This document shows, piece by piece, positions 1 to 46,123 of a stretch of DNA of 46,123 nt (position 1 is its first letter; each line of letters opens with the position of its first letter). Location of the stretch: NCBI GenBank assembly GCA_024400415.1, contig JAKSMS010000011.1, forward strand, positions 1 to 46,123, read 5' to 3'. The DNA comes from Bacteroidales bacterium (GTDB taxonomy: Bacteria; Bacteroidota; Bacteroidia; Bacteroidales; P3). The position numbers and the translations under genes are program-made. The notes below the pieces were generated by a model that saw nothing but the letters and a program-made list of their open reading frames with translations, did not search any database and was not told the origin of the DNA.

Positions 1-712
1 GATGGTGGTGACCTTGGTCTTGTCGATCACGGTGAAGTGCTTGGTGTCCATCTCGGAGGAGGCATTGGACTTCTTGCCGATGCCGAGGAATCCGCCGGAC
101 TCGCTTACGATGCCGAGGTTCTTGAGCTCGTCGGCGGTGCCGATCACGAAGTAGGCCTTGTTGGCCTCAGCGGTCTGCTGGGCGATGGTGGCATCTTTCT
201 GCTGGTTGGAGGCGGTGAGGTTGTCGACATTGCGGTTGAGGTCGGCGATAACGACGTTCTTCTTCTCGAGCTCGGAGAGGAGGTCGTTGATCTGCTTCTC
301 CTGGGAGTCTACGCGTTCCTGGAGGCGGGCTACGAATTCTTCGAGCTGGGTGTTCTTCTTGCCGAGGGCTGAGAGCTTGGAGTTGAGGTCGGCAAGCTTC
401 TTCTTGTTGTCGGCCAGCATCTCGTCGATATTGGCTATCTGGTTGGAAATCTCGCCCTTGACGGTGGAGTTGCCTTCGAGGTTGTTCTCCTTGAGGCTCT
501 TGACTGAGCTGTACTTGTCGGAGATCATGGCGAGGTTGTCTTCGATCTGATTGAGCATATCGAAGAGGGAATTGATCTCATCGTCCTTGGAATCTACGAT
601 AGCCTGGAGGGAATCCTTCTCGGCCTGGATCTTGTCGATTTCAGCATTGCCGCAAGCGCCATACATAAGGCCGCCTAATGCGAGACCTAATACGAGGTAT
701 AATCTTTTCATA
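1..712 (-). CDS. Coiled-coil lipoprotein-like protein (5' part, runs off the left edge)
   Basis: The minus strand is open without a stop from an ATG at 712 to the window edge, giving at least 237 residues. The product begins MKRLYLVLGLALGGLMYGAC, a signal peptide ending at a Cys near residue 20 that could be lipidated, although the lipobox (YGAC) is loose. Residues 24-170 are a long heptad-rich stretch dense in Glu, Lys, Asn and Gln, typical of coiled coil. After it comes a glycine-containing segment (about 195-215) that may start a globular domain. Bacteroidetes genomes carry many such lipoproteins of unknown function, so none is assigned. It diverges from the dcp-like gene across about 130 bp. 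Antisense open frames exist here, but the signal peptide and heptad pattern favour this strand. Confidence 0.75.
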
Positions 713-764
713 ATTTTCGGTTCCTTTCTTGGTTGCTTATACAATATTTTTTAATAAAATGGGT

Positions 765-772
765 TATATTTG
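765..772 (+). promoter_or_regulatory. Bacteroidetes -7 promoter box ahead of dcp-like gene
   Basis: TATATTTG matches the phylum consensus TAnnTTTG and lies 72 bp before the ATG of the M3 peptidase. No good TTG -33 element is seen at the usual 19-21 bp. The predicted leader contains an imperfect hairpin at 778-799 (AAAACGACT paired with AGTCCGTTTT). Confidence 0.5.
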
Positions 773-844
773 TGAGTAAAACGACTTGGAGTCCGTTTTA
801 TTGTGTTTCTTGCCAACGAGTAATAAAAAAAATCCTAAAAATAC

Positions 845-2956
845 ATGAAGAAACTCTTAAAGACCATCTTGATCATGACCATAGTAGCCACCGCAACGCC
901 TGCCGAAGGCCAGAAGGGCAACCCTCTGCTGCAGGACTGGAAGACGCCTCACCAGACGCCCCCTTTCAGCAAGATTAAGAACAAGCATTTCGAGCCTGCC
1001 GTGAAGGAGGGCATCAAGCAGGCCGAGGCCAACATCAAGGCCATCACCAACAACGCCGAAGCGCCCACCTTCGAGAACACTATCGTGGCCCTGGAGACCT
1101 CGCAGGAGCTGCTGAGCCGGGTGACTGCCCTGCTCTTCAACCTGAACGAGTGCAACACTAACGCCGAACTGCAGAAGATAGTGCTGAAGGTGTCGCCCGA
1201 GCTGACGAGTTTTGAGAGCAGCGTGTCGATGAACGCCAAGCTCTTTGCCCGCGTGAAGACGCTCTACGACAAGCGTGCCGCCCTTGGGCTGACCGCCGAC
1301 CAGATGAAGCTGCTGGAGGACACCTACCTGGGATTTGTGCGCAACGGCGTGAACCTTGGCGAGGACGAGCAGAAGGCCTTTGCCAAGAACCAGGAGCGCC
1401 TCTCTGAACTGACGCAAAGATTCAACCAGAACGTGCTGGCCGACAACAACAGCTACACGCTGCACGTGACTGATAAGGGCCAGCTGGGCGGACTGCCCGA
1501 AAACGTGCTGGCCGCTGCCCGCGAAGAGGCCCAGAAGCGCAAGCTGGAGGGCTATGTGTTCACGCTGGCTTATCCCTCTTTCGGACCTTTCATGACCTAT
1601 GCCGACAACCAGGAGCTGCGCGAGCAGATGTGGCGCGCCTATAACAGCCGCGGCAACCGCGGAGGCGAGACGGACAACAACGACCTGATACGCCAGATAA
1701 CCGCGCTGAGACTGGAACAGGCCAAGCTGCTAGGATATAGCACCTATGCCGAATACGTGCTGTCGAACCGCATGGTGGAAAGTCCCGCCAGACTGAAGAA
1801 ATTCCAGCAGGACCTGTATAACGCCTGCTATCCGGTAGCCGTAAAGGACCTGAAGGCCGTGACGCGCTACGCCAAAGAGAATGGCCAGATAAAGAGGCTC
1901 TACCGCTGGGACGTGAGCTACTGGACCGAAAAGCTGAAACAGGAGCAGTATAACTTCGACGAGGAACAGCTGCGCCCCTACTTCCAGCTGGAGAAGGTAA
2001 GGCAGGGCATCTTCGACCTGTACGGACGCCTATACGGACTGACCTTCAAGGAGAACAGCGACATAGAGGTGTACCACCCCGACGTGAAGGCCTTTGAGGT
2101 GAGCGACGGCGGCAAGTTCATGGGCGTGCTCTACCTGGACATGCACCCACGCGAGAGCAAGCGCAGCGGCGCCTGGATGACCGAATTCCGCGACCAGAAC
2201 GGCATCAAGGGACATGAACACCGCCCCCTGATACAGGTGGTATGCAACTTCTCGAAACCCGTGGGCGACAAGCCTGCCCTACTGAGCTTCGACGAGGTGG
2301 AGACCTTCATGCACGAGTTCGGCCACGCCATGCACGGCATGCTGTCGGAGGTGACCTATCCGTCGCAGAGCGGCACCAACGTGTACCGCGACTTCGTGGA
2401 ACTGCCCAGCCAGATCATGGAGAACTGGTGCTACGAAACCGAATTCCTCAACACCTTCGCCCGCCACTACAAGACTGGAGATCTGATTCCTGCAGAATAT
2501 ATTAAGAAGATTCGCGAATGCCAGAACTACATGGCAGGATACTACTGCCTGCGCCAGCTGAGCCTGGGCATGGTGGACTTCGCCTTCCACTCGATAACCG
2601 AGCCTATAGAAGGCAAGATTGAGAACTTCGAGCAGGCCCACATGGTAGAGCTGATAGCCCCCGTGGAGGGCTGCAACACCAGCACGGCCTTCACCCACAT
2701 CTTTGCCGGAGGCTATGCCTCGGGATACTACGGCTACAAATGGGCCGAGGTGCTGGACGCCGACGCCTTCAGCCAGTTCAAGCAGAACGGCATCTTCGAC
2801 AAAGCCACCGCAACGAGGTTCCGCAACGAGGTGCTCTCTAAAGGCGGCACCGCCCATCCGGCACAGCTCTACCGCAACTTCATGGGAAGAGAACCCGACC
2901 AGAACGCCCTGCTCATCAGAAGCGGATTCATCCTGCCGATGCTGATCCAGAAGTAA
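845..2956 (+). CDS. dcp: M3 family metallopeptidase, peptidyl-dipeptidase Dcp-like
   Basis: A zinc peptidase that removes dipeptides from, or cleaves, short peptides; members act in the periplasm or cytoplasm. At 703 residues it has full family length. The N-terminus (MKKLLKTILIMTIVATATPAEGQ) looks like a signal peptide, which suggests a periplasmic enzyme. The catalytic motif HEFGH gives zinc ligands His490 and His494 with base Glu491. Glu519 in FVELPSQ, 25 residues on, is the expected third ligand. The helical N-terminal half (about 35-350) matches the M3A fold. The gene stands alone, with its own promoter, between a divergent lipoprotein gene and a repeat tract. Oligopeptidase A is the closest alternative name. 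The family is clear; the exact specificity is inferred. Confidence 0.93.
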   Translation: MKKLLKTILIMTIVATATPAEGQKGNPLLQDWKTPHQTPPFSKIKNKHFEPAVKEGIKQAEANIKAITNNAEAPTFENTIVALETSQELLSRVTALLFNLNECNTNAELQKIVLKVSPELTSFESSVSMNAKLFARVKTLYDKRAALGLTADQMKLLEDTYLGFVRNGVNLGEDEQKAFAKNQERLSELTQRFNQNVLADNNSYTLHVTDKGQLGGLPENVLAAAREEAQKRKLEGYVFTLAYPSFGPFMTYADNQELREQMWRAYNSRGNRGGETDNNDLIRQITALRLEQAKLLGYSTYAEYVLSNRMVESPARLKKFQQDLYNACYPVAVKDLKAVTRYAKENGQIKRLYRWDVSYWTEKLKQEQYNFDEEQLRPYFQLEKVRQGIFDLYGRLYGLTFKENSDIEVYHPDVKAFEVSDGGKFMGVLYLDMHPRESKRSGAWMTEFRDQNGIKGHEHRPLIQVVCNFSKPVGDKPALLSFDEVETFMHEFGHAMHGMLSEVTYPSQSGTNVYRDFVELPSQIMENWCYETEFLNTFARHYKTGDLIPAEYIKKIRECQNYMAGYYCLRQLSLGMVDFAFHSITEPIEGKIENFEQAHMVELIAPVEGCNTSTAFTHIFAGGYASGYYGYKWAEVLDADAFSQFKQNGIFDKATATRFRNEVLSKGGTAHPAQLYRNFMGREPDQNALLIRSGFILPMLIQK

Positions 2957-3360
2957 GAATTGAAAGTTGAAAGTTGAAAGTTGAAAATTGAAAGTTGAAA
3001 GTTGAAAATAGTTGTGGGACAACGGACCCCGAACCTTGAACCTTGAACCTTGAACTTTGAACCAGCTTTGAACCTTGAACTTTGAACCTTGAACGATTCC
3101 AAACGAAGCGTCAGAAAACTCGTTTTCTAGACCGAAGTGCAGAATCGTCATGAGGCGAAGCCGAATAACCTTGAACTTTTGAACCTTGAACTATTGAACT
3201 ATTGAGCTGTTGAACCCTTGAACTTTTGAACCTTGAACTTTTGAACTATTGAACTATTGAACTGTTGAACCCTTGAACCTTTGAACCCTTGAACTTTGAA
3301 CTTTTGAACTTTTGAACTATTGAACCTTGAACTATTGAACTGTTGAACCCTTGAACCTTG
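2957..3360. repeat. Heptamer-type tandem repeat tract (TTGAAAG / TTGAACY)
   Basis: Gene-free DNA between the dcp-like gene and rnr. It opens with about seven near-identical 7-bp units TTGAAAG, then switches to units of 7-9 bp around TTGAAC(C/T)(T) that run with little interruption to ten bases before the rnr ATG. A 77-bp dispersed repeat interrupts it. The same units occur in inverted orientation (GTTCAAGG) at 38.2-39.3 kb. No spacers of constant length occur, so it is not a CRISPR array. No separate promoter for rnr is evident inside it. Confidence 0.85.
3094..3170 (-). repeat. Dispersed 77-bp repeat with palindromic core, copy 1
   Basis: On the minus strand this reads GGTTATTCGGCTTCGCCTCA, then a segment with the hairpin AGAAAACGAGTTTTCT, and ends in GGAATCG. 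Two further copies lie in the opposite orientation at 38938 and 39151. All three are embedded in TTGAAC/GTTCAA tracts, so the tract and the module appear to travel together. It has no coding capacity; a MITE-like or structured intergenic element is possible. Confidence 0.8.
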
Positions 3361-3369
3361 ATCCATACT

Positions 3370-5697
3370 ATGAACGAAATATACGCCAAACAGATACTGA
3401 AGATATTTGCGAACAACCCGTTCGACGCCTTCAACCACAAGCAGATATCCTCACGGCTAGGAGCCCACGACAAGGGCACACGCCAGCTGGTGATGAACAC
3501 CATATTGGAACTGGCCGAAGAAAAATTCCTGGTGGAAGACTCGAAAGGCAAATACAAGATCAACCCCAAGAGCATCAACGACGAACTGATGCCCGACAAC
3601 TATGTGGTGGGCACGATAGACATGAAGGCCTCCGGCAAAGCCTATGTGATTCCCCAGAATCCAGACCTGACCGAAGACATCGAGATATCGGCCAACAACA
3701 CCCGCCACGCCCTACACGGCGACACGGTAAAGGTAAGGCTCTTCCCTCAAAGGAAGATGCACAAGCCCGAAGGCCAAGTGGTAGAGATACTGCAGCGAGC
3801 CAAGACCCGCTTCGTGGGACGCATCCAGAAGCAGGAGAAATTCGCCTTCCTGCTCTGCGACAATAAGAATATGGTGGTAGACATCTTCATCTCCCTCTCC
3901 GACCTAGGCGGAGCCGAGGACGGCGAGAAAGCCGTGGTGGAGATGATCGAATGGCCAGAACGCATGAACAACCCCGTGGGCCGCGTGATCAAGCGCCTCG
4001 GACTGCCGGGCGACAACAACGTAGAGATGCAGTCCATACTGGCCGAATTCGACTTCCCGCTGGACTTCCCCAAGGAGGTAGAGGCAGAAGCCGCCAAGAT
4101 AAAGGACCCTTCCGATAAGGACTTCGGCAGCCGCAAGGACTTCCGCAACACACTCACCTTCACCATCGACCCCGCCGACGCCAAAGACTTTGACGACGCC
4201 CTCTCCTATCGAGTACTGGAGAACGGGAACTATGAGGTGGGCGTACACATAGCCGACGTGTCGCACTACGTGCGTCCCGGCTCGCCCATCGACCGCGAGG
4301 CCTACCAGCGCGGCACCAGCGTGTACCTCGTGGACCGCACCATACCGATGCTGCCCGAAGTGCTGTGCAACAACGTCTGCTCGCTGCGCCCCAACGAAGA
4401 CAAGCTCTGCTTCAGCGCCGTGATGGAGATGAACGACAAGGCCGAAGTGCTGAAGACCTGGTTCGGCAAGACCGTCATCAACTCCGACCGCCGCCTCTGC
4501 TACGAGGAGGCACAGCAAATCATCGATACCGAAGACCCCACGTCGCCCTGCGCCAAGGAGATACTGCAGCTGCACAAGCTGGCCTCGATACTGCGCGGCG
4601 AACGCTATAAGGAGGGCGCCATCAACTTCGAGAGCCAGGAGGTGAAGTTCAACCTTGACGAGAACGGCAAGCCCCTGGGCGTATACATCAAGGAATCCAA
4701 GGAGGCCAACTGGCTGATAGAGGAATTCATGCTGATGGCCAACAAGAAGGTGGCCGAGCACGTAGGGTCCCGCAAGCCCAAGGAGAAAGGCGCTCCCAAA
4801 ACAGACAAGGGACAAGGAGCCAAGACCTTCGTTTACCGCGTCCACGACGAGCCAAACCCCGAGAAACTGAACACCTTTGTGGAATTCGTGGCCAAGCTGG
4901 GCTACAAGATGAAGATCGGCAGCCGCAAGGCGCTGGCCAACTCATACAACCAGCTCTTCGAGAACGTGCGCGGCCGCGGCGAGGAGAACATGATCGACTC
5001 CATAGCCATACGCACCATGAGCAAGGCCTACTACTCCACCCAGAACATCGGCCACTACGGACTGGCCTTCCCGTTCTACACCCATTTCACCTCCCCTATC
5101 CGCCGCTACCCCGACCTGATGGTGCACCGCCTGCTTGAGCGCTACCTCGAAGGCAAGGACAGCGTGAACGCCGAAGAATTTGAAGAATACTGCAAACACT
5201 GCTCCCTGATGGAGAAGCGCGCCGCCGACGCCGAACGCGCCAGCATCAAATACAAGCAGGCCGAATACCTGGCCGACAAGGTGGGACAGGTGTTTGAGGC
5301 CGTAATCTCAGGCGTAAGCAAATGGGGATTCTATGCCGAGATAGAGGACTGCAAGTGCGAGGGCATGGTGCCCATCGGAAGCCTCAAGGGCGACTACTAC
5401 ATGCTCGACGAGGACAACTACCAGATCATCGGCCGACGCTACGGCAAATGCTACAAGCTGGGCTATCCCGTGATGATCCGCGTGAAAGGCGTGGACATGG
5501 TGAAGAAGCAGATCGACTTCGAACTCGTGGACGAACGCGCCGAGATAGACGCCATCATGGACGAGGAGCCGCAGCGCAACCGCCGCAGAGGAAGCAGATC
5601 GCCCAAAGGCCAGCAAGGCGCCCAGAAAAATGCCAAGAGTCCCAAAGGCAGCAAGAGCAGAAGTGCCAAGCCTAAGGCCAGAAAGAAGAAAGAATAA
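3370..5697 (+). CDS. rnr: Ribonuclease R (RNB family 3'-5' exoribonuclease)
   Basis: Processive hydrolysis of RNA, including structured RNA, from the 3' end in the cytoplasm. The order is a winged-helix N-terminus (FNHKQISSRLGA), two cold-shock-type OB folds (about 70-220), the RNB catalytic domain with the acidic signature DPADAKDFDDAL near residue 260, an S1 domain (about 620-710), and a Lys/Arg-rich tail from about 735. The length of 775 residues is normal. I chose the ATG at 3370: an in-frame TTG at 3358 belongs to the last TTGAACC repeat unit, and MNEIYAKQI is the natural beginning. The repeat tract reaches almost to the start codon, which is unusual. An intrinsic terminator follows. Confidence 0.95.
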   Translation: MNEIYAKQILKIFANNPFDAFNHKQISSRLGAHDKGTRQLVMNTILELAEEKFLVEDSKGKYKINPKSINDELMPDNYVVGTIDMKASGKAYVIPQNPDLTEDIEISANNTRHALHGDTVKVRLFPQRKMHKPEGQVVEILQRAKTRFVGRIQKQEKFAFLLCDNKNMVVDIFISLSDLGGAEDGEKAVVEMIEWPERMNNPVGRVIKRLGLPGDNNVEMQSILAEFDFPLDFPKEVEAEAAKIKDPSDKDFGSRKDFRNTLTFTIDPADAKDFDDALSYRVLENGNYEVGVHIADVSHYVRPGSPIDREAYQRGTSVYLVDRTIPMLPEVLCNNVCSLRPNEDKLCFSAVMEMNDKAEVLKTWFGKTVINSDRRLCYEEAQQIIDTEDPTSPCAKEILQLHKLASILRGERYKEGAINFESQEVKFNLDENGKPLGVYIKESKEANWLIEEFMLMANKKVAEHVGSRKPKEKGAPKTDKGQGAKTFVYRVHDEPNPEKLNTFVEFVAKLGYKMKIGSRKALANSYNQLFENVRGRGEENMIDSIAIRTMSKAYYSTQNIGHYGLAFPFYTHFTSPIRRYPDLMVHRLLERYLEGKDSVNAEEFEEYCKHCSLMEKRAADAERASIKYKQAEYLADKVGQVFEAVISGVSKWGFYAEIEDCKCEGMVPIGSLKGDYYMLDEDNYQIIGRRYGKCYKLGYPVMIRVKGVDMVKKQIDFELVDERAEIDAIMDEEPQRNRRRGSRSPKGQQGAQKNAKSPKGSKSRSAKPKARKKKE

Positions 5698-5705
5698 CGA
5701 TAAGG

Positions 5706-5727
5706 AAGAGCCCCAGGGCTCTTTTTT
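5706..5727 (+). terminator. Intrinsic terminator after rnr
   Basis: AGAGCCC, a CA loop, GGGCTCT and a run of T. It closes rnr and overlaps the stop codon of the convergent surface-protein gene by two bases. Confidence 0.85.
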
Positions 5728-8239
5728 ATCTGATGAGGGTGACAGTTCCCACGATGGGCTTGTGAGGCTGGTAGGAGTCGATGGGCTCGAAGTCGATGCG
5801 ATAGACGTAGGCTCCCATCGGACACTTGCGTCCCTTATAGGTGCCGTCCCAAGAACCATGAAGCCCGTCGAACTCATAGAAGCGCTCTCCCCATCGCTGA
5901 TAAAGGGTCACCGTCATGGTGCGGACGCCGTTGCTGAACACCTTGAAGACATTGTTGTTCGTCAGATCCGGCGTAAAGGCATTGGGCACCCATATATCAT
6001 ACGTGCGCTCCACGATGAGGGACAGCCGGACGATGCTGTCGCAGCCATTGATAGAGGCATACGTCACCATAGGCTCGTTGGTGGACTCGGCATATATGTT
6101 GCCGTCGATCCACAGGAGGCTGTCGTTGATAAGATGATAATACTCCGTGGTATCGTAGGTCGGATAAATATGCACGTCGAGGAAAAGATAGGTAGTGTCA
6201 TCGCCATGCGCCTCCACAGATTCGAAATGGCCCGACTGATGATAGGTATGGGGGCCGATAGTGAGTGGGCCGCAATGGGAGGTGTCTATCGCCACGGTGT
6301 CCACATGATGGATGACCAGGTGGAGCCGAACGATGCTGTCGCAGCCGTCTACAGTAGTGAGGGTGAGGGCCGTATTGATTGACTGGCTGTAGGTATTGCC
6401 GTCGATCCATAGGAGGCTGTCGTTGACAAGATCATAGACGTGGAGGGTATCGTAAGTCGGAAAGATATGCACATCGAGGAAAAGATACGTAGTGTCATCG
6501 CCATGCGCCTCCACAGATTCGAAATGGCCCGACTGGAGATAGAGCCGAGAACCGATAGTGAGCGGGCCGCAATGGGAGGTGTCTATCGCCACAGTGTCCA
6601 CATGATGGATGACCAGGTGGAGGCGGAAGATGCTGTCGCAGCCGTCTGCGCCAGGAAGGGTGACGAGCGTGTCGACCGAATGGCTATAGGTGGTGCCGTC
6701 CATCCACAGATAGTCGGTATTGGTCAACTCCACCTGGATGGTAGTGTCGAACGTAGATCCAACGCTGACATGCAGCATCGTAGGACCTGTGCACAAGGTG
6801 CCCGGCAGCAGATAGTCGCCCGATGCAGTATAAATCAACCCGCCGTAAAAGACTGGGCCGCATTCGGAGAGGCTGACATGATTGGTGTCGCCCATGGACA
6901 CCCCCACCGTATCGACTATGCCGCCCAAGGGGGCGTAATAGGCGCCCCAATTCTCGGTGGTGCCGTAGCAGAAGCCGGCAAAGCCTGCGGATGCCGTAGA
7001 GGCAATCTCGTGGTTGTCGATCGAGACCTCCCGGCGCAGATAGGAATAGGCACTTCCGGCAATGGGCGTGAAGCCGTGGAGCGGCGCGCCATCAAGGGTC
7101 ATCAGGGCAGTATCCGCAGTATGGGTGGCTAGATTGATGTAATATTTGGGAGCATAGTTGGAGCGGCAGTCCATCAGCATCTTGGAGATACGGGCACTCT
7201 GCACGCCGTGGTCCATCGGGATAAGGGTGGTGAAGGCCACGTCGCCCCAGTCGCCACCTTGGTTGGACACCGTGCGGCTGGGATGGAACTGCCCCACACA
7301 GATCGGAACATCGGCCGTGATAACCGAGGCCGTGGTGAGATTGGAAAGATATCCAGTGAGTGTATCGACCGAGAAGGTGTTTGTCGAGACGCCGTTGTTG
7401 ATGGTGACCGATCCGTTGCAACGGACAGCAAGCTTGAGTTTGTCGTTGTTGTGAGCCATATCCGGAATGGCCACATACTCAGTTCCCCACGACGAGATGG
7501 GCAGTGCCTGAGTGTAGGTATGGTCGGCCGAAATGGAAGTAGTTTTGGCCAGCGCATTGCCCATAAAGACGGCCACCTTCTTGTTGGCCGAAACCGTAGA
7601 ATTAGTATAATCGGCACCTATCTGAGAGTGGAACACCATCACCTCTCCGCGATTGACAACCCCATAATAGGCGCCGGAGGGGATGCTGCCAGAATTAGCC
7701 GAAGCCGTGAGGCGTACCGTTACCATGGTGTTATCCTCCGTGCCCACGACCACAAAATCAGACGAAGCGTCATGCGAGCCCGCATCAGAAGGCTGCGTCT
7801 TGTAGGTCAGTATGCGATAATCCTTGCCCAGCGCCTCGACGGGAAGCACCAGCGCAGCATCAAAGGCCGTAGGCGAAGGGCAGCGGTTGTAGGCATAAAG
7901 GTCGATGGGCACAGTGCTGGTCACATAAAGGCCAGCCGGCGAGTTGGTGGTCAGGGTTGGATAAGCCTGGGCTGAAGGGATAGAATAGTAGGTCTGCACA
8001 TTGGCCTGAAGAGGGACATTTTGGGTCCACCCAGTATTGGGGTTGGTGATAGTGAGCGTGCCGCTCTGCGACGGATTGACTGCCAGGAAATAGGAAGACC
8101 ACGTATTGACTGGTGCCATAGGGAGAAAAGCCACCCAGAAAGAAGTGCCCCGTGTAGAGACCTGGCACCAAGCCGAGGCACAGCCGCAAATCAGTGCAAC
8201 CAACAGCACAATCTTTTTCAGTATCTTTGCCATATTCAT
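5726..8239 (-). CDS. Surface protein: IgGFc-binding-like N-terminus, T9SS type B sorting domain
   Basis: An 837-residue protein with a signal peptide (IVLLVALICGCASAWCQ). Residues about 28-430 begin TRGTSFWVAFLP and resemble the IgGFc-binding N-terminal domain found in many Bacteroidetes surface proteins; immunoglobulin binding itself is not implied. Residues about 530-735 hold two near-identical copies of a 99-residue repeat (HVDTVAIDTSHCGPLTIG..., GDDTTYLFLDVHI), visible in DNA as a 297-bp direct repeat at 6197/6494. The C-terminus, from VPNAFTP through WDG to GAYVYRI, is the gliding-associated (CHU_C, type B) sorting domain, so the protein should leave the cell through the T9SS encoded at 31-38 kb. 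Two starts, at 8239 and 8233, are equally possible. Adhesion is a guess. Confidence 0.85.
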   Translation of the reverse strand: MNMAKILKKIVLLVALICGCASAWCQVSTRGTSFWVAFLPMAPVNTWSSYFLAVNPSQSGTLTITNPNTGWTQNVPLQANVQTYYSIPSAQAYPTLTTNSPAGLYVTSTVPIDLYAYNRCPSPTAFDAALVLPVEALGKDYRILTYKTQPSDAGSHDASSDFVVVGTEDNTMVTVRLTASANSGSIPSGAYYGVVNRGEVMVFHSQIGADYTNSTVSANKKVAVFMGNALAKTTSISADHTYTQALPISSWGTEYVAIPDMAHNNDKLKLAVRCNGSVTINNGVSTNTFSVDTLTGYLSNLTTASVITADVPICVGQFHPSRTVSNQGGDWGDVAFTTLIPMDHGVQSARISKMLMDCRSNYAPKYYINLATHTADTALMTLDGAPLHGFTPIAGSAYSYLRREVSIDNHEIASTASAGFAGFCYGTTENWGAYYAPLGGIVDTVGVSMGDTNHVSLSECGPVFYGGLIYTASGDYLLPGTLCTGPTMLHVSVGSTFDTTIQVELTNTDYLWMDGTTYSHSVDTLVTLPGADGCDSIFRLHLVIHHVDTVAIDTSHCGPLTIGSRLYLQSGHFESVEAHGDDTTYLFLDVHIFPTYDTLHVYDLVNDSLLWIDGNTYSQSINTALTLTTVDGCDSIVRLHLVIHHVDTVAIDTSHCGPLTIGPHTYHQSGHFESVEAHGDDTTYLFLDVHIYPTYDTTEYYHLINDSLLWIDGNIYAESTNEPMVTYASINGCDSIVRLSLIVERTYDIWVPNAFTPDLTNNNVFKVFSNGVRTMTVTLYQRWGERFYEFDGLHGSWDGTYKGRKCPMGAYVYRIDFEPIDSYQPHKPIVGTVTLIR

Positions 8240-8274
8240 TCCTAGTAGGTTCTAAAAGTTCAACTTTTTGTTTG

Positions 8275-8400
8275 CAGGTGTTCGACGGAGAGCCTAGTTA
8301 AGCCGATTCGCACCTGATTTCAATTTTGGGGGTTCTACTCAAGACGTCTTATTCACTTTGCATAGCCCAAGCGAGCCCCTGATCTCGCTTAGAAAGACGC
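8275..8400 (-). other. Structured 5' leader of the surface-protein gene (candidate cis-regulatory RNA)
   Basis: The transcript from the box at 8403-8410 would carry about 160 nt before the start codon. It can fold GCGTCTT (8394-8400) with AAGACGT (8344-8350) around the perfect hairpin AAGCGAG / CTCGCTT (8384-8390 with 8369-8375). A second domain is closed by CAGGTG (8311-8316) and CACCTG (8275-8280). I recognise no known riboswitch core in it. A plain leader or protein-binding RNA is equally possible. Confidence 0.4.
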
Positions 8401-8402
8401 TG

Positions 8403-8410
8403 CAAAGTTA
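8403..8410 (-). promoter_or_regulatory. -7 promoter box of the surface-protein gene
   Basis: TAACTTTG on the minus strand matches TAnnTTTG exactly and is followed by GCA, as in other boxes in this window. It would give a leader of about 160 nt. Confidence 0.55.
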
Positions 8411-8472
8411 CAAATTTTTTTTCACTTCACCATTTTTTTCTATCTTTTTCTCGCCTACTTTTTTTTAAACAA

Positions 8473-8484
8473 TGATAATTATCA
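8473..8484. promoter_or_regulatory. Perfect 12-bp palindrome TGATAATTATCA, possible operator
   Basis: It lies between the divergent surface-protein gene and umuD, about 140 bp upstream of the latter. It is close to Fur-type half sites (GATAAT) but could be chance in AT-rich DNA. No recognisable LexA/SOS box was found in this interval. Confidence 0.25.
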
Positions 8485-8621
8485 CACATTACACGAGTCG
8501 AAACATTTTGTGTAGCCGCCAATAGTCGTCATCACGGCTCTCCGAAGTGCTGCTTGATGATGCAGATAAAACTGAAAGTTAGAAGCAACAATTTTTTTTT
8601 GGCGGAAGCGTTATTGTAGGC

Positions 8622-9053
8622 ATGAAAGAGATTGAAATACTCAATAGCGGCTTCGCACGGCAGGCCGAGATGCTGCTGGCGCCGGCCATCAAGGCGGGAT
8701 TCCCGAGTCCGGCCGAGGACTATATCCACGACTCGCTCGACTTCAACCGCGACATCGTGAAACACCCCGAAAGCACCTTCTACGGCAGGATCTCGGGCGA
8801 CTCGATGATAGACGCCGGCTTCAACGAGGGCGACCTAGCGGTCATAGACAGGTCCAGAGAACCGGCAGATGGCGACGTGGTGGTGGCCTATATCAACAAC
8901 GAATTCACCATCAAATACCTGGACCTCTCCCACAAGGGGGAGGGCTACATAGAGCTGAGGCCCGCCAATGCGAAATACCGCCCCATCCGCATCGACGAGA
9001 CCGACGAATTCGAGGTGTGGGGCGTGGTAAGCTATGTGATACACCAGCTATGA
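8622..9053 (+). CDS. umuD: UmuD-like S24 self-cleaving protein
   Basis: Accessory subunit of DNA polymerase V: RecA filaments trigger self-cleavage, and UmuD' then binds UmuC for translesion synthesis. The 143 residues match the usual UmuD length. The catalytic dyad is Ser61 in GDSM and Lys98 in FTIKYL. The expected cleavage bond is Ala25-Gly26 in KAGFPSP, as in LexA/UmuD proteins. There is no DNA-binding domain, which separates it from LexA. It overlaps umuC by ATGA, so the two are translationally coupled. Damage control is expected from the family, but no operator is identifiable. Confidence 0.93.
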
Positions 9054-10342
9054 AGTACTACGCCGTAGTAGACTGCGACAACTGCTATGTGAGCTGCGAG
9101 CGGGTGTTTCGACCCGACCTTAGGGGGAAGCCCGTGGTGGTGCTGTCGAACAACGACGGCTGTGTGGTGGCGCGCTCCAACGAGGCCAAGGCGCTCGGCA
9201 TCAAGGCGGGCATGCCGTTCTTCAAGCTACAGCAGGAGTTTCCGGACAACAAGATTGCCGTGTTTTCGAGCAACTACGAGCTCTATGGCGACCTGACAGC
9301 CCGCATCATGGCCATCATCAGGCAGGAGTCGCCGGGCTATTTCCGCTACTCGATCGACGAGGCCTTTGTGACCCTCGACCATCTCGACGGACTGGACATC
9401 AAGGATTGGGGCGAAACGCTGCACAAGAAGATACTGCAGCGCGTGGGCATGCCGGTAAGCATCGGCATCGCCCCCAACAAGACGCTGGCCAAGATGGCTT
9501 CGCACTACGCCAAGCACTATCGCGGCTACAACCACTGCTGCCTCATCGACACTGACACGAAGCGGAGGAAGGCCCTGTCGCTCTACGACATCGACGAGGT
9601 GTGGGGCACCGGCCGCCGCTACGCCGAGAAGCTGCACAAGGTGGGCATCGCCAACGCCCTCGACTTTGCCAGCATGCGGCGCGAGGAGGTCAACGCCATG
9701 TTCCGCAACATAAATGCGCTGCGCACGTGGCGCGAACTCAACGGCGAAGACTGCGTGCCCGACGAGGTGATGGCCAAGAAGAAGAGCATTTGCGTGAGCA
9801 GGAGTTTCGACGGCATGGTGGCTGACTTGGACACGATAAAGGTTCATGTGGCAAACTTCGCAGCCAGGGTGTCGGAGAAACTGCGCAAGCAGGGCTCCTC
9901 GGCAGGAGTGGTGGGGGTGTTTGTGGCCACGAATCCCTTCAGGGAGGACCTGCTGCAGTATTCCAACTTTGCGGAACACCGATTCCTGACTCCGACCAAC
10001 GCGCTGATAGACATCAATAGGGCCGCGATGGCTTGCGTGGAGCAGGTTTATCGCGAAGGGTACCGCTATAAAAGGGCGGGGGTGATAGCCATGAGCATAG
10101 AGAGCGGAGGAGCCGTGCAGACCAACTTCTTGGACTTCGATGCGGAAAGGTTTCAGAAGATGAAGCGGCTGGACGAGGTGGTGGACCGAATCAACAAGGT
10201 GAACAGCACGGAAACCATCGTGCTGGGCGCCCAGCAGTACAAGGGGACGGGCAAGGCGCAGAAATGGGAAGAGGTGATCAAGCGCGACTACAAGAGCCCG
10301 AACTACACGACCCGCTGGAGCGACATCATGAAACTGAAATAG
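9050..10342 (+). CDS. umuC: Y-family DNA polymerase V catalytic subunit
   Basis: Translesion DNA polymerase, 430 residues. The N-terminus [20 protein letters not shown] holds the metal ligand Asp8 and the Cys-rich UmuC signature; the second acidic pair is Asp102-Glu103 in YSIDEAF. A little-finger domain covers roughly 240-350, and a C-terminal UmuC-specific region with a clamp-binding role follows. The ATG at 9050 is chosen because it overlaps the umuD stop as ATGA. An in-frame GTG-type start at 9017 would lie inside umuD and lacks homology. DinB is excluded by the adjacent umuD and the extended C-terminus. Confidence 0.94.
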
Positions 10343-10378
10343 CGGCCGGAGGCCTATAATAAAAGTCAAAAGGCCGCT
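10341..10378. terminator. Weak hairpin after umuC
   Basis: AGCGGCC and GGCCGCT can pair across a 24-nt loop directly over the umuC stop codon. No T-run follows, so termination is uncertain. Confidence 0.3.
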
Positions 10379-10410
10379 CAAACAACGAACAGCCTTCAGA
10401 ACTTGCGTAA

Positions 10411-10578
10411 TCAAAATTTGGGTGTCATCTCGAGGAGCAAGACTGCCGCTATTTGCCGCATCTCTGCGTGAACAGCTAACATAAAAAAGGAAAGGAAAAG
10501 GATTAATGTCAGCCTTGATGAACGAGATTGATATGCCAAACTCAATATTTTTTTCGTGGGCGGTCTATCTCTCGACAT
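10411..10578 (-). CDS. Possible 55-residue membrane microprotein
   Basis: A short frame starting MSRDRPPTKKILSL with a hydrophobic run LTLILFLSFFMLAVHA (about 24-38) after a basic N-terminus, as in single-pass small membrane proteins. A matching -7 box lies 27 bp before its ATG. There is no recognisable family, and chance is a real alternative in a 650-bp gene-free interval. Confidence 0.25.
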   Translation of the reverse strand: MSRDRPPTKKILSLAYQSRSSRLTLILFLSFFMLAVHAEMRQIAAVLLLEMTPKF

Positions 10579-10604
10579 GCGCTTCCACGTGATTGTTTTC
10601 GATG

Positions 10605-10612
10605 CAAAGATA
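10605..10612 (-). promoter_or_regulatory. -7 box in the umuC-araC interval
   Basis: TATCTTTG on the minus strand followed by CATCG. It would transcribe the 55-residue frame or a non-coding RNA antisense to the umuC 3' end. The rest of 10343-10920 shows nothing else recognisable. Confidence 0.4.
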
Positions 10613-10921
10613 CGACTATTTTCGATATACAGGCGCAACTGGCCATGAGTTGTTGTTGCTCGAAGCGAATAATGCATTTGCATCAATTGTTGCACTAGTT
10701 GTTGTATATTATTACAATATTGGTACACAGCAACATATCGCTACATCATCAACCGAAACGCCACCCAATAAAAAATAAAAGCAAAGAACAGCAATAACTT
10801 CTCGCAACGCCACAAAAACGAGGCAAAACAGGGCATGCGGAACGGCAGTTTGCTCAAAGGGAGGACCTAAACCACCGCTGCCCGGATCATGAGACGAACT
10901 GGAACGGGATAAAAAAAAATT

Positions 10922-10951
10922 TTGCAGGTACGATTACTTTACGTATCTTTG
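10922..10951 (+). promoter_or_regulatory. Complete Bacteroidetes promoter of the AraC-type regulator
   Basis: TTG (-33) and TATCTTTG (-7) separated by 19 bp, the consensus arrangement of the phylum. The start codon is 44 bp downstream. Confidence 0.75.
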
Positions 10952-10995
10952 CAGTTCAATTCCATTGATAATAGAAACGTAATCACGCACACAAC

Positions 10996-12192
10996 ATGAA
11001 GCGACTCGTCACCCTTATGCTGCTTGTAGGAGCCTGTCTGACGGCTCAGGCACAAGAAACATCGGCAACGCTGCTCCACGACCTCGACGCCGGCGTGAGA
11101 TTCATGGGCGTGACTACGATGATCACCTCGGCCCTGCTGCTGGCATTCACCAACCGAGGCAGGATCAGTTCGGGCGTATATTCCCGCTCGCGAATACTGA
11201 TGATCATATCCACGGTGCTGCTAGGAACGCTCATGCTCGGCCAATTCGTAGGCCACTTCAGAGAGCGCAGCCAATGCCTCTCGTGGGCAATCAGCCTGCT
11301 GGTGCTCTCGGTAGCGCTCACTTCGATAGGCTTGGGACAGATGAACCTGCTGCGAGCCGGACACAAGATGAAGCTGCCTGTATTGAAGGTGATAACCTTT
11401 ATATTGTCCTGCTACGTCATCACCATCATTGGCTACTATACCGGATACCTGATCAATGACGACGCCCCATGGAAAAGCGCCACAGCCATAGTGGCACTGC
11501 TATTCACCCTGAAGCTCGTACGCATGATGCGCATCATACTTTTGGACACAAAGAAGGTGCGCGTGACCCTGAACGACGAAGAACTGGAGATGCGCCAGCG
11601 AGTGCTGAAATACACCTCGGTGAGCGCCACATGGGTGCTGGCCCTCTCGCTGATTTCCCCCTGGATTGGATTGGTGTCGTACCCATTCGTGCATACGCTG
11701 CATGGATTCGTGATGTTTGGGCTTATGACCTGGTATGTGGCGAGCTTCATCATTTACGGCAACAAGATGGACGAGGTGATCTCCCTCGAAGACGAGATTC
11801 GCGAAACCCTCGAGACCAAAGACCCCGAAACGCCCGACAGCAAGGAGGACGACCAGCTCATTGCCGAAAAAGTGGAGGCCTGGATTGCCTCTAAGGCATT
11901 CTCGGACCCATCAATAAGCATCGATCTGGTTTCGAAGAACATGGGGCTGACGCCAGGCACACTGAGTCGATTCCTGAGCGACCACTATGATATTAAATAC
12001 CGCAACTGGATATCGCACCTGCGCATAGAATACGCCAAAGAGCTGATGGTACAGAATCCTAACTACTCCATCCAAGCCATTTCGGACCTCTGCGGATTCA
12101 AGGACAGGACTGCTTTCCAGCGCACCTTTGCCCAATATGTGGGCATGCCTCCACGCCAATGGGCCAACGCTAATGAGGGTATTAAGAATTAA
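10996..12192 (+). CDS. Membrane-anchored AraC-family transcriptional regulator
   Basis: A 398-residue protein. After a hydrophobic N-terminus (signal peptide or first membrane segment, ending in AQAQ) come about seven transmembrane segments spread over residues 30-260. An acidic linker (about 262-292) leads to a C-terminal AraC-type double helix-turn-helix (about 295-395) with the characteristic YSIQAISDLCGFKDRTAFQR and a terminal P-RQW. It probably senses a membrane or envelope cue and regulates genes from the membrane. It is monocistronic with its own consensus promoter, and the target is unknown. The integral-membrane sensor sets it apart from soluble AraC proteins and from hybrid two-component systems. 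Confidence 0.85.
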   Translation: MKRLVTLMLLVGACLTAQAQETSATLLHDLDAGVRFMGVTTMITSALLLAFTNRGRISSGVYSRSRILMIISTVLLGTLMLGQFVGHFRERSQCLSWAISLLVLSVALTSIGLGQMNLLRAGHKMKLPVLKVITFILSCYVITIIGYYTGYLINDDAPWKSATAIVALLFTLKLVRMMRIILLDTKKVRVTLNDEELEMRQRVLKYTSVSATWVLALSLISPWIGLVSYPFVHTLHGFVMFGLMTWYVASFIIYGNKMDEVISLEDEIRETLETKDPETPDSKEDDQLIAEKVEAWIASKAFSDPSISIDLVSKNMGLTPGTLSRFLSDHYDIKYRNWISHLRIEYAKELMVQNPNYSIQAISDLCGFKDRTAFQRTFAQYVGMPPRQWANANEGIKN

Positions 12193-12230
12193 GGCTTTAG
12201 ACTTTCGTTTTAAGATTTACGGCTTTAGGC

Positions 12231-12260
12231 TTGCCTGAATGAGAAAAAATGCGTATTTTT
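12231..12260 (+). promoter_or_regulatory. lysS promoter
   Basis: TTG and TATTTTTG separated by 20 bp, followed by GCAG. The leader of about 65 nt carries a GC-rich hairpin at 12273-12294 (GTGCGC ATTC GCGCAC core), an unusual feature in otherwise AT-rich flanking DNA. Confidence 0.7.
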
Positions 12261-12332
12261 GCAGAATCGTACGCGTGTGCGCATTCGCGCACGCATCATT
12301 ATTAATTACTGATAATCAAAACATAATATACA

Positions 12333-14051
12333 ATGGCAGAACTGAGTGAACAAGAACAGATTCGTCGTAACTCGCTTAACGAACTGAAGAAACTGGGTAT
12401 CAACCCCTACCCCGCAGCCCTCTATGAGGTGAATGCCAAATCTACCGAAATCCTCGAAAAATACCCACAGGACAACAGCCTGTTTCAAGAGGTGAGCATT
12501 GCCGGCCGCATCATGAGCCGCCGCATCATGGGCGCAGCCTCATTCGTGGAACTCCAGGACAGCTACGGCCGCATCCAGCTCTACGTGAAGCGCGACGAGA
12601 TATGTCCAGACGAGGACAAGACTATGTACAACACCGTCTTCAAGCGCCTGCTCGACATTGGCGACATCATTGGCGTGAAAGGCTATGTGTTCACTACCCA
12701 GACGGGAGAAATCTCTATCCACGTGAAAAGCATTACCGTGCTGAGCAAGAGCCTTCGCCCACTGCCTATCGTAAAAGAGAAGGACGGACAGGTATACGAT
12801 GCCTTTGAAGACCCCGAGTTGCGCTACCGCCAGCGCTATGTGGACCTGATCGTGAACAACGGCACCAAAGAGACCTTCCAGAAGCGCGCCACCATCGTAC
12901 GCACAATGCGCCAGGTTTTCGACGAGGCTGGATTCACCGAGGTTGAGACCCCTATGCTGCAGCAGATTGCCGGCGGCGCCAGCGCCAGACCCTTCATCAC
13001 CCACCACAATGCACTGAATATCGACCTCTACCTGCGTATCGCCACCGAGCTGTACCTCAAGCGCCTCATCGTGGGCGGCTTTGAAGGCGTATACGAGATC
13101 GGCCGCAACTTCCGCAACGAAGGCATGGACCGCTCGCACAACCCTGAATTCACCTGCATGGAGCTCTACGTTGCCTATAAGGACTACAACTGGATGATGG
13201 AATTCACTGAGAAGCTTCTGGAGCGCATCTGCATCGCCGTGAACGGCTCTACCGAGGTGAAGATTGGCGACAATGTGGTAAGCTTCAAGGCTCCTTATCG
13301 CCGCCTGCCTATCCTAGAGGCCATCAAGGAGAAGACCGGCTACGACCTGGAAAAGATGAGCGAGGACGAGATGCGCGAAGCCGCCAAGAAATGCGGCGTG
13401 GAGGTGGACGACACCATGGGACGCGGCAAGCTGATCGACGAAATCTTCGGCGAGACCTGCGAGGGCACCTTCATCCAGCCAACCTTTATCACCGACTACC
13501 CCGTAGAGATGTCGCCACTCACCAAGATGCACCGCTCTAAGCCCGGCCTCACCGAGCGCTTCGAACTGATGGTGAACGGCAAAGAGCTGGCCAACGCATA
13601 CTCCGAGCTCAACGACCCAATCGACCAAGAAGAGCGCTTCATAGAGCAGATGAAGCTGGCCGACAAGGGCGACGACGAGGCCATGATTATCGACCACGAC
13701 TTCCTGCGCGCCCTGCAGTACGGCATGCCTCCTACCAGCGGTATCGGCATCGGCATCGACCGACTTGTGATGTTCATGACCGGCAAGCCTAGCATTCAGG
13801 ACGTACTGCTGTTCCCACAGATGCGCCCCGAGAAGAAGCCTACCGTAACCACCGACGAAGAGTTCGTGGCCCACGGCGTAGCAGCCGAGTGGGTTCCCGT
13901 GATCCGCAAGGCCGGCATCAACACCATAGCCCAGCTCAAGGAAGCCAACCCCAACAAGCTCTACAACGACTTGAACGGCCTCCGCAAGAAGAACAAGATG
14001 GACATCCCTCCTGTTCAGAAAGAAGCTGTCGAGGCTTGGATCAACGCATAA
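12333..14051 (+). CDS. lysS: Lysyl-tRNA synthetase, class II
   Basis: Charges tRNA-Lys with lysine using ATP, in the cytoplasm. An N-terminal OB-fold anticodon-binding domain (about 55-165) is followed by the class II catalytic core. Motif 2 is [20 protein letters not shown] near 265 and motif 3 is [12 protein letters not shown] near 470. The last 65 residues form a helical extension with a helix-hairpin-helix look ([14 protein letters not shown]), commonly present in Bacteroidetes LysS but absent from the roughly 505-residue E. coli enzyme. This explains the 572-residue length. Own promoter; bidirectional terminator after it. Confidence 0.97.
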
Positions 14052-14077
14052 CGACACTCTAGATAGAGAAAAAAAAG

Positions 14078-14108
14078 AAGAAGAGCGGCCATAGACCGCT
14101 CTTCTTTA
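14078..14108. terminator. Bidirectional terminator between lysS and ung
   Basis: An 11-bp perfect stem, AAGAAGAGCGG with CCGCTCTTCTT, and a 7-nt loop. It is flanked by an A-run on the left and T-rich DNA on the right, so it serves both converging genes. Confidence 0.85.
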
Positions 14109-14123
14109 TTGCTATAAAAAAGA

Positions 14124-14798
14124 TTAGATAATCCTTGTCCAATCGATTGGGTCAAGCCCTTGCTGCTGCAAGAGGGCGTTGCATTTAGAGAAATGCCGAC
14201 ACCCAAAGAAACCGCGATACACGCTCAAGGGCGACGGATGCGGCGCTTCGAGAATAAAATGCTTGGAACGGTCGATGAGGGCAGCCTTCTTGCGAGCATA
14301 TCCGCCCCACAACAGAAAGACGAGTCCGCTTCGATTAAGCGAGAGGGCGCTTATGGCAGCATCGGTAAAGGTCTCCCAACCCTTATTTTGGTGGCTTCCG
14401 GCAAGATGTGCCCTAACCGTCAACGTAGCATTGAGGAGTAGCACCCCTTGATCGGCCCATCCGGTAAGATTACCCGAAGTGGATGGGATTTGCGTTCCTA
14501 GATCGGAGTTGATCTCCTTGATAATATTCACCAGCGAAGGCGGCACCTGGACCCCTTGTGGGACAGAGAAACACAGGCCATGAGCCTGGCCCGGCTCATG
14601 ATATGGATCTTGGCCTATGATGACAACCTTCACCTTGTCGAATGGGGTATGGTCGAAAGCCGCAAAGATGTCGCCACCCTTAGGATAGACAGCATACTGC
14701 TGGCGCTCAGCCACAAGAAAAGCCTTGAGCTGTTCGAAATAAGGAGCATCAAACTGTGGCTGCAGCTGTGCCAGCCAAGAAGGATCTATCTTCACCAT
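14124..14798 (-). CDS. ung: Uracil-DNA glycosylase, family 1
   Basis: Excises uracil from DNA to start base-excision repair. At 224 residues it has typical length. The catalytic water-activating motif GQDPYH places Asp64, and the minor-groove loop HPSPLS begins at His187. It is the last gene of the leftward cluster, 20 bp after the metallo-hydrolase gene. Confidence 0.97.
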
Positions 14799-14818
14799 AG
14801 AGTTAAGACTTAAGGCCT

Positions 14819-15466
14819 TTAGTATTCAAAAAGGAATGGATTGTTGCGCTCGTCGCCGATAGTGGAGAAATCGCCATGGCCTGGAAGAACGGCATAATCG
14901 TCGTCGAGGACCAACAACCGCTCGCGGATGCTGAGGATCAGCTTATCGAAACTGCCGCCCGGAAGGTCGGTACGTCCAATAGAGCCACAGAAGAGGGCGT
15001 CGCCCGTGATGACATGCCTCTCTTGGTGCAGCACGAAGGCCATGCTGCCCTCGAGATGGCCAGGAACCTCGCGGCACTCTATCTCAGACTCACCAAGCAT
15101 CAGCTTAGATCCCTCATGAATGAGCACACACTCCACACTTCCGAGATCGGCCAAGTCGAACCCCATTGCAGGAGCATAGACTGGAGCCTGCTGCAAAAAT
15201 GGGAGGCTATCCTTATGGAGATGCACCGGAAGATGATAGGTATCGCAGGCATGCGCCAATCCGGCCAGATGGTCCACGTGGGCATGAGTGAGCAATATAT
15301 ACTTCACCTTTAGACTATTGCGCTCGATATACTGGTCCAACTGAGCATCCTCATAAGAGGCCAAAGCGCAAGGATCTACGATAGCGCTCTCGCGAGTGGC
15401 CTCGTCGAAAAGCAGGAAGCAGTTGGTCTGATAATGATTAAATACAAACTGTTTGATCTGAATCAT
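14819..15466 (-). CDS. Metallo-beta-lactamase-fold hydrolase (glyoxalase II-like)
   Basis: A 215-residue MBL-fold enzyme. THAHVDH supplies His61, His63, Asp65 and His66. Later ligands are in VPGHLEG (near 138), ITGDALF (near 158) and the final LPGHGD (near 199). The short form lacks the extra C-terminal helices of true glyoxalase II, so a general thioester or sulfur-compound hydrolase is as likely. It sits between the TonB-dependent receptor and ung with gaps of 11 and 20 bp, which suggests co-transcription. Confidence 0.85.
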
Positions 15467-15477
15467 AACTGATGGTA

Positions 15478-17799
15478 TTAGAAGTGGAGGTTAGCACCCA
15501 GACAGGCCATAAAGGGCAGCTGGTTGACGCGGTCGAAAGTAACGCGGTCGAAATAGAAAATGTTTTGGCGGCTGTAGACATTGGTCATGCTGAGACTAAT
15601 CTCCAGCATGGTATGCTTGCCGAGCACGATCTTGCGCTTGGCGCCAAGGTCGAGGCGATGATAGCTAGGCAGACGCCCGCCATAAATCTCGCCATAATGG
15701 AGGCCCAGCTGGCCGGCACCAGTGGTATAATCGGTATTGACACCGCCGGCAAAAGAAATCTGCTCATAGGCGCCTTGAGTCTGCGTGAAGGGGAATCCGC
15801 TGCCAAAACTCCAGCGGCCGCTAATTTCCCAGTCGTGGTCTTCGCCCAAAGTATAGGTTGCCATAAGGTTGACCGTATGGCGGCGGTCGTAGTGAGGGCT
15901 ATAGGTACGGACATCGTCGGTACGGGAAACCCATCCCAGAGAGTATGTGGCCCAGATATAGAGCGGACCGAAATCGTAGCATGAGCTGATGTCCAAACCA
16001 TAAGCCTTTCCCTTCTCATAGATGAAGTCCTTGAGGAAATACTCCGGCTTCTCATAAGCGCCGCCAGGAGCATAGGCTGGGTCATTCTCATCATACATCT
16101 GGTTGTGGTTGCTATTGAGCAGCTGGCTGAAGTTCTTGAAATAGAGCTCCGCATTCACGTTCCAGAAGGTGGTGATATCGTATTCAGCGCCAAGGATCAC
16201 ATGCTGAGCATGCTGCACACACCCCTCTTTGGGCTGGCCCATGAAGGTGCTGGCACAATTGAGGGCGCCCGACCCCGTCAGGAATCCGCTGAACAGATTC
16301 ACAATATCGGCATCAGAACGGGCATCAAGGAACACCTGGCTATAAAGGCCTCCGGCAAACTTGAATCGCAGATTGTCAGTGGCATTGAATTTAGCGGCCA
16401 AGCGAGGCTCGACGCTCGTCTCCGAAAGCGACGTATAGTTCACAATTCGTACGCCAGGGTCGAGCAGCCATTTATCGAGATGCACATTATAGGCGCCAAA
16501 CAGCGAGAAGTTGGTAATATTCTCTGCCTGGCTCTTCGAGATACCGAAATCGTTGGTGAACTTATAGTCGGTGGCATAGCCCTCGAAGCTTAATCCATAA
16601 GTAAGCTTATTCTTGCCATAGAAGTTGGCGATATCGAAGGTCATGTTGAAGCCGCCTATGCTGCTATACTTATCCGCGCCCGAGGCGTCGTTCATATTGA
16701 TACGGTAGTTTGAGTAGGCCAGACTGCCCTCCACAACCGTCGAGGATCCAGTTGCCAGCACAAAGTTGCCGCCAACGCCATAATTGTTCCAGTGATAATC
16801 AGCAAGCGACTGGTAGTTGCTGACCTGGTCGTCGTAGCGGAAGCCAAAGAAGTTGGCCTTACTGCCCGTGCCCGAATTGACGCTGAGCTTGCCATAGAGG
16901 TCGGTGTAGTCAAACGGAAGGCCGCCTCCTACATAAGGGTATATTATCTCCGAGGTCTTGCTAAGATATGAATTCTTGGCAGAAACCACATAGGTGATCG
17001 TAGAGCGGTCATCGCCCTTCTCCTTCTTAAGGGGGCCTTCCATCAGCAGGCTGGCTCCAAACGTATTCAGACCCACCTTTCCGCTATGGCGCTTCTTATT
17101 GCCATCGCGCGTAGTAATATCCATCACAGAAGAGAGTCGGCCGCCATATTTGGCGCCAAAACCGCCCGTATAGATATCGGCATTCAAGATAAGGTCGGTC
17201 TCAAAGATTGAATAGAGACCGATAGAATGGAACGGATTATACACTATCATTCCGTCAAGCAGACATAGGTTCTGAATCATGGAACCGCCTCGGATATAGA
17301 GCTGTCCGCCCTGGTCGCCGGTGGAATTGACGCCGGGAAGCACCTGCAGATACTGCGCCAAGTCGGCCTGGCCGCCGATAGAGGGCATCTGCTTGATCTG
17401 CGAAGCACTAATCTTCTCTACCGAAACCTGGGTGAGGTTCTTGCGTTCCTCAACCTTGTTCTCAGTAATCACCACCTCCTTCATCATGGTGGCAGTAGGC
17501 TTTATCTGGATGGTGACCGACACCACATTCTTTTTTGCCAAGACCACCTCCTTGCGAAACTCCTCATAGCCCACATATCTGGCCAAAAGCGTGTAGGTGC
17601 CGTCAGGCACTTTGTTGATCAAGAAAAAGCCATTGATATCTGTAGTAGCGCCATACGAGGTGCCCTCCAGCATGATGTTTGCAAACGGGATTGCCTCTCC
17701 ATTCTTATCGTCATACAACACACCCTTTACAGTATTTTGAGCAAAAGAGCCCATACAGCAGCAGGCAAAAAACAAGAGGATTAATAACTTTCTATTCAT
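15478..17799 (-). CDS. TonB-dependent outer-membrane receptor
   Basis: A 773-residue outer-membrane transporter. It has a signal peptide (LLILLFFACCCMGSFAQ), a CarboxypepD-regulatory-like beta-sandwich (about 22-110, VKGVLYDDKNGEAIPFANI), a plug domain with QVLPGVNSTGDQGGQLYIRGG and LLDGMIVYNP (about 120-230), and a beta-barrel to a C-terminal Phe. It is energised by TonB-ExbBD. The substrate cannot be read from sequence. No SusD partner is adjacent, so it is not a classical polysaccharide-utilisation pair. It lies 8 bp downstream of holA and 11 bp upstream of the metallo-hydrolase gene, an odd pairing of a replication gene with an outer-membrane receptor. Confidence 0.92.
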   Translation of the reverse strand: MNRKLLILLFFACCCMGSFAQNTVKGVLYDDKNGEAIPFANIMLEGTSYGATTDINGFFLINKVPDGTYTLLARYVGYEEFRKEVVLAKKNVVSVTIQIKPTATMMKEVVITENKVEERKNLTQVSVEKISASQIKQMPSIGGQADLAQYLQVLPGVNSTGDQGGQLYIRGGSMIQNLCLLDGMIVYNPFHSIGLYSIFETDLILNADIYTGGFGAKYGGRLSSVMDITTRDGNKKRHSGKVGLNTFGASLLMEGPLKKEKGDDRSTITYVVSAKNSYLSKTSEIIYPYVGGGLPFDYTDLYGKLSVNSGTGSKANFFGFRYDDQVSNYQSLADYHWNNYGVGGNFVLATGSSTVVEGSLAYSNYRINMNDASGADKYSSIGGFNMTFDIANFYGKNKLTYGLSFEGYATDYKFTNDFGISKSQAENITNFSLFGAYNVHLDKWLLDPGVRIVNYTSLSETSVEPRLAAKFNATDNLRFKFAGGLYSQVFLDARSDADIVNLFSGFLTGSGALNCASTFMGQPKEGCVQHAQHVILGAEYDITTFWNVNAELYFKNFSQLLNSNHNQMYDENDPAYAPGGAYEKPEYFLKDFIYEKGKAYGLDISSCYDFGPLYIWATYSLGWVSRTDDVRTYSPHYDRRHTVNLMATYTLGEDHDWEISGRWSFGSGFPFTQTQGAYEQISFAGGVNTDYTTGAGQLGLHYGEIYGGRLPSYHRLDLGAKRKIVLGKHTMLEISLSMTNVYSRQNIFYFDRVTFDRVNQLPFMACLGANLHF

Positions 17800-17807
17800 T
17801 TTATGGA

Positions 17808-18797
17808 TTAATGGATAATCTTAAATATCATTTCTTTATACAGCTCGCCATCAGTAATGGAGCCCGAATTATTGACACCCTTCGATTTGAGGTCGGCATC
17901 GTAGAGATACTTGATGCATGAAGCCAGCTTGGGTAACGTATAGTTTTGGCTAGCCATCTGATAATCGGCCACCGGCCAGACCCTAACCCCCGCAGGGTCT
18001 TGAATATAGGCCATCACCTTGACAAAGAAAGCATACAGCATAGGCAGTACCATCTGGATAGGATTGGCCTTAGGATTAGCAGCAAAATTATTGACGATAC
18101 GGTTGCACTTCTCTATATCGCGACGCGCAATAGCCGACTGAAGTTCAAAAACATTGTAGTCCTTGCTGATTCCGATATAGCGCTCCACCACGGCATCGCC
18201 GATCACCGTACCCTTAGGTTCGGCCACAAAGACTTTCGACAATTCGTTGGTAATCTTGCTGAGGTCGCTGCCCACATATTCCGAAATCAGGTTTGCCACC
18301 TTTTCCGTCACCTCATATCCATTCGACTTCACAAACTGCGAAATCCAAAGAGGCAGTTTGGCTTCAGCAACAGGATTGGCCTCAAACACAACGCCGGCCT
18401 TCTCGATAGCCTTATAGGCCTTAGATCGTTTATCAAGCTTCTTGTGGCGATGGCAGAACACCAATACCGTTTGAGGCTGCGGATGCTCAAGATATTTAGC
18501 CAGCAGGTCCCAGGCACCATCGCGCGTTGGAATGTCCTGAGCCTCTTTTACCATCACCAACTGCCGTTCCGACATCATGGGGTATCGCTGAGCTAGGGCA
18601 ACAACATCGCGCATCTCGACATCGCGGCCATACAGTACCGACTGGTCGAAATCACGGTTTTCCTCAGGAACGACTATAGCTTCAAGAAAATCAGACACCC
18701 GGTCGATGAAATAATTTTCATCACCCGTGAGAAGATATACTGGAGCATACTTTCCAGCCTTGCAATCGGAAACAATCTGACTTTCAGTAATTGACAT
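17808..18797 (-). CDS. holA: DNA polymerase III delta subunit
   Basis: The clamp-loader subunit that opens the beta sliding clamp. The 329 residues match HolA length and layout: an AAA-like N-terminus (YLLTGDENYFIDRVSDFL) without a functional Walker A, and a helical collar domain after about 210 (SIARRDIEKCN-like helix). It is the first gene of the holA-receptor-hydrolase-ung cluster. Two -7 boxes precede it. Its C-terminus (KEMIFKIIH) ends just before the receptor gene. Confidence 0.93.
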   Translation of the reverse strand: MSITESQIVSDCKAGKYAPVYLLTGDENYFIDRVSDFLEAIVVPEENRDFDQSVLYGRDVEMRDVVALAQRYPMMSERQLVMVKEAQDIPTRDGAWDLLAKYLEHPQPQTVLVFCHRHKKLDKRSKAYKAIEKAGVVFEANPVAEAKLPLWISQFVKSNGYEVTEKVANLISEYVGSDLSKITNELSKVFVAEPKGTVIGDAVVERYIGISKDYNVFELQSAIARRDIEKCNRIVNNFAANPKANPIQMVLPMLYAFFVKVMAYIQDPAGVRVWPVADYQMASQNYTLPKLASCIKYLYDADLKSKGVNNSGSITDGELYKEMIFKIIH

Positions 18798-18823
18798 TTA
18801 TATTACACTTTTTAATTATTGTA

Positions 18824-18831
18824 CAAAAATA
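18824..18831 (-). promoter_or_regulatory. holA promoter box
   Basis: TATTTTTG on the minus strand, 26 bp before the ATG. A second candidate, TAATTTTG, lies at 18851-18858. Confidence 0.5.
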
Positions 18832-19061
18832 CATAAAAAAAATGAATCGGCAAAATTACGCCCACACAAAGCTGCTCAAAAATAGGAAAAACGACATTAA
18901 AACGCCAAAAGCAGGCACATTTTAACCACCAAGCAAGGTGGGATTTTAAGACAGTATATAATTTTCGACACCTAAAAACGCATTTTTAACCCCAAAACAC
19001 ACATTTTAACCTCAATTGCAACCACCAAAAACTATCCAAGCAAAAATCACAAGAATTATTG

Positions 19062-19069
19062 TACTTTTG
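19062..19069 (+). promoter_or_regulatory. -7 box of a non-coding transcript
   Basis: TACTTTTG followed by CAATCG. No gene follows, but a strong terminator ends about 100 nt downstream. Confidence 0.5.
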
Positions 19070-19075
19070 CAATCG

Positions 19076-19178
19076 CTTTGGTAAAGACGAGAGTTGGTCA
19101 CACCCATATACCAAACGCAAATCTCATTAGTTATAAGGAAATAGAAAAACCGACTCATCCCCGAGTCGGTTTTTCTAT
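19076..19178 (+). ncRNA. Candidate small RNA of about 100 nt, family not recognised
   Basis: Bounded by a -7 box and an intrinsic terminator with no start codon or usable frame between them. Three elements fold: CTTT-GGT-AAAG at the 5' end; a hairpin in which TTGGT pairs with ACCAA and is closed further out by GAGA/TCTC; and the 14-bp terminator stem. It does not show the single long bulged rod of 6S RNA and is too short for tmRNA, SRP RNA or RNase P RNA. It lies between divergent neighbours holA and the NlpC/P60 gene. Confidence 0.5.
19143..19176 (+). terminator. Strong intrinsic terminator of the small RNA
   Basis: AGAAAAACCGACTC, loop ATCCCC, GAGTCGGTTTTTCT: a perfect 14-bp stem with a built-in U-run. 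Its A-rich left side would also let it act on the minus strand. Confidence 0.85.
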
Positions 19179-19242
19179 TGCAAGAAGAACGGCCTCACCC
19201 GCAGGCAGAGCCACGCTAGGAGACCCACATTAGAATATTAAA

Positions 19243-19351
19243 TGGCGCATATGTGCTATATATGTGCTATATATCTGCTATATATCTGCTATCTCTATAG
19301 AATAGGACATATATAGCACATATATAGCACATATATAGCACATATGCGCCA
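19243..19351. repeat. 109-bp inverted repeat made of 11-bp tandem units
   Basis: The left arm begins TGGCGCATAT and continues with four direct 11-bp units of the type GTGCTATATAT. The right arm is its reverse complement (ATATATAGCAC units, ending ATGCGCCA). The arms pair over about 46 bp with two mismatches around a roughly 15-nt centre. It lies 98 bp beyond the stop of the NlpC/P60 gene, in DNA that otherwise holds nothing recognisable (19180-19448). Confidence 0.9.
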
Positions 19352-19448
19352 ATTAGGATACGGATATAGGGCAGTAAGGAACTATGAAACAACGAAATAG
19401 GGAAGGATCTATAAATATGGAAATTCACACAAAAGGAGCGGAGTCAGA

Positions 19449-20210
19449 CTAATCCACTAGCCTTTTCACAGAGTGGAGGCGATGGGTATAGCGGCCATAC
19501 TTCTCGCTATAGATGCCACGCTCGCCTAGGCGGTCAATATGCACATCGCCTGAAGCATGGAGGATTTTTCCATCGCCTAGGTAGATTCCCACGTGGATAA
19601 TCTTGCCGGAGTCGTTTGAAAAGAAGCAGAGATCGTTTCTCACCGCCTCCGACAGCGGTACTAGTTCACCCCGCAAGGCCTGCTGAGAAGCATCGCGAGG
19701 CAATGTGAAGCCAGCAATTTTGGCAGCCACCTGCACGAGTCCGGAGCAGTCTACTCCCATCAAGGTCATGCCTCCCCACAGATAGGGCGCGCCCATCAGT
19801 CGAGAGGCATAGGCAGCCATATCAGAAGCCTCCTCCCCTATTCCGCGCACAGCACGATAGGTACGCCCTGCAATACTTACCGCTCCATCAGGAACCCTAG
19901 CGCCCATAGGGAGCACCATCTGGTATGTCCCGTCCACCTCAACCGGTACGACGGCCTCTTGGGCAATCCTGAATCGGGTATTGAGCAGTTCTACGTCAGC
20001 ATCAGTCTCGGGAGTCAGCTGCTTAGGGTTAACCCAGCCAAGATAGCCATCCATGCAATTGCGCACCTGATACCACCCCTCAGTTCTCTGCAGCACCTGG
20101 CAACTATCGCCAAACAGCATCTGACTCACCATCTCTGAGCGGTCAGAATCCTTGGCGCGCATAGGCACTACCGGCTGAAGTACAAGCATATAGTCTTCCT
20201 TAGGGCTCAT
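19449..20210 (-). CDS. NlpC/P60 cell-wall peptidase with SH3-like N-terminus
   Basis: Probable gamma-D-glutamyl-diamino-acid endopeptidase acting on peptidoglycan stem peptides. The 253 residues split into an SH3-like region (about 8-120, WYQVRNCMDGYLGWV) and the NlpC/P60 domain with catalytic Cys155 in DCSGL, His206 in HVGIYLG and His218 in LHASG. No signal peptide is seen at the chosen ATG, unlike most relatives, so it may act on recycled muropeptides in the cytoplasm or use another route. The start overlaps the stop of the DUF4294 gene as ATGA, which indicates translational coupling. Confidence 0.88.
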   Translation of the reverse strand: MSPKEDYMLVLQPVVPMRAKDSDRSEMVSQMLFGDSCQVLQRTEGWYQVRNCMDGYLGWVNPKQLTPETDADVELLNTRFRIAQEAVVPVEVDGTYQMVLPMGARVPDGAVSIAGRTYRAVRGIGEEASDMAAYASRLMGAPYLWGGMTLMGVDCSGLVQVAAKIAGFTLPRDASQQALRGELVPLSEAVRNDLCFFSNDSGKIIHVGIYLGDGKILHASGDVHIDRLGERGIYSEKYGRYTHRLHSVKRLVD

Positions 20211-20803
20211 ATCTTACCTGCCTCAACCGAAAGTACTACTCGCTCCATCAGGTTATCCTCTTTGCTATGGATTGGATCGTATTGCTTCTTGAGGTTATAG
20301 CCCCACAATTTGGCAAAAGTCTGATAGAAACCGGCTCTCAAATGTCCGCGCATCTCGTCAACGAGCTCATACGAGGTCAGACCCGTTTCGCGATCAACCA
20401 GCTTGAGCAGCACGCGTCCTTGCGAGGTTGTAAATCCCTTCAACTCATCAGTAAACTCACCCAACAATTCTTTCTCCATCTTCTTGATATAGGCCTTTCT
20501 GTCCTTTGGAGCCATCTTAGCGGCGGCGGCCTCTATCTGGTCGAGTCTCACCCTTCCCATCTTGGCATAGGGAAGCACCTTCTTCACATTGCGAATAAGC
20601 TTCTGGTTCTTACGAATCTCTTCTGGAGTGAGATACGACGATATTCCAGAAACCGTGGTACCCTTCATCTTGAAATAGGGAATCGTGTCCCCGTCAACGA
20701 TGGCTGCATATACTAAGATGCGGTCTTGTGCATGAACTAAGCATGCCGACGAAACCAAAACAAGGGCAAATATTGACAGGATTTTCTTAAGCATATTGAT
20801 CAA
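20207..20803 (-). CDS. DUF4294 protein, exported
   Basis: A 198-residue protein with a signal peptide (LSIFALVLVSSACLVHAQ; the Cys within it could allow lipidation but is not in an ideal lipobox). The mature part, beginning DRILVYAAIVDGDTIPYFKM and containing a basic helical middle (about 65-125), resembles DUF4294 of Bacteroidetes, whose role is unknown. Its overlap with the NlpC/P60 gene suggests a joint envelope function. An ATG at 20794 (MLKK) is an alternative start. Confidence 0.75.
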   Translation of the reverse strand: MINMLKKILSIFALVLVSSACLVHAQDRILVYAAIVDGDTIPYFKMKGTTVSGISSYLTPEEIRKNQKLIRNVKKVLPYAKMGRVRLDQIEAAAAKMAPKDRKAYIKKMEKELLGEFTDELKGFTTSQGRVLLKLVDRETGLTSYELVDEMRGHLRAGFYQTFAKLWGYNLKKQYDPIHSKEDNLMERVVLSVEAGKI

Positions 20804-20872
20804 AATTTAAATTAAATAACTTGATTTCTTATCATTTATTATTTTACGCATGATTATTTCGAAAAAAAAGTG

Positions 20873-20880
20873 TACTTTTG
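20873..20880 (+). promoter_or_regulatory. -7 box of the acyltransferase gene
   Basis: TACTTTTG, preceded by an A-run and GTG exactly as in the box at 46015-46022 (minus). It falls between two candidate start codons and so decides for the downstream one at 20907. Confidence 0.6.
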
Positions 20881-20906
20881 CAATCCAAATCAAAACTCAT
20901 CGTCCT

Positions 20907-22253
20907 ATGAAGAAACCCGTACAAAGTTTCAACTTTTTCTATACCTTTTTCCGCCCATTGGTGGAATTCACCACTCGCTGCCACTACCACCGTCTGATTG
21001 TGAAGGGCCGCAGCAATATCCCTACTGATGGCAGCTTTATCTTCGCCCCTTGCCACCAGAACGCCTTAATGGAACCGCTGGCCGTATTGTGCAGCACGCC
21101 CCGTCCAGTCGTGTTCCTGGCACGCGCCGACATCTTCAACAACCCTACGGTAGCCAGCATCCTGAACTTCCTCAAGATCATGCCCGTATACCGCATTCGC
21201 GACGGCAAAGAGAATCTTGGCAAGAATGCCGAAATCTTCGATAGATCCAAATCCGTCCTCCTCGACGGCGTCCCCTTCTGCCTCATGGCCGAAGGCCGCC
21301 ACAACGACAAGCACCAGCTGCTTCCCTTAGTAAAGGGCATGTTCCGCATAGCTGGCGAAACCCAAAAGGCCTTGGGCGACAAGCCCCTTTATATCGTGCC
21401 CACCGGCATCGACTACGACGAATACGAGCGTCCATTCAGCAATCTGATCGTGAATATCGGCAAGCCCATCCCCGTTAAGCCCTTCATGGAAACCTACGAA
21501 GAGAACGAGCCCTTGGCACTCAACCAGATGCGCGACGCCCTCCAAGCCGGACTTTTCGAGCAGATGCACGACATCCGCAGCCGAGAATACTACTCAGAAC
21601 TTAACGCCCTCTGCAACGCCTGCAACAAGTCTGTGCGCAAAGAAGACGGCCTGCGCAACACCGCTTGGAACCGATTCCAGGTGCGCCGCCGCATCGCTCA
21701 GCGCCTAGACAAAATGGTGGCCGACGGTTGCGAGAAAGCCGCGCCTATCGTTCATCTCGGCAAGGAATACCAGCGAGTATGTGCTGAACTGAAATTCAAC
21801 GAGAAACTTCCTGGCGAGCATTGGAACTTGGCACTCCTGTGCCTGAGCACTATCCTCCTTGGCGCCCTCGTAGTGGCCACGGTATGGAAGCCAGCACTGC
21901 TGCTCCTCTTGATGTGCTACCCCATCATCCTACTGCCCACCCATCTGATTCCTAAGAAGATTATCAAAGACCCTCAGTTCCGCAGCAGCGTCAACTATGG
22001 CATACGATTCGGAATCTCAATACTTTACACCATAGTGATGGCTGTAGTAGTTGGCATCAGCAACGGATTCTGGTGGGGCGTTCTGGCCTTCGATACTGCA
22101 TTCGTCATGGGATTCCTTAGCGGAGACTTAGTCACCTGGGTACGCGGCACTTACGACAACTGGCGCTACCGTTTCGCCCAGCTGTTCCACCGCAGCCAGA
22201 CCGACTATCTCGATCAGATCATACGCGAAGTATCTTCCAGCATGAAGGCTTAA
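20907..22253 (+). CDS. PlsC-like acyltransferase with C-terminal membrane region
   Basis: A 448-residue member of the glycerol-3-phosphate/lysophosphatidate acyltransferase superfamily, transferring fatty acyl groups at the inner membrane. Block I reads CHQNALMEPLAVL, with the catalytic His but Glu where an acidic Asp is usual and one residue later than in the HX4D motif. A later block is MAEGRHNDKHQL. Two or three hydrophobic segments (about 325-410) anchor the C-terminus. The ATG at 20850 lies upstream of the promoter box and is rejected. The helicase gene follows after 15 bp, so the two are probably co-transcribed. The acceptor lipid is unknown. Confidence 0.82.
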   Translation: MKKPVQSFNFFYTFFRPLVEFTTRCHYHRLIVKGRSNIPTDGSFIFAPCHQNALMEPLAVLCSTPRPVVFLARADIFNNPTVASILNFLKIMPVYRIRDGKENLGKNAEIFDRSKSVLLDGVPFCLMAEGRHNDKHQLLPLVKGMFRIAGETQKALGDKPLYIVPTGIDYDEYERPFSNLIVNIGKPIPVKPFMETYEENEPLALNQMRDALQAGLFEQMHDIRSREYYSELNALCNACNKSVRKEDGLRNTAWNRFQVRRRIAQRLDKMVADGCEKAAPIVHLGKEYQRVCAELKFNEKLPGEHWNLALLCLSTILLGALVVATVWKPALLLLLMCYPIILLPTHLIPKKIIKDPQFRSSVNYGIRFGISILYTIVMAVVVGISNGFWWGVLAFDTAFVMGFLSGDLVTWVRGTYDNWRYRFAQLFHRSQTDYLDQIIREVSSSMKA

Positions 22254-22268
22254 CGGTCATAGGTTCCA

Positions 22269-24182
22269 ATGAATACACCTAGAACCCTCACCCTCGAGCG
22301 ACAGCTGGAGCTGCTTAGAATGGAGCTCGCCTACGAACTTCGCGCCTACCAGCAACACCTCGAAAACGGAAATATCAGCGGCCGGGCCAACACCTCGTCG
22401 CTTCACTACCCCGTGACCCTAGGCCAGATCAACCGCAACGCCCTTGACCAAATCACGCTGCCCATCTACTACGACGCCGACGAGACCTCCGACTCCGATT
22501 TCGAACCCGGCAAACCCATCATGCTTTTCCGGGTGAGCAACGATGGCTCGCAAATCATCGAGCTGCCCCACCAATGCTACATCGACCACGTGAGCGAAGG
22601 ATGCATCACCATCGCCGTACCCTCTATCAACATCTACAATTCTTTCAAGAGCATTGCCAGCCAGCACCTTATCGGCATCCAACTCTGCACAGACACCACT
22701 TCCTACAAGGTAATGCTCGAAGCCCTCACCAAGGCCATCCATAGTGAGAATCCCGACTTCTGCCGGCTCCGCGACACCCTCATCGGAACCTTAGCGCCGC
22801 GCTTCCGCCAACTGCCCCTGGTATCCTTTCCCTGGCTCAACCGCAGCCAGAATGAGGCCATACAGAAAGTCATCGAGGCGCAAGATGTTGCCGTTGTGCA
22901 CGGTCCTCCTGGCACCGGAAAGACCACCACACTCGTGGAGGCCATCATCGAGACACTACAACGCGAAGAACAGGTGCTCGTATGCGCCCCTAGCAATGCC
23001 GCTGTCGACTGGATTAGCGAACAGCTCAGCCGCAGAGGCGTCAACGTGCTCCGAATCGGCAACGCCCTACGCATCAGCGACGAGATGCTGGAATGCAGCT
23101 ATGAGCGCCGCTATGCCGATCATCCCGACTACCCCGAACTATGGAGCATACGCAAGGCCCTGCGCCAAGGCTTCGAGAAGGGCAAGTCCATTGAGAAGCA
23201 GGCCAAGCTCCAAAAACTGCGCGAACGCCAAACAGAACTGGAAATCAAAATCAATGCCGACCTCTTCAATCAGGCACGCGTCATCTCCTGCACCCTTATC
23301 GGCAGCGCCTACCACATACTCGAGCGCCATCATTTCAACACCCTTTTCATCGACGAGGCTGCGCAGGCCCTCCAGCCGGCATGCTGGACGGCCATACTCA
23401 AGGCCAACCGCGTCATCCTTAGCGGCGACCACCAGCAGCTGCCCCCTACCGTCAAGTGTCCCGATGCTCAGCACGGAGGTCTGGACCGCACTCTCATGCA
23501 GCACCTTGTGACGGCCAAGCCCCAATGCGTAAGCCTGCTCAACACCCAGTATCGCATGCACAGGTCCATCATGCAGTTCTCTTCCGACTATTTCTATCAT
23601 GGACAGCTGACCGCAGCACCCGAGGTGGCCGATCGGCTCATCTCTCCGATGGACACGCCTCTAACTTGGATAGACACCTCGCAATGCCACTTTGAAGAAA
23701 AAGTCAACAACCGCACGCTTAGTCGCTCCAACGCCCAAGAGGCGCGACTCATGCTGCGCGTCATCCGCGACTATATCGACATGGTCAGCATGCCCAAAAT
23801 CCTCGACAACCGCGTCGATTTCGGCATCATCTCGCCCTATAAGGCTCAGGTCAGATTGATACGCAAGCTATTGAAAATGCAGCATTTTTTCCGTCCGCTC
23901 AAGCGTCAGATAAGCGTAGGCAGCGTAGACGGATTCCAAGGACAAGAACGCGACGTTATCGTCATCAGCATGGTGCGCGACAACGACCAAGGTACCATCG
24001 GATTCCTACGCGACCTCCGCCGCATGAATGTGGCCATCACCCGTGCACGCATGAAACTCATCGTCATCGGCAACACTGAGACCCTGAGTCGTCACCCCTT
24101 CTACGCCAAACTGATCGCCCACTTCGAGCAGCACGGACAGATCCTTGTGGCGCAGCCTGAAGACCAGCAACAAAAATCATAA
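22269..24182 (+). CDS. Superfamily 1 (Upf1/IGHMBP2-like) helicase
   Basis: A 637-residue ATP-dependent DNA or RNA helicase. Walker A GPPGTGKT begins at residue 212, the DEAAQ Walker B box is near 360, motif III-like SGDHQQLPPTV follows, and the C-terminal RecA lobe carries VDGFQGQERDVIVISMVR and MNVAITRARMKLIV. The N-terminal 190 residues form the 1B-type beta-barrel region of this subfamily. It follows the acyltransferase gene and ends at an intrinsic terminator. No nuclease or zinc-finger domain is present. The cellular role is not known for bacterial members. Confidence 0.9.
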   Translation: MNTPRTLTLERQLELLRMELAYELRAYQQHLENGNISGRANTSSLHYPVTLGQINRNALDQITLPIYYDADETSDSDFEPGKPIMLFRVSNDGSQIIELPHQCYIDHVSEGCITIAVPSINIYNSFKSIASQHLIGIQLCTDTTSYKVMLEALTKAIHSENPDFCRLRDTLIGTLAPRFRQLPLVSFPWLNRSQNEAIQKVIEAQDVAVVHGPPGTGKTTTLVEAIIETLQREEQVLVCAPSNAAVDWISEQLSRRGVNVLRIGNALRISDEMLECSYERRYADHPDYPELWSIRKALRQGFEKGKSIEKQAKLQKLRERQTELEIKINADLFNQARVISCTLIGSAYHILERHHFNTLFIDEAAQALQPACWTAILKANRVILSGDHQQLPPTVKCPDAQHGGLDRTLMQHLVTAKPQCVSLLNTQYRMHRSIMQFSSDYFYHGQLTAAPEVADRLISPMDTPLTWIDTSQCHFEEKVNNRTLSRSNAQEARLMLRVIRDYIDMVSMPKILDNRVDFGIISPYKAQVRLIRKLLKMQHFFRPLKRQISVGSVDGFQGQERDVIVISMVRDNDQGTIGFLRDLRRMNVAITRARMKLIVIGNTETLSRHPFYAKLIAHFEQHGQILVAQPEDQQQKS

Positions 24183-24183
24183 A

Positions 24184-24213
24184 AAAAGGAGAATCCCATC
24201 AGATTCTCCTTTT
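24184..24213. terminator. Bidirectional terminator between helicase and S8 protease genes
   Basis: AAAAGGAGAATC and GATTCTCCTTTT with a 6-nt loop; an A-run on one side and a T-run on the other serve both converging genes. Confidence 0.85.
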
Positions 24214-24220
24214 CTATTTC

Positions 24221-27200
24221 TTATAGTCTCACGACTCGACTGACAGCAGTGCCAGAATGGGTGGTCACCCTGACGAGATAAACGCCCGAACGAAGATTGG
24301 ACAGGTCGATGCTGCTTCCTCTCACCACATCCACTATACAGCCTAGTTCGTCAAGAACCTCTATGCCGAGAATTTCCTCATCACCCATATCCACTTTCAC
24401 CAAGCCGCTTGATGGGTTCGGATAAAGCGACATAAGGGGCATCTCAACAGCATTGACGCCAACGTTGCCTACATATATTCTTCTTATGCCGAGGTCATTA
24501 CCAGCCGAGTTGCTCACAAACACATGCACCCAAGTCTCCATATCGCCATCAAATACCACATTCTCAAGCCTAGCGCCATCACTATCCCAATGGCCATTGC
24601 CCATAGTCCAAGAATAATCATCCACACGAGCCTGATTGAGAATAACAGCCTCAAAGTTCATCACCTCGCCAGGCTGCACATAGATATTGCCTTCTGTAGT
24701 GCCATTGTATTTTATCCTCACCTGAGGAGCAACCACCTCTTGACGGATAGACACATAGTCAATGGTCAATCCCACAGATATATCACCAGTATATATAGAT
24801 GGGTCTGAATAATGCACAATCTTTATCCTAATTTCCTCGCCGCGATAGGCATCCAGGCAGATGCCGCGATATACCGGAGTCTCCTGATGCCAAACTGCCC
24901 CCTGAAACAAAAGGTCAGATTGTCCATCATGCTCCACATAGACAGAATAGGGCTCATAGGAATTCCCGTCAAGAGCCAACGTCCCCTCATACCAGGTAAA
25001 CGACCAATTATCGCCCTCGCTAGGCATCATTATCACAGGCGACATCAGCACGTGGTCGGTACCCGTCGTGGAGGCACGAGACACAAGCGCGCTATTGCCA
25101 ATATGATTTTGTACAGTTCCTGGTTCCCACTGATCGAAATAGCTCCAAGAAGTGCCGTCTGTCTCGTTGTCCGAAGCCGTCCAGCAGCCATTCTTCAACT
25201 CAAAGTCATCAGAGTATGGAAACACATCCACTTGGCAATTGGTGTTGATCACGGTATCGTCGGTCACTGGCAAACCGGCATAGAGGTTGATCTTGCCCCA
25301 CCCCCAGGCGGTACTGCCCGTCGAGGGGATCACGCCGGTATACACGTCCTGCAATCCTGAATTATGCAGCAACTGATGCGCCTGTGCCGAAGTCATTTGC
25401 GGGTTGGCCTGCAGCCAAAGGGCCATGCAGCCAGTAACGGCCGGACACGACATCGAGGTGCCTTGCATGGCAGCATAATATTCAGTATTTCCATTGAAGG
25501 TCACCTGACCCACCACCCATGGACCGGTAGGGTCGCAATAGTCTACATCATATTTGTTTACGGCCGAATAAAGCATCTGGCCAGGACCTACGATATCGGG
25601 TTTCATACGCCCATCCAGCGTTGGACCATGGGATGAGAAATACGATAAGTCGCCTTCCTGTTCCGAAAAGCCATACGTGGTGCCGTTGAGGGCAGTCCAG
25701 TTTCGACGGCTCATGCACGAACCTACAGTTATCATCGTTCTTCCGATTCCGATTTCTCCAGTAGTATAGGCATTGTCGCCAGTCACCAGGCCGCTCAATC
25801 CGCCCGAAACCAGGTCGGCACTATTGGCCCAGCAATGAACCGTCGTGTTGTGTCCTACCAAGCGCACAACGACACGATGCGACGGATTGGGCAAGAATCC
25901 GTTTTCTACACGCACCAGTATGTCTGGCCTTCCGTTTGAGGGATCGGCATTAGTCACATAGAGAGTGAGCGAGCAAGAATGGCCCTCGCTATCGGTCATC
26001 GTGGCATTATAGGTGGTAGAATAAGCCGAAGGATAAAGATAGCTTACATCTTCAAAGACACCAGTGCTCACATCCACAATACCCAGTTGGACAAAGAAGG
26101 TGTCGCCAGGCATACCCCAGCAATCCACATAGGAAGATCCTCCTGAAGAACCCGAAAACGAGAGTATCGAGGCCACAGAAGTATCTGCTGTTGCATCCAC
26201 AAACGTCTTGCTCAAATGGAGCGTCGAAGACCCTTCATTGCCTGCCGAAGCACAAAGCAGCACGCCCGGCGTATTTCCCACATAGTTGTCGCACATTTGG
26301 TCAAAGAGGGTTGTGCCGTCGTGGGGACCCACTTGCGATCCCAAACTCATATTGATCACGCAAGGCTTGCCCAGCGATGAGGCATAGTTCTTGATATAGT
26401 TGATGCCGTCGTATATGCCCGTAGACATCATATTGGTAGCCACCAGCACGAGGTCTGCATTAGGAGCCACGCCTCGGTATTGGCGAGCCTCTGCCATAGG
26501 GCCGCCGCAGCCTGCTGCAATTCCGGCCACATGCGACCCATGCGTCTCATTCGTATGGCTGCAGACGGCGTTGAGTATCGAACTCTGAGTCAGAAACTCC
26601 TTGCCATAGCTATAGCCGGCCGGATGGGTGTTGCATTGCATATTCTGGTCCCACACGCACTTCACCCGATAACGAGTTCCCGTAGTATCATAAAAAGTAG
26701 GATGGCCGTACTCGAATCCAATGTCGATAATGCCGACTATCACACCCGTACCGTCGTATTTCTCAGGCAGCATGTGCCCACGATTGGCATCGTCTGATCG
26801 CATCATTCGCGTGGCGCGCTCATTGTCCAATTCCATCTTCTTAGCCACATCAATCTGCAGACAAAGTCCCGATTGCGCAAAGGCCACAAAGTTTTCCAGC
26901 GGAATCATGGCCGACATCATATTGCCTTTATCGCCATTCACCCTGACCCCGTAGATGCCGAACTTGTCAGCCACCGACGTCTCTTCAACCTCTAAGAAGG
27001 CCGGCACATACACCTTTCCATCAACTCTTTGCAGCGAGTAGCGGCTTACCAGTTCGGACTCCGGAACCTGGCCCACATAAAGGTCGGCCAGCAAAAAAGC
27101 ACCCATACACGAGAGCCCCGAAGTAGACACAACGCCCTCGCCACGAGGCGCCATCACAGACTTCATAGGCTGCAGCACCACCTGCTGTGCTAAGGTGGCA

Positions 27201-27253
27201 AAAAACAATGTCAGCGTAAATACTGATGCAAGAAACAATCGCTTTATAATCAT
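24221..27253 (-). CDS. Subtilisin-like S8 protease with T9SS type A sorting domain
   Basis: A 1010-residue secreted serine protease. After a signal peptide (LFLASVFTLTLFFATLAQ) and a pro-region to about 165 comes the subtilase domain, with catalytic Asp177 in GIIDIGFEYGHP, His238 in HGSHVAGIAAG and Ser600 in GTSMSCPAV. A long insertion between His and Ser (about 330-540) resembles that of large bacteroidetal subtilases. A beta-sandwich of about 690-860 and a PKD-like segment follow. The last 75 residues (LYPNPSSGLVKVDM ... SGVYLVRV ... RVVRL) are a type A T9SS sorting domain, so export and surface attachment by the T9SS in this window is expected. Monocistronic. Confidence 0.93.
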   Translation of the reverse strand: MIIKRLFLASVFTLTLFFATLAQQVVLQPMKSVMAPRGEGVVSTSGLSCMGAFLLADLYVGQVPESELVSRYSLQRVDGKVYVPAFLEVEETSVADKFGIYGVRVNGDKGNMMSAMIPLENFVAFAQSGLCLQIDVAKKMELDNERATRMMRSDDANRGHMLPEKYDGTGVIVGIIDIGFEYGHPTFYDTTGTRYRVKCVWDQNMQCNTHPAGYSYGKEFLTQSSILNAVCSHTNETHGSHVAGIAAGCGGPMAEARQYRGVAPNADLVLVATNMMSTGIYDGINYIKNYASSLGKPCVINMSLGSQVGPHDGTTLFDQMCDNYVGNTPGVLLCASAGNEGSSTLHLSKTFVDATADTSVASILSFSGSSGGSSYVDCWGMPGDTFFVQLGIVDVSTGVFEDVSYLYPSAYSTTYNATMTDSEGHSCSLTLYVTNADPSNGRPDILVRVENGFLPNPSHRVVVRLVGHNTTVHCWANSADLVSGGLSGLVTGDNAYTTGEIGIGRTMITVGSCMSRRNWTALNGTTYGFSEQEGDLSYFSSHGPTLDGRMKPDIVGPGQMLYSAVNKYDVDYCDPTGPWVVGQVTFNGNTEYYAAMQGTSMSCPAVTGCMALWLQANPQMTSAQAHQLLHNSGLQDVYTGVIPSTGSTAWGWGKINLYAGLPVTDDTVINTNCQVDVFPYSDDFELKNGCWTASDNETDGTSWSYFDQWEPGTVQNHIGNSALVSRASTTGTDHVLMSPVIMMPSEGDNWSFTWYEGTLALDGNSYEPYSVYVEHDGQSDLLFQGAVWHQETPVYRGICLDAYRGEEIRIKIVHYSDPSIYTGDISVGLTIDYVSIRQEVVAPQVRIKYNGTTEGNIYVQPGEVMNFEAVILNQARVDDYSWTMGNGHWDSDGARLENVVFDGDMETWVHVFVSNSAGNDLGIRRIYVGNVGVNAVEMPLMSLYPNPSSGLVKVDMGDEEILGIEVLDELGCIVDVVRGSSIDLSNLRSGVYLVRVTTHSGTAVSRVVRL

Positions 27254-27306
27254 AACAATATAATTTTCACATAAATAACTATTCTGCTCGCAGCAGAAAA
27301 CACATG

Positions 27307-27314
27307 CAAATATA
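27307..27314 (-). promoter_or_regulatory. -7 box of the S8 protease gene
   Basis: TATATTTG on the minus strand followed by CATG, 53 bp before the start codon. Confidence 0.5.
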
Positions 27315-27448
27315 AGAAAAAATATTTTAGGATGCCCCTAAAAATTGCATTCAAGAGATTTCTGTTCTAATTGAAGCAGACTTGTCACTTGCACAATAAA
27401 GCACCCATGAGGCCGTTATTCCTACAAAAACACAAAACCAATCCACGC

Positions 27449-28381
27449 ATGAGCCTGATTCCTCCCCCACTGCATCCCGGCGACAAAGTGGCAATCGCCG
27501 CCACCGCCCGTAAAATCTGCCCCGAAGAAATCGCACCAGCCATTCAGCTCTTCAAGTCATGGGGGCTTCAGGTAGTTATCCCCGACGGACTCTTCGAGTC
27601 CAATGGCCAGCTGGCAGGCACCGACGAACACCGCGCAAGACTCTTGCAGCAGATGCTCGACGACGATGAGGTCCGCGCCATCTTCTGCGCTAGAGGCGGC
27701 TACGGAACAGTGAGAATCATCGACAAACTCAACTGGGACCACTTTGCTCAACACCCCAAATGGATCATCGGTTACAGCGACGTCACCGTACTCCACAGCC
27801 ACATCCAGCGCAACCTAGGAATCAGCACGCTCCACGCCACCATGCCCATCAACATCACCAGCCAGGCTGGCATCACTTGGGAGAAAAACGATGCATTGCG
27901 CACACTTTTCAGCACTTTGACCACCCAGACATACACCTTGCCCCTAACAGGCAGAATCATACAAAAAAGCAGTTACCCTATACAGCTCCATGGAGAGATT
28001 GTTGGCGGCAACCTATCTATACTCTACAGCCTCAGAGGGACCCCCTCCGACATCGACACCGACGGAAAGATACTACTCATTGAGGACCTAGACGAATACC
28101 TCTATCATATCGACCGTATGATGCAGAACCTAAGACTGGGACGAAAACTCAACAATATCAAGGCTTTAATCGTTGGAGCCATGAGCGATATTCACGATAA
28201 TGCCACCCCATTCGGCATGAGCGCCCACGAGATCATTCTGGATGCCGTCAAAGATTACGACTACCCAGTTTTCTTCACCGACATGATCGGTCACGTTGGA
28301 CTCAGCAACCATGCCATCCCCCTAGGAAAGCCCTGCACTATCACCGCAGAAAACAACCAGAATTTTGTTATAGAATTCTAG
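27449..28381 (+). CDS. S66 L,D-carboxypeptidase (LdcA-like)
   Basis: Removes the terminal D-Ala from murein tetrapeptides during peptidoglycan recycling. The nucleophile is Ser110 in IIGYSDVTVLH. ARGGYG (81-86) and the C-terminal GHVG region are typical of S66. I start at the ATG giving MSLIPPPLHPGDKVAI, because family members begin with this PP-L-PGDKVA block. ATG 27407 and TTG 27371 would add 14-26 residues without homology. At 310 residues the length is normal. There is no signal peptide, in line with a cytoplasmic recycling enzyme. Confidence 0.88.
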   Translation: MSLIPPPLHPGDKVAIAATARKICPEEIAPAIQLFKSWGLQVVIPDGLFESNGQLAGTDEHRARLLQQMLDDDEVRAIFCARGGYGTVRIIDKLNWDHFAQHPKWIIGYSDVTVLHSHIQRNLGISTLHATMPINITSQAGITWEKNDALRTLFSTLTTQTYTLPLTGRIIQKSSYPIQLHGEIVGGNLSILYSLRGTPSDIDTDGKILLIEDLDEYLYHIDRMMQNLRLGRKLNNIKALIVGAMSDIHDNATPFGMSAHEIILDAVKDYDYPVFFTDMIGHVGLSNHAIPLGKPCTITAENNQNFVIEF

Positions 28382-28445
28382 TACTGCTCCCCTATTTTTG
28401 CACTTCCAAAAAATCGTTAAAATATAGTATATTAAAAAAAAATCG

Positions 28446-28453
28446 TATCTTTG
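28446..28453 (+). promoter_or_regulatory. -7 box of the deacetylase-KdsC-RlpA cluster
   Basis: TATCTTTG followed by CA, 43 bp before the first start codon. No TTG at the -33 position. Confidence 0.55.
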
Positions 28454-28496
28454 CATTTTCAAACTGCTCTGAAAGTGAGCCCAAAAGATACAGCTA

Positions 28497-29798
28497 ATGC
28501 TGCTGATATATGTTCAACGACTAACCAATAGACTTGGCTATTCCATCAACGTGATGATGAAGCACCTGCTCAAGACAGAGTTCGAAATCACCACCAGCCG
28601 AGAAGCGTTCGACAAGCATGAAGGCGCCAAGTTTGGCTATTGTGAAGATCCTGTAGGAGACTCGCTGTGGCTTCAACCCACCTCTATCCTGTTCGAAACC
28701 TCCATTCAGGGCCAAGAACTTCACTACCATGAATACGAAGGCCTCCCTGCCATCTTCCCCGTCTACAACCGCCAGTCCATGCTGCCCTTCGACGTATTGG
28801 CGGCCACCTTCTACATGGTGTCAAGATACGAAGAATACCTCCCCCACCATACCGATGTCCATGGACGCTTCCTCGCCGAAGAGAGTCTGGCCTACCAGAA
28901 AGGATTCTTGCAGACCGCCATCGTAGACCACTGGGCAATCATGCTGAGAAACAAAATCCTCGAACGCTACCCAGATGCAGAATTCGGCAAGCGCACCTTT
29001 GAATTCGTTCAGACCGTCGACATCGACTCCGCCTTCTGCTATCGCAACAAAGGATTCTTCCGCACCCTCATCGGACTGGCCCGAGACATCCTTCAACGAA
29101 AGGACTTCGAGGCCGTTGCCGAACGATTTGCCGTGCTGACAGGCAAACGCGAAGACCCCTACGACACCTTCGAATACCTGCTCGACCACAAACGTTCCAA
29201 ACTCATCTTCTTCGTCCACTTGGGCGACTACGGCACCTACGACAAGCCTACCAGCTACCTCAACGAGAACTTCCGCGACCTTCTCAACCACCTGGCCGAC
29301 CACGCCAAGATGGGCATACACCCCTCCTACGACGTTCTTGAGCACCCCAACAAAGTGGCCGAACAGACCAACCGACTCCACAACATCATCCATCGCGACA
29401 TCAAGCGCAGCCGGTTCCATTTCCTCCGACTCTCCATGCCCGATTCCTATCGAACACTCATCGAGGCAGAAGTGCTCAACGACTACTCCATGGGATTTGC
29501 CGAAGAACCCGGATTCCGTGCCGGCACCTGCTCCACATTCCCATTCTTCGACCTCACCGACAACCACGAGACCCAGCTATGGATACACCCCTTCTGTGTA
29601 ATGGACACCACACTACAGAAATATAAAAAGATGACCCCAGACGAGGCTATGGACGCCTACCGAAACCTGATAGACGAGATAAAGTCAGTAGAAGGCAAGT
29701 TCAGCGGAATCTGGCACAATCAGAACTTAACCGACAAAAAGGAATGGACAGGATGGCGGGCCGTCCTCGAACAAACCATCGACTACGCCGTCCGATAA
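28497..29798 (+). CDS. Polysaccharide-deacetylase-like protein
   Basis: A 433-residue protein. Residues about 1-130 resemble the N-terminal domain (DUF7033 type) that precedes NodB-like domains in Bacteroidetes. The second part carries FVQTVDIDSAF (the Asp-containing first motif), IFFVHLGDYGTYD and MGIHPSYDVL (a His-containing motif), and an LRLSMPDSYR segment, in NodB order. It probably deacetylates a cell-surface glycan, but the substrate is unknown. There is no signal peptide, so it is likely cytoplasmic. It is followed by the KdsC-like and RlpA-like genes on the same strand with gaps of 22 and 15 bp. Confidence 0.78.
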   Translation: MLLIYVQRLTNRLGYSINVMMKHLLKTEFEITTSREAFDKHEGAKFGYCEDPVGDSLWLQPTSILFETSIQGQELHYHEYEGLPAIFPVYNRQSMLPFDVLAATFYMVSRYEEYLPHHTDVHGRFLAEESLAYQKGFLQTAIVDHWAIMLRNKILERYPDAEFGKRTFEFVQTVDIDSAFCYRNKGFFRTLIGLARDILQRKDFEAVAERFAVLTGKREDPYDTFEYLLDHKRSKLIFFVHLGDYGTYDKPTSYLNENFRDLLNHLADHAKMGIHPSYDVLEHPNKVAEQTNRLHNIIHRDIKRSRFHFLRLSMPDSYRTLIEAEVLNDYSMGFAEEPGFRAGTCSTFPFFDLTDNHETQLWIHPFCVMDTTLQKYKKMTPDEAMDAYRNLIDEIKSVEGKFSGIWHNQNLTDKKEWTGWRAVLEQTIDYAVR

Positions 29799-29820
29799 TA
29801 TACCCAAAAAACAAGAAAAC

Positions 29821-30342
29821 ATGATCAACTACAAAGAAAAACTGCATAAAATAAAAGCCTTCGTGTTCGACTACGACGGAGTGCTCTCCGACGGATTCAT
29901 ATGGATGCTCGACGACAAGCAGGCCGTACGCTGCGCCAACGTCAAAGACGGCTACGCGCTGCAATACGCCATCAAAAAAGGATATATAGTGGCTGTAATC
30001 TCCGGTGCCACATCCACCAGCATCAACAACCGCATGAGCCAGTTGGGCGTCACGCAAGTCCATACCGGCTGCGCCAATAAGATGGACACCTACCAGCAAT
30101 TCCTTAAGGCCAACAGACTCCAGCCCGACGAGGTGGCAGTCATGGGCGACGACATCCCCGACTACCACATACTCCAACATTGCGGAGTTTCCGCATGTCC
30201 TGCCGATGCAGCCACCGAAATCAAGGAGATCGTCGACTACATCTCCATCTTCGGAGGCGGCCAAGGCTGCGTGCGCGACATCATCGAGCAGACACTCCGA
30301 CTGCAAGGCCAATGGTTTCATGCCGATGCAGTCAATTGGTAA
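29821..30342 (+). CDS. kdsC: KdsC-like HAD phosphatase
   Basis: Probable 3-deoxy-D-manno-octulosonate 8-phosphate phosphatase, a step in Kdo synthesis for lipopolysaccharide. The 173 residues fit the capless HAD C0 type. The nucleophile motif FVFDYDGVLSDG has Asp17 and Asp19, ISGATS is motif II, the Lys of NKMDTYQQ is motif III, and VMGDDIPD is motif IV. Related N-acylneuraminate-9-phosphatase-type enzymes share these motifs, so the substrate is inferred. Confidence 0.85.
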   Translation: MINYKEKLHKIKAFVFDYDGVLSDGFIWMLDDKQAVRCANVKDGYALQYAIKKGYIVAVISGATSTSINNRMSQLGVTQVHTGCANKMDTYQQFLKANRLQPDEVAVMGDDIPDYHILQHCGVSACPADAATEIKEIVDYISIFGGGQGCVRDIIEQTLRLQGQWFHADAVNW

Positions 30343-30357
30343 CCAACAATTCAGCAG

Positions 30358-30870
30358 ATGAGAAAACATATCATTCTTAATATCATATTCTTCATAGCGC
30401 TGATGCCCACCGCCTGGGCCCAATACTACGCTGCAGGCGACACCACCTATGAATACAAAATCAAAGGCACCGTGTATGCCAACCGCTTTGAAGGCCGCAA
30501 GACCTCCAGCGGCGAGGTTTTTAGGCAGAAGCTCTACACCGGCGCCCACTGGAAAATCAAACTAGGCACCCTCGTGCTGGTCTCCTGTCCAGAAACCGGC
30601 AAACAGATCATCGTAAAGATCAACGACCGCTGCCCAACCAAAGGAGTAATAGACCTCACCCGCAGAGCTGCCAACGACTTAGGCATTAGCGGCGTAAAAA
30701 GCGTTGTGGTAAGACAGCTGCCCGAAAGCTATCGCACACAATGGGAACAGCAGACCTCCGCCGAAGAATATGCCACCCCAAAACCAGCAGCCAAAAGCAC
30801 CCCTCCCGCCTCAAGGCCCAAACCACCAAAAACACGCCTTGAAGACGACGAAGATGAGCCTCAATTCTGA
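30358..30870 (+). CDS. RlpA-like double-psi beta-barrel protein
   Basis: A 170-residue exported protein: signal peptide (IILNIIFFIALMPTAWAQ), an RlpA-type DPBB domain (about 38-125; GTVYANRFEGRKTSSGEVF, VKINDRCPTKGVIDLT) and a Pro/Lys-rich acidic tail. RlpA proteins are lytic transglycosylases acting at septal, denuded glycan in some bacteria; others are inactive. There is no SPOR domain, so septal targeting is not supported. Last gene of the cluster. Confidence 0.85.
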   Translation: MRKHIILNIIFFIALMPTAWAQYYAAGDTTYEYKIKGTVYANRFEGRKTSSGEVFRQKLYTGAHWKIKLGTLVLVSCPETGKQIIVKINDRCPTKGVIDLTRRAANDLGISGVKSVVVRQLPESYRTQWEQQTSAEEYATPKPAAKSTPPASRPKPPKTRLEDDEDEPQF

Positions 30871-30943
30871 CTTTCCCGAACCGCTTTTTATAAAAAAACT
30901 GAAAAAAAAATCAAAAAAGTTAGGACATATTAATAAATCTTGT

Positions 30944-30951
30944 TATCTTTG
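30944..30951 (+). promoter_or_regulatory. Promoter box of the T9SS locus
   Basis: TATCTTTG followed by CAAG, about 114 bp before the porP start codon, in an AT-rich interval. TTAG near 30920 may be a weak -33 element. Confidence 0.55.
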
Positions 30952-31064
30952 CAAGTCAAAAGACCATTTGCATTTTTCAAAGAAAGCAAATCGTTTTTTA
31001 GTGTATAGATTTGAAAATAAAAAAATTGCGTAGTATTACCTCACATAGAACCAACGTCTACAAG

Positions 31065-32090
31065 ATGAAAAAATTCTTGACAATTACCTTACTGTTGTTT
31101 GGTTTTTCATCTATTAGCATCGCACAGCAGGAGCCACAATTTACGCAATACATGCTCAATAGGCTCTCCTACAACCCTGGCGTTGCTGGCGCTAGCGGTT
31201 CCATGTGCGGAATGCTGATGTATAGAAACCAATGGTTGGGCCTCAAACTCGACGCTCCAGAGCCCGGCGGCACTAGCGGAAAGACCCCAACCGACTACAT
31301 GTTCTCATTCGACTCACCCGTGAAATTCCTCCACGGCGGCATCGGTCTGAGCGTTTATCAAGAAGAAGTCGGCTACCACTCCAACCTCTCTGCCGCTCTC
31401 GACTATGCCTTCCGTATGTACTGGGGACCTGGCAACCTCGCTGCAGGTATCGAGGCTAGTCTTTACAACATGAAGTTCAAGACCTCCGACCTCCAAGGTC
31501 CCGACGACCTATCAGGACACTCTGGCGTCAGCGGCACCTCTACCAACGACCCAGCGATAAACAACGCCGGAGAATCCGACATGCTCATCGATATGTCTGT
31601 CGGCCTCTTCTACCAAGTGCCCGGCAGCTACTACATCGGAGCCTCCGTCAAAGACCTTCTGGCTGCTAAGAGCAGCGTATTCAATTACGCTAACGCACGT
31701 ACATTATATATTATGGGCGGTTATGAATACTACATTCCTGCCAACCCATCTTTCAAACTCAAGCCCGGCATCCTGCTCAAGGCGGCAGACTTCAACATCT
31801 TCGCATACGAAGCTTCCTGCCTGCTCGACTACCGCAATGCCTTCTGGGGCGGCATCAACATGCGCGGCGGCATCAACAAGCTCAACCTCGATGCAGTATC
31901 ACTCCTCGGTGGTTTCAACTGGCACAAGCTTAAGCTCGGCATCGCCTACGACCTCACCACATCTGCCCTCGGCGGATACAAATATGGTCGAAGCGTCGGC
32001 ACCGCAGAACTCTACCTCCAGTACTGCTTCCGCATCATCATTCCTCAGAAGCCGCCTTCAATCTATCGCAACACCCGCTATCTGTTATAA
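31065..32090 (+). CDS. porP: PorP/SprF-family T9SS outer-membrane protein
   Basis: A 341-residue outer-membrane beta-barrel of the PorP/SprF family. It has a signal peptide (FLTITLLLFGFSSISIAQ), the family opening QEPQFTQYMLNRLSYNPGVAGASG, then amphipathic strands to the end (YLQYCFRIIIP). Family members link the T9SS to the cell surface or to particular cargo. The ATG at 31065 is preferred over a TTG at 31011 that would bury the signal peptide. First gene of the core T9SS cluster, 106 bp before porK. Confidence 0.9.
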   Translation: MKKFLTITLLLFGFSSISIAQQEPQFTQYMLNRLSYNPGVAGASGSMCGMLMYRNQWLGLKLDAPEPGGTSGKTPTDYMFSFDSPVKFLHGGIGLSVYQEEVGYHSNLSAALDYAFRMYWGPGNLAAGIEASLYNMKFKTSDLQGPDDLSGHSGVSGTSTNDPAINNAGESDMLIDMSVGLFYQVPGSYYIGASVKDLLAAKSSVFNYANARTLYIMGGYEYYIPANPSFKLKPGILLKAADFNIFAYEASCLLDYRNAFWGGINMRGGINKLNLDAVSLLGGFNWHKLKLGIAYDLTTSALGGYKYGRSVGTAELYLQYCFRIIIPQKPPSIYRNTRYLL

Positions 32091-32196
32091 TTTAGTATAA
32101 CATCAAAAAAATAAGAATTCAAAAAACGAAACTTTTTTCGAGAAATCTCGTAAAAGACAAGAAAACCTAATCTGATAATAAAAAAGACCCAATAAT

Positions 32197-33591
32197 ATGA
32201 AGAAGTTGTTATTCGTACTCGCAACAGTGACCCTTTTGTGGAGCTGCGGTTCTTCCGAGAAGGGAGAGCTCGTCGGCGTTGCAGACCGTCCATACTTTGA
32301 GGACATCGACCTCAAGGGCATGGTATTTATCAACCAAGGTAACTTCAGCATGGGTGCTGGTACTCAGAACACCACCTACGGCAAGCCAGTACAGCCACGC
32401 ACCATGCAGGTAGCCTCCTACTTTATGGATGAGACCGAGATTACCAACAACGAATACCGCCAGTTCGTAAACTGGGTCATCGACTCCATCGCCCGCCGCA
32501 TGCTCGGCGAGAACGGTATCGACGGATTCCTGATTGAAGAAGACCAGTATGGCGAGCCTATCGAACCAGCCATCCTCAATAAGAAGACAAAGATCAAGTG
32601 GGACGACCAAGAGTATCGCGAGGCCCTCAACGACCTCTACTACGCCGAAAAAGACCGCTTCTATCGTCGTCGCGCCATCGATGTTTCCAAGCTCAACTAT
32701 GAGTACTACTGGATCGACTACGGCACCGGTTCTAGCCAGCGCAACGAAGGCGCCAACTATGCCGCTATGAAAGAGGATAACAACAATATCAAGGGCGAGC
32801 ACAGAGGCACCATGTTCAACAGCCGTCCTAAGGGCTTGAACAACCGTTCCTCTTTCATCAAGAGAGAGCTCATCAACATCTATCCAGACACCCTCTGCTG
32901 GGTACATGACTATACTTATAGTATGAATGAGGACTATACCCGCAACTACTTCACCTCATCAGCATACGACAACTATCCAGTAGTAGGCATCACCTGGGTA
33001 CAGGCCAAGGCATTCTGCGTATGGCGTTCCAACTTCCTCAACCAATATCTTGAAGAGATGGACTACAGCCAGATGAACGACTTCCGCCTCCCAACAGAAG
33101 CCGAATGGGAATTCGCAGCCCGCGGCGGCATCTCAGGAGAAGTTTATCCATGGGGCGGTCCATACGTACGCAATCCTAACGGATGCTTCCTCGCCAACTA
33201 CGAGCCACTTAAGGGCGCTTACGATGATGATGGCGCAGTACGTGCACTCATGGTAGGCCACTACGCTCCAAACGACTACGGTCTGTACGATATGGCTGGC
33301 AACGTGTCCGAGTGGTGTCTCGACTCATACTCCGAGAGCACCTACAACATGGCCAACGCCCTCACCCCATACTACAACTACGACGCAGCCGACGACGATC
33401 CTATCGCCATGAAGCGCAAGGTGATCCGCGGCGGTTCTTGGAAAGACCAGAAGTACTTCATCCAGGTTCAGACCCGCACCTACGAGTTCCAGGATACCTC
33501 CAAGTGCTATATCGGCTTCCGTTGCGTACAGCCTTACTTAGGCCGTCAGAAGGGCGACAACATGAGAACCTCAAGCAATGTTGTCAAATAA
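32197..33591 (+). CDS. porK: T9SS ring lipoprotein PorK/GldK
   Basis: A 464-residue outer-membrane lipoprotein that forms the periplasmic ring with PorN. Lipobox LLWSC places the acylated Cys17. The rest is a formylglycine-generating-enzyme/sulfatase-modifying-factor fold (GMVFINQGNFSMG, DETEITNNEYRQFVNW, RLPTEAEWEFAARGG, GNVSEWCLDSY, RGGSWKD, GFRCVQ), used structurally in this family. The order porP-K-L-M-N matches known T9SS loci. Confidence 0.95.
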   Translation: MKKLLFVLATVTLLWSCGSSEKGELVGVADRPYFEDIDLKGMVFINQGNFSMGAGTQNTTYGKPVQPRTMQVASYFMDETEITNNEYRQFVNWVIDSIARRMLGENGIDGFLIEEDQYGEPIEPAILNKKTKIKWDDQEYREALNDLYYAEKDRFYRRRAIDVSKLNYEYYWIDYGTGSSQRNEGANYAAMKEDNNNIKGEHRGTMFNSRPKGLNNRSSFIKRELINIYPDTLCWVHDYTYSMNEDYTRNYFTSSAYDNYPVVGITWVQAKAFCVWRSNFLNQYLEEMDYSQMNDFRLPTEAEWEFAARGGISGEVYPWGGPYVRNPNGCFLANYEPLKGAYDDDGAVRALMVGHYAPNDYGLYDMAGNVSEWCLDSYSESTYNMANALTPYYNYDAADDDPIAMKRKVIRGGSWKDQKYFIQVQTRTYEFQDTSKCYIGFRCVQPYLGRQKGDNMRTSSNVVK

Positions 33592-33645
33592 TTAACACGA
33601 TTTTAATAATAACATCAATAAGTAACACTAAATTAAAAAGAAACT

Positions 33646-34572
33646 ATGAGCAAGTTAGATAATCTCGTTCGCAGTAAAGGTTACAAGAACTTTATGGCTA
33701 AACTTTATGGATGGGGCGCTGCAGTCGTAATCGTCGGCGCACTGTTCAAGATCAACCACTGGCCAGGCGGTACCATCATGCTGATTATCGGTATGGGTGT
33801 GGAAACCCTCATCTTCTTCCTGTCAGCATTCGAACCACCTCACGTAGAGTGGGACTGGAGTCTTGCTTACCCAGAACTCGCAGGAATGAAGGAAGATGCT
33901 GAAGGCATCGAAGGCGAAGAAGAGACCGAAGGCGTTTCTGTGAAGCCAGCACTCAGCAAAGATCCTCTGACTGCTCAGTTAGATAAGATGCTTGAAGATG
34001 CCAAGATCAGCCCAGACCTCATCGACCGTCTCGGCGCCGGCATGCAGAACCTGGCAGATTCAGCCAACAGCATGAACAACATGGCCACCGCTACCGCAGC
34101 TAGCGACAAGTTCGTTACCAATATGGACAACGCCGCCGACGCAGCTGGCGAGCTGGCAGGTGCTTATCGCAAGACCGCTGAATACATCAACAACGACACC
34201 CACATGTCATCCGAATACTCTGAGAGCCTCAAGGATGCTACCAGCGCAGTATCCAACCTGGCCAACATCTACAAAGAGACCGCTGCCACCCTCACTACTG
34301 GCGACGTATCCTATGTAGCAGAGATGAAGAAGATGTCAGCAAGCCTCGCCTCTATCAACGCCATGTACGAGATGCAGCTGCAGAACTCTACCGACCAGAT
34401 CAACTCCACCAAGGAAATCCAGGAGCGCATCAACAATATGGTTGGCAACTTCGCAGACTCAGCAGAAGGCGTGCTCAAATACAAAGAGCAGGTTGACGCT
34501 CTCACCCGCAAGGTATCCGAGCTCAACAATATCTACGGCAATATGCTTGCCGCTATGCAGACTAGACTCTAA
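33646..34572 (+). CDS. porL: T9SS motor protein PorL/GldL
   Basis: A 308-residue inner-membrane motor subunit. Two transmembrane helices (about 20-38 and 42-62) include Lys35 in GALFKINH and the intramembrane Glu53 in GMGVETLIFF, the type of charged pair known to matter for proton-driven motion in GldL. A long helical cytoplasmic domain follows (about 100-308). It works with PorM to energise export. It lies 54 bp after porK and 76 bp before porM. Confidence 0.95.
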   Translation: MSKLDNLVRSKGYKNFMAKLYGWGAAVVIVGALFKINHWPGGTIMLIIGMGVETLIFFLSAFEPPHVEWDWSLAYPELAGMKEDAEGIEGEEETEGVSVKPALSKDPLTAQLDKMLEDAKISPDLIDRLGAGMQNLADSANSMNNMATATAASDKFVTNMDNAADAAGELAGAYRKTAEYINNDTHMSSEYSESLKDATSAVSNLANIYKETAATLTTGDVSYVAEMKKMSASLASINAMYEMQLQNSTDQINSTKEIQERINNMVGNFADSAEGVLKYKEQVDALTRKVSELNNIYGNMLAAMQTRL

Positions 34573-34648
34573 TCTAATACTTGCCATATAGGCCAAAGAA
34601 CAACGTAATAACCAAATTCAATTAACCAAAAAAGCAAAGACTTAGACT

Positions 34649-36328
34649 ATGGGTGCTAGTAACTGTCCGGAAACCCCGAGACAAAAAATGATTCAGATGA
34701 TGTACCTCGTGTACACCGCCATGTTGGCTTTGAACGTTTCGGCCGCAGTTGTGAGCAGTTTCGTTACCGTTGGTGACGCCATGAACATGTCGAACGAAAA
34801 CATTCAGGCCAAACTGGATGACACTTATACAAGATTCGAAGAGCTTCTCCAGAACAACCGCGAGAAGACTCAGGAACACTATGACAAGGCAAAGCAGGTT
34901 AAGGCTCTGACCCTCAACCTCACTCAATACCTCGACTCTATCGAGTGCGACTTCCTCTGCGAAGTACAGACCTCTGCCACCGTTACCAAGTATGCCGACG
35001 ACGGCAGCAAGGAGTACGAGCGCGACATCCAGCTCGTTGACGCTAGCGGCAACCACCTTCTCGACAGCGCCCGCTCGGCACTGAAGCTCGGCGGACTCTC
35101 CATCATCAAGAAGAAGGACGACAACCACGCCGGTACAGCCTACTTCTATAAGGAAGAAGGCGGCGGACGCAGCGAAGAGATCCGCGGCAAGATCCGTGAA
35201 TACAAGACCAACCTGAAGAAAATCCTCGGCGAAGACTCCAACAGCCTCCAGATCGCCCTCGATGTAGACGCCAAAGGCTACAACGAAGAGGCCCACGACC
35301 TCGAAGACTGGGAGAAGCACAACTTCGCAGAGCAGATTCAGATTGCCTACTTCGTAACCCTCTCTCGACTCAAAGCCGAGGCCATGAACGCCGAATTCGA
35401 CGCCGTGAACATCCTCTACAAGAAGGTCGGCAAGGGCGACTTCAAGTTCGACCAGATTGCCATCATCGGCCGTCCAAAGTCCACCTATATCATCCAGGGC
35501 GGCGTGTATGAAACCGATATCAACGTGGCTGCATACGACTCCAAGGCCCAGTTTGAGGCAACCATCAACGGCCAGAAGATCGTCAGCAACGACAGCGGTT
35601 CCGTCCACTACCGCACCCCGGCAGGTGCTACCGGACAGAAGACCGTACAGGGTACCGTCTACGTAAAGACCGACGAAGGTGTTAAGGAATATCCATTCAA
35701 GGACAGCTACTTTGTAGCAGAGCCAGTGGCCATCGTATCCCTTACCAACATGAACGTGGTATACGCCGGTATCGACAACCCCGTATCCATCTCCGTTCCT
35801 GGCATTGATACCCGCAACGTTACCCCATCCGTACAGGAGTCTGGCGCATCCATCACCAAGGATCCTAACGGAAAGGCAGGCGACTATATCATCAAGACCA
35901 CCCAGACTGCAGGCAAGATCCACGTGGTAACCCACGCCAAAGCCGACGGCAAGACCAACCAGCAGATGGGCGTACAGGAATTCCGTATCAAGAAGGTGCC
36001 AGATCCAGTCATCGTTCTTGGCAAGTACAAGAATGGCCAGACCATCCCAATGAGCGAGCTCCGCGCCATGAACGGCTTCCGCGCCTCTATGGGTGACGAC
36101 TTCTCCTTCAAGATGACCGCTCCAAGAGTGACCGCCTTCGACTTCAACCTCAGCCGCTCCGGCAAGGAAGATATCTCAGGCAAGGGCAATTCAAGCTGGA
36201 ATCCAGAGATGAAGTCCATGCTCGAAAAGGCTAAGCCCGGCCAGAAAATCTACCTCGACAACATCAAGATCGTGATGGCCGACGGTACCACTCGTACAAC
36301 AAGTGCCACCTTCCGTATTGGAAAATAA
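34649..36328 (+). CDS. porM: T9SS motor/spanning protein PorM/GldM
   Basis: A 559-residue protein with one N-terminal transmembrane helix (about 22-42, YLVYTAMLALNVSAAVV) preceded by the conserved PRQKMIQMM, and a large periplasmic part of stacked domains. It dimerises, links PorL in the inner membrane to the PorK/N ring, and transmits motor movement. Full length and canonical position. Confidence 0.95.
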   Translation: MGASNCPETPRQKMIQMMYLVYTAMLALNVSAAVVSSFVTVGDAMNMSNENIQAKLDDTYTRFEELLQNNREKTQEHYDKAKQVKALTLNLTQYLDSIECDFLCEVQTSATVTKYADDGSKEYERDIQLVDASGNHLLDSARSALKLGGLSIIKKKDDNHAGTAYFYKEEGGGRSEEIRGKIREYKTNLKKILGEDSNSLQIALDVDAKGYNEEAHDLEDWEKHNFAEQIQIAYFVTLSRLKAEAMNAEFDAVNILYKKVGKGDFKFDQIAIIGRPKSTYIIQGGVYETDINVAAYDSKAQFEATINGQKIVSNDSGSVHYRTPAGATGQKTVQGTVYVKTDEGVKEYPFKDSYFVAEPVAIVSLTNMNVVYAGIDNPVSISVPGIDTRNVTPSVQESGASITKDPNGKAGDYIIKTTQTAGKIHVVTHAKADGKTNQQMGVQEFRIKKVPDPVIVLGKYKNGQTIPMSELRAMNGFRASMGDDFSFKMTAPRVTAFDFNLSRSGKEDISGKGNSSWNPEMKSMLEKAKPGQKIYLDNIKIVMADGTTRTTSATFRIGK

Positions 36329-36356
36329 AACTTGAAATAATAAAATACGATATACT

Positions 36357-37247
36357 ATGAAAAAGCTTCTGATTTCCCTAAGTTTCGCATTGTTTGCAGC
36401 CATGTTTATGCCATCCAATGCTCAGAGCATCCTCGATGCCGAAGAGGGCAGTCTCGGACACTACTATCAGAGAAATCAAATCGCCCAAGGCAAGAAAGCC
36501 ATGCCATACGAATATGTTCGTCCTAGCGACGTCGTTTGGGAGCACTGCATCTGGCGTACCATCGATTTCAAGGAGAAGTTCAACCAGTTCTTCTACTATC
36601 CAACCGATCCTACTGAGAACACTCAGGACCGCGTCAATCTAGCCAACGCCATCTATGCTGCTGTATCCAACGGCGATATCGAAGTCTTTGAAGACGACGA
36701 GATGCTGGTGCCACTGGAGTGGAGCGTGCTCGAAGGCAGAATCAACAAGATCGACACCGTCACCATCCCCGGCGACGTTGACGAGTGGGGCGACCAGATC
36801 TCTCCAGACCGCGATTCTGTAATCATGACCGCCTTCGATTCCAAGGACTATGAGGTGATCAAGCTCAAAGAATTCTGGTATATCGACAAAGAAGACACCC
36901 GCCAGAAGGTACGCATCATAGGTCTCTCTCTCGTGCAGAACTCCTGCAAGGAGCGCGACGGCGAGATGGAGTGCATCCAGATCGACAAATTCTGGGTTCC
37001 TATGAACGATATGCGCGTTCGCAACATCCTCGTCAAGATCAACGCCTACGACGAGAACAACAACTGCCTCGAGAAGAGCTACGACGAGATCTTCATCTCT
37101 AGATACTTCGACAGCTTCATCACTCGCGAGACCAACCGCGCAAACCGTTCCATCAGCGAGTACCTCACCGGACTTGAGGCCATCATCGAGTCTCAGAATA
37201 TCGAAGAGAACGTATTCGATATCGAGTCCGATATGTGGGAATACTAA
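36357..37247 (+). CDS. porN: T9SS ring protein PorN/GldN
   Basis: A 296-residue periplasmic partner of PorK. It has a signal peptide (LLISLSFALFAAMFMPSNAQ), the family block VWEHCIWRTIDFKEKFNQFFYYP (about 60-82) and the ending RSISEYLTGLEAIIE ... FDIESDMWEY. It lies 28 bp after porM and is followed by a hairpin (37255-37271) and an intrinsic terminator. Confidence 0.94.
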   Translation: MKKLLISLSFALFAAMFMPSNAQSILDAEEGSLGHYYQRNQIAQGKKAMPYEYVRPSDVVWEHCIWRTIDFKEKFNQFFYYPTDPTENTQDRVNLANAIYAAVSNGDIEVFEDDEMLVPLEWSVLEGRINKIDTVTIPGDVDEWGDQISPDRDSVIMTAFDSKDYEVIKLKEFWYIDKEDTRQKVRIIGLSLVQNSCKERDGEMECIQIDKFWVPMNDMRVRNILVKINAYDENNNCLEKSYDEIFISRYFDSFITRETNRANRSISEYLTGLEAIIESQNIEENVFDIESDMWEY

Positions 37248-37281
37248 GACCTTCGTAGGGTTCTACCCTACCCGATAAAAG

Positions 37282-37323
37282 AAAAGAGTTAAGTGAGAGA
37301 CCATCAAGCTTAACTCTTTTTTT
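37282..37323 (+). terminator. Intrinsic terminator between the two porN genes
   Basis: AAAAGAGTTAAG pairs with CTTAACTCTTTT across a 15-nt loop, ending in TTTTTTT. A smaller GTAGGG/CCCTAC hairpin lies just upstream. Confidence 0.85.
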
Positions 37324-37351
37324 GCTGTAACAGTCCAAGAACATCAACCTC

Positions 37352-38230
37352 ATGAAATCCAACCATGCCATACGCCTGCTCATCGCCATGCTGATAGCAT
37401 CAGCAGCGCATAGTTACGGCCAGAGCATCGGCGACATCCCTCTAGGGCAGTTCTACGACCACAGCATGAAAGAGGGCAAACAGCCTATCCCCCACCTCTA
37501 CCTGCGAGAGTCCGATGTGGTCTGGGAATCCATCCTGTGGCGCACCATCGACCTCCACGAACGCTTCAACCAGTTCTTCTACTACCCCACCGAACCCGAA
37601 GGCAGCCAGGGCCTGCTCAACTTCACCAACCTCATCTGGAATGCCGCCAAAAACTTCCAGATACCCATGTATGAGGACGACGAGTTCAAGATTCCCATCG
37701 ACCCCGACCACTACTTCACCCGCTACCTCACCGGCGACACCGTGCAGCTCGAGATCTACGACGACGAAGAAGGCGAAGAGTTCCACTACGAGACCGTGGT
37801 AGTACCCAAGATCTTCTACTCCGAAGAGATCACCCGCTACTACCTCAAAGAGGCCTGCTATATCGAGAAGCAGACCACCGGCCAGAACTTCCGCATCATC
37901 GGACTGGCACTCATCAAAGACAACTACAAGACCATCGACGGCGAAGAAGAGTATATGGGCAGCTTCCCCCTCTTCTGGATCCCCTTCGAATCCCTCTCCG
38001 TACGCCGACTTCTAGTGCGCAACGAAGCCTATTTCGAAGACAATATCGCCCACCTTCCCAGCTGGGACGAGATCTTCCTTACACGCACCTACTCCAGCTT
38101 TATCTCACGCGAGAGCAACCGCTTCAACCGATCCATCAGCGACTACCTCACCGGAGAGGACGCCATCATGGAAGCCGACCGCATCGAAGAACGCCTCCTC
38201 GACATCGAACAAGACATGTGGGAGTACTGA
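37352..38230 (+). CDS. Second PorN/GldN paralogue
   Basis: A 292-residue homologue of the preceding gene with the same layout: signal peptide (LLIAMLIASAAHSYGQ), VWESILWRTIDLHERFNQFFYYP, an acidic middle (DDEEGEEFHYE) and the ending RFNRSISDYLTGEDAIME ... LLDIEQDMWEY. It lies behind the terminator with no clear promoter of its own, so it would be made by read-through or at a low level. A tandem gldN-like pair is known in Flavobacterium johnsoniae (gldN/gldO), where the second copy is partly redundant. Whether it forms alternative rings is unknown. Confidence 0.92.
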   Translation: MKSNHAIRLLIAMLIASAAHSYGQSIGDIPLGQFYDHSMKEGKQPIPHLYLRESDVVWESILWRTIDLHERFNQFFYYPTEPEGSQGLLNFTNLIWNAAKNFQIPMYEDDEFKIPIDPDHYFTRYLTGDTVQLEIYDDEEGEEFHYETVVVPKIFYSEEITRYYLKEACYIEKQTTGQNFRIIGLALIKDNYKTIDGEEEYMGSFPLFWIPFESLSVRRLLVRNEAYFEDNIAHLPSWDEIFLTRTYSSFISRESNRFNRSISDYLTGEDAIMEADRIEERLLDIEQDMWEY

Positions 38231-38937
38231 CAGAAGATGGATCAAGGGTTCAAAGTTCAAGGTTCAAGAGTTCAAGGTTCAAGGATCAAAGTTCAAAGTT
38301 CCACCATACACCTTACGCCGCACACATCAACACATGTGGCAAAGCAACTAACACATCAACACGCCATTTACACCGAATCGACCGAATAAACCGAATCTTT
38401 ACTAAGGATTTTTTTTTTAGATTTTTTGTCAGATATTAAAAATCCCACTTAAAATCTTTGTGGATTCTCTGGTGTTAGAAATCTGACTTAAAATACCTGA
38501 AGTAAAATCCTTTTTTGGAGAATCGCCCCTTGGGACGAAAAATCTACTGAAAATCAAACAGAAAATCTCATCCACTCGCCAGCGGCACGCGAGCGCAGCG
38601 ACAGCGTTTTCGCGCCCTTCGCCCAGCTTCAACCCGAGCCCAACTTTTAACCTTTCCCTCTTCGCGGGATTGGCAATGAGCGATTAGTAGTTGGCTATTG
38701 GCCGTTAGCAAATAGCAAATAGTAAATAGTAAATATCCAATCGCCAAAAGCCAATCGCCAATCGCCAATCTCCAGCCGCGGGGTAACTGGACCCATCCGG
38801 TGGGTTCTCTCCGGGGCTCTTTACCGGAGTTGACCGCCAGATATGCCGGAGAAAGTCCCCAGATAGGACGGAGAAGCGCTAGAGCCGCAGGGCGGCTGGT
38901 TCAAAGTTCAAGGTTCAATGGTTCAAAGGTGGTTCAA

Positions 38938-39080
38938 GGTTACTCGGCTTCGCCTCATGACGATTTTGCACTCCGGTCTAGAAAACGAGTTTTCTGACGT
39001 CTTCGGCATTTTCTTTTGAGTGAGGGACTCAAAAGGCCTCAGTTACAAAAGTCCACAGGACTTTCTCATGTTTAGAATCG
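38938..39080 (+). repeat. Dispersed repeat copy 2 (with about 70-bp insertion)
   Basis: Starts GGTTACTCGGCTTCGCCTCA and holds the AGAAAACGAGTTTTCT hairpin. It carries an extra segment after CTGACG, containing GAGTGAGGGACTC and AAGTCCACAGGACTT hairpins, before the shared end TTTAGAATCG. Confidence 0.8.
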
Positions 39081-39150
39081 TTCAAAGTTCAAGGTTCAAA
39101 GCCGCAAGGCGGCTGGCTCAAAGTTCAAGGTTCAAGGTTCAAGGTTCAAA

Positions 39151-39226
39151 GTTACTCGGCTTCGCCTCATGACGATTTTGCGCTCCGGTCTAGAAAACGA
39201 GTTTTCTGACTCTCCGTTTAGAATCG
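39151..39226 (+). repeat. Dispersed repeat copy 3
   Basis: A short form matching copy 1 in length, again flanked by GTTCAAGG units on both sides. Confidence 0.8.
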
Positions 39227-39432
39227 TTCAAAGTTCAAGGATCAAAGCCGCAAGGCGGTGCGGCTGGCTCAAAGTTCAAGGTTCAAGGATCAAAGTTCAA
39301 AGTTCCACCATACAACTTACGCCACACACATCAAAACATCAACACCTGTGGCAAAGCCACTAACACACCATTTCTGGTGCAATTTTTGCCATAAATTTGA
39401 TTATCAGACCGTTGGTTGTGATTAACGAAAAG

Positions 39433-39487
39433 TTGACGAAAAGTTAACGAAAAAAATAACCTAAATTTTTCGTTAACTTTTCGTTAA
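39433..39487. repeat. Inverted repeat of 11-bp units (ACGAAAAGTTA)
   Basis: Arms TTGACGAAAAGTTAACGAAA... (39433-39454) and TTTTTCGTTAACTTTTCGTT... (39466-39487) pair over 22 bp with one G-T. The preceding bases extend the direct 11-bp repetition. Same design as the elements at 19243 and 39764, but a different unit sequence. Confidence 0.85.
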
Positions 39488-39763
39488 TGAAGGCTATCTT
39501 TTTGCGTAAGTGTCTCTACTTCTGCGACTTAGTATTTCTTGACGCAAAAATAGGTTCAAATAGTTATCAAGAGTGCGATTTTGGACACATCAACACATGT
39601 GGCAAAGCCACCAACACATTAAGCCATGTGGCGCAGCCACGAACCCTGGCGCAGCCACGAACCCTGGCGCAGCCACTAACACACCATTTTTGGTGTAATT
39701 TTTGCCATAAATTTGGTTAATTTGGTAAAGTGATTTGATATTCAGCAAGTTGAGTATTTATCT

Positions 39764-39846
39764 CGCCAAGTTGCCGCCAAAAAACTCCCCAAATTTGGCG
39801 GTAACTTGGCGGTAACTTGGCGAAAAATGGCGGTAACTTGGCGGTA
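39764..39846. repeat. Inverted and direct repeat of 11-bp units (GGCGGTAACTT)
   Basis: CGCCAAGTTGCCGCCAAA (39764-39781) pairs with TTTGGCGGTAACTTGGCG (39794-39811) with one mismatch. Direct GGCGGTAACTT units then continue to 39846, eight bases short of the stop codon of the winged-helix remnant. Confidence 0.85.
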
Positions 39847-39853
39847 AAAAAGC

Positions 39854-40030
39854 TTAATCTTTATTGTAATAGCCTCGTTTTGAAGATTTTAAGATTCCAA
39901 GATTGATGTACATCGCCAAAAATCGCTCAAGTGTACGAGTTGACAGTCCCAACTGATGAGCGATCTGTATAGCCTCCTTCTTGATAAATGTCTTGGGTAG
40001 GGCCTCCCATACAAGTAATATCACTGCCAA
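39854..40030 (-). pseudogene. 3' remnant of a winged-helix gene (primase/DUF3987-like C-terminus)
   Basis: The frame encodes about 58 residues, ...EALPKTFIKKEAIQIAHQLG, then LSTRTLERFLAMYINLGILK and a terminal GYYNKD. This helix-turn-helix ending resembles the C-terminus of DUF3987/VirE-associated proteins of Bacteroidetes mobile DNA. That assignment is from memory of the family and only moderate. A TAA lies at 40031-40033 and no proper start exists, so only the last part of a gene survives. Its 5' break coincides with the end of the last immunity gene, as expected if the cassette block replaced the upstream part. Confidence 0.5.
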
Positions 40031-40509
40031 TTAATTCTAAAAGGCGCTAAGCCATCAACACAGCATCCGCGAGGTTGTAAGACTGTGTCATCAACAATAA
40101 CATCCAAAAAGAATGCAGTATCTGAGAATATGATACTTTCTATATCAATGCATTTTAACGAATCTTGATTAAAAAATGAACCACCTAAATTTTGGTTATC
40201 AAAAAACAATATTTTGAAGTCTCCAATAGTTGCATACCCTTTAAAACCCTCTTTGGGGAATAGTTCATTAGGTTTTCCAATCAATATCAGCGTATCATCC
40301 CATACGCAAAATTCCTCGTTATCTTTATGAAAAGATATCGAATAAAAAGAAGCGGTATCGGGATGTTCTTCGTTTCCAATAAACCAAGAAAAAGCCTCCT
40401 CAAGGCATGGCGATAATGTCGGTTGGATCTGAATCGGATTCTCGAGCATACCACAATGACACGAAATCAGTAGCAAAAACATGCAGAATATACCAAAATG
40501 TAATTTCAT
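40021..40509 (-). CDS. Exported lipoprotein, putative immunity protein of cassette D
   Basis: 162 residues, family not recognised. A signal peptide ends in LLLISC (Cys17 possibly lipidated). The mature part is acidic with aromatic beta-rich segments (CVWDDTLILIG, YATIGDFKILFF) and a Cys pair near the end (RGCC). It begins two bases after the stop of the JAB-like toxin gene, so the two are coupled. Position, size and export argue for an immunity protein neutralising that toxin outside the cytoplasm; this is inference. Lower GC than the T9SS genes. Confidence 0.6.
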   Translation of the reverse strand: MKLHFGIFCMFLLLISCHCGMLENPIQIQPTLSPCLEEAFSWFIGNEEHPDTASFYSISFHKDNEEFCVWDDTLILIGKPNELFPKEGFKGYATIGDFKILFFDNQNLGGSFFNQDSLKCIDIESIIFSDTAFFLDVIVDDTVLQPRGCCVDGLAPFRINWQ

Positions 40510-40511
40510 TT

Positions 40512-41417
40512 TTATCTTGTATTAAAGGTGCCAAAGAAAAAATCAGCTGCAGAACGAATATTTCTAATAAAAGCGGGCCTAAATGTTCCTACCGACCAAA
40601 GCTGATTTGTTTTGGGGAAATATGTGTAATAATAAGTGTTTTTCAGACTTGTATAACGTTTTTTGTACGCATCTCCAGCTAGGCCTTTTTGCCCCCAATA
40701 CCCCATGCTGCTTTTTTGACTTTCAACCGTCTCTGGGTTAGGGTATCCACTGGCCGTTGGATGGGAATGTATAAGCGTAACAGTGGTTTTATCATTTTGC
40801 CTACCATTTGATAAATCATAGGAACTAGGAGATTTCCTTTGATTATGCAGTGTTCCTAAAGAGTAATGCCCATCTGTGTACCAATCCATTCTCCACTCCA
40901 CATTCGTGTTGTCAGCCATGGATTTAAATACGGTCGCATAGACTGACTGCATATTAGAGTTCCCATAAGAAGCAGAAATGCTATTATCCCCCTCATTGCT
41001 CAAGTCGTACAAGACTTGATGATACTTAGCGCCTTTATATTTGACAACCTGCCCATTTGAGTATATGAGAGTTTGTCGTTTAAAACCACCTTCTTCGCTA
41101 GTCTTTTTTATGTGCCCGTCATCAGAAACCTCCCAAACGTCATTTCCGTCTGGGTCCACCAGTTTCACAGGATTGCCGGCACAATAGTTGTAGGGACTCA
41201 TCGACGGATACTTATCCATCATCGGATCCACGCTCAGCCAGCCGGTTGTCCGATCTGCATCGTAAAATCTTGCGCCAAAACAACTTAGACCGGTTTCCTC
41301 GTCACGCTGCTCACTATATTTGATAATATTCAAAGGTGTTCGCCACCCCTTTCGGGGGTCAATGCCGGTAAAAGCTTGGATGTAAAAAGATGACAAGTTA
41401 TGCCAGACAGGAATCAT
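40512..41417 (-). CDS. Cassette D: orphan Rhs tip with JAB/JAMM-like toxin domain
   Basis: 301 residues. Residues 34-91 are a truncated Rhs core (RDEETGLSCFGARFYDAD, WLSVDPMMDKYPSMSPYNYC, ending LVDPDG), where toxin tips join in polymorphic Rhs proteins. The C-terminal domain has Glu174 (VEW), His217 and His219 in HSHP, and a possible Asp249 (AGD). The Glu-to-His spacing of 43 equals that of cassette C, so both probably share a JAMM metalloprotease fold (Toxin-JAB1 type). No YD-repeat shell and no signal peptide. The first 33 residues differ from the other cassettes, and no promoter box is seen, so it may be transcribed from cassette C. Confidence 0.75.
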   Translation of the reverse strand: MIPVWHNLSSFYIQAFTGIDPRKGWRTPLNIIKYSEQRDEETGLSCFGARFYDADRTTGWLSVDPMMDKYPSMSPYNYCAGNPVKLVDPDGNDVWEVSDDGHIKKTSEEGGFKRQTLIYSNGQVVKYKGAKYHQVLYDLSNEGDNSISASYGNSNMQSVYATVFKSMADNTNVEWRMDWYTDGHYSLGTLHNQRKSPSSYDLSNGRQNDKTTVTLIHSHPTASGYPNPETVESQKSSMGYWGQKGLAGDAYKKRYTSLKNTYYYTYFPKTNQLWSVGTFRPAFIRNIRSAADFFFGTFNTR

Positions 41418-41463
41418 AATATGGTGTGTCTACTAGGACATTGAGCAATAAAAAACAGCATGC

Positions 41464-41991
41464 TTAGAATACTACAAAATCATTGGGACCACAATAAGCC
41501 GCTGCTGCCGTGATCTCAAAATGACCACCAGTATGCCGCACGATAAACTCCGCATGAGGAATATCAAAAATATTCAGATTTTCGTGTTCTTTGTTTTCCG
41601 TGTAGTTGCCGACCTTCAGTTGAAACAATTCCTTTGTTGGCTCCAGAAATCGTATCTGAGGCTCACTTCCGCAATAAACATAGACATAAACTATATGTGA
41701 TTTATATTTTGCCACACTAATTCCATCAAAGTAGTCCGATGGTATATGGAGTGGGTGTAATAATCGGCGTATACACATGCGATTCATATTTTGGTAATAT
41801 ATAACCATAACAGCATCAGTATCATTATTTTCGATATCCATTTCTTTTTCTAGTGAGAACAGTGAGTCTATTGTCTGAGAAAAAAAAGGGTCGTTGAATC
41901 GATGAAGTGGAACCGCATAGATTGTATCTTTGTATGCCATGCAGTTAATGGATATTAACAATAGCGGAATAAGAATAAAATACTTTTTCAT
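41464..41991 (-). CDS. Exported protein, putative immunity protein of cassette C
   Basis: 175 residues, not recognised. A signal peptide (FILIPLLLISINCMAYK; the Cys could be a lipidation site) is followed by an acidic mature domain (MDIENNDTDAVMVIYYQ, YKSHIVYVYVYCG) and a hydrophobic C-terminus. It starts four bases after the stop of the JAB-like toxin gene, which supports a toxin/immunity pair. AT-rich compared with the core genome. Confidence 0.6.
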   Translation of the reverse strand: MKKYFILIPLLLISINCMAYKDTIYAVPLHRFNDPFFSQTIDSLFSLEKEMDIENNDTDAVMVIYYQNMNRMCIRRLLHPLHIPSDYFDGISVAKYKSHIVYVYVYCGSEPQIRFLEPTKELFQLKVGNYTENKEHENLNIFDIPHAEFIVRHTGGHFEITAAAAYCGPNDFVVF

Positions 41992-41995
41992 GTTG

Positions 41996-42877
41996 TCATC
42001 TTTTGGGTTGCCAACCGATACTCAACCAATTATAGAAAGAAGCTGGCTGTTGGGTGCCTGATTTCAAATTGAGAACCCTTTCATCATAGAAATAATTGCC
42101 GTCATACCGTGAATATCCTGTCAAAGGAGTATAAGTGTAAAAGATGGTGGTAGGATGATTCTTTGCTACCTCATAATCTCCGTGATCATGTTCGTCCAGC
42201 AGGAACAAGGATGGAGAAGGATCTCCTGATGGATGATTATGAACATAAATCTCAATAGAATACCCATTCCTATGCAAAAGGTTAAATATACCATTTGAAC
42301 GTTCTTTTTGAGTGGTGCCGACAATGTTGTCACTCATATTAGTATTTGAGATGGTAGCATGACTCCATTCAAGTGGCATCCCATTGTCATCTGTGTAGCA
42401 ATCAGCTAAAAATTCAAAAAGATTTTCTGCTTCTGGTAATCCACGGACCCGGAATGTTGTATTTTCCGTCCCATCAAGATTCAATTCAGTTATGGAGCCA
42501 TACTCATATTTATCACTGCTGCAGATTATGTCGCCAGCCGCCCCTAGTATCTTTACCTGATCGTACGACTTGTCCGTCTTGTGACTGACAATTTTACCGC
42601 TGTTGTCTAGTTCCCATACATCCATTCCATCTGGATCCACCAACTTCACTGGATTACCTGCACAATAGCTGTAAGGTGACATCGATGGGTACTTGTCCGC
42701 CATCGGGTCCACGCTCAGCCAGTTTGTTGTCAGATCTGCGTCGTAGTGCCTTGCACCAAAATAACTTAGACCCGTTTCTGAATCTTTCTCTTTCCCGGCG
42801 AAAGCGAAACCGACAAAGGTGCCGCTAAGCGTGGCAGTCGAGGTGGCTTGGCCATATATGAAGTCAGAACAATTCAC
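41996..42877 (-). CDS. Cassette C: orphan Rhs tip with JAB/JAMM-like toxin domain
   Basis: 293 residues from a GTG start. Residues 28-84 are the Rhs core stub (KEKDSETGLSYFGARHYDAD ... LVDPDG). The toxin domain carries a good JAMM set: Glu170 in LEW, His213 and His215 in HNHPSGDPSPS, and Asp234 in DHGD. JAMM enzymes are zinc peptidases; JAB-type tips are known in polymorphic toxins. The GTG is chosen because the frame closes upstream and a promoter box (TACTTTG) ends four bases before it, leaving almost no leader. No secretion signal. Confidence 0.8.
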   Translation of the reverse strand: MNCSDFIYGQATSTATLSGTFVGFAFAGKEKDSETGLSYFGARHYDADLTTNWLSVDPMADKYPSMSPYSYCAGNPVKLVDPDGMDVWELDNSGKIVSHKTDKSYDQVKILGAAGDIICSSDKYEYGSITELNLDGTENTTFRVRGLPEAENLFEFLADCYTDDNGMPLEWSHATISNTNMSDNIVGTTQKERSNGIFNLLHRNGYSIEIYVHNHPSGDPSPSLFLLDEHDHGDYEVAKNHPTTIFYTYTPLTGYSRYDGNYFYDERVLNLKSGTQQPASFYNWLSIGWQPKR

Positions 42878-42881
42878 GGTG

Positions 42882-42888
42882 CAAAGTA
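42882..42888 (-). promoter_or_regulatory. Promoter box abutting the cassette C start
   Basis: TACTTTG followed by CACC and then the GTG start, one base short of TAnnTTTG. The expected transcription start falls at or next to the start codon. Confidence 0.45.
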
Positions 42889-42904
42889 CGAATCTTTATT
42901 GCGA

Positions 42905-43378
42905 CTATCTGGAATTTGCCCCCTTATATTCAGCATTAGAGCCATCATTAGTCCCATACAACAATTTACCATTTTCGTCATTTTGTCTAGGATAAAAATA
43001 TAATCCTATTTCATCTTCAAGGAATAAAGTGTCTGATCTGTATTTAATACGCCCATGATAATACAATAGGTCGTCAACCGTCATTATGATTGAATCTTTT
43101 ATTATTTCGTACTTGCACCACAATAACGGATCAACCCACAATACAGAATCAGTCGTTGTAAAACAAAGAACACTGTTACCAGTTTCAGAATCAGTCCCCC
43201 AGCAACCTTGCAATAATTCAAAAGAGACAGAATCGGTCAATAGGCAAGAGCCAATCGAATACTCCTTTGTATGCACTTGGACGCCAGCGCAACCACTACA
43301 TAGTTCCGCATTCAACATATTCATGTCTTGATGAATTAATATTGGGAACAATACAATAGTTAATATTAACTTCTTCAT
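42905..43378 (-). CDS. Exported protein, putative immunity protein of cassette B
   Basis: 157 residues from the ATG that overlaps the toxin stop as ATGA; a start 30 bases upstream is in frame but unneeded. A signal peptide (LILTIVLFPILIHQDMNMLNA) is followed by a mature domain opening with Cys residues (ELCSGCAG) and then beta-rich repeats of the type FELLQGCWGTDSETGNSVLCF, resembling small lipocalin-like domains. The family is not recognised. Pairing with the M15-like toxin of cassette B rests on the overlap and on export. Confidence 0.6.
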   Translation of the reverse strand: MKKLILTIVLFPILIHQDMNMLNAELCSGCAGVQVHTKEYSIGSCLLTDSVSFELLQGCWGTDSETGNSVLCFTTTDSVLWVDPLLWCKYEIIKDSIIMTVDDLLYYHGRIKYRSDTLFLEDEIGLYFYPRQNDENGKLLYGTNDGSNAEYKGANSR

Positions 43379-44289
43379 TTTGGTTGGATTATTTGAATAT
43401 GATGACATTTTTCACCTTTGTCGTTAAAAGGACATAAATACTTTGAAACCCGATTGTCATTACATACATTGTCGTAAAATAGCCTTGCATTATTGGGAAT
43501 AACTATATCGCAAACATTTTCGAAGACACCATCTGAACAATGTTTGGAAACATTAGTTGGACCCTGTTTGTATATTTCTTTTATCATTGCATCCAAATTC
43601 TCAGCATGACTTTTACTTATGTCATATACTTTATTTACTGCTCTTCCTGCTGATGCATAATTAATCATGTTACCTTGCTCTATGTTGGATAACATGGCTG
43701 CAGCTTGCCCTTCCGGAGTCCGGAACGTGCTGGTAATAGTAGCTTGTTCCACTCCACTTGCTAACATATTTTCAAACAAAACCGTCATTGAGTAGTGTGA
43801 AATTTTTTTCATAGAGTTATCTTTGTAATTGATTGTAGCGGTTCTCATTGATTCCCAATCCATACATGTTAGGTTTCCTAATTCATCACCGTGGAATGCG
43901 TATCCCATATCATAATCATGTTGTCCACTCCAACCAACAGTCTTTCCAATATATGTGGCTCCTGGTGGTAAATTCTTCTCGGTGATATTTTTTTGCCAAA
44001 CGGGCTCAGTTGCACCTTGGGGAATATACCAGTCTCTCCCATCCGGATCCACCAGCCTCACAGGATTGCCTGCGCAATAGTTGTACGGCGACATCCCTGG
44101 GTACTTATCCGCCATCGGGTCGACGCTCAACCACCCAGTTATCAGATCTGCGTCGTAGTACCTTGCGCCAAAATAGGATAAACCTGTTTCTTCGTCGCGA
44201 ACTTTCCCGGCGAAAGTATTACCGACAAAGGTGCCGCCATACGTGGCATTCGAAGTAGATGGGCGATATGTTGATGACAATCGATTCAT
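43375..44289 (-). CDS. Cassette B: orphan Rhs tip with M15 (LAS)-like peptidase domain
   Basis: 304 residues. Core stub at 28-84 (VRDEETGLSYFGARYYDAD ... LVDPDG), then a C-terminal domain with STFRTPEGQAAAM (187-199), SKHCSD with His250, Asp261 in CDI, and a terminal HHIQI (His296/297). The order S-x-H, D, HxI is that of LAS-type D-Ala-D-Ala peptidases, but the His-Asp gap (11) is longer than the usual 7, so the call is moderate. If right, it cuts peptidoglycan peptides in the target periplasm. No signal peptide. Its stop overlaps the next gene. Confidence 0.65.
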   Translation of the reverse strand: MNRLSSTYRPSTSNATYGGTFVGNTFAGKVRDEETGLSYFGARYYDADLITGWLSVDPMADKYPGMSPYNYCAGNPVRLVDPDGRDWYIPQGATEPVWQKNITEKNLPPGATYIGKTVGWSGQHDYDMGYAFHGDELGNLTCMDWESMRTATINYKDNSMKKISHYSMTVLFENMLASGVEQATITSTFRTPEGQAAAMLSNIEQGNMINYASAGRAVNKVYDISKSHAENLDAMIKEIYKQGPTNVSKHCSDGVFENVCDIVIPNNARLFYDNVCNDNRVSKYLCPFNDKGEKCHHIQIIQPK

Positions 44290-44293
44290 GGCG

Positions 44294-44302
44294 CAATTTT
44301 TA
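44294..44302 (-). promoter_or_regulatory. Degenerate promoter box abutting the cassette B start
   Basis: TAAAAATTG followed by CGCC and then ATG. A poor match to TAnnTTTG, but the same 4-nt distance to the start codon as cassette C. Confidence 0.25.
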
Positions 44303-44371
44303 CTATTTTTTTGATATTTGACACCTGCCCGAAATTTTCAGACCATAATATTGCTTGCGAAACTTCAACAA

Positions 44372-45070
44372 TTAATCTCTCGTATGAAACCAAACCAAGG
44401 GACAACCATTTTCATTAATATATCGAATCCAGCAACGAATTCTGTGGCACTCGAACACTTCTTCGCCTTCATCATGAGGAATAGAGACATCAACTTGCAT
44501 CCATCCATCATTATTAGAGTTCCCTGTAGGGATGATATCGCAATCATATTTCTTTATCACCTCATTGCGATAGTCATACCACAATTCCTTCATTATGGGG
44601 ATTGTCATGTCTAATACTTCACCTTTTGGAGATTTGAAGAATTGGATTTCGGAAATGCCATTATGGTTGTTAAGGGGAAATACATTCTTTGACTGTGGAA
44701 TCAAGTCTGACCAAAGACAACACCCAATGATGTTGTCATTTTTTTTAATCCATCCATATTGAATTACTTCATTTTCTTCACTAATAATAATCTTGATTGC
44801 ATTTCCTTGGATAGAAGTAATACAAAACCCAAATGTTTCATCTGCAAATTCAATGAGGGAAAGATTGTCATCTAGATTGATGTTTGACGAAGTAATTGTC
44901 AAAATTTTCTGTGTAAAACAGGAATCATAGATTTGGAGTTCATATGCCGTGTCTCTCATTTCGGGATAATGACAATTGAAATAGGCAACACCTATGCCAC
45001 TCCAAGGAGATATAGCGTTACAATGCAATGAAAAGAAAAACAAAAATAAGAACAAACCGTATTTTTTCAT
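44372..45070 (-). CDS. Exported protein, putative immunity protein of cassette A
   Basis: 232 residues, not recognised. A signal peptide (YGLFLFLFFFSLHCNA) precedes an acidic mature protein with beta-rich segments (GVAYFNCHYPEMRDTAYEL, IIISEENEVIQYGWI) and a C-terminal block rich in Cys, Trp and His (FECHRIRCWIRYI). It starts 12 bp after the stop of the LAS-peptidase toxin gene. Immunity is inferred from position and export; it is larger than the other three candidates. Confidence 0.6.
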   Translation of the reverse strand: MKKYGLFLFLFFFSLHCNAISPWSGIGVAYFNCHYPEMRDTAYELQIYDSCFTQKILTITSSNINLDDNLSLIEFADETFGFCITSIQGNAIKIIISEENEVIQYGWIKKNDNIIGCCLWSDLIPQSKNVFPLNNHNGISEIQFFKSPKGEVLDMTIPIMKELWYDYRNEVIKKYDCDIIPTGNSNNDGWMQVDVSIPHDEGEEVFECHRIRCWIRYINENGCPLVWFHTRD

Positions 45071-45082
45071 GGCAAATCATCT

Positions 45083-46009
45083 TTATTTATTTACATGAAT
45101 ATGATTGTTATGGATTATAGGATCTATTTCTTTCGACATGACTCTTCTCCCACTGATGCTATATAATCCTGAATCATGAAGGAATGATAGAAAAACATTA
45201 TTTATATTCACTTGATTTTGTGAAAGATTTAGGTAGTTCGAAGAACCTTTCCCATCCTCGGTGATATATCTAAAATCTATGCAGCGCCCGTTGCGATGAC
45301 TTTTGTGTCCCAAATTTGTTTTTCCGTCATAAGCTGAAACATCATTAACAACTACGGTTACACCAGCCTGATTAACTGCATAATTAAAGGCTGCGGCAAC
45401 ATCTGGTGCTGTCCAATCATCCCCATGTTTCCCCTTGGAAGATGAGGTTCCATCTTTCAACGTATAGCTGTATGAGTCTTCACTTGCGGTATTATTCACA
45501 ATGTTTGAATTCCCCATTCTTGTCAATTGAATAAGACCAAATTCGTTAGTTTGCCCCAAATACTGAGTCTCGGAATCATTTATTAAATTGTCATACTTGC
45601 TGGGTACAAGGCCCGCTGCTCCTGTTATTTCAGGTGATGTGCTATTACAAACATGTTTATTCCAAGCCGTTCTTGTTGTTTGGTATATCTTTTGGTCGTT
45701 TTTCCTATCCGTTCCTAAATAGCCACCTGTCTCATCATAAAAATCGCCAAATTCCATTCCTTCCGGGTCCACCAGCTTCACAGGATTGCTAGCGCAATAG
45801 TCATACGGACTCATGCTGGGATACTTGTCAGCCATTGGGTCAACACTCAGCCAACCAGTCAGCAATTCTGAGTCGTAATACCTTGCGCCAAAATAACTTA
45901 GACCCGTTTCGAAGTCTTTCTCTTTCCCGGAGAAAGTAAAACAGGCATCGTGAGCCATGTGGGGTATCACGGCTGAGAGTGGGGCAGATGATGCGAATCC
46001 GGCTTCCAT
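45083..46009 (-). CDS. Cassette A: orphan Rhs tip with LAS-type zinc peptidase domain
   Basis: 308 residues from the ATG at 46009. An in-frame ATG at 46054 lies upstream of the promoter box and is rejected. The Rhs stub spans 26-84 (SGKEKDFETGLSYFGARYYD ... LVDPEG). The toxin domain ends with a clear LAS/M15-type zinc site: His238 and Asp245 in SHRNGRCIDFR (the canonical seven-residue gap) and His303/His305 in NNHIHV. Such enzymes cleave peptidoglycan cross-links or stem peptides. A middle segment (about 95-185) is unassigned. First gene of the leftward array, followed by its exported partner. Confidence 0.8.
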   Translation of the reverse strand: MEAGFASSAPLSAVIPHMAHDACFTFSGKEKDFETGLSYFGARYYDSELLTGWLSVDPMADKYPSMSPYDYCASNPVKLVDPEGMEFGDFYDETGGYLGTDRKNDQKIYQTTRTAWNKHVCNSTSPEITGAAGLVPSKYDNLINDSETQYLGQTNEFGLIQLTRMGNSNIVNNTASEDSYSYTLKDGTSSSKGKHGDDWTAPDVAAAFNYAVNQAGVTVVVNDVSAYDGKTNLGHKSHRNGRCIDFRYITEDGKGSSNYLNLSQNQVNINNVFLSFLHDSGLYSISGRRVMSKEIDPIIHNNHIHVNK

Positions 46010-46014
46010 GAGTG

Positions 46015-46022
46015 CAAAAGTA
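46015..46022 (-). promoter_or_regulatory. Promoter box abutting the cassette A start
   Basis: TACTTTTG, five bases before the ATG, preceded by the same A-run and GTG as the acyltransferase promoter. The predicted transcript would be leaderless or nearly so. Confidence 0.5.
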
Positions 46023-46054
46023 CACTTTTTTTTGATTTTTTGCCCATGTTTCAT

Positions 46055-46062
46055 TATTTTTG
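46055..46062 (+). promoter_or_regulatory. Divergent promoter box at the right edge
   Basis: TATTTTTG followed by TTTC, 44 bp before the ATG of the partial gene at the window end. Confidence 0.4.
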
Positions 46063-46105
46063 TTTCTAGATAATCGTATTTAATTCTCTCTAACTTATTA
46101 AAATA

Positions 46106-46123
46106 ATGAAACTTACTATTGAT
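46106..46123 (+). CDS. Start of a rightward gene, cut by the window edge
   Basis: Only ATG AAA CTT ACT ATT GAT (MKLTID) is visible, after an AT-rich leader and a plausible -7 box. The product cannot be named. If real, it marks the right border of the cassette array. Confidence 0.4.

What the first reader, a model, noticed from the sequence alone, without database searches (positions are those of the whole stretch)
40021..46009. Array of four orphan Rhs-tip toxin/immunity cassettes without a full-length Rhs gene
Seen: four minus-strand units, each a short Rhs core stub (ending DPDG or DPEG) fused to a different C-terminal domain, each followed by a small gene with gaps of 12, -4, 4 and 2 bp. 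Known: polymorphic Rhs/CDI loci can keep displaced orphan tips downstream of a complete gene. Inference: here the reservoir is unusually regular, each unit has its own start, and no shell or export signal remains within 6 kb. It could be a tip library for recombination, or a set of independently expressed small toxins.
Basis: partly seen in the sequence, partly recalled or inferred. Interest (0 to 1): 0.8.

Follow-up and report, generated by a model that had tools for sequence, protein, structure and literature searches.

The report
Shell-less Rhs toxin genes in arrays
A gut Bacteroidales genome carries a row of small toxin genes, each paired with its own exported protector protein, that have lost the large Rhs delivery shell yet look translated and preserved by selection; related gut bacteria carry up to 29 such copies with no full-length gene found.

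Summary
In detail: four minus-strand units, each a short Rhs core stub plus a different tip, followed by a small gene at +12, -4, +4 and +2 bp. The window is a whole contig ending 114 bases 5' of the array, so an adjacent full-length gene cannot be excluded locally. None was found in the rest of the assembly (81% complete), which holds a second array of four units. In relatives I collected 181 such mini-units. Their partner genes encode exported proteins (135 of 154; background 124 of 307 ORFs); the toxins do not (3 of 181). Unlike described orphan modules, they have open leaders with start codons (157 of 158); the core evolves under purifying selection even in genomes where I found no full-length Rhs (dN/dS 0.04-0.18), and so do tips (0.08-0.65). 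Recognisable tips are mostly metallopeptidases or cell-wall hydrolases, fitting immunity in the periplasm; most tips stay unassigned. Best reading: self-standing, envelope-targeting mini-Rhs toxin/immunity genes, a new variant of orphan Rhs modules. The export route is unknown (no signal peptide; no T6SS or sheath gene found).

The parts
45083..46009 (-). Unit 1 mini-Rhs toxin (308 aa): 24-aa leader, core ending DPEG, 224-aa tip with SHxxGxxxD...HxH, M15/M74-like
   Evidence: TIGR03696 E 5e-16 (scanned as the longer frame 45083-46054); PF03411 Peptidase_M74 E 0.065 only; tip found in 1 of 120 genus genomes, its own
46015..46022 (-). Bacteroidota -7-like box TACTTTTG, 5 nt before unit 1's ATG
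   Evidence: motif statistics; that this is the Bacteroidota promoter motif is recalled, not from a call
44372..45070 (-). Partner of unit 1 (232 aa), signal-peptide-like start
   Evidence: gap 12; hydrophobicity rule SP; no Pfam family
43375..44289 (-). Unit 2 mini-Rhs toxin (304 aa), core ending DPDG, 220-aa tip with HC...DI...HxI
   Evidence: TIGR03696 E 2.3e-16; tip relatives on a Prevotella Rhs-like protein and a Rahnella gene between two vgrG genes
42905..43378 (-). Partner of unit 2, signal-peptide-like, overlaps unit 2 by 4 nt
   Evidence: resembles by eye the partner of the Prevotella relative
41996..42877 (-). Unit 3 mini-Rhs toxin (293 aa), JAB tip (HNHPSGDPSPS), GTG start
   Evidence: TIGR03696 E 1.9e-17; PF15659 Toxin-JAB1 E 8.9e-9, above cut-off
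42882..42888 (-). Near match to the -7 box (TACTTTG, one base short), 4 nt before unit 3's GTG
   Evidence: sequence
41464..41991 (-). Partner of unit 3 (175 aa), signal-peptide-like
   Evidence: gap 4
40512..41417 (-). Unit 4 mini-Rhs toxin (301 aa), JAB tip (HSHP)
   Evidence: TIGR03696 E 8.3e-13; PF15659 E 5.9e-9; tip in 8 of 120 genus genomes, 10 matches, none on a frame over 360 aa, one of them cut by a contig end
40021..40509 (-). Partner of unit 4 (162 aa), lipoprotein-like (LLLISC)
   Evidence: gap 2; similar by eye to the genes beside unit-4-type tips in G087, G095, G141 and G045, three of which are called exported

Best explanation
These are self-standing mini-Rhs toxin genes. Each unit is a leader (about 10-90 aa, not a signal peptide) + the last ~60 residues of the Rhs core up to DPxG + a ~205-aa variable toxin tip, followed by its cognate immunity gene. 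Shown by computation: the units are intact, have a start and an open frame, core and tip evolve under purifying selection, partners pair with tip type and are predicted to be exported. Inferred: the tips attack the cell envelope (peptidoglycan or envelope proteins), the immunity protein blocks its toxin in the periplasm, and the toxin leaves the producer by an unknown route (lysis, vesicles or an unrecognised exporter), while also serving as donor for recombination where a full-length gene exists.
For: Frame 0 before the core is open for 20 or more codons in 46 of 49 independent leader clusters, against 23 and 12 in the other two frames; a start codon (ATG, GTG or TTG) lies in it in 157 of 158 minis, ATG in 130 (in leaders this long a start is likely by chance too, so openness is the stronger fact). 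Core dN/dS 0.18, 0.09, 0.09, 0.04 and 0.16 within G000, G001, G013, G126 and G087; tip dN/dS 0.08-0.65 in the 21 estimable of 24 pairs. Partners exported in 135 of 154; in the first 87 units with a matching rule 70 of 75, background 124 of 307; toxins 3 of 181. Partner homology in 54 of 153 same-tip pairs against 4 of 11,022 different-tip pairs. Pfam hits at E <= 0.01 among 107 tips include M91 (7), M23 (4), Toxin-JAB1 (3), M15_4 (1), YkuD (1), Hydrolase_2 (1); HExxH in 23 of 103 tip clusters, shuffled mean 0.56. In nine genomes the 144 cores all lie in frames of 510 aa or shorter.
Against: No expression or toxicity data. The toxins lack a recognised export signal, and no T6SS TssC (0 of 120) or sheath gene (0 of 12) was found, so how they would reach a target is unknown. 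Most tips stay unassigned: the listed Pfam matches (25 families, the list's cap) add up to 40 for 107 tips, and a few point elsewhere (PF09000 Cytotoxic 1, a nuclease family by recall; Ntox44 2). The -7 motif lies upstream of 48 of 158 units (shuffles: mean 9.4, maximum 17), but per leader cluster the excess is within 50 shuffles (7.9 against mean 3.8, maximum 9.9). Leaders evolve nearly freely (0.46-1.40 in 8 estimable of 10 clusters, ungapped, rough). Exported partners are not special to minis: 12 of 17 long genes have one too. Some minis keep the end of a full-length gene, so at least these derive from displaced tips.
Confidence: 0.55

Rival explanations
1. Ordinary orphan reservoir: displaced tips kept as a recombination library and immunity bank for a full-length Rhs gene; only the immunity proteins work day to day.
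For: In G045 and G024 minis follow a full-length gene; 11 of 23 long-gene tips have a mini relative at E <= 1e-4, best 60% over 204 aa and 63% over 111 aa; six long genes whose start was read begin with signal peptides while minis do not; known orphan arrays behave so (PMC3150448, PMC3967940, passages read). In G000 both arrays start at contig ends, where a full-length gene could be hidden.
Against: Described orphans generally lack translation initiation signals; these have open leaders with starts. The core protein is under purifying selection in genomes where no full-length gene was found. Unit 4's tip was on no frame over 360 aa in 120 genus genomes.
Confidence: 0.3
2. Cytoplasmic toxin-antitoxin modules, as reported for Salmonella orphan Rhs (PMC7043789).
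For: Short units with own starts, no export signal, immunity downstream.
Against: The partner is predicted to be exported in 135 of 154 units, so toxin and antitoxin would sit in different compartments; recognisable tips are largely metallopeptidases or cell-wall hydrolases.
Confidence: 0.05
3. Decaying graveyard without present function.
For: 19 of 221 non-edge core frames have a short tip or a broken core; unit D on C8 has lost part of its core; stub remnants lie on C8.
Against: 181 of 221 non-edge frames are intact minis, tip length 5-95% range 151-226 aa; purifying selection.
Confidence: 0.07

Closest known systems
Orphan rhs-CT/rhsI and cdiA-CT/cdiI modules (PMC3150448, PMC3967940)
   Same: Truncated core plus variable toxin plus cognate immunity gene, in arrays, no export signal
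   Different: Those are said to generally lack translation initiation signals and to lie behind a main gene; these have open leaders with starts and selected cores, occur where no shell gene was found, and their immunity proteins are exported
Tox-JAB-1/Imm65 (Zhang et al. 2012, PMC3482391)
   Same: Units 3 and 4 match PF15659, and C8 unit C falls in unit 4's tip cluster; Bacteroidota, Rhs-linked; lipoprotein-like partner for unit 4
   Different: The paper calls Imm65 the only lipoprotein immunity of its collection (it also notes secreted or membrane immunity for an L,D-peptidase toxin) and suggests JAB toxins may be nucleases; here exported partners are the rule across tip types, which argues for an envelope target. 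No Pfam family matched our partners
Salmonella orphan Rhs type II toxin-antitoxin (PMC7043789)
   Same: Short toxin made from a promoter close to the core
   Different: There toxin and antitoxin act inside the cell; here the partner is predicted to be outside the cytoplasm
TANFOR polymorphic toxins of Bacteroidetes (PMC7073777)
   Same: Bacteroidota polymorphic toxins with downstream immunity
   Different: Large proteins with a TANFOR domain, most with a signal peptide; TANFOR was not searched for here

Membership tests
Full-length Rhs/YD polymorphic toxin | Rhs-associated core before the tip | tested here: met
   TIGR03696 above cut-off in all four units
Full-length Rhs/YD polymorphic toxin | YD-repeat shell | tested here: not met
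   Units are 293-308 aa; PF05593 0 in G000; 700-aa shell query 0 in G000
Full-length Rhs/YD polymorphic toxin | N-terminal delivery signal | tested here: not met
   No signal peptide by rule in any of the 8 units of G000
Orphan rhs-CT/rhsI module | Linked cognate immunity gene | tested here: met
   Gaps 12, -4, 4, 2; same-tip partner homology 54/153 against 4/11,022; immunity function itself untested
Orphan rhs-CT/rhsI module | Lacks translation initiation signals (usual, not universal) | tested here: not met
   Start codon in 157 of 158; open leaders in 46 of 49 clusters
Orphan rhs-CT/rhsI module | Lies behind a full-length rhs gene | tested here: inconclusive
   None found in G000, but the contig ends 114 bases upstream
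Tox-JAB-1/Imm65 | JAB domain tip of the PF15659 family | tested here: met
   Units 3 and 4, E 8.9e-9 and 5.9e-9; C8 unit C is in unit 4's tip cluster
Tox-JAB-1/Imm65 | Lipoprotein Imm65 partner | tested here: inconclusive
   Unit 4's partner is lipoprotein-like, unit 3's signal-peptide-like, but no Pfam family matched either
M15/M74 (LAS) peptidases | SxHxxGxxxD and C-terminal HxH/HxE zinc motif (recalled) and a family match | tested here: inconclusive
   Unit 1 has SHRNGRCID...HIH but only M74 E 0.065; C8 unit D matches M15_4 E 6.6e-12; unit 2's family conserves H, D, H with other spacing and has no Pfam peptidase hit
Type II toxin-antitoxin module | Toxin and antitoxin in the same compartment | tested here: not met
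   By prediction only: toxins unsignalled, partners exported
Type VI or contractile-injection effector | Delivery machine in the genome | tested here: not met
   PF05943 0 of 120, PF04984 0 of 12; G000 is only 81% complete

The most novel reading that the evidence does not exclude
Mini-Rhs is a distinct class of polymorphic toxin: the protein has dispensed with the Rhs shell altogether, is made in the cytoplasm from its own (in this lineage probably leaderless) transcript, and is released by a route other than Sec, T6SS or contractile injection to attack neighbours' envelopes, with some gut Bacteroidales carrying nearly 30 pairs as their only Rhs-type arsenal.
Probability: 0.3. Interest if true: 0.85.

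Novelty: new variant of a known kind. Interest (0 to 1): 0.6.

Why it matters
Orphan toxin tips are usually seen as silent spare parts of a full-length gene. Genomes that keep many intact, selected tip genes without a detectable shell make that view testable, raise the question how a 300-residue toxin without a signal leaves the cell, and give a large catalogue of candidate envelope-attacking domains with matched exported protectors in uncultured gut bacteria. Exported partners also bear on the open question whether JAB toxins cut DNA or envelope substrates.

Tried and rejected
Rejected: plain graveyard (181 of 221 non-edge frames intact); cytoplasmic toxin-antitoxin (compartments differ); anti-phage system (PADLOC no hit at E <= 0.01 for any of the 8 window proteins); phage origin (no phage match for unit 4 or for unit 2's tip; units 1 and 3 not tried); functional link with the adjacent T9SS operon (in eight relatives gldM lies on another contig than, or more than 40 kb from, the listed core copies). 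PF05593 absence alone was rejected as proof of no full-length gene, because G066 has a 2127-aa gene that neither PF05593 nor the 700-aa query found; frame lengths were therefore listed for nine genomes. An early idea that exported partners mark only minis was dropped: 12 of 17 long genes have one within 220 nt. M15-type motifs by regular expression gave 0 of 181 (unit 1 is not in that set), so unit 1's motif was read by eye. Plasmid search with unit 1's tip: no match. PDB search: none for unit 1, two chance-level for unit 2.

Limits: loci were picked by me from the matches listed (the list was cut), with an eye to frames near 300 aa and a few long ones, so mini-to-long proportions are not estimates. 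Signal peptides were called by a home-made hydrophobicity rule, not SignalP. Units of one genome are not independent. dN/dS is pairwise Nei-Gojobori; the core pairs were aligned without gaps. Rows dropped before counts: 50 edge frames, unit 1 of the window among them, and C8 unit D for its short tip or core, so the 181 minis hold units 2-4 and C8 units A-C; 23 minis outside the 158 for lack of upstream sequence or an incomplete core start; 10 minis without room for a partner and 17 with none within 60 nt; 3 non-estimable pairs of 24. In one search G034 gave no pair, G057 one and G087 three.
Full report
What is there. The window is the whole of contig C3 (46,123 bases) of an unnamed 1.84-Mb, 79-contig genome, 81% complete. 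At 40021-46009, minus strand, lie four units of 293-308 aa, each with a Rhs-associated core (TIGR03696) ending DPEG or DPDG and a different tip of 209-224 aa, each followed at +12, -4, +4 and +2 bp by a small gene. The contig stops 114 bases upstream of unit 1, so absence of a shell on that side is not evidence. A second array lies on contig C8 (L010): units A (243-1121), B (1868-2779), C (3005-3886) and D (4610-5089, core truncated), plus stub remnants. No YD repeat (PF05593) and no match to a 700-aa shell segment of a same-genus Rhs gene was found in this genome.

Where it occurs. TIGR03696 is found in 94 of 149 sampled genomes of the family. A capped scan of named genomes with the core alignment brought 74 loci, mostly Bacteroidales of horse and ruminant gut by their titles; the best two are Paludibacteraceae from horse faeces, and Candidatus Colimorpha is among them. 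The two horse-faeces loci share this genome's leader type, so the host is probably a gut relative of these (inference).

The mini-unit as a form. In the loci I found 271 distinct core-bearing frames: 179 mini-units, 2 with longer tips, 12 medium, 11 short-tipped, 8 broken, 9 long, 50 cut by an edge. Tip length is narrow (5-95%: 151-226 aa). Some minis retain the last stretch of a full-length gene; others carry short leaders unlike the long genes, shared within a genome or clade. Core DNA is more alike within genomes (0.84, 300 pairs) than between (0.60, 4,851 pairs).

Are they translated and selected? In 158 minis with enough upstream sequence, a start codon lies in the open frame before the core in 157; with leaders this long many starts would be there by chance, so the openness itself is the stronger fact. 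Taking one per leader cluster (49), frame 0 is open for 20 or more codons in 46, against 23 and 12 in the other frames. Core dN/dS within genomes is 0.18 (G000, 21 pairs), 0.09 (G001, 36), 0.09 (G013, 136), 0.04 (G126, 21), 0.16 (G087, 3 pairs). Tip pairs give 0.08-0.65 in the 21 estimable of 24. Leaders evolve much more freely. A -7-like box TAnnTTTG lies upstream in 48 of 158 units, against 9.4 (maximum 17) in shuffles and 5 of 138 upstream of partners; across leader clusters the excess is not beyond the shuffles. In the lineage of the window it often sits 4-5 nt before the start codon, which suggests leaderless transcripts (inference).

Genomes with minis only. In nine genomes the 144 core copies all lie in frames of 510 aa or shorter; seven of these genomes are at least 90% complete, with up to 29 copies. 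Eight of the nine, G000 included, have no match to the shell query; G087 has two fragments of 84 and about 45 aa. For PF05593, G000, G001, G087 and G126 have none and G013 is not among the listed positives; G034, G057, G095 and G105 have one match each (E 0.003, 1.9e-6, 0.005, 8e-4), G057's in a 257-aa frame. A divergent shell broken over contigs is not excluded; G066 shows that both probes can miss one.

Partners are exported. Of 171 minis with room, 154 have a partner within 60 nt; 135 of these have a signal-peptide- or lipoprotein-like start, and several of the other 19 look by eye like membrane or signal proteins that my rule missed. In the first set of 87, 70 of 75 partners of at least 80 aa pass the rule used for the background, where 124 of 307 other ORFs do. 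The toxins have such a start in 3 of 181. Partners of the same tip type are homologous in 54 of 153 pairs, of different tips in 4 of 11,022. Long Rhs genes also mostly have exported partners (12 of 17), and the six whose start was read begin with signal peptides.

What the tips do. Units 3 and 4 are Toxin-JAB1. Unit 1 shows the zinc motif of D-Ala-D-Ala/murein peptidases (motif recalled) with a weak M74 match; C8 unit D matches M15_4. Unit 2's tip recurs at 40% and 32% identity at the end of a Prevotella Rhs-like protein with a lipoprotein-like partner and in a Rahnella gene between two vgrG genes with a signal-bearing partner; H, C, D and H residues are conserved. Among 107 tips Pfam found M91 (7), M23 (4), JAB1 (3), Ntox44 (2), M15_4, YkuD, Hydrolase_2, several other metallopeptidase families and a few others, one of them (PF09000) a nuclease family by recall; the 25 listed families add up to 40 matches, so most tips had none listed. 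HExxH occurs in 23 of 103 tip clusters, 0.56 expected. Together with exported partners this points to an envelope target for many tips, and against the nuclease idea for JAB toxins in PMC3482391 (passages read).

Delivery. TssC (PF05943) was found in 0 of 120 genus genomes, a sheath (PF04984) in 0 of 12; GldM of the type IX system is present in 9 of 9, but minis have no signal peptide for that route. How the toxin leaves the cell is the main gap.

Reservoir or working genes? Orphan cdiA-CT and rhs-CT modules are described as generally lacking translation initiation signals and, in Salmonella, as fusing to a main gene by recombination (PMC3150448, PMC3967940; passages). Salmonella orphan Rhs toxins are also reported as expressed from promoters near the core and acting as toxin-antitoxin modules (PMC7043789; passages). 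The present units differ by open leaders with starts, selected cores, occurrence without a detected shell, and exported partners. Exchange with long genes does occur: 11 of 23 long tips have a mini relative, up to 60% over 204 aa. Unit 4's tip, in 8 of 120 genus genomes, was on no frame over 360 aa, and a similar lipoprotein-like gene travels with it.

In print. Searches listed no title or abstract describing shell-less Rhs arrays in Bacteroidales; the library holds open-licence papers only, I read passages of five papers, and annotated 'RHS repeat-associated core' proteins of this size may well be noted elsewhere. The concept of standalone toxin cassettes is known (PMC3482391).

Verdict. Observation confirmed; a new variant of orphan Rhs modules; working small toxins more likely than a silent library, with delivery unexplained.

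Noticed in passing
window 31011-38230: A type IX secretion operon (gldM by TIGR03517; gldK, gldL and two gldN-like genes by my own reading) lies 1.8 kb from the array; in eight relatives gldM is not next to the listed core copies.
   Followed up: partly
window 38239-39847: Spacer rich in short tandem repeats (7-nt TCAAGGT type, 18-nt, 29-nt and 11-nt units) between the secretion operon and the array.
   Followed up: no
window 39854-40030: 58-aa ORF right after the last partner gene, resembling the end of a winged-helix protein (weak Pfam hits below cut-off).
   Followed up: no
L010:1741-1855 and L010:5548-5590: Short Rhs core remnants without a tip on contig C8, marks of past rearrangement.
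   Followed up: partly
L010:1-150 and L112: Ends of a membrane-helix partner protein (RWKDEP...TIPYW) shared by this genome and G087: a possible membrane-type immunity family.
   Followed up: no
L189:2222-3657: Rahnella plasmid gene pair between two vgrG genes: relative of unit 2's tip with a signal-bearing partner, a candidate T6SS effector pair without a Pfam family.
   Followed up: partly
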